Shown: positions 1-64,000 of the stretch, piece after piece
How positions within the stretch are numbered: the first letter of the stretch is position 1
How the letters are laid out: the number at the start of each line of letters is the position of its first letter
Made by a program: the position numbers and the translations under genes
The notes under the pieces: model-generated
The model's input: only the letters and a program-made list of their open reading frames with translations
Told to the model about the DNA's origin: nothing
Databases searched by the model: none
Source: Tachypleus tridentatus
Taxonomy: Eukaryota > Arthropoda > Merostomata > Xiphosura > Limulidae
DNA length: 64,000 bases
Reading direction: 5' to 3'
NCBI RefSeq assembly: GCF_004210375.1
Contig: NC_134834.1
Location: 18,159,027 to 18,223,026, forward strand

Positions 1-58
1 AGCAGAGTCGAGATAGTTAGCCTATTGTGTAGCTTCGTGCTTAATTACAAATAAACAA
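1..58 (+). repeat. 3' tail of a short tRNA-derived SINE (SINE-B)
   Basis: Ends in GTGTAGCTTCGTGCTTAATT plus an A-rich tail with AAATAAACAAA, like the tails of the other SINE-B copies. The head lies before the window. Confidence 0.55.
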
Positions 59-444
59 AAGTCCGGTTAATGAAATTTTAGTACTTATGTTAACAAAGGT
101 TTTAGATTCCAGTCTCTGAAACACAAGAAAACAGATAGTTCAATATAATTTAAGGCAATTTTTAAGTTGAAAATAAAAAGTTGTCCTTTCAATAAAATCG
201 ACTTTTTAAAATTACGACGTCTTCAAACTCTCTGTAACAGCATAATGGCAACTATTTGTGTTACGTTTAAGTAAGTTAAACGTAAGTTATTACCCTGATG
301 TAATAACGGCATGATAACGTAATATATGTTACATTTTAAAATTTGTCCTGGTGTTATAATGGGATGATAAGATAAAACGTATTAAGTACAAGGTAGTGAA
401 CACACACCTACATAGAGTTAAGTCTAGTGTTTGTACTAGGCTTG

Positions 445-686
445 GTTTGTTTTCAATTTTGCGCAAAGCTACACGAGGGCTATCTGCGCTAGCCGTCCTC
501 ATTTAGCAGTGTAAGACTAGAGGGAAGGCAGCTAGTCGTCATCACCCATCATCAATAGTGGGATCGACCGACAAATTATAACTCCACCACGGCTGAAAGG
601 GCTAGCATGTTTGGTGCGACGGGGACTCGAACCCGCGATCCTCGGATTACTAGTCGAGCCCTTAACCACCTGGCCATGTGGGACTT
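445..686 (-). repeat. SINE-A copy, internally deleted
   Basis: SINE-A is about 270-290 bp: a tRNA-like head (GGCCCGGCATGGCCAGGTGG = A box, GGGTTCGAATCCCCGTCGCA = B box), a body with GTGACGGTCAATCCCACTAT and GACTAGCTGCCTTCCCTCTA, and a tail GTAGCTTTGCGCGAAATTCA plus AAACAAAC. This copy lacks about 50 bp in the body. Confidence 0.85.
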
Positions 687-920
687 TTTGTTTTAGTCCT
701 AGGTAATAATGTCAAACGAAGAAAAACAGATAATATATAGAACACATTTTACACGAATCAGTTTGGATTATTTCTGCAATTTGTTTTTAAATTTTAAAAT
801 ATAATTTTATTTTAAATTTCTACGTGATTTTTAGATCTAGCATTTTTTATGGTAATAATGTAAAGTGAAGGAAACATTATTGCATAAATCAGTATTGTAT
901 TTTTATTTTATGGTAACATA

Positions 921-1203
921 GTTTTGTTTGTTTGTTTTGGAATTTCGCACAAAGCTACTCGAGGGCTATCTGTGCTAGCCGTCCCTATTTTAGCAGTGTA
1001 AGACTAGAAGGAAGGCAGCTAGTCATCACCACCCACCGCCAACTCTTGTGCTACTCTTTTACCAACGAATAGTGGGATTGACGGTCACGTTATAACGCCC
1101 TCACGGCTGAAAGGGCGAGCATGTTTGGCGCGACCGGGATGCGAACCCGCGACCCTCAGATTACGAGTCGCACGCCTTAACAAGCTTGGCTATGCTGGGC
1201 CCA
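921..1203 (-). repeat. SINE-A copy, full length
   Basis: Complete from A-rich tail to tRNA-like head; stops about 20 bp before Tc1 element 1. Confidence 0.9.
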
Positions 1204-1406
1204 GGTAACATGGTTCAGGTATACAGTACCTTGCTGGAAGTATTCACCCCTACCAATAATGTCACATTGTGATGAAATCCAAATAATGCAAACACCTTTT
1301 TTAGTGAACTTGTTTGTATTTACAACTCTAGTGATCAAACTTAATTGTTATGTTTGAAGGATGTTGTATGTCACCAAAACCAAAACCTCCAAAGTAAATA
1401 TATAAA

Positions 1407-2419
1407 TTGAAATTTGCTGATTGCGTAAGTATACAGTCCCCTAAGTTAGCAATCTATGGAAACACCTATAACAACAATTACTGCTGTGAGTACTCTTGGA
1501 TAAGTCTCTCTGTACAATGGGATGGCATACTTATGATCATTGTTCCTGGCGGAATTGCTCCAATTCAAAAAAGTTCATTGGAAATTGTTAATGGACAATC
1601 ATTGGATTCAAGTGAGGAATTTAACTGGGGCCACTTTAGGATATTCACTTTCTTCTTTTAAACCACTGTAGTGTGGTTTTGGCCTTGTGCTTGGGTCATT
1701 GTCCAGTTGGAATGCGAACTTTCCACCCAGTTTTAGATCCTTGACTGACTCAAGGAGGTTTGCCTCAAGGAATCGAAGGTACTTTGCACCATCAATCATC
1801 ATCTCAATCTGGACAAGTTCCTGCAGGTGATAAACATCCCATAACACCATGATGTCACCACCATGTTTGAGAGTTGGAAAGGTGTTCACTGGGTGATTAT
1901 TGTTGGACCAGACGTAACACTTTAAACTTAGAACATAAAACTCACTTTTGTTTCTCTTCTGGTCACAAAACTTTCTGTCACATGTCTGCAGTATCATTTA
2001 CATCTTGTGTCGTAAACTCCATACTAGATTAAAGTTGACTTTCTTTTCCATTAATTGCTTCTTTCTTTCTACTCGCCCATACAAGTAATGTTTGTGTAGG
2101 GGCTAGGATATTGTCCATGTATGATTATTGACTCCTATTTCAGATATGGAACTTTGCACATCTTTAAAAGTCACTGATGGCTTCACAGTTGCGTTCCTAG
2201 CCAATTTCCTGTTTATTTGGAAGGGCTGCCTGATCTGGATAGTGACTGTGTGGTATGAAACACATTCCAGTTCTTAATGATGGACTTCACCGTTCTCAAA
2301 AGGACAGCCAGTGACTTTGAAATTGTCTTGTAATCTTCTCCCGATCTGTGTTTCTCTAACACTTTATCTCTGATGTGTTTGGAAACCTCCTTGGTTTTTA
2401 TGGTTGTTTGTTGTATCAC
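1407..2419 (-). pseudogene. Tc1 transposase remnant of element 1
   Basis: The N-terminal helix-turn-helix is at 2213-2419 (TKEVSKHIRDKVLEKHRSGE, YKTISKSL, then RSGSPSK). The catalytic part is at 1608-1997 (KHGGDIMVLWDVY, IDGAKYLRFLEANLLESVKD, QLDNDPSTRPKP), containing the second catalytic-type aspartate as QLDNDP. A probable C-terminal piece lies before 1608 in a different frame. The middle with the first aspartate is missing or scrambled, and several frameshifts separate the parts, so it cannot encode an active transposase. Confidence 0.8.
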
Positions 2420-2474
2420 TGTAAAAGTTGTGTCTTGAACAGATGTATCGACTCTGAAGTCAAGTTAAACCACT

Positions 2475-2817
2475 TTGATTGCACACACAAAGACCATTAC
2501 AATAATTTGATTGCACACACACACAGAGACCATTACAATAATTTGATTGCACACACACAGAGACCATTACAATAATTTGATTGCACACACACAGACCATT
2601 ACAATAATTTGATTACACACACACAGAGACCATTACAATAATTTGATTGCACACACAGAGAGACCATTACAATAATTTGATTGCACACACACACAGAGAC
2701 CATTACAATAATTTGATTGCACACACAAAGAGACCATTACAATAATTTGATTGCACACACACAGAGAGTATTACAATAACTTGATTGCACACACAGAGAG
2801 ACCATTACAATAATTTT
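2475..2817. repeat. About 33-36-bp tandem repeat inside Tc1 element 1 (about 10 copies)
   Basis: Unit contains TTGATTGCACACACACAGAG and ACCATTACAATAAT; the CA run varies in length between copies. It starts just past the transposase N-terminal remnant. Confidence 0.88.
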
Positions 2818-2923
2818 GTGACCAAAATAATATTTTGTACCTGAATTTATTTAGAGTTATCGTAGGTAAGGGGCTGAGTACTAAGGCAATCGAGAATAAT
2901 CCTTTTTTCCTTTTTAAATCTGC

Positions 2924-3030
2924 CCCCCGCTAGTACAGTGGTATGTCTTCGGATTTACAACGCAAAATCAGGGGTTCGATTTCTGGGCTCAGCAGATAGC
3001 CCGACGTGGCTTTGCTATAAGAAAAACACA
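2924..3030 (+). repeat. SINE-B copy nested in Tc1 element 1
   Basis: SINE-B is about 110-120 bp: head CCCCGCTAGTACAGTGGTAT, B-box-like GGGGTTCGATTTCTGG, and a tail GATAGCCCGA(C/T)GTGGCTTTG. Ends here in an ACACAC run. Confidence 0.75.
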
Positions 3031-3203
3031 CACACACATTTTTTAAACCTAACACTCAACGTGTTTTTTTAATCTTTTATTCAGTTTGGAGCAGGTTGTG
3101 TATGTTCCAAATATAAAGTACATTTTTAATGACTACAAGCTAAGAAGGCAACAAAATTTGAAAATTTTGCCTGAGGGGGTTTATACTTTTGCAAGGCAGT
3201 CTA

Positions 3204-3590
3204 GCTGTCTGTATTTTTGAACTAAGGTAAGACACTCAGTGAGCATCACTCATTGCCACAGGGGATTTGCGTCCTGCTCCTAGAACCGAATAACGTGACT
3301 GACTGCTACTCTTATAACGCGCCAATAAGCAAAACGTGCGTAATAGCATCTCACCTGAATAAAATTCCACCTCGATCTACAGTTTAGGGACTATGTAATA
3401 CACTGCACAACAATTTTTTTTAACAAGTTTTGCTTCCTGAAAAGTTTTTGCTGATCGTGACAGGTACCTGGTGGGTATGTATAAATATAGTTTTGGTTTT
3501 GTTTCATCACGTAGGAACTCTGAGAAATACACAGTTAACTGTGTACCGGCAATAACGTATTTAATTGCGTTTATGTTTCTAATACGCTAT
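3204..3590. other. No recognised feature between Tc1 element 1 and a TE fragment
   Basis: Ordinary AT-rich sequence; upstream exons of gene 1 could hide here but none with the family's motifs was seen. Confidence 0.4.
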
Positions 3591-3829
3591 TAAGTTCAAC
3601 ATAATTAAAAGTGTTTTGCTCCTGATTTTCGTTTGTATTCAATATCCGATGCATCACGTTGCAGTGTCCAACAGTAGTGGGCAAGCACTGACGGATTCCA
3701 GTTGTCCTGATATCGTTTTTCCATTGTAGCAATGTTCTGGTGAAACTGAAGATTTCGATGAAACGGTACGTGATGGGCAAATTTGGATGTGATTTTCGTG
3801 ATCAGCAGCCAAAAATCTATAAGGAACAC
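3590..3829 (-). pseudogene. Fragment of a transposon-associated uncharacterised protein
   Basis: The - strand reads FHQNIATMEKRYQDNWNPSV followed by LAHYCWTLQRDASDIEYKRK. I recognise this as the C-terminus of a protein family that occurs in many copies in arthropod and vertebrate genomes (usual form: FHQDI..MEKRYQG.WN..MLADYCW.L.RD). Its function is not known to me; the copy number suggests a mobile element. Only about 60 codons remain and the upstream match is broken. Confidence 0.5.
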
Positions 3830-3955
3830 CCAACAGTGTTCAAGAAGGAAAAACTTTGTTGTGCAGTGATATCAGACCCTCATTACGTGAACATTATAAA
3901 TATATAATTTGGTTTTAGTGATTATTTATTATTTTAAGAAAACAAGGGTGAGGGG

Positions 3956-4066
3956 TCCCAGTAGCTCAACGGTACGTTTGCAGGCTTGCGACGCTACAAA
4001 TCGGGCTTAGATACCCGTGGTGAGCACAGCACAGACACTTAGCTCACTGTGTAGCTTTATGCTCGG
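3956..4066 (+). repeat. SINE-B copy
   Basis: CCCAGTAGCTCAACGGTACG head and TAGATACCCGTGGTGAGCAC body. Immediately followed by an inverted SINE-A. Confidence 0.7.
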
Positions 4067-4074
4067 TTTATTTG

Positions 4075-4344
4075 GTTTGTTTAGAATTTCGCGCAAAGCT
4101 ACACGAAGACTATCTGCGCTAGCCGTCCCTAATTTAGCAGTGCAAGATTAGAAGAAAGGCAGCTAGTTATCACAACCCACCGCCAACTCTTGGGCTACCC
4201 TTTTGCCGACGAATAGTGGGATTGACCAACACATTATAATGCCTTCACGGCTGAAAGGGCGAGCATGTTTGGTGTGACGGGGATTCGAACCCATAGCCCT
4301 CAGATTACTAGTTGAGTTCCTTGACCATCTGGTCATGCTGGGCA
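4075..4344 (-). repeat. SINE-A copy upstream of gene 1's first visible exon
   Basis: Full length, several B-box substitutions (GGGATTCGAACCCATAGC region). Confidence 0.88.
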
Positions 4345-4499
4345 ACCTTGAGACAAAATGGCTGAATGATAAAGAACAGTTAAAACTGGACAATTGTTGA
4401 TAACCAGTAATTACTCAATAAATAAAGATTATAGTCATGTGGTCATAAGAGAGAAATGTTACATTGATAAACTAACGTATTTGAATTTTAGTTTTTTAG

Positions 4500-4609
4500 T
4501 ACAGTTGGTGCCGGAAATGCTCAATTTTTCTACTTCCTGTCGTTTCGACTGGGTGTTTGTGTTCCATCAACTTGTCAAAGGCAGGACATTGAAAACATTG
4601 CAACTGCAG
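4500..4609 (+). CDS. Gene 1 exon a: end of NRF N-terminal domain
   Basis: Reads in frame as a segment ending RLGVCVPSTCQRQDIENIAT, the cysteine-containing end of the NRF extracellular/lumenal domain. The acceptor is TTTTTTAG and the donor CAG|GTAAGA; it takes in 2 nt of a codon from an unseen upstream exon and leaves 1 nt. A second acceptor at 4490-4491 would add 8 nt and stay open, so the exact start is uncertain. A SINE begins only 26 nt after the donor. Confidence 0.85.
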
Positions 4610-7600
4610 GTAAGAAAGAGAAAAAAAAGAGTTAATGTTTGTTTTGAATTTCGCGCAAAGCTACACGAGGGCTATCTGCGCTATCCGTTCCTAATTTAGC
4701 AGTGTAAGACTAGAGGAGAGGGATGGCAGTTAGTCATCACCACCCACCGCCAACTCTTGGGCTACTCCTTTACCAACGCATAGTTGGATTGGCCGTCACA
4801 TTATAACGTCCCCACCGCTGAAAGGGCGAGCATGTTTGGTGCGAGTTGGATTCGAACCCGCGATCTTCAGATGACGAGTCGAAATCTTCAACCCACTGGG
4901 CCGTGTTGGGGCCCGTAACAGTTCATGAAAATATTGCTTTTTAAAAATAAAAAAACGACTTTTTTTAGGGGCAATGAAGGTTAAAATCTTCATCATTAGT
5001 TTCAACCGCATATAAAATATCCCAGTGAATGACTGTGTGAGATAGTGGTTTTCATTATACAGTATTATAAATAATGGGTTCGTCAAAAATAATCCATTAC
5101 ATATTTCAAAAGACGAAATAGATGTTTTGGTAACGTAGACATTTTTATTTTCCATTGTGGGCCCCGGCATGGCCAGGTGGTTAAGGCGCTCGACTCGTAG
5201 TCCGAGGGCGTGGGTTCGAATCCCTGTCGCACCAAATATGCTCGTGGGGGCATTATAATGTAACCTCACTATTCGTTGGTAAAAGAGTAGCCCAAGAGTT
5301 GGTGGTTGGTGTTGATGACTAGGTGCTTTCCTTCTAATCTTACGCTGATAAATTGCGGACGGCTGGCACTGATTGTCCTCGTCTAGCTTTGCGCGAAATT
5401 AAACAAATAAACTTACCATTGCACCAAGAAACTAACAAACAAAAACGTCGTTTTTTTTGTGTGTTTTCACTCTTAACTTGGGAGCACAATTTGGTTGAAA
5501 AGAAATTATGAAAATATTCATTTTCCGAGAGTTTCATATTTAAAGACGTGTATTTATTTTTACAAATAGAAGTATTGTTCGTTTTTGAATTTCGCGCAAA
5601 ACTACGCGAGGGTTATCTGAAAAATCGTCTCTTATTTAGCAGTGTAAGACTAAAGGGAAGGCAGCTTGTCATCACCACCTACCGCCAACTCTTGAGCTAC
5701 TCTTTTACCAACGAACAGAGGGATTGACCGTAACTTATAACGCACCCACGGCTGAGAGGGCGAACTTATTTGGTGTGACGGGGATTCGAAACCGCGACCC
5801 TTAGATTACGAGTCGAGCAACCTAACCACCTGATCATGCCGGGCCTGAAAGAAGGCAAAATTATAAAACTGATTTTACCAATTTACTTACCTCTCCAAAC
5901 TTTGTACTGGCGTATGTATTCTGCCTTTTTTGTTTACAGTTGGAAAGTATCTTGGACTCCAGGCTTCTGTGTCCAGATGTGAAGTGAAAGAGAAACTGTC
6001 GTCAACAACTGGGCAACTTGCCGTGATGTAAGAATTTCGCAAATACTTTTGTAAAACGAGAAGAAGGTATTTAGGCTAATGTACAGAGCATTAGTAAATG
6101 AACATTTTACTGTACATGTTTTTCTTGTCAATTTCTTTTAAGTATAATATATATCAAGTTTATAATGTTTCTTTATGTCAAGACTTTGCACGATGTATTT
6201 AGAAAATCAAAGTCGTCATAACCCAACGTAAACATAAGTATATGAAATCTAATTTCTTATTAAAATTAAGTGTCAGAGGAAACACGATTATTATAAATCG
6301 GAAAGCTTTGTGGTTTTTTAGATCATAATACGTATAAAACTGTTTCAGTTCAAGTCGACGATCAACCGTTTGTGTTCACGTGTACGATTTTTTTTTTTTG
6401 TAATTTTACGGTGTAATTCGAGATACAAATTTAAAAAGCAGAGGTCGTTTCTATTATTCTGTTCTAACCGCCAGACAAAGTCATTGTTGTGACAGAAGTT
6501 ACTGCACGATTGCCTGTTTTCTTATCAGTGATTCAAAATTGTATGTGATGTGATTACGTTTGAATCGTGAGGACCACCCTGGTCTGGTAGCTCAATCCCA
6601 AGTGCCCACAACATGACGTTTCGTTTGGGATTATCATTTCCGTTTCGTGAACCGTAATTCAGTTAGATTTTATCGTTAGCAAATAACTTGGTGTAGGCAT
6701 GTTTGGAATTCTATTGTGTAATATGAGGATGTATTTCTGTTATTATTAGGCTTAAATGTAACTGAAAACGAATTTTAATTATCCTTTTCTAGAGCAGTCC
6801 TTGGTGTCTTCGCTGCTTTATTAATAACAGGTACCATCATTGAATTATTCTACAAATTGTGGAAAGACCAGTCCGTTCAGAAACAAGGTACGATTTGTTT
6901 CAAATGTTTTACAAAATGTGTGGTTGCAACAATCCCGAGTTTATATATTTTTTCATTTGCAGCGCCATCTACATTTGTATTAAAATAATATTTAAAGATA
7001 CGCAGTGTTACCAAGTCTTGTTGATTTATATAGCTTCGGATTTGTAATTGTCAAACTCTCTATCGTTTGCAATTACTAAACATCGCAAAGTTTTTTATAT
7101 AGAATTTATTTACTTTTATTAAAACCATGCAATTAACATAGCGTTTGATGGATTGCCAAGTTCCAAGAACATGCTATGCAATATGATTTGGTTACCATTT
7201 TGTGGCGAGTGCAAAAAATCACCTCTCAAACTACATGTCAGTGTAAGTTTATGTTCAGCCACAACTCAAATAGGCTGGAGTTGAAATGCTGTTATAAACT
7301 AGTAAATATAATTTATTTTAGCTTATTTGTATTTCACAATTAAAACTTCCAATTAATTACAAATAATGATTTTTGCTAAATGTTGTTTGTTTCTTGTTTA
7401 CCGAAAAGATACACAAGGGGCCATCTGTACTCTGCTCTCCACAGATATTGAAATTCGGTTTTTTGTCTTATAAGCCTACAGACTGATCTCTGTGCCATAG
7501 GGGTTAATTGTAGCAAACCAAACCCGAAGTCAAAGTTCCAAATATCCATGTTTCAGTCCCTTTTTCTCTCTAACATATGACCTTCTCACCCGGAAACAAA

Positions 7601-10600
7601 TTGATGTAAGTTCTGGGTTGTCAAAGTTACTCTCGACCCACAAATGGATCAGTATTTCTTTATTTTTGATATATTTTATTCTATGGTTACTTAACCGCTT
7701 AGGCCCAGCATGGCCAAGTGGTTAAGGCACTCGACTCGTAATCTGAGGGTCGCGGGTTCGAATTTCCATCGCACTAAACATGCTCTCTCTTTCAGCCGTG
7801 GGGGCATTATAATGTGACGGTCAATCCTAATATTTGTTGGTAAAAGAGTAGCTTAAGAGTTGGCGGTGGGTGGTGATGACTAACTGCCTTCCCTCTAGTC
7901 TTACACTACTAAATTAGGGGCAGATAGCCTTCGAGTAGCTTTGCGCGAAACTCAAACACAAACAAAGAAATTTAACCGTTTTCCTATTTTACAAACTAGC
8001 TTATGGCTTCTAGATGTTTTAATAATTATACGTATATTTCAGACTACGCTAGATGAATGACGTTTAAAGTCGGATAAAAACATGTACACTTAATTTATCA
8101 TAACTTCTACTTACTAACAGGAAATGTATTAATTAACCAACAGGAAATGTATTGATTAACTAACAAAAATGTATTGATTAACTAACAGGAAATGTATTGA
8201 TTAACTAACAGGAAATGTATTGATTAACTAACAGGAAATGTATTAATTGACTAACAGGAAATGTATTGATTAACTAACAGGAAATGCATTAATTAAGTAA
8301 CAGGAAATGTATTAATTAACTAATAGGAAATGTAATAATTAACTAACAGAAAATATATTGATTAACTAATAGGAAATGTATTGATTAACTAACAGGAAAT
8401 GTATTAATTAACTACCAGGAAATGTATTGATTACTTCCTTCAACAAAAGTGTTCAGAAGGTAAAGGGATTTTATTACTCCCTGTAGATCAATCAAAGAAA
8501 TACAAATACCATTTCTTTCTCAACAATCTCGTGTAATATAAGTAAGTTCCCTTAGCTATTGATTTCATCCAACTGTTATTGATTTTATTGACACTAGAAA
8601 TGCAATCATTACAGGTTTAGCTGTACAGCTGGTGTCTACTTTCTCCATATACACCAACACCAAGAATCTCTTTAATGCAAAGTCTTCTGCAGAATATTTA
8701 CGTGCTCTGCATGGCTTAAAATTCTTCAGTATGAATTGGATCATTTTGGGACACACCTACCTATTTGTGAACTTCCAAGCCCTTCGTAAGTGTATATTCA
8801 TTGTGAAAGAACACTTCAAAGTTTTAATAAACAAATATATCGATTGGTGTTTACAATTCAATGTGCTGGATGGTGTTTGCCATTTAATATACCGGATATC
8901 TTTGTAATTGTTTTCTTAGGTAATCTCAAGAAAAGCACGAGATTTGCAAGTGACTTCGCCTTTCAAGCGATATCGAACGGTTTTGTTTCGGTAGACACGT
9001 TTTTCTTTGTGAGGTAAGACAAACACAAATAAAAAAAAAACGTTTCAACACTGAACACGTTCACCGTGTGAAAGAACATAGTACTGACATCTTATAAAAT
9101 TATCAATGTAACCTCACGAGCTTTCCCCTCATTGGCTCGTCAGTGTCGTCTGCCACAATGTTATCTCTTCATATATACGAATATACTCTTTGATAGTTAG
9201 CCTTAAAATGTTATTTTTGTATAAAGAAATAACGTGACCATCTTAACAATTGTTTACTGTAAAAGATTAAGCGTAAACTTACACAGGAAATGAACCATTA
9301 CATCAATTGTTTATTTCTAACCTGACAAATTCTCAGAAAAAGGGTATTTGAACATTTAAGATATGAATGAATCTAAAATATAAGTGGGTTTAAAGTATTC
9401 GCAAGTTCAAGATATTAGTTATTTAAAATACTAATAGATTTAAATTATCGATGAATTCTAAAGCTTGGTGGAATAAATGCAATGTTAAGCTAGCATCAAA
9501 AGAATCATTATAAATAGTTGTTTGATATGAATCCATATTCATTGTCTCGGACATCTTAAATAAATAACCTTGTTTATTTATTTGTGTACTGTTGGATCGT
9601 TTAAACGAGGCTTAGCAATTGAGAATAGAATGACAGTAATTAGAAAATGCCAGTCTGTCTCATTTTATTAATGTTCCTCACAAATAGCGGGTAAAAGTTT
9701 TAAATTTATATGTGCAATTTTATTTTATTTTTATATTCAATAAAGGCTCCTTGAAATACCTAAATATATTGTTGTTTCACACACAATTTATAGCTTTGAA
9801 ATGAACTGTTGTTCTAATCTATAGTGAAGATAATATGCTGTAATAAGTCAGGTTAATGTTTTGTGATTCTCAGGATCTCGTTTGTAGATTTAAAAGGGAT
9901 TTGGATTCAATTTTCAACTTAAATAGAAATCTTTTTAACTTAACTTTTCAAAGATCCAACTCAGAAAAGTTTCGTTCGTTTTAAATAACAAACTGCTAAA
10001 CCATTCTATTCTCCTTTGTTATTATGTGTCAAAAGTTAAATTGGAGATTATTTAAATACAGTAACATATATTTTCTGATATTCCTATTTTGAACACATAC
10101 TCAGATGGCTTACTTTAGATACATGTGATCCATACAAAATACTGTATCCATCCATTGACTTACTTCCGGTACTCGTCACCTGTATAAAATACTGTATCAA
10201 TCTATTGACTTACTTCCGATACTCGTCACCTGTATAAAACACTGTATCCATCTATTGACTTACTTCCGGTACTCGTCACCTGTATAAAATACTGTATCCA
10301 TCTATTGACTTACTTCCGATACTCGTCACCTGTATAAAATACTGTATCCATCTATTGACTTACTTCCGGTATACTCGTCACCTGTATAAAATACTGTATC
10401 AATCTATTGACTTACTTCCGGTATACTCGTCACCTGTATAAAATACTGTATCAATCTATTGACTTACTTCCGATACTCGTCACCTGTATAAAATACTGTA
10501 TCCATCTATTGACTTACTTCCGATACTCGTCACCTGTATAAAATTCTGTATCCATCTATTGACTTACTTCCGATACTCGTCACCTGTATAAAATTCTGTA

Positions 10601-13600
10601 TCCATCCATTGACTTACTTCCGGTACTCGTCACCTGTATAAAATACTGTATCAATCTATTGACTTACTTCCGATACTCGTCACCTGTATAAAATTCTATA
10701 TCCATCTATTGACTTACTTCCGGTATACTCGTCACCTGTATAAAATTCTGTATCCATCCATTGACTTACTTCCGGTACTCGTCACCTGTATAAAATACTG
10801 TATCAATCTATTGACTTACTTCCGATACTCGTCACCTGTATAAAATTCTATATCCATCTATTGACTTACTTCCGGTATACTCGTCACCTGTATAAAATAC
10901 TGTATCCATCTATTGACTTACTTCCGGTATACTCGTCACCTGTATAAAATACTGTATCCATCTATTGACTTACTTCCGGTATACTCGTCACCTGTATAAA
11001 ATACTGTATCCATCTATTGACTTACTTCCGATACTCGTCACCTGTATAAAATACTGTATCCATCTATTGACTTACTTCCGGTATACTCGTCACCTGTATA
11101 AAATACTGTATCCATCTATTGACTTACTTCCGGTATACTCGTCACCTGTATAAAATACTGTATCAATCTATTGACTTACTTCCGGTATACTCGTCACCTG
11201 TATAAAATACTGTATCCATCTATTGACTTACTTCCGATACTCGTCACCTGTATAAAATACTGTATCCATCTATTGACTTACTTCCGGTATACTCGTCACC
11301 TGTATAAAATACTGTATCCATCTATTGACTTACTTCCGGTATACTCGTCACCTGTATAAAATACTGTATCAATCTATTGACTTACTTCCGGTATACTCGT
11401 CACCTGTATAAAATACTGTATCCATTGATTTAACTTGTTTCTTTTCAGCGGTTTTCTCGTGATTTACACAACGATGGAAAGTGTGAAGAAGTACAATGGA
11501 CGATTCAATGTTTTGGTGTTTGTTTTACACCGCTATTTTCGGTGAGTATAATACTTTATCAGCAACGTCCGAGTACCACAAGGAACTTAGCCATTTTAAA
11601 AGGTTGTTTTTATTAACATCTACAGTAGAAACCCTTTACAACATGATGCCTAAGTAAGTTAATGTACGATGTAACTTAATGTAAATCTTTGTACGAGATT
11701 TTTGCCAACATACTCCTTTCAATGTATCAGCTCTCAGAGAAAAGGAGTTCCTTCTATCACTATCCAATAATCTGATGTTCGCATGAAATAACTTTATTTT
11801 TTACCACTTATACCAACTGATATTAACTAGCAGAAACGCCCCCTATGGACATAATTTTGTACTATTAATATTAGTATTGATACCTCATTGGAAAAAGTAA
11901 AGTTTTCTAAAAACGGACTTTTTCTGGCAATTATTGCACCTGAAAAGTGTTCGGATTGCGTTCTTTGGTCATACGTAATTTTTTGCATCAAAATAATTCA
12001 ATGTGCAGAGCTCAAAGTGTTCACAAACTTTACTGACACAAACTATAATGTTTTTGTACACATTAAAAGTGGTACCGTTCATTGAAAAAGTAATATACTT
12101 TTAGCAACTTCAGTTTCTCAGTACCACGTTTAAAAATCACATCAGTGAAGATATAATGAAACTTCACGTTCAGTCCTAGTTGTGTTATTGTTATGAAGAG
12201 AGTACGTTTAATTAAAATGTGTTCTGTTATAAAAAAACGTGTCATTGGACATATCACAGTTATTTTTCTCGAAAACCCAAAGTGTGAATTTTTTTATAGA
12301 TTTGTGTTTGTTTTAGCATGTAATAGATGGCGCCACAATGCATTATTATTTCGTTCCCAACCTGGATAAAGCATATTCTTGTTTTAGAACACATTATCTT
12401 ACGTAAATCCATATGACAATTTCATTTTAAGAGGCTCTGCTCTAACATTTACATAAGTTTATTTTATTAATGTATTCAACTATAATTTATTCGTCATTAA
12501 TATACATACATATATGTTCTGTGTGTTTACTTTATTAGGATTATTCAGTTTTAACGAATTATTTACGACTTGATAAATAGTGTTCGTGCCTTTCTCCTAC
12601 ACTTTACGTTAAACATAACCAATTATTGCATATTTAAAAGGCTGTTGTGGTTATTTATGTTTAATATTTGTTTTTGATTAATTAGCTGTAAAAACAAAGT
12701 AACACTTCTGAGGTTATTCCATTTTCTCTCACCTAGAAGTGCGATATTTTAAAATGTATTTTATTTTTATACATTACTGACGATTAAGCAAACACGTATA
12801 ACTATTATTGTTATCACTGACACAGTAAGAAATCGCTAGCATGCGAGAAGGATGTGGATTGGTGGTATGTGTGTGCTCTGTAAATCAGAAGATTCATGGT
12901 TCATGGTCCGTTGTCTTAAAAGCGCGCTCTATATTTTTCAGCCATGGACGAACTACAAAAGTGACAAACATAAGTTGCTTAAGAGTTTGTACTGTTCACT
13001 AGGTGTCTTCTCTCTTGCCTATCAGCTACAAAGTTACGCAATAATTTTCTACAAACATTATGAAAACATACAGATATAGCGGCCCTATATGGCCGTGGGG
13101 GCATTATAATGTGACGGTCAATCCTAATATTTGTTGGTAAAAGACTAGCCCAAGAGTTGGCGGTGGGCGGTGATGAGTAGCTGCCTTCCCTCTAGTCTTA
13201 CACTGCTAAATTAGGGACAGCTAGCGCAGATAGTCCTCGTGTAGCTTTGCTTTGAATTAAAAACAAACCAAGGATTTAGCAGGAATTGTTCTCTTGTTTT
13301 TACAAGAGTTAATTTTAGCTTTAGAACTTTCTGAACCACTCGAAAGAAAATAACTGTGGTGAATTCAAAGCTGATTTTGCGAAAAACAGGAAAAGATTTG
13401 GACACTAGATTTTTGTCGTACGTTTTAGCAGTACGGATAATCTTAGTTGTATAAACCAACGAATAAAAATTTTATCTGTGTAATTTTTGCATTCCTGGTA
13501 ACTGCCAAAAAAAGAATATAAAACCGATCGAACTGATAGCTGGCTCGCGAACTGCCGATTTTTAAACAATTTGTTCCACAGATGAGTAGTTGTTAACCCT

Positions 13601-16600
13601 ATTTTAGCTATTTACCCATTTATATTTTTTTTACCTCTTATTTTCCAGTTTGACCCCAACTCTCCTGATGATATCGTCTTTGGTTTTCCTTCTTCCTTTA
13701 CTAGGCTCCGGGCCTATTTGGCACGAGACACTGGATCCCCTGGTGGAGGGATGTAGAAACTGGTGGTGGACGAATGCTCTTCTTTTAAATAATTTTATAG
13801 GGGAAGTGCACCAGAAGGTAGGATCATTTTATTTTTGAGTTAAATACACTTGATTTATAAACGTGTCCATCAGTTGAGTACGGGCCTACTGAGTGAGCAC
13901 CATATGAGTCTGATCTATGAGTCAGTTAGTCTGATGAATATGCAGTCGTTCGTGAACCGTGTTTATGTGTATTTACGTTTATTTATAAAATGAAGACTAA
14001 TTTAAATTGTCCAATGAATGACAAATAAAATTTCTTAAATGCTCTCTCTTGCGCTGGATAATTTAACTCGTCAGTAACTTGAGTAAAATATAAAGAAGGT
14101 TGGTTGGTTTTGCATTTCGCGCAAAGCTACACGAGGGCTATCTGCGCTAGCCGTCCCTACTTTGGCAGTATAAGACTAGAGGGAAGGCAGCTAGTCATTA
14201 CTACTCACCACTAATTCTTGGGCTAGTCTTATACCAACGAATAGTGGGATTGATCGTTACATTATAACGCCCCCATGGTTGAATTGGCGAGCATGTTTGG
14301 TGTGACGGGGATTCGAACCCGCGATCTTCGGATTACGAGTCGAGTGCCTTGACCGCCTGCTATCCAAAGAAGAACTCTTAAGTAATATACGTAGCTCTGT
14401 ACAGCCTATGGCTCCACGTCATCAACAACTAGAAAATAATGTTTGCGATTTTCTATTAAAACCAAATGAATTTTGCTTGTGGGGAAACAAAAGAAAAAAA
14501 TTAAAACACTTGTGCGGCTGAGCTGTTTGTTCGTTCCAATAGAAACGCGCCCTCAGATGGGGTAATAGTAAGTCTACTTATTACAGAGTTAAAATTCGGG
14601 AATCAGTTCCCAGTGGTGGAAACAGCATATATTCCAATAGAAGCGACGCCTTCGTTGATGGTAAAATATCAGTAAATCCAGTGAAAAAATCCCAACTTCA
14701 TATCATGGAGAGTAAACTTACGCAGTGTGGTAACTTTCAACATCTAAATACAATTTAATTTTTTATAAAATAAAGTTCTGTAGTGACAAGCTGTTAGAAT
14801 CCATCATAAACCCGGCTGTCTGTGAGGTAGAATACTGGGTTTATTGTAGTTCGTGTTTCGTTTTATTGGGGATTCAATGTGGTTACGAAAGTTAAATCCC
14901 TGAATGTTCAGCGAGTGCCTTTATTCGAATTTATTTTCACGACTCTGACTTTCGTTGACAAAATTAATGACGAAACGTCAATATAGCCAGCCAAGAGTGA
15001 CTTAAGGTAGATTTAAACATTTTTCGACATTTGATGACAAAAATAGACCTTTATTGTTCCTCTGTTGTTTTTATACCCAAACTATCTGGTATGTTTATTC
15101 GGACTTACGAAGTTTAATTTTTTCTTCAAGAGGACTAGTGCTGACAGTACTCTGCACGAAATTCAAATCAAAATCCAAAGATCTAACTTCTGCGCGATTT
15201 TATTTGAAATTGTTGCCCACTTCCTAGAAAAATATCCATCTACTAAGCTCTCACCCGATTGATTTTAAAATATCCATCTACTAAGCTCTCGCCCGATTGA
15301 TTTTAAAATATCCATCTACTTAGCTCTCGCCCTATTGATTTTAAAATATCCATCTACTAAGCTCTCGCCCTATTGATTTTAGGCCCTGCATGGCCAGGTG
15401 GGTTAAGGCACTCGACTCGGAATCCGAGGGTCGCGGGTTCGAATCCCGGTTACACCAAACATGCTCGCCCTTTCAGCCGTGGGGGCGTTATAATGTGACG
15501 GTCAACCCACTATTCGTTGGTAAAAGAGTAGCCCAAGATTTGGCAGTGGGTGGTGATGACTAGCTGCCTTCCCTCTAGTCTTACACTGCTAAATTAGGGA
15601 CGACTAGCGCAGATAGCCCTCGTGTAGCTTTGCGGAAAATTCTAAACAAAGACACAATTTAATCTCGAAAGACCGGTTTTAAACCGCTTATTGGTCTGTA
15701 TAAAACGAATTTTCCTCAGTTGCTTTTGCTAATGCAATTTGTTTACGTTAGATTCTACGAAATATAACTTATTCGATCACATTTTCCGTTAAGTGTAGCC
15801 AACAAAAAAGCAGTTAGGGGTAATTTCCTTGTAAATCTGCAGCCAATCAATAGTATAATCTTAATAGATTTTATCAGTCCTATCTTGGTTTGCCTACTAC
15901 TATGCACCAGAAATTTCCTCAGTGTTAAGTTAAATGCTGACTTTGCCAGTAATAAAATAAAATATATATATATCCTGGTTCGAATCCCGGTTACACTAAA
16001 CATGCTCGCCCTTTCAGCCCTAGGGTCGTTATTATGTGACCGTCAATCCATGTGTTTGGTTAAAGAGTAACTGTCTAGGCCATGGATTTGTTGCCTCTGA
16101 ACAGCAGTTCAAAATTAGGAATGACAGTACTCGAACCTTGGCTCTCTGACATAATCATTCGTCTCTTGTTTAGCACAAGGTTTCGTTCAGACATAGTTGA
16201 GCTTAGGCCTTAACACACTCACAGAAACAAAACCAATTGTGTTTGGTAGTTTCACAATCACACAAATGTTTGATGCGCTGGATAACAAATGATATAAAGG
16301 TAAATATGTTTACACTTCCTGTACTTTTCTATTAAAAAAATCCTCACAGTAAGATTTATGTTATCTAGTTTCAATAGTGTGGATAGTTTATATTTATATA
16401 TATAAGTAAATTATTATTTATATATTTATTTGTGCCTTTAGAGACAAATCTGTAAAATGCTATCGAGCCTCACGTTTTTGAGTTATAAGTTTGACCAAAT
16501 AGGTTTATTTTTATATACATTGGCCAGGTGGGTTAAGGCGTGTGACTCGTAATCCGAGGGTCGCGGGTTCGAATCCCCGTCGCACCAAACATGCTCGCCC

Positions 16601-19600
16601 TTTCAGCCCTTGGGGCGTAATAATGTGACGGTAAATCCTACTATTCGTTGGTAAAAGAGTATCCTAAAACTTGGCGGTGGGTGGTGATGACTAGCTGCCT
16701 TCCCTCTGGTCTTACGCTGCTAAATTAGGGACGGCTAGCGCAGATAGCCCTCGTGTAGCTTTGCTCAAATGAAAAAAACAAACAAGTTATTATATATATT
16801 TCAACTTGTACATTTGTAAAATTTTAGTTTTTATACATCCTGATGTCCCCAGCGGTAAAAATATGAACTTTACAGCATTAAATTCAGAGTTATGTTCCCT
16901 CAACTGACAGAGTGCAGATAGCCTAGTGTGTGGTTTCGATATACTGTCTGCTGTAGATGCAAAACGTTACATTTAGATATTTTGATTGTTTTAGTGCATG
17001 GGTTATTCCTGGTATCTGTGTTGTGACTTGCAACTGTTTCTGCTCAGTATCTTCGTGATAATTCCTCTACTCAGGTACGTATAAATTCTATTATTATCTT
17101 AACTGTGTTTTATTAGCGCCAGATAAACCAAATAAACGTTATCTCTTACTTTTTACGATATTTAGTTCGAAAGAAGACGTTAAATTGATAAATCTTGATA
17201 TATTTTTATATTTTGTCGTAAGCGCCACCTAGCTTATTTCACGAGTTTGTTTTAAAATTTGTTACTTATAATTCCAATGAATAAATAATATGTGGATCAT
17301 AAACTTACCGTATTATTGTTGCTGTTTGTAAAAACAAAACTTTATTTTTTTTTCTGATAAAAATATGATATATTCAAAATTGTTCTCAGCGTTTCTCGTT
17401 CGTTTTTCTACATAATTTCGTCAAATAAATATTGCATTTCGGGTAAAACGTAAACTTTCTCATTACAAGAGCAGTTGTTCTTTTTTTAGGCTTAACATAA
17501 CCGTTATCCAGTATAAACAAACGTTCGCTGTATTTTTGTAGGAACAAACTGGTCATTGCAGTCTGTGTAAACTTTGGCCTCATCTTGTTATCAGTACTGT
17601 CCATAGCTCTGATAACGTACTTTAAAGACTTTCCACCAGTACAGCTGCTAATAAATCCTGATCTGAGGTAACATGTTTGAAAATATTCATATAGGTTAAG
17701 TAATAAAGTGTTGTAAAAAGTTAAATACAGACCTTTTCTGTTTTCTAAGTACCACAAATTTGTCACGAGAGTAAAACGGACATAATAATATGTCTTGTGT
17801 TACCCAGCCAGCAAAACGAAATTGTTCAAGTTCTCTATTCCAAACCATACACACACCTTGGCCCTTATGCTGTTGGTATGCTACTTGGTTACGTTTCCTG
17901 GAAGAGACGCCACCTGGTGTTGCCAAAGGTAAGGTTCGTATTGTGAGAAGTGGGTACTTTCATCGTGTTACGTGCAATAAATAGAAATAAAATGTGTTTT
18001 CATAAAAAAAATAACGTCCAGTTTAACAATATACCAATTCTTGTCAATTTTGTGAAGTTTTAATAATCAAAATATGCGTATATGATATTTATTTATGTTT
18101 TTTCTGAGAAGATAGCGTACTTGTGTACATAATGCAGAAAGAGCAAATTGCTTTAGTGAACGTAAAAGTGTTATATTTCGTATTAAATAATTGATGAAGA
18201 ATAGCATTTTGATGCGAGATTGGCCCTCTGGTTTTTGAAACCTGAACTACATTTTATGTAACAAACAGCACACGGAAAGACTCCGAAATTAGAACCGCTG
18301 ACGGAAGGGAGGTTAATCGTTCAGCAGCATCCATCGTCTACATGGTTACTGTAAATGAATAGCGTCATTCATACTTACTTTTCTAACGCAACCACAACTA
18401 GACCGTTGGGGCTCGACCCTTGAACCTTCTGATCCACACATTAACTTCTAAAACCACGCACAGTTTTCAATGCCTTGGTTCCCGATGGTGAATACAGCAT
18501 ATACGGATTCTCTGACTTAAATGCACTGGATTGTGGGCCCGACATGGCCAAGTGATTAAGGCACTCGACTCGTAATTCGAGGGTCGCGGATTCGAATCCC
18601 CGTCACACCAAACATGCTCGCCAATTCAACCATGGGGGCGTTATAATGTAACGATCAATCCCACTATTCGTTGGTATAAGACTAGCCCAAGAATTAGTGG
18701 TGAGTGGTGATGACTAGCTGCCTTCCGTCTAGTCTTACAGTACTAAATTAGGGACGGCTAGCGTAGATAGCTCTCGTGTAGCTTTGCGCGAAGTTTAAAA
18801 CAAACCAACTATATTTTTGTAGAAAAAACAACAGAAAACTCTACCTAGTGGTTCCAAGTTTTTATGTCACACAGTTAGTTCTTGGAGAGTTATAGAAGAA
18901 CATGTAATTAAAATGAACACAGTGCAACCTCTTTCCTCAGGTATTATCCAATTAAACAAACAATCAAGTGTACATCTGTTTGTGCTACGTTACTGTTCCT
19001 AATAGGTCATCTTGTATTAGAGCAGTCGGTTTCCAAAGTAAACACAAGAACAAAGCACACTTCTTTTGTTTAATTATTCAATTAAAGTTGTCTTTAACTA
19101 AAATAATAATAGTTCAGCACAGAGCTGTACGGTGCTATATGTGTGCTGTACCTACCGAAACCAGGATTTCAATGGTATAAACCTCCAGTACAGGATGGTG
19201 GTGGTTAACATGGTATTTAAACTTTCAACAAAAAGCTTTGTAAAAACCACGCTGGTCTTCACTTAGCATTTTTTTTCTTTACATGTAAATATTTTTACAG
19301 TACGTTTTGGTGTTGGGATGGTTGTTGGCAGCTGCCTGTAATCTGGCTGTTGTATACGGAGTTTACCCTTGGAACAACGGGACTGAACCTACCCTACCTT
19401 TAACAATATTCTATGCTGCCACACATCGTACAGCCTGGACGTTAGGGGTTGCCTGGGTAACGATGGTCTGCATTATTGGACAAGGAGGTTAGAGATGTGA
19501 CATGTATGAATGTGTAACAAGTTGTTTAACAGTATTACATAAGTGGTATGGATACGTAATGTGGTCCAAGTCTAAAATAACTAATGAAGAATATCCATTG

Positions 19601-22600
19601 GAGGACTAAATGTTTAGCAATGTATGTTACAAGTGTTAATAAGTGAACTGTTATAAAGCAAATATAACGTTTGTAAGAAGTCTTAGCGTGAAGATAAATA
19701 AATAGGGCAGGATGTGTGTGTTTTTTTAGCCACACTGGGCTATTTGCTAAGCCCAACCGAGGGGAATTGAACCACTGATTTTAGCGTTGTAAGTCCGTCG
19801 ACTTACGGCTGTACTAGCGGGGGGCTAGGAGAGGATATTACGATGTTTGAATAATAAACCAAAGACGAATTATATATACAGTTAAAAGGATGCATTTTGT
19901 ATTTTACAAAGATAATAAATGATGTATTATTATTTTCATGTCGGGAAACGAACACAGGAAATTATTACTATCTAATAATTAGGACAAAACATGTTAGTTT
20001 CTTTATAAATAAATGTTAAAATATTCATAGAAATGTTAAAATGTTTTATTTCTATTAGGTATCGTGAACAACATTCTGTCTTGGAAGTGTTTGGTCCCGT
20101 TAAGCCGGGTAACATTGGAGGTCTACCTTCTTCACCCATTGTTGCAGTGGTTGTACGTTGCTTCACTTCATGACAGGATCTATATAAGCCATTATAACGC
20201 TGTAAGTGTCTTTCGATGACAGTAAGGTAGTCATATAATGACATATTAACGTTTCGAGTGTTTCTTATGTGAAACCTTAGAGACAAGATTGTTTAATGTT
20301 TTATCACGTTTTCTGCTATACTCTAACTGTTTTCCTTCTGTAAAACGTATTCGTGGCTGTAGACCTGTATGGACTACCTTGCTTATCAGCAAGTAAATCT
20401 ATTAAACAGACAAAAAAAATACGACACAAAGTTACTGATATGTAATGGATCTGTTTTATTCGAGACAGAAATGCGGTTAGAATGACATCTGAAGTCCAGA
20501 CCTTTGTGAATGTAGCCCACACATTGACGTCAGTAGAAGCTGGTATCTCTTGATAACGTGTAATGTTTGACAACCGATGACAAGTGTAATCATGTCTTCA
20601 TCTTCGAGTTGCTCTTTTATGTCTCAAATTGAGTGCGCAACAATTTCTTCTTGCATCAATGCATGTCCCCCAGTGGCTCTGCGGTATGTCTGCGGACTTA
20701 CAACGCTAGAAACTGGTATTCGACACCTGCGGTGGGCACAGCATAGATAATCCATTGCACAGCTTTGTTCTTAATTTCAAACAAATTCTTGCATCAGAAG
20801 TCTGCTCTGTCTGGCAAGCTGACCATTTACTCGTGAGTTGTGATGTATCGACCAGCTAAGACTTTGGATGCCACCAGATGGGATCGTTCAAGTTGCCTAA
20901 AGGGCATCTCGTGCCATAACGGAAAAAAAAAATCGGATTTTATTGTGGTTTTCAGACAGTTTAGGAAAACTTCTTCGAAGGATATTCATCAAACCCATCT
21001 GTGTTTATTTTCAAGAACTGTGTAAATGTAAACACACAAAAAGAACTTACAATGTCCTAAAAGGCAGAAGAACGTAATAACATCTGCAAGGCTTGCCATC
21101 TTTGACGTTGAGAAGTAGCAGCCATTTTGATATGGGTTATTTTTCACATTTCGTTATGTTGGTTTTGAGTGACCAGTTCAAAACCTGTTACTTTCCAACG
21201 TGAAACAAACTGGATTCAAACTGGATTGCCACCATAATAACTGTGGACATCGGTATTGCATTTGATTTAATGATTCTTTTTTTGCTGACTTTGTAGGTCA
21301 TCCCATCATCTAATTAACTATGGTTAATTTTCTGAATGCTTTCGTTCGAGGCAGGACTTTTTATTTTCTGTTATCTTTCTTTTCCTTCGTTCTCTTTGGT
21401 GTTCTTAGATCCTAGCAAACTTTGTGCATCAAGAGCCACACTTTACGAAATGAACCAGTAACTTACAGAGGATGGATTCAGATTGATGACTCGTTCAACT
21501 GAGCCAGTAACCTACAGAGGATGGATCCAGATTGATGACTCGTTCAACTGAGCCAGTAACCTACAGAGGATGGATCCAGATTGATGACTCGTTCAACTGA
21601 GTCAGTAACCTACAGAGGATGGATCCAGATTGATGACTCGTACAACTGAGCCAGTAACCTACAGAGGATGGATCCAGATTGATGACTCGTTCAACTGAGC
21701 CAGTAACTTACAGAGGATGGATCTAGATTGATGACTCATACAACTGAGCCAGTAACCTACAGAGGATGGATCCAGATTGATGACTCGTTCAACTGAGCCA
21801 GTAACTTACAGAGGATGGATCTAGATTGATGACTCATACAACTGAGCCAGTAACCTACAGAGGATGGATCCAGATTGATGACTCGTACAACTGAGCCAGT
21901 AACCTACAGAGGATGGATCCAGATTGATGACTCGTTCAACTGAGCCAGTAACCTACAGAGGATGGATCCAGATTGATGATTCGTACAAATGAGCCAGGAA
22001 TGCGTGGTCAAGAAAATATACTTGAAACAAGATTTAAAAGTCAAGTGATTCCCGCTTAACAAAAACGTTAAACAGGAAGCAAAGTGAATCAGAGTGAAAT
22101 ATTGGCGGTTTTTAGTATAAAAAAAGAAACGTATGGGAAATAGTTTATACAGAAGTTCTGGAGAACGAATGATGTGGTGAAGCCAATAGACCAGTTCTAT
22201 ATAGAGCGACATGCACAAAGTTTTGGCCTTGTCATAATCACATCTTGTTTATTGTTTATAACAGTACAAGGTTTGAGTGAACATTAATATGGCATGGAGT
22301 AGCTTCCCGCCTATATTAATAAAGGTAAGATTCCCAAGGAATGAGAGAATCCAAAGTTCCATGATGTTGGACAAACTTAAATCCACATTGGATTGTCATA
22401 GATGTTGTACTAGGGACAGGATAACTTGTAAAAAGAAGGAAGGAGCATGTGTGATGGTCCCGAAACAAATACGATAAGTTTTATTGTTTATAACAGTTAG
22501 TTTCTTGAGTAAGTGTTAAGGTGTTGTAACAACAAACAACGGTAGAAATTAGTTCCTATAATGCATCAGAGACGATTCTAAGAAGTTCACTGTTCTTGAG

Positions 22601-23367
22601 ACAAGTGTACAAAGTAGGTCTTATGCCGTACTAACACACCTGAACCGGAAAAGCATAAGTCTCATTAATTAATTAACCTGTTCAGTGCCGTAGACGAGAT
22701 AACTCGTCTAAGCCGATCGGTAACATAGTTCCACGGGCGAGTTAATTCGTTCTCAATAATACCTAATTTCAACGCTAGATGTCAGCACCATACATGCATT
22801 TGACCTACTTACAAACTGTTTCACTTTCGATCCAAAATGGCGACACGAAAAAAGTTACAAAATGAAGAAGCATTAGAGTTGTATTGTAGCAGCTGAAATA
22901 CTTGGCATTCAACATGTTAATATTCAATTAAGTTAATTATTAAACATTGCCTTTCTGAAATTTTATAGGGAGTTGTTTAATAAATAAAGATGTTAATACT
23001 GACTTATATAGTGCTATAAAGTTATGGTCACGTGTTCTAAAACTTAGTCTCACTTATAAGTGTCCAGCGTTTTCAGGATGTTTTGTGAATATCAGATACA
23101 TTTTTCATATACGATCTTTATCATTGGGAAGACGACTTATAATTTGTCACAGATGATTAATTAACATTTAAATAGAGCTGTAATTTTATTACATGTTTAT
23201 TTACTTGTCATTCTATCTTTCCGAAGGTCTACGTTTACTTTGGCCACCTGGTGATAGTTTATGCCCTTTCATTTGCCTGTTGTCTGGCTTTCGAGGCACC
23301 GTTTTATCGTCTCCAAAAACTGGTTCTTAGTCGACATTATCAGAAGAATGAACAAACAAAGTGTTGA
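4500..23367 (+). CDS. Gene 1: NRF-6-like acyltransferase-3 membrane protein (5' incomplete, 13 exons)
   Basis: Exons 4500-4609, 5940-6027, 6793-6887, 8615-8785, 8920-9013, 11449-11541, 13649-13817, 16995-17074, 17542-17667, 17808-17928, 19301-19487, 20059-20201 and 23227-23367 join with matching phases and GT-AG borders to give 538 codons and a TGA. The product starts inside the NRF N-terminal domain (CVPSTC, about residues 21-26). A first membrane helix follows (about 67-88), then an acyltransferase-3 domain from the motif ALHGLKFFSMNWIILGHTY to the C-terminus, with about ten hydrophobic segments. Family knowledge: C. elegans NRF-6 and NDG-4 belong here and affect yolk and drug uptake; the substrate is unknown. 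Full family members usually have 150-250 more N-terminal residues including a signal peptide, so the first exons probably lie upstream or were missed. The histidine of GHTY is present and I saw no internal stop, so the gene looks intact. Gene 2 is its inverted paralogue. Confidence 0.9.
4636..4915 (-). repeat. SINE-A copy beside a gene 1 donor
   Basis: Starts only 26 nt after the donor of exon 4500-4609; carries a short AGGAGAGGG insertion in the body. Confidence 0.88.
5158..5412 (+). repeat. SINE-A copy, gene 1 intron
   Basis: Head well preserved (GGCATGGCCAGGTGGTTAAG); a few bases around the B box-body junction are missing. Opposite in orientation to copies on both sides. Confidence 0.88.
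5577..5846 (-). repeat. SINE-A copy, gene 1 intron
   Basis: Third copy in this one 1.3-kb intron; ends about 95 nt before the acceptor of exon 5940-6027. Confidence 0.87.
5940..6027 (+). CDS. Gene 1 exon b: linker between NRF domain and first membrane helix
   Basis: Acceptor GTTTACAG, donor AT|GTAAGA. Translates in the phase left by exon a to GKYLGLQASVSRCEVKEKL and onward; the single cysteine may pair with one in the NRF domain. 88 nt, phases 1 to 2. It ends directly before the hydrophobic helix of the next exon. Confidence 0.82.
6793..6887 (+). CDS. Gene 1 exon c: first transmembrane helix
   Basis: Acceptor TTTTCTAG, donor CAAG|GTACGA. Encodes the helix AVLGVFAALLITGTIIELFY followed by a charged KLWKDQSVQKQ. 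The end of this exon is what has been tandemly multiplied in gene 2 (63084-64000), where the equivalent reads ELYYIWWKDQPIQKQ. In gene 1 it is present once. Confidence 0.88.
7386..7500 (-). repeat. Degenerate SINE-B copy, gene 1 intron
   Basis: Recognisable by ACACAAGGGGCCATCTGTAC, CTCTCCACAGATATTGAAAT and GGGG at the head end. Confidence 0.5.
7702..7966 (+). repeat. SINE-A copy, gene 1 intron
   Basis: Full length; tail CGCGAAACTCAAACACAAAC. Confidence 0.9.
8119..8434. repeat. 23-bp minisatellite in gene 1 intron (about 14 copies)
   Basis: Unit AGGAAATGTATTGATTAACTA plus AC, with small variants. Each copy ends in TTAACTAAC, close to a branch-point consensus. About 180 nt upstream of the acceptor of exon 8615-8785. 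Confidence 0.9.
8615..8785 (+). CDS. Gene 1 exon d: start of acyltransferase-3 domain, GHTY motif
   Basis: Acceptor ATTACAG, donor TTC|GTAAGT. 171 nt. Contains FSIYTNTKNLF and the family signature ALHGLKFFSMNWIILGHTYL with the conserved histidine proposed to act in acyl transfer in acyltransferase-3 proteins. Gene 2 has the same exon at 61312-61482, also 171 nt and about 70% identical in protein by eye. Confidence 0.92.
8920..9013 (+). CDS. Gene 1 exon e: membrane segment with SVDTFF motif
   Basis: Acceptor TTTCTTAG, donor GAG|GTAAGA. 94 nt. Encodes NLKKSTRFASDFAFQAISNG then FVSVDTFFFV; the VDTFF motif is typical of NRF-6-like proteins. No counterpart was found in gene 2, see the findings. 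Confidence 0.88.
9014..10125. other. Gene 1 intron, unique part
   Basis: AT-rich with no SINE, transposon or open frame of note before the 50/52-bp array begins. Confidence 0.6.
10126..11430. repeat. 50/52-bp minisatellite in gene 1 intron (about 26 copies), ending next to an acceptor
   Basis: Unit contains CTGTATAAAATACTGTATCC, ATCTATTGACTTACTTCCG and then GATACTCGTCAC, GGTACTCGTCAC or GGTATACTCGTCAC. The last unit runs into TTTAACTTGTTTCTTTTCAG, the acceptor of exon 11449-11541. Confidence 0.93.
11449..11541 (+). CDS. Gene 1 exon f: membrane segment and HRYFR
   Basis: Acceptor CTTTTCAG lies about 20 nt after the last copy of a 50/52-bp minisatellite; donor CG|GTGAGT. 93 nt. Encodes [20 protein letters not shown] and ends VLHRYF(R), a conserved HRY..R motif of the acyltransferase-3 fold. 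Paralogous exon 54869-54961 is also 93 nt. Confidence 0.9.
11542..13080. other. Gene 1 intron, unique part
   Basis: Short unrecognised open frames (for example 12852-13079) have no family resemblance and no splice context. Nothing else seen. Confidence 0.55.
13081..13269 (+). repeat. SINE-A copy lacking the B-box half of its head, gene 1 intron
   Basis: GGCCCTATATGGCC is joined directly to GTGGGGGCATTATAATGTGA, so about 90 bp including the B box are gone. Confidence 0.85.
13649..13817 (+). CDS. Gene 1 exon g: LTPTLLM helix and GSGPIW / WWW loop
   Basis: Acceptor TTTTCCAG, donor AAG|GTAGGA. 169 nt. Encodes the helix LTPTLLMISSLVFLLPLLGS followed by GPIWHE, CRNWWWTN and LLLNNF, the most recognisable loop of insect and nematode NRF-6-like proteins. 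Gene 2's partner (48258-48426) is 169 nt. Confidence 0.93.
14104..14362 (-). repeat. SINE-A copy, gene 1 intron
   Basis: Shares variants (ACTCACCACTAATTCTTGGG, CTAGTCTTATACCAACGAAT) with the copy at 18535, so both may be one subfamily. Confidence 0.88.
15230..15380. repeat. 38-40-bp tandem repeat in gene 1 intron (about 4 copies)
   Basis: Unit contains AAAATATCCATCTACTAAGC and TCTCGCCC(T/G)ATTGATTTT. It ends exactly where a SINE begins at 15381. Confidence 0.85.
15381..15652 (+). repeat. SINE-A copy, gene 1 intron
   Basis: Inserted at the end of a 38-40-bp tandem repeat; B box GGTTCGAATCCCGGTTACAC. Confidence 0.9.
15974..16072 (+). repeat. SINE-A fragment, gene 1 intron
   Basis: Only the B box to mid-body is present, sharing the GGTTACAC variant with the copy at 15381; possibly a partial duplication of it. 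Confidence 0.75.
16519..16786 (+). repeat. SINE-A copy, gene 1 intron
   Basis: Lacks the first ten or so bases; the rest is close to consensus. Confidence 0.9.
16848..16945 (+). repeat. Degenerate SINE-B, gene 1 intron
   Basis: GTCCCCAGCGGTAAAAATAT head and GTGCAGATAGCCTAGTGTGT tail; about 50 nt before an acceptor. Confidence 0.5.
16995..17074 (+). CDS. Gene 1 exon h: SWYLCCDLQLF helix
   Basis: Acceptor TGTTTTAG, donor CTCAG|GTACGT. 80 nt. Encodes CMGYSWYLCCDLQLFLLS and a hydrophobic tail. The WYL..D.Q.F pattern is a family hallmark. Partner in gene 2: 44896-44975, 80 nt. Confidence 0.9.
17542..17667 (+). CDS. Gene 1 exon i: membrane helix and PPVQLLINPDL loop
   Basis: Acceptor TTTTGTAG, donor CTGAG|GTAACA. 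126 nt. Encodes a helix beginning KLVIAVCVNFGLILLS followed by FKDFPPVQLLINPDL. The next intron is only 140 nt. Partner in gene 2: 41461-41586, 126 nt, sharing the VNPDL/INPDL end. Confidence 0.9.
17808..17928 (+). CDS. Gene 1 exon j: PYTHLGPYAVGMLLGY motif
   Basis: Acceptor TTACCCAG, donor AAAG|GTAAGG. 121 nt. Encodes YSKPYTHLGPYAVGMLLGYV, the conserved Y.KPYT..GPY..G...GY motif. The frame is fixed by the phase-2 donor of the previous exon; a longer open frame over the same bases is a shadow. Confidence 0.92.
18535..18808 (+). repeat. SINE-A copy, gene 1 intron
   Basis: Full length; same subfamily variants as the inverted copy at 14104. Confidence 0.9.
19301..19487 (+). CDS. Gene 1 exon k: two membrane segments with [11 protein letters not shown]
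   Basis: Acceptor TTTTACAG, donor GGAG|GTTAGA (a weaker donor than its neighbours). 187 nt. Encodes VLVLGWLLAAACNLAVVYGV, then YPWNNG, then [20 protein letters not shown]. Gene 2 partner 38628-38814 has 187 nt. Confidence 0.92.
19715..19827 (-). repeat. SINE-B copy, gene 1 intron
   Basis: GAGGGGAATTGAACCACTGA and GTACTAGCGGGGGG mark the head on the - strand. Confidence 0.75.
20059..20201 (+). CDS. Gene 1 exon l: LSWKCLVPLSRVTLEVYLLHP segment
   Basis: Acceptor TCTATTAG, donor GCT|GTAAGT. 143 nt. Encodes GIVNNILSWKCLVPLSRVTL and EVYLLHPLLQWLYVASLHD, the conserved W..L..L.....YL.H motif near the C-terminus of the acyltransferase-3 domain. Partner 36575-36717, 143 nt. Confidence 0.93.
20202..21450. 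other. Gene 1 last intron, first part
   Basis: Apart from one SINE-B at 20668 I see only unique sequence. Confidence 0.55.
20668..20788 (+). repeat. SINE-B copy, gene 1 intron
   Basis: CCCCAGTGGCTCTGCGGTAT head, GGTATTCGACACCTGCGGTG box, A-rich end. Confidence 0.78.
21451..21998. repeat. 49-bp minisatellite in the last intron of gene 1 (about 11 copies)
   Basis: Unit contains GAGGATGGATCCAGATTGAT, GACTCGTTCAACTGAGCCAG and TAACCTACA. Copies are about 95% alike. Confidence 0.92.
22673..22902 (+). mobile_element. Probable piggyBac-type 5' end fragment
   Basis: A TTAA at 22673 is followed by CCTGTTCAGTGCCGTAGACG and two further 'ACTCGTC' phrases, an end structure I associate with piggyBac-like elements. 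An ATG at about 22839 gives MATRKKLQNEEALELYCSS and a stop, similar in style to piggyBac transposase N-termini. No matching right end was seen. Confidence 0.4.
23227..23367 (+). CDS. Gene 1 terminal exon: last membrane helix and cytoplasmic tail
   Basis: Acceptor TTCCGAAG (poor polypyrimidine tract). Encodes VYVYFGHLVIVYALSFACCL, then the family's E.PF..L.K.. end as AFEAPFYRLQKLVL and a short basic tail, stop TGA at 23365-23367. Gene 2 ends with the parallel [12 protein letters not shown]. Confidence 0.9.
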   Translation, partial: VYVYFGHLVIVYALSFACCLAFEAPFYRLQKLVLSRHYQKNEQTKC

Positions 23368-23611
23368 TGTGTCAAACATCGATTCTTCAACAAAGTGTTA
23401 CCTTACAAGATTCGAGGCTAAATCTCGAGGTGTTGGTGCATTACAAATATCGCCGCTAGGGGTTAAGGAAAACAAAATGTGTTAAAACGTAATGATATCA
23501 GTATTCTGATTTGTGATAAGCGTAAAAAATATCAGATTTTTGTTGTTGTTGCATTTTAGGGCGAAATAACTTCATTTTCACTGACGTTTTGATTTCGGAT
23601 TTCATGTTGTA

Positions 23612-23640
23612 AATAAATGGAACATGTGAATGTTAATAAA
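23612..23640 (+). promoter_or_regulatory. Candidate polyadenylation signals of gene 1
   Basis: AATAAA occurs at about 23612 and again at about 23635, 245-270 nt after the gene 1 stop. Positions are sensible for a 3' UTR, but the region is AT-rich and the hexamer alone is weak evidence. Confidence 0.35.
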
Positions 23641-23990
23641 TAATGTTAAAAATTTAAGAGACGTGTTGTTCGAAACGAAATCAATAATATTTACATCGGC
23701 ATCACAAAAATAAAATACAAGTTTCGATACACAGCATACTGTGACACATCTCGGTGTTTATAATAATTTTCGTTAACAACAGTCCTACATTGAGGAGAGT
23801 AAAACCGTAACTGAAACCCGGTAAGACCAACATTGTGACAAGTAGATTGGTTTGGAAACATTTCTTGAAACTATTAATATTATACAATGAGTTTAATACC
23901 ACTTTAACTGTTTGAGTTACTGAAGAGTAGAAGTCACATATAGAATAATTATAAGTAATCAAAATAACAAAGATGTTGATATAGAGAGTG

Positions 23991-25858
23991 ACTTACATAA
24001 CAACGTTTAGAGTATAAGTTATTCATCAGGTGATTTATACAACAATGTTTAGAGTATAAGTTGTTCATCAGGTGATTTATTCAACAATGTTTAGAGTCTA
24101 AGTTGTTCATCAGGTGATTTATACAACAATGTTTAGAGTATAAGTTATTCATCAGGTGATTTATACAACAATGTTTAGAGTATAAGTTGTTCATCAGGTG
24201 ATTTATTCAACAACGTTTAGAGTATAAGTTGTTCACCAGGTGATTTATACAACAATGTTTAGAGTATAAGTTGTTCATCAGGTGATTTATTCAACAACGT
24301 TTAGAGTATAAGTTGTTCATCAGGTGATTTATACAACAATGTTTAGAGTATAAGTTATTCATCAGGTGATTTATACAACAATGTTTAGAGTATAAGTTGT
24401 TCATCAGGTGATTTATTCAACAACGTTTAAAGTATAAGTTGTTCATCAGGTGATTTATACAACAATGTTTAGAGTATAAGTTGTTCACCAGGTGATTTAT
24501 ACAACAATGTTTAGGGTCTAAGTTGTTCATCAGGTGATTTATACAACAATGTTTAGAGTATAAGTTATTCATCAGGTGATTTATACAACAATGTTTAGAG
24601 TATAAGTTGTTCATCAGGTGATTTATTCAACAACGTTTAGAGTATAAGTTGTTCATCAGGTGATTTATACAACAATGTTTAGAGTATAAGTTGTTCATCA
24701 GGTGATTTATACAACAACGTTTAGAGTCTAAGTTGTTCATCAGGTGATTTATTCAACAACGTTTAGAGTCTTAGTTGTTCATCAGGTGATTTATACAACA
24801 ATGTTTAGAGTATAAGTTATTCATCAGGTGATTTATACAACAATGTTTAGAGTATAAGTTATTCATCAGGTGATTTATACAACAATGTTTAGACTCTAGG
24901 TTGTTCATCAGGTGATTTATACAACAACGTTTAGAGTATAAGTTGTTCACCAGGTGATTTATACAACAACGTTTAGAGTATAAGTTGTTCACCAGGTGAT
25001 TTATACAACAACGTTTAGAGTATAAGTTGTTCATCAGGTGATTTATACAACAATGTTTAGAGTATAAGTTATTCATCAGGTGATTTATACAACAATGTTT
25101 AGAGTATAAGTTATTCATCAGGTGATTTATACAACAATGTTTAGAGTATAAGTTGTTCATCAGGTGATTTATACAACAACGTTTAGAGTCTTAGTTGTTC
25201 ATCAGGTGATTTATTCAACAATGTTTAGAGTATAAGTTGTTCATCAGGTGATTTATACAACAATGTTTAGAGTATAAGTTGTTCATCAGGTGATTTATAC
25301 AACAACGTTTAGAGTCTTAGTTGTTCATCAGGTGATTTATTCAACAATGTTTAGAGTCTAAGTTGTTCATCAGGTGATTTATACAACAACGTTTAGAGTA
25401 TAAGTTATTCATCAGGTGATTTATACAACAATGTTTAGACTCTAGGTTGTTCATCAGGTGATTTATACAACAATGTTTAGAGTATAAGTTATTCATCAGG
25501 TGATTTATACAACAATGTTTAGAGTATAAGTTGTTCATCAGGTGATTTATTCAACAACGTTTAGAGTATAAGTTGTTCACCAGGTGATTTATACAACAAT
25601 GTTTAGAGTATAAGTTGTTCATCAGGTGATTTATTCAACAATGTTTAGAGTCTAAGTTGTTCATCAGGTGATTTATACAACAATGTTTAGAGTATAAGTT
25701 GTTCATCAGGTGATTTATACAACAATGTTTAGAGTATAAGTTGTTCATCAGGTGATTTATTCAACAACGTTTAAAGTATAAGTTGTTCATCAGGTGATTT
25801 ATACAACAATGTTTAGAGTCTTAGTTGTTCATCAGGTGATTTATACAACAACGTTTAT
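23991..25858. repeat. 42-bp satellite downstream of gene 1 (about 44 copies)
   Basis: Unit contains ACAACAATGTTTAGAGTATA, AGTTGTTCATCAGGTGATTT. Variant positions (ATACAA/ATTCAA, AATG/AACG, AGTATA/AGTCTA) alternate along the array. Joins the 81-bp satellite directly at about 25858. Open frames such as MNNLYSKHCCINHL repeats are by-products of the 14-codon period. Confidence 0.93.
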
Positions 25859-28800
25859 TTCTTCGTGGAACAATCTTAATGATTGGCGAATGTGCAACAA
25901 CATAAACAAGTGTTTAAAATAATCGTCGTAATGGTTTATTCTTTCATGGAACAATTTTAATGATTGGCGAATGTGCAATAACATAAACAAGTGTTTAAAA
26001 TAATCGTCGTACTGGTTTATTCTTTCATGGAACAATTTTAATGATTGACGAATGTGCAATAACATAAAGAAATGTTTAAAATAATCATCGTACTGGTTTA
26101 TTCTTTCAAGAAACAATTTTAATGATTGGCGAATGTGCAATAACATAAACAAGTGTTTAAAATAATAGTCATACTGGTTTATTTTTTCATGGAACAGTTT
26201 TAATATTTGACGAATGTGCAATAACATAATCAAGTGTTTAAAATAATCGTTGTACTGGTTTATTCTTTTATGGAACAATCTTAATGACTGGCGAATGTGC
26301 AATAACATAAACAAGTGTTTAAAATAATCGTTGTACTGCTTTATTCTTTCATGGAACGATCTTAATGATTGGCGAATGTGCAATAACATAAACAAGTGTT
26401 TAAAATAATCGTCGTACTTGTTTATTCTTTCATGGAACAATTTTAATGATTGACGAATGTGCAATAACATAAACAAATATTTAAAATAATCGTTGTACTG
26501 GTTTATTCTTTCATGGAACAATTTTAATGATTGGCGAATGTGCAATAACATAAAGAAATGTTTAAAATAATCGTTGTACTGGTTTATTCTTTTATGGAAC
26601 GATCTTAATGATTGGTGAATGCGCAATAACATAAACAAGTGTTTAAAATAATCGTCGTACTGGTTTATTCTTTTATGGAACAATTTTAATTATTAGCGAA
26701 TGTGCAATAACATAAGGAAATGTTTAAAATAATGGTCGTACTGGTTTATTCTTTCATGGAACAATTTTATTGATTGGTGAATGTGCAATAACGTAAACAA
26801 GTGTTTAAAATAATCGTTGTACTGGTTTATTCTTTTATGGAACAATTTTAATGATTTGCGAATGTGCAATAACATAAAGAAATGTTTAAAATAATCGTCG
26901 TACTGGTTTATTCTTTCATGGAACAATTTTAATGATTGGCGAATGTGCAATAACGTAAACAAATGTTTAAAATAATCGTCGTACTGGTTTATTCTTTCAT
27001 GGAACAATTTTAATGATTGGCGAATGTGCAATAACATAAACAAGTGTTTAAAATAATAATCATAGTGGTTTATTTTTTCATGGAACAGTTTTAATAATTG
27101 ACGAATGTGCAATAACATAATCAAGTGTTTAAAGTAATCGTTGTACTGGTTTATTCTTTTATGGAACGATCTTAATGATTGGTGAATGCGCAATAACATA
27201 AACAAGTGTTTAAAATTATCGTCGTACTGGTTTATTCTTTTTTTCTGGAACAATTTTAATTATAAGCGAATGTGCAATAACATAAGGAAATGTTTAAAAT
27301 AATGGTCGTACTGGTTTATTCTTTCATGGAACAATTTTATTGATTGGTGAATGTGCAATAACGTAAACAAGTGTTTAAAATAATCGTCGTACTGGTTTAT
27401 TCTTTCATGGAACAATTTTAATGATTGGCGAATGTGCAATAACGTAAACAAATGTTTAAAATAATCGTCGTACTGGTTTATTCTTTCATGGAACAATTTT
27501 ATTGATTGGTGAATGTGCAATAACATAAACAAGTGTTTAAAATAATCATCGTACTGGTTTATTCTTTCATGGAATGATCTTAATGATTGGCGAATGTGCA
27601 ATAACATAAACAAGTGTTTAAAATAATCGTCGTACTGGTTTGTTCTTTCATGGAATGGATCTTAATGATTGGCGAATGTGCAATAACATAAACAAGTGTT
27701 TAAAATAATCGTCGTACTGGTTTATTCTTTCATGGAACAATTTTAATAATTGGCGAATGTGCAATAACATAAAGAAATGTTTAAAATAATCATCGTACTG
27801 GTTTATTCTTTCAAGAAACAATTTTAATTATTGGCGAATGTGCAATAACATAAACAAGTGTTTAAAATAATAGTCATACTGGTTTATTTTTTCATGGAAC
27901 AGTTTTAATAATTGACGAATGTGCAATAACATAATCAAGTGTTTAAAATAATCGTTGTACTGGTTTATTCTTTTATGGAACGATCTTAATGATTGGCAAA
28001 TGTGCACTAACATAAACAAGAGTTTAAAATAATCGTCGTACTGGTTAATTCTTTTATGGAACAATCTTAATGACTGGCGAATGTGCAATAACATAAACAA
28101 GTGTTTAAAATAATCGTTGTACTGCTTTATTCTTTCATGGAACGATCTTAATGATTGGCGAATGTGCAATAACATAAACAAGTGTTTAAAATAATCGTCG
28201 TACTTGTTTATTCTTTCATGGAACAATTTTAATGATTGACGAATGTGCAATAACATAAACAAATATTTAAAATAATCGTTGTACTGGTTTATTCTTTCAT
28301 GGAACAATTTTAATGATTGGCGAATGTGCAATAACATAAAGAAATGTTTAAAATAATCGTTGTACTGGTTTATTCTTTTATGGAACGATCTTAATGATTG
28401 GTGAATGCGCAATAACATAAACAAGTGTTTAAAATAATCGTCGTACTGGTTTATTCTTTTATGGAACAATTTTAATTAGTAGCGAATGTGCAATAACATA
28501 AGGAAATGTTTAAAATAATGGTCGTACTGGTTTATTCTTTCATGGAACAATTTTATTGATTGGTGAATGTGCAATAACGTAAACAAGTGTTTAAAATAAT
28601 CGTTGTACTGGTTTATTCTTTTATGGAACAATTTTAATGATTTGCGAATGTGCAATAACATAAAGAAATGTTTAAAATAATAGTGATACTGGTTTATTCT
28701 TTCATGAAACAATTTTAATGATTGGCGAATGTGCAATAACGTAAACAAATGTTTAAAATAATCGTCGTACTGGTTTATTCTTCCATGGAACAATTTTAAT

Positions 28801-31800
28801 GATTGGCGAATGTGCAATAACATAAACAAGTGTTTAAAATAATAATCATAGTGGTTTATTTTTTCATGGAACAGTTTTAACAATTGACGAATGTGCAATA
28901 ACATAATCAAGTGTTTAAAGTAATCGTTGTACTGGTTTATTCTTTTATGGAACGATCTTAATGATTGGTGAATGCGCAATAACATAAACAAGTGTTTAAA
29001 ATAATCGTCGTACTGGTTTATTCTTTTATGGAACAATTTTAATTATTAGCGAATGTGCAATAACATAAGGAAATGTTTAAAATAATGATCGTACTGGTTT
29101 ATTCTTTCATGGAACAATTTTATTGATTGGTGAATGTGCAATAACGTAAACAAGTGTTTAAAATAATCGTTGTACTGGTTTATTCTTTTATGGAACAATT
29201 TTAATGATTTGCGAATGTGCAATAACATAAAGAAATGTTTAAAATAATCGTCGTACTGGTTTATTCTTTCATGGAACAATTTTAATGATTGGCGAATGTG
29301 CAATAACGTAAACAAATGTTTAAAATAATCGTCGTACTGGTTTATTCTTTCATGGAACAATTTTATTGATTGGTGAATGTGCAATAACGTAAACAAGTGT
29401 TTAAAATAATAGTCATACTGGTTTATTCTTTCATGGAACAATTTTAATTATTGATGAATGTGCAATAACATAAACAAGTGTTTAAAATAATCATCGTACT
29501 GGTTTATTCTTTCATGGAATGATCTTAATGATTGGCGAATGTGCAATAACATAAACAAGTGTTTAAAATAATCGTCGTACTGGTTTATTCTTTCATGGAA
29601 AAATTTTAATGATTGACGAATGTGCAATAACATAAACAAATGTTTAAAATAATCGTCGTACTGGTTTGTTCTTTCATGGAATGATCTTAATGATTGGCGA
29701 ATGTGCAATAACATAAACAAGTGTTTAAAAAATAATCATATTGGTTTATTCTTTCACGGAATGATCTTAATGATTGGCGAATGTGCAATAACGTAAACAA
29801 GTGTTTAAAATAATAGTCATACTGGTTTATTCTTTCATGGAACAATTTTAATGATTGGCGAATGTGCAATAACATAAACAAGAGTTTAAAATAATCGTCG
29901 AACGGGTTTATTCTTTTATGGAACGATCTTAATGATTGGCAAATGTGCAATAACATAAACAAGAGTTTAAAATAATCGTCGTACTGGTTTATTCTTTCAT
30001 GGAACAATTTTAATGATTGTCGAATGTGCAATAACATAAGCAAGTGTTATAAATAATCATCGTACTGTTTATTCTTACATGGAACAATTTTAATGATTGG
30101 CGAATGTGCAATAACATAAACAAGTGTTTAAAATAATCGTCGTACTGGTTTATTCTTTCATGGAAAATTTTAATGATTGTCGAATGTTTAATAACATAAG
30201 CAAGTGTGTAAAATAATAGTCATACTATTTTATTCTTTCATGACACAATTTTAATGATTGTCGAATGTGCAATAAAATAAACAAGTGTTTAAAATAATCG
30301 TCTTACTGGTTTATTCTTTCATGGAACAATTTTAATGATTGGCGAATGTGCAATAACATAAACAAGTGTTTAAAATAATCGTCGTACTGGTTTATTCTTT
30401 CGTGGAACAATTTTAATGATTGGCGAATGTGCAATAACGTAAACAAGTGTTTAAAATAATAGTCATACTGGTTTATTCTTTCATGGAACAATTTTAATGA
30501 TTGTCGAATGTGCAATAACATAAAGAAGTGTTTAAAATAATCGTCGTACTGGTTTATTCTTTCATGGAACAATTTTAATGATTGGTGAATGTGCAATAAC
30601 GTAAACAAGTGTTTAAAATAATAGTCATACTGGTTTATTCTTTCATGGAATGATATTAATGATTGGCGAATGTGCAATAACATAAACAAGTGTTTAAAAT
30701 AATAGTCATACTGGTTTATTCTTTCACGGAATTATCTTAATGATTGGCGAATGTGCAATAACATAAAGAAGTGTTTAAAATAATAGTCATACTGGTTTAT
30801 TCTTTTATGGAACAATTTTAATAATTGGCAAATGTGCAATAACATAAAGAAATGTTTAAAATAATCGTCGTACTGGTTTATTCTTTCATGGAACAATTTT
30901 AATGATTGTCGAATGTGCAATAACATAAGCAAGTGTTTAAAATAACCATAGTACTGGTTTATTATTTCATGGAACAATTTTAATGATTGGCGAATGTGCA
31001 ATAACATAAACAAGTGTTTAAAATAATAGTGATACTGGTTTATTCTTTCATGAAACAATTTTAATTATTGTCGAATGTGCAATAAAATAAACAAGTGTTT
31101 AAAATAATCGTCGTACTGGTTTATTCTTTCATGGAACAATTTTAATGATTGGTGAATGTGCAATAACGTAAACAAGTGTTTAAAATAATAGTCTTACTGG
31201 TTTATTCTTTCATGGAATGATATTAATGATTGGCGAATGTGCAATAACATAAACAAGTGTTTAAAATAATAGTCATACTGGTTTATTCTTTCACGGAATG
31301 ATCTTAATGATTGGCAAATGTGCAATAACATAAAGAAATGTTTAAAATAATCGTCGTACTGGTTTATTCTTTCATGGAACAATTTTAATGATTGTCGAAT
31401 GTGCAATAACATAAGCAAGTGTTTAAAATAACCATAGTACTGGTTTATTCTTTCATGGAACAATTTTAATGATTGGCGAATGTGCAATAACATAAACAAG
31501 TGTTTAAAATAATAGTGATACTGGTTTATTCTTTCATGAAACAATTTTAATGATTATCGAATGTGCAATAAAATAAACAAGTGTTTAAAATAATCGTCGT
31601 ACTGGTTTATTATTTCATGGAACAATTTTAATGATTGTCGAATGTGCAATAACATAAGCAAGTGTGTAAAATAATAGTCATACTGGTTTATTCTTTCATT
31701 AAACAATTTTAATGATTGTCGAATGTGCAATAAAATAAACAAGTGTTTAAAATAATAGTGATACTGGTTTATTCTTTCATGGAACAATTTTAATGATTGT

Positions 31801-31867
31801 TGAATGTGCAATAACATAAGCAAGTGTTTAAAATAATCGTCGTACTGGTTTATTCTTTCATGGAACA
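25859..31867. repeat. 81-bp satellite between the two genes (about 74 copies)
   Basis: Unit contains TTCTTTCATGGAACAATTTT, AATGATTGGCGAATGTGCAA, TAACATAAACAAGTGTTTAA and AATAATCGTCGTACTGGTTT. Period 81 = 27 codons, so the - strand stays open for up to 280 codons (FHERINQYDDYFKHLF...). Blocks repeat at higher order: 26101-27250 recurs about 1.70-1.79 kb later with one extra unit, and 30640-31000 recurs about 567 bp later. I regard the open frames as a by-product of the period. Confidence 0.93.
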
Positions 31868-32275
31868 AAACCAAAAACTGTAACTGAGCAGAGAAGAAAG
31901 TTATCAATTGTTTAATTTTTCATCATCTGGATTAATTTAATCAACCTGGTTACGAGTCTGGTGATAAGTAGCTTTTGGTTAAACACCAGTTTGTTTACAG
32001 AAAAAAAGAACCCCAGTGTTACACAGACGTTTCCATGGAAACATACTTTTAAAATGTTACGTGACATGGATTCAAAGTAAAATAACCTTTTTCCAACTTA
32101 TAAATAAATATATACTTTAGCTTTGTTGTTTAAACCAAATAATTTCCAGCTGTGGGTACTCTTGCGTGTAGGGATAAAAAAAATTCCAAAGACTTCTTGT
32201 TTATTTTGAAGCAGTTAAAATAGATAAAACAAGTATATTGTAATTTGATAAATCACAACTGATGGTTGTTATTGT

Positions 32276-32535
32276 AATTTCGTGCAATGCTATTCGAGGG
32301 CTATCTGCGCTAGCCGTCCCTAATTTAGAAGTGCAAGACTAGAGGGAAGGCAGCTGGTCATCACTACCCTCCGCCAACTATTGAGCTACTCTTTTACCAA
32401 CGAATAGTGGGATTGACCGTCACATTATAAAACCCCCAAGGCTGAAAGGGCGAGCATGTTTGGTGCGACGGGGATTCGAACCCGCGATCCTCGGATTACG
32501 AGTCGAACGCTGAAACCACCTGGCCATGCCGGGCG
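32276..32535 (-). repeat. SINE-A copy between the genes
   Basis: Full length, 400 bp beyond the 81-bp satellite. Confidence 0.9.
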
Positions 32536-33099
32536 AAATCACAACTTAATTGGAAAAATATGCCGAGTTTCTTAACTAGTAAGAACTGTTTTATGTCTGG
32601 AACTTTAAAGGCGGTTTCGTAGATTAGCAAGTTAAAAAAAAATGATTATTAGTCCGGTTGAGGTGAAGAAAACCAGATGAGGAACTGATAGGTTCCTGTT
32701 TTGTTGTTATCCCTGCCCAAACCTCTGTTTTTCACAAAGGGCCAGCGGTATGCTTACCAACTTCAAATTCTAAAATTCGGGGCTCGATTCTCCGAAGTGG
32801 AAGGAGTGTAGTTTAAAAACAAGTCGGTAATTTTAGGATTAGAAGTAAACAATATTTGCACTCGAGAAATGGTACAGACGATAAGGAACATTTATAAAAC
32901 GCTTATGATTATTCATAAGCCTAAAAATCGGTAACAAGATATATTTAAGGAACGTGTTATATTTGCCATTTTACTTCTGACCGAAGAGGTCACCAGAAAG
33001 GTCTAGTGCTTTTACACGTTAGAAGAAGTCACAAGTCACATAATTATTAATTGGAATAACAGCAACAAGCTTAAGGAACGGAAGTCTTCTCTACTCCTA

Positions 33100-33222
33100 A
33101 GTGGCACTACGGTATATCTACAGACTTACCTCGCTGTAAACCGGGTTTCGATACCTGCGGTGGGCAGAGCACAGATAGCCCATTGTGCAGCCTTGTGCTT
33201 AGCTTGAAAATTAACAAGTAAC
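33100..33222 (+). repeat. SINE-B copy between the genes
   Basis: GTTTCGATACCTGCGGTGGG box and GATAGCCCATTGTGCAGCCT tail. Confidence 0.72.
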
Positions 33223-33498
33223 GAGACGATAAACGTTTTCAATGCGCTGTTTTTTTTTTTCACCACTTTACTCTTCAGTGACCCAAGATGAATGCATGGA
33301 ACCATAAGGAACCATCATAAGATAATTTCCGAATGGACTAAGACGAGAAATAGTTTGTTTTTCACTTTCCCCGCTTGGGGTCCTTTACTGTAGTAGAGTA
33401 GCGTTGCTAACTTTTGACGTTTCGTCAAATATCCGAGTAAATAAACACAGGGCTCTAATTGTCTAACTCGTGTAGTGTATATTGGTTAATAAAAAAAC

Positions 33499-33504
33499 TT
33501 TATT
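33499..33504 (-). promoter_or_regulatory. Candidate polyadenylation signal of gene 2
   Basis: AATAAA on the - strand about 350 nt after the gene 2 stop. Weak single-motif evidence. Confidence 0.25.
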
Positions 33505-33855
33505 ACCAGTAACAAACGAACTTATAACAACAAATATGTTCTTTATGGTTTGCGTTTCAGCGGAATGTTCTTGAAGAAGCGGTAAAGCGAAACGGCGAAG
33601 TGTGTGATTAAAGAAATACTACAAATTTCTTGGTATAAAGTTGTTTAATCTAGAAAGAAAAATAACAACAACAACAAACATCACCTGTGAAGGTTTCGAA
33701 ATTCGATTGTTTGTAATAATTATTTATATAGACGGCAGTAGTAAACTCGTGGCCTCTTATAGCAAAGTGAAAATAACACTTCACAATCTCTTTGTTTGAA
33801 AATTGCTTCCCATAAAACGTAAAAATTATTTTGCGAAGAGTATTTTTTTTTATCT

Positions 33856-33999
33856 CTACAACTTACTGCTTTCTTCATTCTTTTTAAATTTTCCAGTAAG
33901 CAACATTTTCTCAAGTCGATAAAATGGCGTATCAAAAGCGAGACAACAGACAACTGCCACGACGTAGACAATCAAGAGATGACCCAAATACATATAAAG
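33856..33999 (-). CDS. Gene 2 terminal exon: last helix and tail
   Basis: Acceptor TTTTCAACAG, 144 nt including the TAG stop. Encodes [33 protein letters not shown] and a lysine-rich tail. It is one codon longer than the gene 1 terminal exon. An 83-codon open frame over the same stretch is a shadow. Confidence 0.9.
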   Translation of the reverse strand, partial: LYMYLGHLLIVYVVAVVCCLAFDTPFYRLEKMLLTGKFKKNEESSKL

Positions 34000-36900
34000 C
34001 TGTTGAAAAGAAACCAAACAAAATCATTCAATGTGAAAATATAAATATATTAAAAAAAACTCAATATAATATTTGGCAAAAATGTTCTCAAACATTTTAA
34101 ATCATATTTAAATATGTGTCAATAAACGCCACATTTTACCCTCCAAAAATCGCACAACAATAACACAGCAAACTGAGAAACCGGTATCAGAATCGCGCTT
34201 ACGGCCCTTTTCTATGTGAAGATTTTCTATGTATTAATCCGCTTCGTACAACACGGGTGTATCCCTCCCCCGACCCCGGTGACACAGCTGTATGTCTGTG
34301 GACTTACGCTGCTAGAAACCAATTTTCCATACTCTTCGTTGGTCGTGCATAGATAGTCCATTGTGTAGTTTAAGTCCAAACAAACAAAACAAACAACTCA
34401 CGTCTCGTTTGTATTTCACGTCGTCGGTTAGACTATGCTTTATCAGACGACTAGGCATCTTGGCTTTACCTCTGTAACGTTGTTTCTATTGAAATAAAAG
34501 CTTCGTCTTAAGGCTGTCGTTTTCATCTCAGACCCTTCCCTTCTGAGACTTTCTGCAATACATTTAGTATCAGGATGATGTTTTTGTTTAAACGTTTATT
34601 CAAATGGTTCGATTGCACACAAAAGTATATGAGTTAATATTCAGCAATTTGACCGTTATGCCTTCATGCGCAAAAGCATGAGTTCCTGTTTCATTTTCAA
34701 GTTGCGTACGGTGTGCAAAATTTGAATAATATGTCATGGAAATGTAAAATTGATTTGAGTTACTCATGTAGATGGAGTTATTTCTTGTTCATGGTAGCAA
34801 CGTTGCTTAAGGCACATGGGATATTTTTGCAACTGACCACTGTGTCGTGAATTCTCAACTTTTACAAAACGGCGTATTTTGCTTATCATGGCTTGGTTTC
34901 GACTTGTTGCGGGTATTTTTGTAGGTGGTCCTGGTACATTAAGTTGATCCACATTCACTTACTTTCTAAAAAAAACATTAAGTTTAAGAAATATCCTTCT
35001 CTTCGAAATTATAAATCACCAAAATGAAGACAGTTTTATAATCTAAGTATACGAATACTTTGCATCGAAAAGGACTGTTACGTAACTTCCCCAAAGCGAT
35101 CAGTTTTAAGTGGCGGCGCACTATTTACTGGACGCCAAGCAATATCAAAATGTAGTCTTCATACATAGCGTTCCACCACGATTTTAAACCGGCTGTTATG
35201 GTGACGTAACTCTTCACTCAAAATGAATTTAATATAACATAGTCAGCCATGTATAAGTAAATATTAAGAAACCATAACGGCATTCCAAAGGAAATGATTG
35301 TGAAGTTCTGGTTACATTAGAACACATATAAAACCGCATTTATAAAAGAAATATAGACACCAAAGTTTATATTCATGTAAATAAAATTCCTATGTTTGAA
35401 CATAAGACTCTTTCTGGTTGAAAAATGTTCTAATGTAGAGAGCTTCGGGTTCTAACTGTCGTTATTCAATGATAAGCTGGACGCAGACTTCTGTGACAAA
35501 AGCTGACATAAATTGAAATCTGCGTAATAATACTTGCAAATAAATAATTAATGGAATTGTCTTATGATGTAGAACTCAAAAGTCACTTGTCGTTGGATAC
35601 ATAGGATATAATGTTACTTTGTCGTACATAACCGTTGTTAACCATGGATGAAGACTTGTCAAGTTACTCTATCACGTACAACTACTACTGTAACCATGGA
35701 CGAAGAAGGTAGACTTGTCAAGTTACTCTATCACGTACAACTAGTACTGTAACCATGGGTGAAGAAGGTAGACTTGTTAGGTAACTCTACCATGCACAAC
35801 TACTACTGTAACCATGGGTGAAGAAGGTAAACTTGTTAGGTTACTTTACCATGTACAACTACTACTGTAACCATGGGTGAAGAAGGTAGACTTGTTAGGT
35901 CACTCTACCATGTACAACTACTACTGTAACCATGGGCAAAGAAGGTAGACTTGTCAAGTTACTCTATCACGTACAACTACTACTGTAACCATGGGAGAAG
36001 AAGGTAGACTTGTCAGGTTACTCTACCACGTACAACTACTACTGTAACCATGGGCAAAGAAGGCAAACTTGTCAAGTTACTCTATCACGTACAACTACTA
36101 CTGTAACCATGGGTGGGGAAGGTAGACTTGTAATGCCACCCTGCTTCTACAACCACTGTAACCAAGTGTCAATTGGGTGAAATTCCAATGTCACTCTATG
36201 GGAAATATTAACTTGTTTATTACGTAATCACCAGGAGGCCCGGGATGGCCAGATGTGTTAAGGCGCTCGACGTGTAATTTGAGGATCACGGGTTTGAATC
36301 CCCGTCGCACGAAACATGCTCACCCTTTTAACCGTGGGGGCGTTATAATGTGACGGTCAATCCCACTATTCGTTGGTTAAAAAGCAGCCCAAGAGTTGTC
36401 GGTGGGTGGTGGTGACTAGCTGACTTCCCTCTCGTCTTAAACTGTTAAATTAGGGACGGCTAGCGCAGATAGCCCTCGTGTAGCTTTGCGCGAAATTCAG
36501 AAACAAACAAACGTAATCACCTTACCGATATAAAACAACAACAACAACAACAACAAAAACAACAACATACTTACAAATGTATAATGATTTGCATCGATCC
36601 TGTCGTGGAGTGCAGCCATGTACACCCATTGGAACAATGGGTGTATAAAGTAGACCTCCAGTGTTATTCTGCTTAATGGTATCAGGCACTTCCAGGACAG
36701 AATTTTGTTGACAATACCTAACAAACAGAAACAGAAAACCCGATACAACAACTTTTCTACGTTTTTTTTATGAATGGTCTTGTGGCATTTAGGTTTTTAT
36801 TTCAGAATAAATTGAAACCAATATAAAGAAAGCCATAAAAATGGTAAAAAGACCACCGTTGACGCGTTTTATTAGTTATCGTAATATTTATGTTTATAGT

Positions 36901-39900
36901 TAGGAAATTTATCTCTTTACAAATCTTCAGGGCCATAATGCAAAGTTTTCGTTGTCTATTTTTGAAACAAAGATTCGCGAATTTTCTTCCGTAAAGATGA
37001 TGTGGCCCGGCATAGACAGGTGGTTGACGCGTTCGACTCGTAATTCAAATGTCGCGGGTTCGAATCCTCGTCACACCAAACATGTTCGCCCTTTCAGCCG
37101 TGGAAGTCTTATAGTGTGACGGTCATTCCCACTATTCGTTGGTAAAATACTAATCCAAGAGTTGGCGGTGGGTGGTGATGATTAGCTGCCTTTCATTTAG
37201 TGTTACACGACTAAATCAGGGACGACTAGCGCAGATAATCTTTGTGTAGCTTTGCGCGAATTCAAAAACAAACAAGCAAGCAAAGATGATTTATTTAACA
37301 TAACCGTGTTTGTTTGTTTGTTGTTTCTTGTTTTTAGTAGCGAATAAACATAGTGGCTCAGTGGTAACCTTAAGTTCTCATAACGCTACAATTTGCGGAA
37401 CTGAATAAATGGCTCCTTTCGTAGCTTTGAGTGAAAACAGACAACTTTTGTGATAAATGTTTTCAGTTTCATAACAGTTCTAAAATAATTGCGAGTTCAA
37501 ATGATCAGATTGCACGTTATGAAACACTTCACAGAGTGGCTTAACACTTGTTTGAATCATGCTTTCCGTTAGTATTGGCATTAAAGTTGTAAGATATTGT
37601 AATCTATAAAGAACTTATTAAAAACTGGATGTCACATGTCAGTAGTTATCACAAGCCTGCCATTTTAGCCGTGGGAGCGTTATAATGTTACGGCCAATCC
37701 CATTATTCGTTGATAATATTCGCCCAAGAGTTGGCGGTGGGTGGTGATGACTAGCTGCCTTCCCTCTAATCTTACACTGCTAAATTACGGACGGGTAGCG
37801 CAGATAGCCCTCGTGTAGCTTTGCGCGAAATTCAAAAACCAACTCCTGAACAACTTGAATGATTATCATATTTAAGGTACAATACGCTCATTACGACGCT
37901 GGAAAGCAAACTATTTATCGGTTCCAAATGTGTCTTTTTATGCAGTTTTGTGGATAAGCTAATGTTTTGTTAGGTAAGTTAATGTTTGCATTTTATACAA
38001 AAATTCACGAATTTGTGCGAATTATTTAACCACTTCCGTGTCAGGTTTTTGGTTTTTTTTAAACGAGCTCAAAAACGTAAAGATTTTTATTTCGCTTTCT
38101 TTACTGCCCGTTTTATATATTAAACCCCTAATATTTTTTTTTTTTGAAAGACTGAGGGTACCAGAGTCATCTCAGGCAAATCGCCCAATGGGTTAAGCAA
38201 TATTACGTTTCATTTTTGTTATAACAAATATATGAAAAATACAAAAGTTGACATATAGTAATTGAGTGATTTAACTTTCGTTGCTATCTTTGTGGCAAAA
38301 TATGTAATTTATTTCGTTTTTGTACCCTACTCAGGCCTGGCATGGCCTAGCGCGTTAAGGCGTGCGCTTCGTAATCTGAGGGTCGCGGGTTCGCGCCCGA
38401 GTCGCGCCAAACATGCTCGCCCTCCCAGCCGTGGGGGCGTTATAATGTTACGGTCAATCCCACTTTTCGTTGGTAAAAGAGTAGCCCAAGAGTTGGCGGT
38501 GGTTATGGCTAGCTGCCTTCCCTCTAGTCTTACACTGCTAAATTAGGGACGGCTAGCACAGATAGCCCTCGAGTTGCTTTGTGCGAAATTCCTAAAACAA
38601 ACATTGTACCCTACTCACAGAACCTACCTCCTTGTCCAGTGATGCAGACTATCGTTACCCAGGCAACGCCCAACGTCCACGCGATACGATGTGTTGCAGC
38701 ATACAATACAACTGCGGGTCGGTGTTGTTCAGCTCCATTGTTCCAAGAATAAACTCCGTACACAGAAGCCATACCAAAAGTGACCGCAAGAAGCCATCCT
38801 AGTATCTTGACGTTCTATATATATTGTAACAAACATAATAATAAAGTTGTAAATATCTAACAATTTTTGTTTTAATATGTTTTGTAACGGATTTAACGTT
38901 ATAAGTTTATTTGAATACCTACGTTTTCTTTTTGCATGTGACATATTGTTAGCTGTGTATTGCGCAAGTTCGGCCTGTTCTGTAAATTTGTAGAAGATTC
39001 TTGAGAGTAAGAATCAACAATATTTGCTTTTAAAACGACAGCTCATTTTCGAGCACTCTTGAAACTCTGAGAAACTCGCATGATTCATATAAAAGCACTT
39101 AGCCGAGAAACAGTAATAGTAGAATATTACTGGACGGCTACAGTCAATAGTTATAGGCCTCGTAAGCTATAATTGTGATTAACGCCCATTCATTAGAGCT
39201 GAGGGACAAAAATAACTAGATTTGGTAATATTAAGGACTAAAATGGTAGCTATAAGCTTTTAATTTAGAATTTAGCTGCGTAACGTATAACAATAGATTA
39301 GGCTTAGTATGTACAGTGCGTCCCGTAAGTCCCTACCCATACATATATCTTATGTATCCAGTGTATCTGTGTGCTGTCCCTCATTCTCGCTGCATAATAT
39401 CATGCGACGCCATGTTCTGTGAGACATTTTCCTCAACAAAGCAGGGGTTATTGTTTCGAATGCCACGGTAACAGCTGCCTTCAACTCATTATTAGTATTA
39501 TTGAATATAACATAATAACATATGGATGGGTAGGGACTTACAAACCACCATGTATAACAGTTCGTTAGGCTTAGTTATAATTAATCTTGCAGTGAGATTG
39601 TAAGATAAATTAAATTCATTGTTTTATTTAACAAATACAATCTAAAAACTAGTCAACTGTCAAACTTAGGCTTGACAGGCTACTTGCACTGTATCGAGTG
39701 CTTGTTTTAATTCTACAAACAACGCAATGGACAGAAGAATATTACGTAGTTCAGAAAACAAAACCAAAACCATAATAAAAACCTAAACAGTTTTCTTAAC
39801 TACGTGCTTGAGTCAAAGGTACAAATATAACTGACTAAACGAAAAAAATCTTAAAATATTCCAAAGCAGATAGAAAGCACGTTTTGTGTCTGCATATAAC

Positions 39901-42900
39901 ACATATATGCAATAGCTATTTATAATTCTGAACTGGTAGACCAGAGGGAGGATAGCTAGTAAAAATATATGTAAATAAAATCACTCGAGCACTATTTTTG
40001 CAACACATCCATGACCTTAAAGCGCAGGAACACACGATTTGTAGTCTTGCATTCTAAATACTTAGTCGCGTATGGTCCATGTCTGTGGAAAATATTGTTA
40101 TTGAATGTGGGGGGGGTTGTTACATATTTTATTCAGTGTTAGATTTGTATATGGATCAAAAATAACATATCATTAAGGTTATGCAATACGGAAGTGAATT
40201 TCATGTGCTATTTGATAAGAGGCATGGCGTGGCCTGGTGGTAAGTGTGATAAACTCGCAATCTGTTGTTCTCGGGCTAGAAACCCTTCACAGAACAGACT
40301 TTCCATTTTAGCCGTGGTGGTGTTACAGTCAATCCCACTGTTTATTGGTTTGTATGTTTTCTTATTGCAAAGCCACATCGGGCTATCTGCTGAGCCCATT
40401 GAAGGGAATCGAACCCCTAATTTTAGCGTTGTAAATCCGCATACATACTGCTGTACTAGCGGGGGACCTATTTGTTGAGTAACCGAAGGGTATTACTTAC
40501 TCCCTCTGATTTATTGTTTCACAATTATAGATTCGAGTACGTTTTTTTTTTGTTTAATTGAACAAAACAATCTGATAACAATTGTACAAGAAGGACTAGA
40601 AATTTGATAACTTACGTTTGAAAATTTCACCTGTGGATGTTTCCAGTAAGCGTATCCAAGAAGTAGACCAATAGCAAATGGTCCGAGATGTGTGTACGGC
40701 AGGAAGTACACATTACGAGCGAACTGTTCTTGTTGTCTATATGACAGAACAGAGATCAAGTTACAAATCCCACGTGTCTATCCATCTATATTTCTGTCTG
40801 TTTATCTATCTACTTGTCTGTCTGTTTACAAATCTATTTGTCTACCTGTATCTGTTTATAAGTCTATTTGTCTATCTATCTGTTTACCTGTATGTCTGTT
40901 TGTAAGTCTATTTGTCTGTCCTGTCTGTCTATCTGTTTACCTGTATCTATTTACGTCTATTTGTTTATCTGTGTTTACAAATCTATTTGTCTATCTATCT
41001 GTTTACCTATATGTCTGTTTGTAAGTCTATTTGTCTGTCTGTCTATCTGTTTAAGTCTATTTGTTTATCTATCTGCTTACCTGTCTGTCTCTTTACAAAT
41101 CTATTAGTCTATCTATCTGTTTACCTGTATCATTTTAAGTCTATTTGTTTATCTGTGTTTACAAATCTATTTATCTATCTATCTGTTTACCTGTCTGTCT
41201 CTTTACAAATCTATTTGTTTATTTATCTGTTTACCTGTATCAGTTTAAGTCTATTTGTTTATCTGTGTTTACAAATCTATTTATCTATCTATCTGTTTAC
41301 CTGTCTGTCTCTTTACAAATCTATTTGTTTATTTATCCATCTATCTGTGAGATTGTATGTATTTCATCACGCACATTCTAATATGTCTTTACTCCACTAT
41401 CTGCTGTTTAACACGATATTTATACTTAACTTTTGTTTATTTTAACAAAACGAACATTACCTCAGATCAGGATTTACAAACAACGCAGATGGAGGTAATT
41501 GTTTGAAGTGGGTGACCAGTGCTAAAGATAACGCAGATGCTAACACAAAGGCGATATTCATGAAGATACCAATAACAGTTTTGTTCCTGAAAAACAAACA
41601 AATGTTACGTAGAATTCTGTCACAAGTTAGAATCTTAAAAAAGGAAATTCAGTAAAACTGGCTGAATTATTCACTTAACACTTATTTTACCTTGCGAATA
41701 AATACCTCTTTACCATTTACGCTTTGTTTTGTTTTTGACAAAACCACAGTCTGGAAAAAAATATATACAAATGCGAGTTTAATGAAACTTTTGTATTATC
41801 AAATAATTTTCGAATTTAAAATGAAACCAGAAGAAATAATGACGTCATTAACAGCTGACATCAAATGATTCCGATAGCCATATAGTTTTAACTCATGACC
41901 AACGTGGGGAATCAAATCTCGAATTTTAGAGTCGCTGTAATTTCCGAAACCAACCGCTGGCCCACAGAGTGGGACATCTTTGGGTCCTGTTGAAAGACGT
42001 GTGAAAAGCACCTCGTAATCTTGCAGTTCGGTTTCATAGGTTTCAGCCCGACGTACATTCAATGTCACCGCCGCCTCAACCATTTATGTACTTGTTGGGT
42101 TTTTTTTTATGTTAATACAACGATTTTTGGAACTGTTAACTGTCCCTAACAATTACATTAAACGAGATACGGTTCTAAAAAATAAGTCGCTGCCTAACTC
42201 AACCAGTCTCGTGATATTTATATTTACTAACAGAGACCGCTTCGTGAAGAATTGGCGAAACGCTCGATTCGAAATCTACGGATCGCGAATTCGAATTCTA
42301 TCATCAAACACAGTTATTGTTTTCAGCCATGGGACGTTATAATGTGATGGTTCATACCACTATTTATTGGTAAAAGAGTAACCCAAGAGCTGACGGTGGG
42401 TGTTGTTGAATAACTGCTTTCACTCTAGTCTATCACTATTAAATCAGGAAGGGCTAATGCAAATAGATTTCGACTAGCTTTACGCGAAATTCAACAAACC
42501 GGCAATCAGACCAATTGTATCTCAAGACGGCTGGTATGGGTATTAAAACTTTTATTAGAGTAGAGAACAACGTTTCGACTTTCTTAGGTCATCTTCAGGT
42601 TAACAGTGCTCACACTTTCAGCCGTGAGGGCGTTATAATGTTAGATCAATCCTACTATTCGTTGGTAAAATAGTCCAAGAGTTGGCGGTGGGTGGTGATG
42701 ACTAGCTGCCTTCCATCTAGTCTTACCTACTAAATTAGGAAAGGCTAGCGTTGGTAGTTCTTGTGTCCTTTTGCGCAAAATAATCCAAAACAAACCAGTC
42801 CTTTGCACAGTGAATTCCGTTCGTGTTGAATGCATGTTTTTTAACCAATAGCACAAGCGGACACTGTATAATATTTATGAAATACACTGCTGGCCAATGA

Positions 42901-45900
42901 ACATAAAGAAAACATATGCATTTTGCATTGTTAGACTCAACCACTTATTTGAGTAGAGCTTCGAAAGATGAAAATAAGAAAAGGGAAAAAAAACAAACAT
43001 TTTTAGCATTTAGTAGGGGAAAATGTGAACACTATGAAATTAGCCTAAATACTAGCTGGTCAAAAGTTTAAGACCATAATGAAAAGAAGCGTTAATCGGT
43101 AAACATGTAACGAAATTTAGTCATTTGTGTTCAAGCATAAGCGTTGTCAACATCTCCCACTGACATCTGCTGTGTTACATTGGATAAAAACATGGCAAGC
43201 GCTAAAATGTTAACAAAGTTTGAACGTGGCAGAATTGTTGAGCTGCAAAAGCAAGGTATCTCTTAACGTGCCATCACTGGTGAGATTAGGCGAAGTAAAA
43301 CTGCTGTTGTAAATTTCTTAAAAGACCCTGAGGGTTATGGAACGAGAATTTCAAATGGTCTGCCCAAGAAAATTTCGCCGACGTTGAGGAGGATTCGACG
43401 GGTTATCCAGCAAGACACCAGCCGATCGTCGAACCACATTAAGGCCCTTACAGACACAGAATGCAGTCCAAGACCAATAAGACGGCATCTACGAGAGAAA
43501 GGCTTTAAAAACCGTAAACGTCTTCAAAGGCCACACCTCCTTCCACACCACGAAACAGCTCGGTTAAACGTTGCTGAGAAGCACCAAACATGGGGCGTAG
43601 AAAAGTGGACGAAGGTTTTGTTCTCTGATGAAAAAAAAATTAACCTGGATGGTCCAGATGGCTTCCAACGTTACTGGCACGATAAGGATATCACACCGGA
43701 GACATTTTCTACACGACACAGTAGAGGAGGTTCCATCATGATCTGGGGTGCTTTCTCCTTCTATGGAACAATGGAGCTTCAGGTTATACAGGGGCGTCAA
43801 ACAGCAGCTGGCTACATTGGCATGTTGGAGAGAGCATCCTTGTTGACTGAAGGCCCTCGCTTGTTTGGAAATGACTGGATCTTTCAGCAGGACAACGCTG
43901 CAATCCACAATGCCCGCAGGACAAAGGACTTTTTCATGGCAAATAACGAGATTCTTTTGGACCATCCAGCGTGTTTCCCGAACTGAACCCCATTGAAATT
44001 TTTTTTTGGGAGTGGATGGGAAGGGAAGTCTATAGGAATGGACGTCAATTCCAAACAGTGCATGATCTTCGTGAAGCCATCTTCACCACTTGGAATAACA
44101 TACCAGCCAGCCTTCTGAAAACACTTATATCGATCATGTCAAAGTGAATGTTTGCAGTTACTCGCAATGACGGCCGTGCAACTCACCACTGAGACCTCTT
44201 GTTGGGCATTTCCTACCCTGTTTAGGACTTCTTGTTGGTATGATCTTAAACTTTTGACCCGCTATTATTTAGGCTAATTTCATAGTGTTCACATTTTCCC
44301 TATTAAATACTAAAAAAAGTTTTTTTTTATTTTCCCTTTTCTTATTTTCATCTTTCGAAGCTCTACTCAAATAAGTGGTTGAGTCTAACAACGCAAAATG
44401 CATATTTTTTCTTTATGTTCATTAGCTTTGAGGTTTTGGCCAGCAGTGTGCATTGGCAACTATTTCATTAAACTAGACTGCTAATATTTCATTAATTAAT
44501 TAGGAAAACAGCGTCATCACTTTCTTTGACATATCTCAACAAAACGTGCGCCCCCCCACAAAAACCCGTTATTTCATATTATTATATACTGCATTATTTG
44601 TTGTTGTTTTTAGTGCAAAGCTCCACGATGGATTATTTGCATTGTGTTCACCGAGGGGAATCAAACTTCGGATTTTACCATTGGAAGTCTGTAAACTTAC
44701 CACTGATCTTCCGCGGTTGGAGATGTACTGTAGTAATGGAGATCGCATGATAATTTGCAAGCAAGTAACTTTTCCCCATTCATTTCAATTAAACACACAT
44801 TTTAAACACCTAGAGGCAATACGATTGGGAAAAACGTATGAAACAATATTGTGAATTCGAAACGTATTTGTAAACAACCAATAATATATACATACTTGAC
44901 AAGAGGAATGATCACCAATAGCGAAAGCACAAAGAGCTGCATGTCACAGCAGAGGTACCAGGTATGATGCAGACACTGAAAAATAAAGTTTGTTATTCAG
45001 GATAGTCCAGATAAGTCGAAAATACCAATAATCACTTCTGATTATGACCTTAATAGTGGCACTTCTGCCTTTATTACATAACACTTAGATTACAAGTTAT
45101 AAAACTATCTTTAAGTGAAATAATATGAAGTATTCGAAAATTTAGAGAACTGCGTGACTCAGTGGCTTCATGTCTTGGGCTAATAATCGGATGGCTGGGA
45201 GTTCGAATTTTGCTGTTGTGTTCTTAATTTCGTTTGGCATTCTTCTTCAGGACCCCTATGCCAGTGTAGACAACCTTGGGAGTGTAATAACAATGCTAAC
45301 GTAGCTAAATATTGACCGTCGAGGTTGTGGGGTCATCACGGTCCGGAGTGACAATCTTCAATGTAAGACTGACCTCTATGGACACTGTAAATATTTTGTT
45401 ACAGCCTCGCAGTTCACAAGACGAGATATTGGACACAAGGTTCTACAGTTCATGTTCTTGAGGACGTTATTGTCGTCAACAATACTCGGGGAATTTCCTT
45501 TTGAGAAAGACTATTGTCTATATATCTTCCTCCAGTGTCCTGCCTCGGCAACGAATTAGGAGATGTTCTTCTGTAAGAATGGAACCATCAACCAATGATC
45601 ATTATCCAAATGCTCATCAGGTACTTGTGCAGGCGATGCCAGACAATGGCCAATGCTTTGGATGGAGAAATGGATTGATAACATTTGTTGTTTTTCTTCC
45701 GATCAGTTAAAAAAAAATGTCTGTTCATTTTCTGAAGATGCGCCATCTTGTGAAGCACCTTCTTTCATGTTGACTTGTGTAAAGACAACTCGAAAAAACG
45801 TGAGTAAAGTTTGTTTTAAAGATGATGAAAACGACATAAAACACACAGCTGTCCATCATTTGCTATCTCCATTGCAAAGAGAGACTCCTGTCGCATCCCG

Positions 45901-48900
45901 ATAAGTACACTTGTCAGAGCAGGAATACTAGGTATTAATACGTATTAATACTTTAAATACTTAGTCACCAGCACAATAAAAAGAAACGCTAAACACCGTG
46001 AACAGTCTGTTAAAGTGAAAATATGAAAATACGAATCATAGAATCAACGTCGAGGAACCACAGGTTTTGCAAAAAGGTCACAAATGTGCAAAGCCTATTT
46101 TTTCATTAATTACTTTCAAATTCTTACTTTTAAAGCAACATGTGTAATTCATATAATATTTTTCTATTCTTCTTTCTTGGTATTGGTCAAGCTAGAAACC
46201 TTTAATCTTCTCTTAATTAAGTGCTCGAGGTGAAAATAACGTTTTAAAAATCATTGGTACGTCCTCTCTCTGACGTTTAAATAAATACGTCATATATTTG
46301 TATGACATCACAAGATGACAGCACTTCCGTGCGTGGTATGAATCTTGTTTAACATTGCTTTAATTATAACGTGTAATACTTTGGAGAAATTGGTCAAAAT
46401 TATAGTTCATCAATGATTCACACTGAGAATTTGTTGCACAACCAAAAGATGTTATATCCTAGCCGGTAGGCCTAACGGGCTCAGATATTCGGTACTGTAT
46501 ATATCAAATATAATATTTTTCTCAAATTCTAGTGTATTATTATTCAATTTTGCTCACAATTTCTTATGAATTCAAGGTAAAATTAACCGAATATTACTTA
46601 TAACACATGGTGTCTTCAAATAAGACATTTTAGGCTTAACTACACACAGAATATACAAATAAACAAAACGTTTTGAACATTACACGATAGAAATACCTCT
46701 GCTGTATGTAATTAAATAACGTTTCACTTATATTTCATTTCCATAATATATTTAAAATGTAACGCTAAGAACCTAATATATTTCTCAGTACGTTAGATAA
46801 TTAAAGAGATTTTGACAGTGAAAGGTAGGAAGACAGTTGTTAATGTTCACTGAAAATATAAAATCCGTAAATTTCACTAATAAACATTATGTTTCAGATA
46901 AGACAATAATTTTGTTGTTGATTATTAAAGGGACAATTCGGGGGTAATTTTTTAATACAAATTAGGTAAAATAGAGGTTACAATATATAAAAGGAGAAAC
47001 CCCAATTACGAAAGACAAAAATAAACAAATTTGCAAATAAAAATTGAATCATTAAAGCTAATTGTAGAGTATTATATACTAAAAGACGCCATTTTTTGTG
47101 ATAAAAATCACGTACATTGCAGAGACATGATTTTGTATCTGATATAGAGAGTTCAAAATTATTGTAAAAAAACCCACAGTTTTCGTGATTTTTAGCACAA
47201 GATATAGACCTATTGATTCAAAGTTATTTAATAGCTTTCGCGGTTTAAGCTGTAACTTATAATGAATATATTATTCTCAAGTGGTATACAACTAAACATT
47301 AGCACTATGTTTCACTCCTCCGATAAAGTTAACTAAGTACCAATCATTAGTTTCACTCCTCCGATAAAGTTACCTAAGTACCAATCGTTTGTTTCACTCC
47401 TCCGATAAAGTTAACTAAGTACCAATCATTTGTTTCACTCCTCCGATAAAGTTAACTAAGTACCAATCATTTGTTTCACTCATCCAATAAAGTTAACTAA
47501 ATACCAATCATTTGTTTCACTCCTCCGATAAAGTCCACTAAATATCAACCCTCTGTTTCACTCCTCCGATATATAAAGTCCACTAAACATCAACCCTCTG
47601 TTTCACTCCTCCAATAAAGTCCACTAAATACCAACCATCTGTTTCACTCCTCTGATAAAGTCCACTAAATATCAACCATCTGTTTCACTCCTCTGATAAA
47701 ATCCACTAAATATCAACCCTCTGTTTCACTCCTCCAATAAAGTCCACTAAATGTCAACCCTCTGTTTCACTCCTCCGATAAATTAAAGTCCACTAAATAC
47801 CAATCATTTGTTTCATTCCTCCAAGAAATTTAAATAAATATAAATCCTCTGTTTCACTCCTCCGATAAAGTCCACTAAATATCAACCTTCTGTTTCACAC
47901 CTCCGATAAAGTCCACTAAATATCAACCCTCTGTTTCACTCCTCTGATAAAGTCCACTAAATATCAACCCTCTGTTCACTCCTCCGATAAAGTCCACTAA
48001 ATATCAACCTTCTGTTTCAATCCTCCGATAAAGTCCACTAAATATCAACCCTCTGTTTCACTCCTCTGATAAAGTCCACTGAATATCAACCCTCTGTTTC
48101 ACTCCTCTGATAAAGTCCACTAAATATCAACCCTCTGTTTCACTCCTCCAGTAAAGTTAAAGCAAATACAAACCGTTTGATCTAATCTTCCAATAAAGTT
48201 AAAGTAAATACAAACCGTTTGATCTAATCTTCCAATAAAGTTAAAGTAAATACAAACCGTTTGATCGATTCTTCCAATGAAGTTGTTCACAAAAGCAACA
48301 TTTTTCCACCACCACTTTTTACACATATCCACCTGCTCATCTAACACATCGTGCCACACAGGTCCAGATCCAAGAAGAGGAAGAAGGAGCACAGAAGCTG
48401 TGACTATCATGAAAGTTGGCGTCAAACTGGAATAGACGAAGAATTGAGCCGTAAATTAAATAAGATAGTTAAGAGTATGAAAATACGTATGTGTATATTG
48501 AAAATTGTGAGAATTATCTGTAGTTAGATCATTACCTGATGGTGAAGATGGTGATACGTAGTTCTTGGAATTATCTTTAGTTAGATCATTACCTGTTGGT
48601 GAAAATGGTGATACGTAGTTCTTGGAATTATCTTTAGTTAGATTATTGCCTGTTGGTGAAAATGGTGATACGTAGTTCTTGGAATTATCTGTAGTTAGAT
48701 CATTACCTGATGGTGAAGATGGTGATACGTAGTTCTTGGAATTATCTTTAGTTAGATCATTACCTGTTGGTGAAAATGGTGATACGTAGTTCTTGGAATT
48801 ATCTTTAGTTAGATTATTGCCTGTTGGTGAAAATGGTGATACGTAGTTCTTGGAATTATCTTTAGTTAGATTATTACCTGTTGCTGAAAATGGTGATACG

Positions 48901-51900
48901 TAGTTCTTGGAATTATCTTTAGTTAGATCATTACCTGTTGGTGAAAATGGTGATACGTAGTTCTTGGAATTATCTTTAGTTAGATTATTACCTGTTGGTG
49001 AAGATGGTGATACGTAGTTCTTGGAATTATCTTTAGTTAGATGATTACCTGTTGGTGAAAATGGTGATACGTAGTTCTTGGAATTATCTGTAGTTAGATC
49101 ATTACCTGTTGGTGAAAATGGTGATACGTAGTTCTTGGAATTATCTTTAGTTAGATTATTACCTGTTGCTGAAAATGGTGATACGTAGTTCTTGGAATTA
49201 TCTTTAGTTAGATCATTACCTGTTGGTGAAAATGGTGATACGTAGTTCTTGGAATTATCTTTAGTTAGATTATTACCTGTTGGTGAAGATGGTGATACGT
49301 AGTTCTTGGAATTATCTTTAGTTAGATGATTACCTGTTGGTGAAAATGGTGATACGTAGTTCTTGGAATTATCTGTAGTTAGATTATTACCTGTTGGTGA
49401 AAGTGGTGATACGTAGTTCTTGGAATTATCTTTAGTAAGATTATTACCTGTTGGTGAAAATGGTGATACGTAATTCTTGGAATTATCTTTAGTTAGATCA
49501 TTACCTGTTGGTGAAGATGGTGATACGTAGTTCTTGGAATTATCTTTAGTTAGATGATTACCTGTTGGTGAAAGTGGTGATACGTAGTTCTTGGAATTAT
49601 CTGTAGTTAGATTATTACCTGTTGGTGAAAGTGGTGATACGTAGTTCTTGGAATTATCTTTAGTTAGATTATTACCTGTTGGTGAAAGTGGTGATACGTA
49701 GTTCTTGGAATTATCTTTAGTTAGTTTATTACCTGTTGGTGAAAGTGGTGATACGTAGTTCTTGGAATTATCTTTAGTAAGATTATTACCTGTTGGTGAA
49801 AATGGTGATACGTAATTCTTGGAATTATCTTTAGTTAGATCATTACCTGTTGGTGAAGATGGTGATACGTAGTTCTTGGAATTATCTTTAGTTAGATCAT
49901 TACCTGTTGGTGAAAATGGTGATACGTAATTCTTGGAATTATCTTTAGTTAGATTATTACCTGTTGGTGAAGATGGTGATACGTAGTTCTTGGAATTATC
50001 TTTAGTTAGTTTATTACCTGTTGGTGAAAGTGGTGATACGTAGTTCTTGGAATTATCTTTAGTTAGCTTATTACCTGTTGGTGAAAATGGTGATACGTAG
50101 TTCTTGGAATTATCTTTAGTTAGATCATTACCTGTTGGTGAAGATGGTGATACGTAGTTCTTGGAATTATCTTTAGTTAGATCATTACCTGTTGGTGAAA
50201 ATGGTGATACGTAGTTCTTGGAATTATCTTTAGTTAGATTATTACCTGTTGGTGAAGATGGTGATACGTAGTTCTTGGAATTATCTTTAGTTAGATCATT
50301 ACGAATTATAATAGTGAAGTATTCTTAGAGGCATGTAGAACAATATGCCGTTCATTGTATTGATATAATTTCCGAATATAACTTGTTATTCTATCTCTTG
50401 TCAAAATGTTGGAGCTAAAAAAAAACTCATTCAATCCAATCAGCTGTAAAAAATTGTAATGTTTTAGCGAGAATAAACAAATATTTCCACGTGATTTATG
50501 ACACGTGCTCACGTTCAAGTTTCATACGTCATGGAACTGTAAACTGATGAAATTCCTAAGCTCACCTTAGTTTAAACCGATAGCAGTGTATCTGTAATTT
50601 TACTTTTAGTTTCAACTAAGAGGGGTGATCTCCCGAATCGTACCTTAATTTTAACATGTAGCGACGTATCTTTAATATTACCTTACTTTTAATCGACAGA
50701 GATAATATCACTAATCTTAACTACGTTTTAACCAGTGGACGTGAATCCACCATCTTACTTTAGTTTGAATTAATAGACGTGTATCCGTAATGTTTTCTTA
50801 ATTTTAATTGCTAGAGGTCCATTTTTAACCTTACCTAAGTTTCAACCGATAGAAGGTGCATACCTATTATTACTTCAGTTTAACTAGTAATATCATTAGA
50901 TTTGTTTTAATTTATAATAAAGATACCTTCACATATCTTTCTTTTATTTTTTTCTAAACTGCTCCCATTAGCAGTCCATCTCTGGACTTCTTACGGCTCA
51001 GCATGGCCAGGTGGGTAAAGGCGCTCGATTTGTCATCTGTGAGTCGCGGGTTCGAATCCCGGTCGTACCAAACATGTTCATCCTTTCAGCCGCGGGGGCG
51101 TTATAATATTACGGTCAATCGCACTATTCGTTGGTAAAAAAGTAGCCCAAGAGTTGGCAGTGGGTGGTGATGATTAGCTGCCTTCCATCTAGTCTTTCAC
51201 TACTATATTAGGGACGGCTAGCGCAGATATCGCTGATGTAACGTTGCGCAAAATTCAAAAACAAACAAACAAATCCTGGACCTCTAGTGACGTTTCATAA
51301 CTTTTTTTTTTTTTACGAATAGTAATATTTTCTGAAGTATTAGGTTTTAATGGACTACCAAAAGCCGTAAAATTATAAAATTCACAATTCTTTAGTAAAT
51401 TTTAGGCTTAAATGCGTTCACAAATATTTATAAATTGCTATCGAGCCAACAGCTAAAACATTAAACGTCCCATAAAATAGCAACATATGTATTTATAAAC
51501 TATGAATATTACTGAATGTATCCTTAACAATTTCGTTTTTTAATTCTGACTAAAAATGTTCGAGAAAGTGGACTGAAACTGAACAAGTCAGCAGTGACGT
51601 CGCTAAGAGTTAAAAGCAAATAAAGTTGGGGCTCGTGCCCTGTAAGCACGGAAAGTTTTGACGTTTCGATATGATATCAAACATAGTCTTCTATTATGAT
51701 TTTTCAAGACACAAACTAGGGATGCGGGCACTTAGTTTTAACCAAAATATGTGCCTCTATAATTTTACTTGAGTTTTAACCAGTGTAGTTGCATTTCTAA
51801 TTTTACCTTAGGTTTAACCAGTAAAGTTGCATCTCTAATTTTACTTTAGTTTTAACCAGTAAAGTTGCATCTCTAATTTTACTTTAGTTTTAACCAGTAA

Positions 51901-54900
51901 AGTTGCATCTCTAATTTTACTTTGGTTTTAACCAGTAAACTTGCATCTCTAATTTTACTTTAGTTTTAACCAGTAGAGTTGCATCTCTAATTTTACTTTA
52001 GGTTTAACCAGTAGAGATGCACCTCTAATTTTACTTTAGTTTTAACCAGTAGAGTTGCATCTCTAATTTTACTTTAGTTTTAACCAGTAGAGATGCATCT
52101 CTAATTTTACTTTAGTTTTAACCAGTTGAGTTGCATCTCTAATTTTTCCTTAGTTTTAACCAGTAGAGATGCAGCTCTAATTTTACTTTAGTTTTAACCA
52201 GTAGAGTTGCATCTCTAATTTTACTTTAGTTTTAACCAGTAGAGATGCATCTCTAATTTTACTTTAGTTTTAACCAGTAAAGTTGCATCTCTAATTTTAC
52301 TTTAGTTTTAACCAGTAGAGTTGCATCTCTAATTTTACTTTAGTTTTAACCAGTAGAGTTGCATCTCTAATTTTACTTTAGTTTTAACCAGTAGATATGC
52401 ATCTCTAATTTTACTTTAGTTTTAACCAGTTGAGTTGTATCTCTAATTTTACTTTAGTTTTAACCAGTAGAGTTGCATCTCTAATTTATCCTTAGTTTTA
52501 ACCAGTAGAGTTGCATCTCTAATTTTACTTTAGTTTTAACCAGTAGAGATGCATCTCTAATTTATCCTTAGTTTTAACCAGTAGAGTTGCATCTCTAATT
52601 TTACTTTAGTTTTAACCAGTAGAGTTGCATCTCTAATTTTACTTTAGTTTTAACCAGTAGAGATGCATCTCTAATTTTACTTTAGTTTTAACCAGTAGAG
52701 TTGCATCTCTAATTTTACTTTAGTTTTAACCAGTTGAGTTGCATCTCTAATTTTGCTTTAGTTTTAACCAGTAAAGTTGCATCTCTAATTTTACTTTAGT
52801 TTTAACCAGTAGAGTTGCACCTCTAATTTTACTTTAGTTTTAACCAGTAGAGATGCAGCCCTAATTTTACTTTAGTTTTAACCAGTAAAGTTGAATCTCT
52901 AATTTTACTTTAGTTTTAACCAGTAGAGTTGCATCTCTAATTTTTCCTTAGTTTTAACCAGTAGAGATGCAGCTCTAATTTTACTTTAGTTTTAACCAGT
53001 AGAGTTGCATCTCTAATTTTTCCTTAGTTTTAACCAGTAGAGTTGCATCTCTAATTTTACTTTAGTTTTAACCAGTAGAGATGCATCTCTAATTTTACTT
53101 TAGTTTTAACCAGTAGAGTTGCATCTCTAATTTATCCTTAGTTTTAACCAGTAGAGTTGCATCTCTAATTTTACTTTAGTTTTAACCAGTAGAGATGCAT
53201 CTTAATTTTACTTTTGTTTTAACCAGTAGAGTTGCATCTCTAATTTTACTTTAGTTTTAACCAGTAGAGATGCATCTCTAATTTTATTTTAGTTTTAACC
53301 AGTAGAGTTGCATCTCTAATTTTACTTTAGTTTTAACCAGTAGAGTTGCATCTCTAATTTTACTTTAGTTTTAACCAGTAGAGATGCATCTCTAATTTTA
53401 CTTTAGTTTTAACCAGTAGAGTTGCATCTCTAATTTTACTTTAGTTTTAACCAGTTGAGTTGCATCTCTAATTTTGCTTTAGTTTTAACCAGTAAAGTTG
53501 CATCTCTAATTTTACTTTAGTTTTAACCAGTAGAGTTGCACCTCTAATTTTACTTTAGTTTTAACCAGTAGAGATGCAGCCCTAATTTTACTTTAGTTTT
53601 AACCAGTAAAGTTGAATCTCTAATTTTACTTTAGTTTTAACCAGTAGAGTTGCATCTCTAATTTTTCCTTAGTTTTAACCAGTAGAGTTGCATCTCTAAT
53701 TTTACTTTAGTTTTAACCAGTAGAGATGCATCTCTAATTTTACTTTAGTTTTAACCAGTAGAGTTGCATCTCTAATTTATCCTTAGTTTTAACCAGTAGA
53801 GTTGCATCTCTAATTTTACTTTAGTTTTAACCAGTAGAGATGCATCTCTAATTTTACTTTAGTTTTAACCAGTTGAGTTGCATCTTAATTTTTCCTTAGT
53901 TTTAACCAGTAGAGTTGCATCTCTAATTTTACTTTAGTTTTAACCAGTAGAGATGCATCTCTAATTTTACTTTAGTTTTAACCAGTAGAGTTGCATCTCT
54001 AATTTTACTTTAGTTTTAATCAGTAGAGAAGCATCTCTAATTTTACTTTAGTTTTAACCAGTTGAGTTGCATCTCTAATTTTTCCTTAGTTTTAACCAGT
54101 AGAGATGCAGCTCTAATTTTACTTTAGTTTTAACCAGTAGAGTTGCATCTCTAATTTTTCCTTAGTTTTAACCAGTAGAGTTGCATCTCTAATTTTACTT
54201 TAGTTTTAACCAGTAGAGATGCATCTCTAATTTTACTTTAGTTTTAACCAGTAAAGTTGCATCTCTAATTTTACTTTAGTTTTAACCAGTAGAGATGTAT
54301 CTCTAATTTTACTTTAGTTTTAACCAGTAGAGTTGCATCTCTAATTTTACTTTAGTTTTAACCAGTAGAGTTGCATCTCTAATTTTACTTTAGTTTTAAC
54401 CAGTAGAGTTGCATCTCTAATTTTTCCTTAGTTTTAACCAGTAGAGTTGCATCTCTAATTTTACTTTAGTTTTAACCAGTAGAGATGCATCTCTAATTTT
54501 ACTTTAGTTTTAACCAGTAGAGTTGCATCTCTAATTTTACTTTAGTTTTAACCAGTAGAGATGCATCTCTAATTTTACTTTAGTTTTAACCAGTAAAGTT
54601 GCATCTCTAATTTTACTTTAGTTTTAACCAGTAGAGTTGCACCTCTAATTTTAATTTAGTTTTAACCAGTTGAGTTGCATCTCTAATTTTTCCTTAGTTT
54701 TAACCAGTGGAGATGCAGCTCTAATTTTACTTTAGTTTTAACCAGTTGAGTTGCATCTCTAATTTTTCCTTAGTTTTAACCAGTAGAGATGCAGCTCTAA
54801 TCGTTTAAAGCCCCTGTACTTCTGACTGGCTGCCCGATGTTTTAAACAGATAAACAGAAGTCACTTACCGAATGTAACGATGAAGAAGAAATATAGGAAC

Positions 54901-57900
54901 GCTAAATCTTCCATTTGTCTTCTTGACGCTTTCCATTGTTGTGTACATAACTAAGAAACCGCTGTTGAGAATAGAACAATATACAATATTAAGAGTGGAT
55001 TTGTTTTCAAGCTGAGAGACGTTACTTTAGTGTTTAAAAGGTGCCAATTTTAGCACATACTTTATATCTAAATCCATATTTCTGAAATAATAGAACGAAT
55101 ATTGGAATTTTCAACCTGAACGACACCTGATGCGAAAGAGTCAGGCCAGTTACCTCCTAGAATCGAGGTACGAATATAAACAATTTGGAAATACTGAAGG
55201 AAGCCTAGCCAGCATCACCAAACGCTACAAGTGCTTTGTCTAGCTTTTTGATGCAGACAGACTGAAGTGACTCTTGTTTTCATAAGGTATCGACAAACGG
55301 GTTTTGAAGGCACCACGTCTCGACTCAAGGACTCGTTGATTCTCAGCTGAACATAGTAATCGTTAAGCCACGCTTAGCGAAAAATCAAAATTAATAAGTT
55401 ATATGAACTAACAAACGGAAGTTCAATAGACATACACTGTTGACGATTTTAGCGCAAACCTCTGTCCACTGCAGGGATCGAAACTTGGATTATAGGTCGT
55501 AAATCATCGGGGAAGAAATCCAACTACTACTAATGAGAAAAAAACGTCTACCCAGGTCTTCATTTGTTCCATTCTAAGCCTGAATTCGCGTCAGTCCGTA
55601 TCTGAATTTGATCTTAACGTGAGTCAGTATATTGTTAATCTGAGCCCAAATATAAGTCAGTATTGAAGGCCTTTAGCTAATCACGAATATGCTTTAAAGT
55701 AATATTGGGTTTGATTTAACCAAATTTCGCATTTGCTTTCATATAAGTTCAAATTCGTTTGGGCCAGGCGTGACATATGTAGGTTAGCACGCCGAGCTGC
55801 GGATCGAAGGTTGAACTCACCACTTTTAGGTCAATCAGAGTGGCAGTCATTCGGCTGAAAACAGCGGAGTGAAGCACTCTTGCTGGGTCTCTTTCTCTGG
55901 CCATCATTTCAAAACTAAATACGTACGTGTCTTAAAACTAAACGGTTTCTCACCAGACTATAGGGTCGACGTGTCACATCTGATGTCATTCACGTTGTAA
56001 ACACTTTCTTGTCCACGTTTACCTTAATTTAAACTTTACATGTACCTTTCGTTGTTGTTGTTTTAAACTAAGCACATTGTTGTTGTTTTAAACTAAGCAC
56101 ATTGTTGTTGTTTTAAACTAAGCACAAAGCTTCTCAATATGCTATCTGTGCTCTACTCACCACAGGTATCGAAACCCGGTTTTCAGCGTTTTAAGTCCTC
56201 AGACATACCGCTGAGCCACTGGGGAGCAAATACCTTTTTATTTAAATTCATATTTACACTATATTTTAAAATCGTCAGGGGGATGTAGCTCAGGATTGAG
56301 AAACATAGAAGAACTCTTGGTCATTGAAATACATATTCATAAGAATATCTCTCACGAATCTATAATTAAAGAAATATATATAGGCTTAATCTACGATAAG
56401 GAAATCAAACGTTTTTAAGCCTAGTATCATGTCGGCTATGCAAGTGTCACGAATCGGTGAGATCTGAAATTAAAAACTCTCAAACACGAAAATAAAACTA
56501 TTAAAATAAACTAGAAAATATATCACGATATAGGAACTTTTAGTCTATGGACAAACAGATATATTCAGCAGTTTGTTCATAAATTACTTTATGTAACCGA
56601 AGTTTGTGCAACATGTATATATATATATTTATGTAGTTAAACAAAACGTGCAGAAATATGTACTTAAATCATAAACACATAACATATAAATGACGGAGTT
56701 TATACAAAACACGGTTAAAATAATATTCAGGCAAGACGAAAGACGAGACAGAAACCCTGGTAACCAATTCATATTTCAAGAGTTTCGATACATCGATTAG
56801 AGTTTCATTGCTTGGTTTAATATACTTAAAACTACAAGAATACATTTCTGGCGTCGTCCGTAAGAAAACATTAACTTTTATTACCTTAAGAAGAAAAAAG
56901 TGTCCACTGAGAGAAATCCGTTACATATCACTTGGAATGCAAAATCGCTGCGAAAATCTGCGGTTCTTTCCAGGTTCCCTTAAAAAAACAAAATTGCAGT
57001 TTTTATAAATAATTATCGATACCAGAAAAACATTTTCGTCCTACACTATTTTATGACAAACTATTTTGGTTTGGTTTTTGCGCAAAGCTACACGAAGGTT
57101 ATCTGTGCTAGCCGTCCCTAATTTAGCAGTGTAAGACCAGACGGAAGGCAGCTAGTCATCACCCCCCACCGCCAACTATTACCAACGAATAGTGGGATTG
57201 ACCGTCACATTATAACGCCCCCACGGATGAAAGGGCAAGCACGTTTGATGCAACGGGGATTCGAACCCACGATCCTCAGATTACGAGTCGTACGCCTTAA
57301 CGCGCTTGGCCGTGCCGGGCCCTAGTCAACCGAGGAGAGAATCATTACAGTGAGACAACAAATATTACGAAACTCGACAGTCAACCTCTTGATAAAAATG
57401 TTTATATTTCATTCAGATGGGAAGTATGGGAAAAACATTCTGTTTAAAAATCAACGTATTATGTAGACTTACATTTGATTTGAATGAACTAATCTGTCAA
57501 CCAATCAGAACAAGACATATTTATGACGTAAAGGTCACGTGGTTAATATATCTACAAGGCTCTCTACTCATCATAGATCAACATGCAACTGTGTACGAAT
57601 TAAAACGAATATATAACCACCAATGTTAACGTAAAACCACTTGGAAAAATTATGGAATTCATTTATTTACCTGGCGACGTTTCGAACAAACGCTATTTTC
57701 AAGGTCCCGGCATGGTCAAGCGTGTTAAGGCGTGCGACTCGTAATCCGAGGGTCGCGGGTTCGCATTCCCCATCGCGCCAAACATGCTCGCCCTTTCAAC
57801 CGTGGGGACGTTATAATGTTACGGTCAATCCCACTATTCGTTGGTAAAAGAGTAGCCCAAGAGTTGGCGGTGGGTGGTGATGACTAGCTGCCTTCCCTCC

Positions 57901-60900
57901 AGTTTTACACTGCTAAATTAGGGACGGCTAGCACAGATAGCCCTCGAGTAGCTTTGTGCGAAATACAAAAAACAAACAAACAAAGCTATTTTCAAAACCA
58001 GAAACAAACCTGTCGGTCGATGACAATCACAGGAAGGTTTTGAAATGATACAAAATACGAAAACAGGATAGAACGCGAAACAGAACCACGAGAACTTGTG
58101 TATCTGTAATAGTTGTGTCCGTTGTATGACCACGTAATTGTTTCGCAGGGTGCTAATGGATCTTCGCAAAAATTTGCACGGATTTCTGAGGTCCGTGTGG
58201 GGCTACATAAAGATTTTCCATTTTGCAGTTTTTATAGACGTTTGATGTGAATGAAAACTGGCGATTTCACATTTTGTATTTTTCAGATTTTTCACTGGTG
58301 ATTTTTTTTTTGTACAAGTACGTATACTGAAAACAACTTTTCATGCCCGAGGATAACCTGTCATTAATTTGGAACTTACATAATTTCGTCTGGCGGAGGG
58401 ATACTCCAGCTAGCTAAATAATGTGTCTTCTGTCTCCTTCCTGCATTTGTCAAGGTGATTAAGGCGTTCGAATCGTATTCTGAGGGTCTAATCCCTGTCG
58501 CACCAAACATGCTCGCAATTTCACCCGTGGGGGCGTTATATAGTGACGGTCAATCCCACTATTTGTTGGTAAAAGAGTAGCCCAAGAGTTGACGGTGGGT
58601 AATGATAACTATTTGCCTTCTTTCTAGTCTTACACCGCTAAATTAGGGACGGCTAGCGCAGATAGTCCTCGTGTAGCTTTGCGCGAAATAAAGAAACACA
58701 ATAAAAAACGGAATAATTGTCATTAACAGACAGGATTGTTTCTGGCTTGAAAAATAGCGTTTGTTCGAAACATTGCCCAGTTAATAAATTACTTCCATAT
58801 ATTATAAAGATGATTTTTTTCTAAAAGTCTCATTTCTATGTTTTATCACTTCACATTCCTATCCTTCTTATACACATGCACTGTTTATTTCTGAATGTCA
58901 ATTATTTGTAAAACGTCAGAGATTTTTCACTACTTTTTTCTAACGCTTCTAATATAACCAACGTAAGTGTGCACAACACGAAATTCGTCTTGAGGCCAGT
59001 GCTTGGATTGAGCTGAAAAGTTATCGCTACCTAGTGGTCAGTTCAGTATAATTTAAAACGCTCACTCTTATACGCAGAACTTGAAGCCGTCAATATAACA
59101 TTAAATCACGGGTTAGATTGTTCATTTGGACAAAGAGCAAAATAGCCCATCGTATAGCTTTGCGCAGAAGCAGTAACAATCTCATACCAAAGTAATCTGG
59201 TTTATTTATACGCTCGATGAATTAGAACACTAACTGGGTTCAACTTAAACTAAGCTGTTGTAAAACTAGCAGAATTAGAACAAAAACTCGTAGTTTTTCT
59301 CGAATCATTTTGTTTCAGCAACACCTGTTTCCACTATGAATAATAGCGCCCAAAATGGTAATTGGAAGTTGTAGTGAATTTGATATTGACATACATGTGT
59401 CATCCTCGTGCACAGCGTGTTTAAAATTAACGAAATTATATCATTCATGTATCTTCTACATTACATTGTTTCAAATATTCAGTTAACTCAGACCTTCGGC
59501 ACCAATAGCTATTATTATTTTTATAAATTTCGAGCAAATCTATACAAGAGTATCTGTACATACACTGTAGCTGTCCATAATTTTGACCTGATATACTAAA
59601 CGGAAGGAATCCAGTCCACAAACATGCGCTGTCAGCTCTTGGGTAACAACTCCAGTGGCACAGCGGTATGTCTGCGGACTCATACCGCTATATGGTGAGT
59701 TTCGATATGTAGCCCATTGTGTAGCTCTGTGCTTAGTTCTAATACAATCAACCAACCAATCAAATATTGAGATCTGACAGTCACACTTACTGCGCACCAA
59801 CGGCCACCATAGGAGGGTTTGTTTATTTTTAGCGCAAAACCACATTGGAATATTTGCTATGTCCATCTCGGAGAACCGAACCTCGGATTCTAACGTTGCA
59901 AGTCCGTAAAACTACTACTGTCACACTGGGTGACTCCTATAGTAGAGAATGGTTTGTTTTTTTTTGTGACATTGTAATTCGTACTTTAAATAATCGGATT
60001 AACAGTACTCTGGGATGGCTTAAGTGGCAAAGGAACAATGTTAACTATTGGCTGGCTGGTCTTTATACCGTGGCTGAAACAAACAGATTATATGAACCAA
60101 TATTAGACAAGATCGCTCTAACTGCGCAATCCTCGTAAAGACTTTAGAAGTTTCATAATTACTGCCAGCATGTGAATCCACTAACCTAATTAATGACAGT
60201 TGTCTTGTGAGTAACTAGTGTTATGAATTTTAAGAGACATCTTTGTAACTTATCTTGCCGGTCCTGCATGGCCATGTGGGTTAAGACGTTCGACTCCGTA
60301 ATCTGAGGGTCGCGGGTTCGAATCCTCGTCGCACCAAACTTGTTCGCACTTCAGCCGCGGGGTTATTATAAGGTGACGATCCATCACGCTATGCATTGGT
60401 AAAAGAGTAGCCCAAGAGTTGGCGGTGGGTGGTGATGACTAGGTACCTTCCCTTTAGTCTTACACTGCTAATTTAGGGACGACTAGCACAGATAGCTTTG
60501 CGCGAAATTAAAAACAAACAAACTTGTTTTATTTAGTTTTAACCATGTTGTTGTTAAGTTCTATTCATTGTTTAAAATCACTGTAGTAGCTTTGTTGTTG
60601 TTATTATTTCACTGAACTACTTCAAAAATAACAGTTTTTTGTTTTGTAAAGCAGAACCATCTCTTGGAGCTTTGGCGCTACTCAAATACTAATTATTTTG
60701 GCAAATGTTGCGAAAAACGTTCTGAAATTCAAAATTTGTAAAATTATTGGCAAATTTTAACACCAACGTGTCTTTGTTTTTCGTTAAGCACAAAGCTACA
60801 CAATGAGATATATATGCTGTGTCTGATTTAAGCCCACAGAATTATTCCTGTACCACTTGGTTGGGGGAACAATTTATGTTACTTAAAACCATGATTAAAC

Positions 60901-63090
60901 AGATTAAAGATGGCTCTTCAGGATCTATAACAAAAGATCATTCATTAAAATAAAAAACAATTCTGTCTGGCTTCATTTCACCTGTTTGTTAACAATTGAC
61001 GGTCAACAGACCAGAACAGAAGTTAAACGAACGAGGTACTCTGGTCAGTCATTTCTAGATTTTGGGAATAAACACCCTTGTAACTAGCACACTTTAAATA
61101 AGTTATTTTACCCTTAATATAATGCAATTAACCTGGCTCAAGCGATAAGACAAGACATTTAAAATGGAACTTGAGATCCTAACATAAATTTGGACGTGTA
61201 AAATAAAACTTGAGACGGTGATTCATTCAGCTTTATTAAACCTAGATGAGTAACATAACATAGTTACAGGTTCTCGAGAAGACCGTATAATGAGATAAGT
61301 AACAGACTTACGGAACGCTTGAAAGTTGACGTAGATATAGGTGTGTCCTAAGATGACCCAATTGATACTGAAAACCTTCATACCATGTAAAGCACGCAAA
61401 GTTTTTGAAGAAGAACTGACATTAAAGAGGTTCTTGGCATTTGAATAAACGGAGAAAGTGGTCATCAACTGTACTGCTTGACCTGTAAGAATATTAGTTT
61501 AAAAAATTATATAACAACTAAATAAACAACTGAGGGACGTTCCTAGTATCCACTGTTTTAAAAATAAAGTGGTTTAATCATTTCAACTGTTTAAAATAAT
61601 TGTGTGAAAACTTTAAAAGTAAATTATTAACACGTCTAAGGGAATAGTAGTTGTTCCCTATAAAATCAGAATATACTCTCAAATGCAGAGTGGTACACTA
61701 AAGAAATCCAAAACTACAAGTAACACAACACGTCCTTCTTCGGGGTTAAATTGTCATTTACATGGTTTCTGGTGTAGAACATACTGATCTAGGTAACTAG
61801 CAGCTTTTATTGTTGAATACAATCCTTTGAATAGAAATTACGCAATATTTGATTGGACATAATGTGTTCTAAATAGCGCACGTATTTGTTTCTGATGTTG
61901 CAAATATTATTTTAAATGGTGATGTCTTTGGTTAGAATGTTCAATATCCTACTACGTATAAAACTGATGTGTTTTTCTTTTTATAAAAAGCAAATGGTTT
62001 CAAAGTTGAAAGTTCCTGTTGTAAGAAACAATGCTTAGAGTAGAAACTGTCTTGTTCCTGTTGTATGAAGAAGTGTTTAGAGTAGAAACTGTCTAGTTCC
62101 TGTTGTATAAAACAGTGTTTAGAGTAGAAACTGTCTTGTTTTTGTTGTATGAAGCAGAGTTTAGAGTAGAAACTGTCTTGTTCCTGTTGTAAGAAACAAT
62201 GTTTAGAGTAGAAACTGTCTTGTTTTTGTTGTATGAAGCAGTGTTTAGAGTAGAAACTGTCTTGTTCCTGTTGTATGAAGCAGTGTTTAGAGTAGAAACT
62301 GTCTTGTTTTTGTTGTATGAAGCAGTGTTTAGAGTAGAAACTGTCTTGTTCCTGTTGTATGAAGCAGTGTTTAGAGAAGAAACTGTCTTGTTTTTGTTGT
62401 ATGAAGCAGTGTTTAGAGTAGAAACTGTCTTGTTCCTGTTGTATAAAACAGTTTTTAGAGTAGAGAGTATCTTGTTCCTGTTGTAAGAAACAATGTTTAG
62501 AGTAGAAGGTTTCTTGTTCCTGTCGTAAGAAACAGTGTTTAGAGTAGAACTGTCTTGTTCCTGTTGTATGAAACAGTGTTTAGAGTAGAAACTGTCTTGT
62601 TTTTGTTGTATGAAGCAGTGTTTAGAGTAGAAACTGTCTTGTTCCTGTTGTATGAAGCAGTGTTTAGAGTAGAAACTGTCTTGTTTTTGTTGTATGAAGC
62701 AGTGTCTAGAGTGGAAACTGTCTTGTTTTTGTTGTATGAAGCAGTGTTTAGAGTAGAAACTGTCTTGTTTTTGTTGTATGAAGCAGTGTTTAGAGTAGAA
62801 ACTGTCTTGTTCCTGTTGTATGAAGCAGTGTTTAGAGTAGAAACTGTCTTGTTTTTGTTGTATGAAGCAGTGTCTAGAGTGGAAACTGTCTTGTTTTTGT
62901 TGTATGAAGCAGTGTTTAGAGTAGAAACTGTCTTGTTCCTGTTGTATGAAGCAGTTTTTAGAGTAGAGAGTATCTTGTTCCTGTTGTAAGAAACAGTGTT
63001 TAGAGTAGAAAGTGTGTTAATTCTGTTGTAAGAAAGAGTGTTTAGAGTAGCAACTAAGACGTTTGATTTTGTTGTAAGATGGAGCTTACC
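33856..63090 (-). CDS. Gene 2: NRF-6-like acyltransferase-3 membrane protein, inverted paralogue of gene 1 (5' incomplete)
   Basis: Recognised exons in transcript order: exon end at or above 63090 (repeated array), 61312-61482, 54869-54961, 48258-48426, 44896-44975, 41461-41586, 40616-40736, 38628-38814, 36575-36717 and 33856-33999. Splice phases agree with gene 1 at each visible junction except where the 94-nt exon is expected between 61312 and 54961, which I could not find. Joining across that gap directly would reach a stop within four codons. The visible protein carries [62 protein letters not shown] and LEVYFIHP, so the acyltransferase-3 domain is well conserved. Same predicted role and membrane location as gene 1. 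Upstream exons lie beyond 64000. Whether it is functional depends on the missing exon and on how splicing handles the 66-bp donor array. Confidence 0.85.
34268..34390 (+). repeat. SINE-B copy, last intron of gene 2
   Basis: GGTGACACAGCTGTATGTCT head; B box damaged; ends in AAACAAACAAAAC. Confidence 0.65.
34391..35633. other. Gene 2 last intron, unique part
   Basis: A 64-codon frame at 34764-34958 (-) is not recognisable. Nothing else stands out. Confidence 0.5.
35634..36135. repeat. 59-bp minisatellite in the last intron of gene 2 (about 9 copies)
   Basis: Unit contains GTAACCATGGGTGAAGAAGG, TAGACTTGT and CGTACAACTACTACT. The last intron of gene 1 also carries a minisatellite (49 bp), but the unit sequences do not match. 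Confidence 0.9.
36236..36511 (+). repeat. SINE-A copy, last intron of gene 2
   Basis: Full length and antisense to the gene, about 64 nt beyond a donor. Confidence 0.9.
36537..36570. repeat. CAA/AAC microsatellite
   Basis: About 34 bp of nearly pure (AAC)n, a few bases beyond the donor of exon 36575-36717 on the gene strand. Confidence 0.8.
36575..36717 (-). CDS. Gene 2 exon: [21 protein letters not shown] segment
   Basis: Acceptor TGTTTGTTAG, donor TTT|GTAAGT, 143 nt. Encodes [20 protein letters not shown] and [27 protein letters not shown] microsatellite starts just inside the intron at about 36537-36570. Confidence 0.93.
37004..37277 (+). repeat. SINE-A copy, gene 2 intron
   Basis: Full length; A box altered (GGCATAGACAGGTGG). 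Confidence 0.88.
37652..37847 (+). repeat. Head-truncated SINE-A, gene 2 intron
   Basis: Begins in the body at about TTTTAGCCGTGGGAGCGTTA; no tRNA-like head. Confidence 0.85.
38334..38603 (+). repeat. SINE-A copy, gene 2 intron
   Basis: Complete; its tail ends about 25 bp from exon 38628-38814, inside the first bases of the intron on the gene strand. Confidence 0.9.
38628..38814 (-). CDS. Gene 2 exon: [10 protein letters not shown] and [11 protein letters not shown] segments
   Basis: Acceptor ATATATAG, donor GGAG|GTAGGT, 187 nt. Encodes [26 protein letters not shown], and [20 protein letters not shown] shadow frame here opens with a different ATG; the splice phase and the paralogue fix the correct frame. 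Confidence 0.92.
39314..39552 (-). mobile_element. 239-bp inverted-repeat element with a mariner-like transposase C-terminus
   Basis: TA flanks both ends (39312-39313, 39553-39554). Ends share GTAAGTCCCTACCCAT in inverted orientation. The - strand inside reads [20 protein letters not shown], then [20 protein letters not shown] and a stop. That pattern is the C-terminal end of a mariner/IS630-type transposase seen widely in arthropods. It is an internally deleted derivative that cannot move by itself. Lies in the gene 2 intron between exons 38628 and 40616. Confidence 0.8.
40218..40350 (+). repeat. Degenerate SINE-A joined to an inverted SINE-B
   Basis: GGCGTGGCCTGGTGGTAAGT head and TTAGCCGTGGTGGTGTTACA body survive; cut off by the next element. 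Confidence 0.6.
40350..40468 (-). repeat. SINE-B copy, gene 2 intron
   Basis: GAGCCCATTGAAGGGAATCG and TGTACTAGCGGGGG mark body and head. Confidence 0.75.
40616..40736 (-). CDS. Gene 2 exon: [16 protein letters not shown] motif
   Basis: Acceptor TCATATAG, donor AAC|GTAAGT, 121 nt. Encodes [20 protein letters not shown] and [14 protein letters not shown]. The upstream intron (40737-41460) is filled by a TCTA/TCTG-type repeat. Confidence 0.92.
40795..41352. repeat. TCTA/TCTG-rich compound repeat in gene 2 intron
   Basis: Tetranucleotide-like runs (TCTATCTATCTGTTTACCTG, TTTACAAATCTATTTG) organised into 44-100 bp higher units. Overlapping open frames here (up to 177 codons rich in Y, L, S, C) reflect the repeat. 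Fills most of the 724-nt intron. Confidence 0.88.
41461..41586 (-). CDS. Gene 2 exon: membrane helix and VNPDL loop
   Basis: Acceptor GTTTTTCAG, donor CTGAG|GTAATG, 126 nt. Encodes [20 protein letters not shown] and [14 protein letters not shown]. Confidence 0.9.
41865..41975 (-). repeat. Degenerate tRNA-derived SINE, gene 2 intron
   Basis: GGGGAATCAAATCTCGAATT then ATTTCCGAAACCAACCGCTG resembles the SINE-B B box, middle and head. It explains most of a 94-codon open frame here. Confidence 0.4.
42236..42500 (+). repeat. Old, degenerate SINE-A, gene 2 intron
   Basis: All parts recognisable but with many substitutions (GATCGCGAATTCGAATTCTA at the B box). One of the oldest copies in the window. 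Confidence 0.75.
42605..42798 (+). repeat. Head-truncated SINE-A, gene 2 intron
   Basis: Body and tail only, 100 bp upstream of the DD34E transposon. Confidence 0.82.
42885..44448 (+). mobile_element. Tc1-like DD34E transposon, nearly complete
   Basis: Long terminal inverted repeats of about 200 bp begin CACTGCTGGCCAA at the left and end in TTGGCCAGCAGTG at the right. They also share GTTAGACTCAACCACTTATT, CTTCGAAAGATGAAAATAAG and TCAAAAGTTTAAGA. TA flanks the left end; the right flank is TG, so the target duplication is imperfect. Sits in the gene 2 intron between exons 41461-41586 and 44896-44975. Confidence 0.88.
43192..44147 (+). pseudogene. Tc1-like transposase with one stop and one frameshift
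   Basis: ATG at 43192 opens [20 protein letters not shown]; an in-frame TAA interrupts at 43264. The frame then continues to 43984 with [12 protein letters not shown] (first catalytic D) and [10 protein letters not shown] (second D). A frameshift near 43975 moves the end into another frame with [10 protein letters not shown], whose E lies 34 residues after the second D, so the triad is DD34E. Length about 318 codons overall, normal for Tc1. Only two lesions indicate a recent copy, but this copy is inactive. Probably arrived with its element, unrelated to gene 2. Confidence 0.85.
44600..44715 (-). repeat. SINE-B copy, gene 2 intron
   Basis: GTGCAAAGCTCCACGATGGA tail and GAGGGGAATCAAACTTCGGA box. 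Explains the short open frames found here. Confidence 0.65.
44896..44975 (-). CDS. Gene 2 exon: [10 protein letters not shown] helix
   Basis: Acceptor TTTTTCAG, donor AA|GTATGT, 80 nt. Encodes [20 protein letters not shown]. Phase 0 to 2, as in gene 1. Confidence 0.9.
44976..47307. other. Gene 2 intron, long unique part
   Basis: Contains the possible SINE at 45148 and two unrecognised overlapping frames at 45501-45904 (+). From 45950 to 47300 it is strongly AT-rich with no feature. Confidence 0.5.
45148..45245 (+). repeat. Possible third tRNA-derived SINE family
   Basis: GCGTGACTCAGTGGCTTCAT (A-box-like) and GGGAGTTCGAATTTTGCTG (B-box-like) are spaced like a tRNA gene, but the body differs from SINE-A and SINE-B. 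One copy only, so the family is a guess. Confidence 0.35.
47308..48257. repeat. 41/42-bp minisatellite seeded from the end of gene 2 exon 48258-48426 (about 22 copies)
   Basis: The two units next to the exon (about 48161-48257) repeat its last codons (FIGRLDQT) plus GTTTGTATTT. Further units lose the coding match but keep the frame TTTCACTCCTCCGATAAAGT and CCACTAAATATCAACCCTCT. Divergence rises with distance from the exon, which suggests growth from the exon-intron junction. Confidence 0.85.
48258..48426 (-). CDS. Gene 2 exon: [11 protein letters not shown] / WWW loop, 3' end tandemly duplicated
   Basis: Acceptor TTCCAG, donor ACG|GTTTGT, 169 nt. Encodes [34 protein letters not shown] and [10 protein letters not shown]. 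The last eight codons with the donor recur twice in the next 84 nt downstream on the gene strand (48161-48257), and a decayed 41-bp array continues beyond. The donor choice is therefore uncertain; I chose the first because it gives the same exon length as gene 1. Confidence 0.9.
48511..50302. repeat. 57-bp minisatellite in gene 2 intron (about 31 copies)
   Basis: Unit contains TTGGAATTATCTTTAGTTAG, ATCATTACCTGTTGGTGAAA and ATGGTGATACGTAGTTC. On the gene 2 strand each unit reads CTAAC, then 44 nt, then TTTTCACCAACAG directly followed by GTAATG. Sits between exons 54869-54961 and 48258-48426, ending about 85 nt from the latter. Confidence 0.93.
50567..50932. repeat. Degenerate outlying units of the 38-bp minisatellite
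   Basis: CTTAGTTT/TTAACC...GTA/ATCT..AATTTTAC phrases recur about every 38-60 bp with many substitutions. They look like old, no longer homogenised copies of the array at 51731-54801; a SINE has since landed between at 50995-51272. Confidence 0.6.
50995..51272 (+). repeat. SINE-A copy within the old 38-bp array, gene 2 intron
   Basis: Full length; separates decayed units on the left from the homogeneous array on the right. Confidence 0.9.
51731..54801. repeat. 38-bp minisatellite in gene 2 intron (about 80 copies)
   Basis: Unit built from TAGTTTTAACCAGTAGAG, TTGCATCTCTAATTTT and ACTT. Variants (AGATGCA, GTAAAG, TTTTCC) recur in the same order about 720 bp apart (compare the GCAGCCC variant at 52855 and 53576), showing block duplication. 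Begins 68 nt past the donor of exon 54869-54961. Confidence 0.93.
54869..54961 (-). CDS. Gene 2 exon: [15 protein letters not shown] segment
   Basis: Acceptor TCTCAACAG, donor CG|GTAAGT, 93 nt. Encodes [20 protein letters not shown] and ends LHRYI(R), parallel to gene 1 exon f. It enters in phase 2, which requires the missing upstream exon. Confidence 0.9.
55763..55900 (+). repeat. Possible fourth tRNA-derived element
   Basis: GGGCCAGGCGTGACATATGT and GGATCGAAGGTTGAACTCAC resemble A and B boxes; the following CAGTCATTCGGCTGAAAACA body is unlike the other SINEs. Single copy. Confidence 0.35.
56102..56226 (-). repeat. SINE-B copy, gene 2 intron
   Basis: TATCTGTGCTCTACTCACCA, GTATCGAAACCCGGTTTTCA and CCGCTGAGCCACTGGGG. 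Preceded by a triplicated 28-bp TTGTTGTTGTTTTAAACTAA motif at 56050-56125. Confidence 0.78.
57063..57321 (-). repeat. SINE-A copy, gene 2 intron
   Basis: About 20 bp missing in the body (CAACTATTACCAACG). Confidence 0.9.
57703..57986 (+). repeat. SINE-A copy, gene 2 intron
   Basis: Full length with a long AAACAAACAAACAAA tail; one of the better preserved copies. Confidence 0.9.
58443..58702 (+). repeat. SINE-A copy, gene 2 intron
   Basis: Head shortened around the B box (GGGTCTAATCCCTGTCGCAC). Confidence 0.88.
59645..59750 (+). repeat. SINE-B copy, gene 2 intron
   Basis: CCAGTGGCACAGCGGTATGT head; about 15 bp of the middle missing. Confidence 0.7.
59815..59935 (-). repeat. SINE-B copy, gene 2 intron
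   Basis: Opposes the copy at 59645, forming an imperfect inverted pair. Confidence 0.65.
60255..60523 (+). repeat. SINE-A copy, gene 2 intron
   Basis: Full length apart from a shortened tail junction (GATAGCTTTGCGCGAAATTA). Confidence 0.88.
60775..60868 (-). repeat. Degenerate SINE-B, gene 2 intron
   Basis: AAGCACAAAGCTACACAATG tail and CTGTACCACTTGGTTGGGGG head. Confidence 0.5.
61312..61482 (-). CDS. Gene 2 exon: GHTY motif, start of acyltransferase-3 domain
   Basis: Acceptor TTCTTACAG, donor TTCC|GTAAGT, 171 nt as in gene 1. Encodes [20 protein letters not shown] and [20 protein letters not shown]. The histidine is kept. Confidence 0.92.
62012..63054. repeat. 42-bp minisatellite in gene 2 intron (about 25 copies)
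   Basis: Units contain GTTTAGAGTAGAAACTGTC and CTTGTT(CC/TT)TGTTGTATG. Adjacent to the 66-bp donor array, separated by about 30 nt. Period 42 is a multiple of three, giving long open frames on both strands with no resemblance to a known protein. On the gene strand each unit has CAACAG and GACAG, resembling acceptors. Confidence 0.9.
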
Positions 63091-64000
63091 TTGTTTTCGG
63101 AATGGCTGATCCTTCCACCAGATGTAATACAATTCTAGTATCGTTCCCAGCTTACCTTGGTTTTGGATTGGCTGATCCTTCCACCAGATGAAAAAATACT
63201 AGCATCGTACCGAGCTTAACTTGTTTTCCGATTTGCTGATCCTTCCACCAGATGTAATACAATTCTAGTATCTTTCCCAGCTTACCTTGTTTTCCGATTG
63301 GCTGATCCTTCCACCACATGTAATACAATTCTAGTAAAGTTCTCAGCTTACCATGTTTTTGGATTGGCTGATCCTTCCACCAGATGTAATACAATTCTAG
63401 TATCGTTTTTAGCTTATCTTGTTTTTGGATTGGCTGATCCTTCCACCAGATGTAATACAATTCTAGTAAAGTTCTCAGCTTACCATGTTTTTGGATTGGC
63501 CGATCCTTCCACCAGATGTAATATAATTCTAGCATCTTTCCCAGCTTACATTGTTTTTGGATTGGCTGACCCTTCCACCAGATGTAATACAATTCTAGTG
63601 AAGTTCTCAGCTTACCATGTTTTTGGATTGGCTGATCCTTCCACCAGATGTAATACAATTCTAGCATTGTTCCCAGCTTACCTTGTTTTCCGATTGGCTG
63701 ATCCTTCCACCAGATGTAATACAATTCTAGTATCGTTCCCAGCTTAGTTTATTTTCCAATTGGCTGTGCCTTCCACCAGATGTAATACAATTCTAGTAAA
63801 GTTCTCAGCTTACCATGTTTTTGGATTGGCTGATCCTTCCACCAGATGTAATACAATTCTAGTAAGGTTCTCAGCTTACTATGTTTTTGGATTGGCTGAT
63901 CCTTCCACCAGATGTAATACAATTCCAGTAAAGTTCTCAGCTTACCATGTTTTTGGATTGGCTGATCCTTTCACCAGATGTAATACAATTCTAGCATCGT
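63084..64000 (-). repeat. 66-bp tandem array made of a gene 2 exon end plus its 5' splice donor (about 14 copies, runs off the window)
   Basis: On the gene strand each unit encodes LELYYIWWKDQPIQKQG and then GTAAGC. The coding part matches gene 1 exon c (IIELFYKLWKDQSVQKQ) and stops at the same splice position and phase. The period is 66 bp = 22 codons, so the frame stays open through the array. The donor core GTAAG is kept in most units; units near 63413 and 63742 have lost GT and the one near 63214 reads GTTAAG. The last unit ends at 63090 followed by ordinary intron. The array continues past base 64000. Confidence 0.9.

Follow-up and report, generated by a model that had tools for sequence, protein, structure and literature searches.

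A probable mirage-type minisatellite at the exon 3 donor of a putative acyltransferase gene in the horseshoe crab Tachypleus tridentatus

Minisatellites at exon-intron boundaries

The closest described systems are the amphioxus mirages, which are minisatellites at the exon/intron boundaries of Adh3 and of the globin genes BflGb6 and BflGb9 (PMC3087553). According to the available text of that report, minisatellite-like tandem copies extend across the boundary, the authentic exon remains intact at one edge, and splice signals are present in many, not all, copies; the same features are seen in the horseshoe crab locus described here. Both 5′ and 3′ boundaries can be affected in amphioxus (PMC3087553), and in the present genome donor arrays occur alongside an acceptor duplication in a C3 paralogue. 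Unlike the mirages, this locus has an arthropod host, 25 copies of 66 bp and two arrays in one gene, and it is known here from the DNA of one assembly.

A second close parallel is the VNTR in intron 18 of human ABCA7, which likewise starts at the authentic donor GT, that of exon 18 (PMC5954066). In the part of the study available to us, a longer VNTR meant markedly more frequent skipping of the following exon along with reduced expression, so boundary arrays need not be harmless; the donor of one further unit was used at a low level (PMC5954066). The 25-bp ABCA7 unit starts at the donor, so that leakage by one unit shifts the frame, whereas the horseshoe crab unit includes 59 nt of exon and its length is a multiple of three. 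The first four leak products here would accordingly be in frame.

Internal tandem repeats at exon-intron boundaries are also described in human segmental-duplication genes (PMC2812944), and introns derived from tandem arrays were reported by Zhuo et al. 2007 (as cited in PMC3087553). As far as these sources are available, such boundary copies resemble the present ones and can create alternative or new introns; unlike them, gene 2 of this locus shows no new intron. Earthworm metallothionein genes contain intronic minisatellites, with no boundary arrays described in the available text (PMC12783039). Horseshoe crab papers on minisatellites, tandem repeats or introns do not, by title, report boundary arrays, in a survey whose coverage left out most subscription papers. 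The array class is already known from the amphioxus mirages and the ABCA7 VNTR. New are the C3 acceptor duplication and three more donor arrays: at exon 7 of gene 2, at a P450 exon and at exon 7 of a family member on C2.

The exon 3 array of gene 2

The window, i.e. the whole stretch of 64,000 nucleotides analyzed, includes exons of two genes, denoted gene 1 and gene 2. Exons 3-8 of gene 2 match Acyl_transf_3 (PF01757) with 49.8 bits (E 3.5e-13), and the corresponding exons of gene 1 match it with 41.7 bits, both above the Pfam cut-off of 31. By its sequence, gene 2 is a predicted membrane acyltransferase gene of this family, probably NRF-6-like. The part of gene 2 covered here is exons 3-12, all open and with splice signals present where read. 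Over 64 aa, exon 4 shares 67% identity with the gene 1 ORF containing its counterpart. Among 43 exon 4 matches there was no retrocopy of gene 2, the best match after gene 2 itself being 70% identical. The features of the exon 3 region are as follows.

Window-equivalent 64766-64672, minus strand: exon 3 of gene 2, 95 nt, intact, acceptor tatacag, donor AAG/GTAAGC
63083-64000, minus strand: in-window part of the array of exon ends and 5′ splice sites, 66-bp period, 13.9 copies by TRF (copies 12-25 of 25)
62012-63055, minus strand: 42-bp minisatellite of different sequence, remainder of intron 3, 24.9 copies by TRF
61312-61482, minus strand: exon 4 of gene 2, acceptor ttacag/GTCAAG, donor C/GTAAGT, acceptor exon for the array donors
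6793-6887, plus strand: exon 3 of gene 1 (AVLGVFAALLITGTIIELFYKLWKDQSVQKQ), 95 nt, one donor CAAG/GTACGA, array absent
8615-8785, plus strand: exon 4 of gene 1

The initial annotation had described a tandem array of a 66-bp unit of in-frame length, repeated about 14 times in the window and combining the end of an exon with its 5′ splice site, with GTAAG in most copies and a single homologous exon end in gene 1. All of this was borne out: 11 of the 14 in-window donors keep GTAAG, the G being lost in copies 15, 20 and 23. The array was also correctly said to leave the window. Followed past that border, the minus-strand array comprises 25 copies of the 66-bp unit (25.0 by TRF), with its outer edge at window-equivalent 64727 (C10:18223753), and the exon start, given as unseen, is now located. 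Each unit consists of a 59-nt exon tail (GTILELYYIWWKDQPIQKQ) and GTAAGCT, the first 7 nt of the intron, so that 59 of the 66 nt are exonic and not 14 codons only; on the minus strand the array encodes LYYIWWKDQPI. An intact upstream exon with an exclusively used donor outside the array had been named as evidence against the idea of a splice-site array. Such an exon is indeed present, yet its donor, AAG/GTAAGC, is copy 1 of the array, and copies 2-25 are situated in intron 3. The authentic exon and its splice site are thus retained at one array edge, and the array gives way to other sequence on both sides. A genome search yielded seven matches, all within the array's own locus, and absence of a match elsewhere does not equal rarity. 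Exon 3 is 95 nt long in both genes, and in gene 1 and two C3 paralogues it ends in one donor without an array. The locus is dense in minisatellites, which make up 19,566 of the 64,000 window bases.

Joining the array donors to exon 4 would fit in phase 1, as proposed. Contrary to the proposal, however, not every donor preserves the frame: the first in-frame stop occurs in copy 6, six stops have accumulated by copy 15, and a 2-bp deletion puts copies 24 and 25 out of phase. Open products can therefore come from donors 1-5 of the 25 only, all of which are in phase and strong. A coding minisatellite read through as a single exon is excluded by the in-frame stops from copy 6 on. GT is kept in 22 of the 25 copies, and most donors match U1 well. 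Donors 2-4 equal donor 1 in score and donor 5 surpasses it in U1 pairing (-11.0 versus -9.5 kcal/mol); donor 1 is thus not favoured by strength alone.

Mean identity between copies is 0.87-0.90 at lags of 1-12, with copies 3 and 4 identical. The variants in copies 2-25 fall into 8 synonymous and 35 non-synonymous types, a synonymous fraction of 0.186 compared with 0.227 expected without constraint, and non-synonymous change is present already in copies 2-4. Conservation of the donor block is ordinary (33 of 61 six-column blocks, the donor block included, are at least as conserved). Variation among the copies thus gives no sign of selection on the array, either as protein or as donors, and does not support the idea of a constrained splice-site array. 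GT and the G at -1 are both kept in all nine copies nearest the exon and in 10 of the 16 farther ones (one-sided p 0.045).

Further boundary arrays in the genome

A second array of exon ends and donors is present in gene 2 at exon 7:

48258-48426, minus strand: exon 7 of gene 2, 169 nt, weak donor ACG/GTTTGT
47308-48284, minus strand: exon-end/donor array at exon 7, 24 units
13650-13818: gene 1 homologue of exon 7, 169 nt, donor AAG/GTAGGA

The first three units of this array are 42 bp long (27 nt of exon tail and 15 nt of intron), and the remainder are mostly diverged 41-bp units; the two kinds align with a score of 13, whereas none of 300 shuffles exceeded 7. By eye, neither the 57-bp array upstream of exon 7 nor the 38-bp array after exon 6 resembles exon sequence.

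The array at the P450 exon has the same architecture as that at exon 3, and all 12 of its extra copies lack the G at -1, four of them having also lost GT. On C2, exon 7 of another acyltransferase-family member bears a donor array in two inverted copies with 12 donor-like sites each, where 12 of 12 sites match CAGGTAAGC with two mismatches or fewer. Both arrays are open throughout, and an open unit of such size is expected by chance in 35-51% of cases. Together with the C3 acceptor duplication and the two arrays of gene 2, they indicate that boundary arrays are recurrent in this genome. Sugar and ABC transporter families, also surveyed, offered few usable exon ends. As befits a horseshoe crab, the genome has 19 matches to the coagulogen family (PF02035), compared with none in 14 control genomes.

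The periods of the four donor arrays, 66, 42, 45 and 51, are all multiples of three (chance 0.012), compared with 8 of 26 other arrays (p 0.018), in a sample of four of which two had prompted the search; as a sign of extra-donor use they are suggestive only. These periods and the better retention of proximal donors would fit some use of extra donors, at odds with the explanation we prefer.

Origin and possible consequences of the array

We consider it probable that the exon 3 array is a mirage-type minisatellite, in which donor 1 is mostly used and the other copies leave with the intron. Its origin would be a tandem duplication of the terminal 59 nt of exon 3 together with the first 7 nt of the intron, followed by expansion to 25 copies. 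This expansion was presumably tolerated, since donor 1 is unaffected when copies are added on the intron side. Most transcripts would be spliced from donor 1 to give the normal 95-nt exon, copies 2-25 being removed along with intron 3. In a small share of transcripts one of donors 2-5 may be chosen, inserting 22, 44, 66 or 88 residues in frame where the first transmembrane segment meets the linker that follows it. Use of donor 6 or a later one would lead to a stop codon and hence to nonsense-mediated decay or a truncated protein. A repeat expansion mostly within the intron is most likely, and a purpose-built splicing switch less so.

A broader reading, which we regard as unlikely, places the array in a recurrent horseshoe crab class in which exon tails expand with their 5′ splice site. 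Selection would purge periods that are not multiples of three because the extra donors are really used; the survivors would be in-frame exon ends of variable length, with proteins tuned through copy number and with the capacity to seed new introns. The weakness or loss of the extra donors in the P450 array speaks against this reading.

Somewhat more doubtful is a functional donor array, with donors 1-5 used in regulated proportions to add 0-4 units of 22 residues after the first helix, and with the period of three selected. The open, strong, in-phase donors 1-5, the retention of proximal donors and the shared divisibility by three would agree with it, as would the open P450 and C2 arrays and the uniform C2 sites. 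The lack of protein-level constraint, the early non-synonymous changes, the damaged P450 donors and the frequency of open units by chance nevertheless argue against it, as do the small, partly search-defining sample, the desertion of the 42-bp period after three units at exon 7, and the absence of the array from gene 1 and the C3 pair.

That gene 2 is decaying, and that the arrays mark lost constraint, is improbable. Two of its exon ends are overgrown and the exon 7 donor is weak (score 2.8 versus 11.0 for exon 3), but all ten exons found are open with splice signals where read, and the Acyl_transf_3 match is stronger than that of gene 1.

More improbable still is a decoy role, in which 21 further GT donors would compete for U1 and slow splicing or cause nonsense-mediated decay, lowering gene output. 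It accords with the widely kept GT, the stops facing donors 6-25 and the expression loss and exon skipping that accompany longer ABCA7 alleles (PMC5954066). ABCA7 VNTR length, however, was without effect on nonsense-mediated decay or unit retention in the available text (PMC5954066), the amphioxus mirages are reported with regular splicing undisturbed (PMC3087553), and the donor columns here show no constraint. Tandem arrays are often misassembled and the copy number comes from one assembly, but mutual differences between copies (copies 3 and 4 excepted) and other sequence at both ends make an artefact or false expansion very improbable.

These arrays extend exon-boundary minisatellites to a chelicerate, with recurrence in the horseshoe crab: besides the pair in gene 2, a P450 exon and another acyltransferase-family gene carry one each, and an acceptor duplication is present as well. 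With dozens of near-identical donors lined up in a natural gene, the spliceosome's choice between equivalent 5′ splice sites becomes readily open to experiment. If periods were found to obey the reading frame genome-wide, the use of extra donors would be readable from DNA alone.

The exon 3 array of gene 2

The window lies on contig C10 (NC_134834.1) of a genome comprising 2.17 Gb in 205 contigs; its 19 matches to the coagulogen family PF02035, compared with matches in 0 of 14 control genomes, agree with a horseshoe crab. Two genes facing each other, both matching the PF01757 (Acyl_transf_3) profile, occupy the window:

Gene 1: plus strand, from 4.5 kb or earlier to ~20 kb
Gene 2: minus strand, starting outside the window and running down to ~36.5 kb or beyond

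Exon 4 of this acyltransferase family has at least 43 matches genome-wide. Equal-score pairs are common among the family matches (contigs C3, C2, C10 and C6), frequently with the two members on opposite strands of a single contig, and near-identity was seen for two such pairs, on C3 and C2; the pairs represent either inverted duplications or an assembly effect. Arrays with a period of at least 10, including minisatellites, account for 19,566 of the 64,000 window bases. Scattered over the window are many copies that we take to resemble tRNA-derived SINEs, and a transposase-like open frame of 239 codons (43267-43986) presumably resembles a Tc1/mariner element.

Within the window, TRF delimited a 66-bp array at 63083-64000 (13.9 copies). 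Inclusion of the flanking DNA extended it to 25 copies, reaching window-equivalent 64727 (position 4754 of flanking locus L008), as expected from the initial annotation, according to which the array leaves the window. Exon 3 of gene 2 was found in this flank, with the acceptor tatacag, 95 nt encoding GLLGTILVLLTASTVLELYYIWWKDQPIQKQ, and the exon end AAG followed by GTAAGC; exon 3 of gene 1 (6793-6887) is likewise 95 nt long and has the same end phase. Because the final copy diverges from the unit past GTAAGCT, the unit consists of 59 nt of exon tail and 7 nt of intron. The exon tail in the unit, GTILELYYIWWKDQPIQKQ, is similar to GTIIELFYKLWKDQSVQKQ of gene 1 and GTVIELFYIKWKDQPIEKQ of a paralogue on C3. 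The flanking DNA also holds, on the upstream side of exon 3 and ~540 bp away from it, a 48-bp minisatellite that extends over more than 14 kb and covers L008 5332-9901 as well as the whole of L009.

Counting the authentic exon end as copy 1, the donors are spaced 66 bp apart with one exception, copies 23 and 24, whose donors are 64 bp apart. The initial annotation held that any donor would keep the frame, which applies to the nearest ones only: read from the exon 3 start, the frame is open for products of donors 1-5, a product reaching donor 6 would include one stop and one reaching donor 15 would include six, and the last two donors (24 and 25) have lost the phase. Of the 25 copies, 22 retain GT (it is absent from copies 15, 20 and 23); GT and the G at -1 are both intact in 9/9 proximal versus 10/16 distal copies (one-sided p 0.045, the split at nine being post hoc). 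Donor scores, based on a generic matrix and on U1 duplex energies, served for ranking the copies only.

Coding constraint was not seen in copies 2-25: their 43 variant types comprise 8 synonymous and 35 non-synonymous ones (columns 1-20 of copy 24 were left out because of the deletion it carries), giving a synonymous share of 0.186 versus 0.227 expected without constraint. Mean diversity is 0.086 in the donor block (-1 to +5) versus 0.113 elsewhere in the unit, and the block is not unusually conserved, as 33 of 61 same-size blocks, itself counted, are equally or more conserved. Positions +2 to +7 are unchanged across all 24 copies; +1 is altered three times, to three different bases. The array first described as ~14 copies is real, whereas its proposed function as a splice-site array or a set of decoys is mostly not borne out, copies 2-25 showing neither coding nor donor constraint.

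A second array, at gene 2 exon 7

Gene 2 carries a second array of this type:

47308-48284, minus strand: exon-end and donor array of exon 7, 24 units, 42 bp then mostly 41 bp

Exon 7 (48426-48258, 169 nt), whose authentic donor GTTTGT is weak, is followed by 42-bp units, each made up of 27 nt of exon tail and 15 nt of intron. Only the first three units are 42 bp long, and they run unbroken into the mostly 41-bp ones; judged by their sequence, the two kinds are related (alignment score 13 versus a mean of -1.2 and a maximum of 7 for 300 shuffles). Exon 7 of gene 1 (13650-13818, 169 nt) has a single donor and no array. Gene 2 exon 3 falls beyond the window; among the 20 exons of both genes checked within it (ends partly approximate), only gene 2 exon 7 overlaps an array. 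Upstream of this exon on the minus strand, a 57-bp array of 31 copies (48511-50302) lies inside a 622-codon open frame; its unit carries CAACAGGTAATAAT, a possible source of cryptic donors in intron 6.

Recurrence of exon-end arrays

We surveyed TRF arrays spanning exon ends in family exon 4 (30 loci and 11 donor windows), exon 7 (12 loci and 24 donor windows) and exon 3 (4 genes), in P450 exons (20 loci and 45 donor windows, hand-picked out of 104 matches, mainly those without internal stops) and in transporter families (20 windows). Donor arrays were found in 4/166 cases, or 2/164 without the two of gene 2, which had prompted the survey; these denominators are upper bounds, since several windows are near-copies and some, chiefly in the transporter set, have no visible exon end. 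A 14-bp, two-copy match at locus L151 was left out of the count. Besides the one at gene 2 exon 7, the donor arrays are:

Gene 2 exon 3: 66 bp
P450 exon, C12:80553130 (loci L089/L092, C12:80552564-80553158): 45 bp between donors, 13 copies including the authentic one
Exon 7 of a family member, C2:144500412: 51 bp, 12 donor-like sites

The P450 exon ends in NCIG and its array frame is open throughout; the 12 extra copies have weakened donors, the G at -1 missing in 12/12 and GT lost in 4/12. The C2 exon has a 301-residue open frame, and its array sites resemble CAG followed by GTAAGC; 12 also occur in an inverted copy at C2:144854547, the two copies (loci L123, L153 and L154) being 99.8% identical across 865 bp. 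At an acceptor, 56 bp over the start of exon 4, including 28 nt of the exon, occur in tandem twice in both C3 copies (L032, C3:105641989; L033, C3:105702790); by its sequence, the upstream acceptor, if used, would shift the frame.

All four donor-array periods are multiples of three (chance 0.012; 0.11 with both gene 2 arrays set aside), compared with 8/26 periods of other arrays (Fisher one-sided p 0.018; six of 32 rows had been removed by hand, four as mirror copies, one as the second half of the 48-bp array and one as the 66-bp array itself). The period of 42 bp counted for gene 2 exon 7 holds for the first three units of that array only. We regard this as a lead, not a result.

Comparison with known boundary repeats

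The exon-end array belongs to a known class of boundary repeats; no earlier report of such arrays in the horseshoe crab lineage was found in the literature searched. In amphioxus, 'mirages' are tandem repeats across exon-intron boundaries of the Adh3 and globin genes (PMC3087553). The human ABCA7 VNTR begins at the donor GT of exon 18. Single-unit retention was observed, independent of VNTR length; values of 14 ± 6 and 2 ± 1% apparently refer to alternative splicing of exon 18 and to retention of a unit, respectively. Longer VNTRs went along with more skipping of the next exon and lower expression (PMC5954066).

By analogy, donor 1 of gene 2 exon 3 should be dominant, with minor leakage into the next donors. 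In contrast to ABCA7, leakage to donors 2-5 would remain in frame, and each unit included would add 22 residues to the stretch that follows the first helix.
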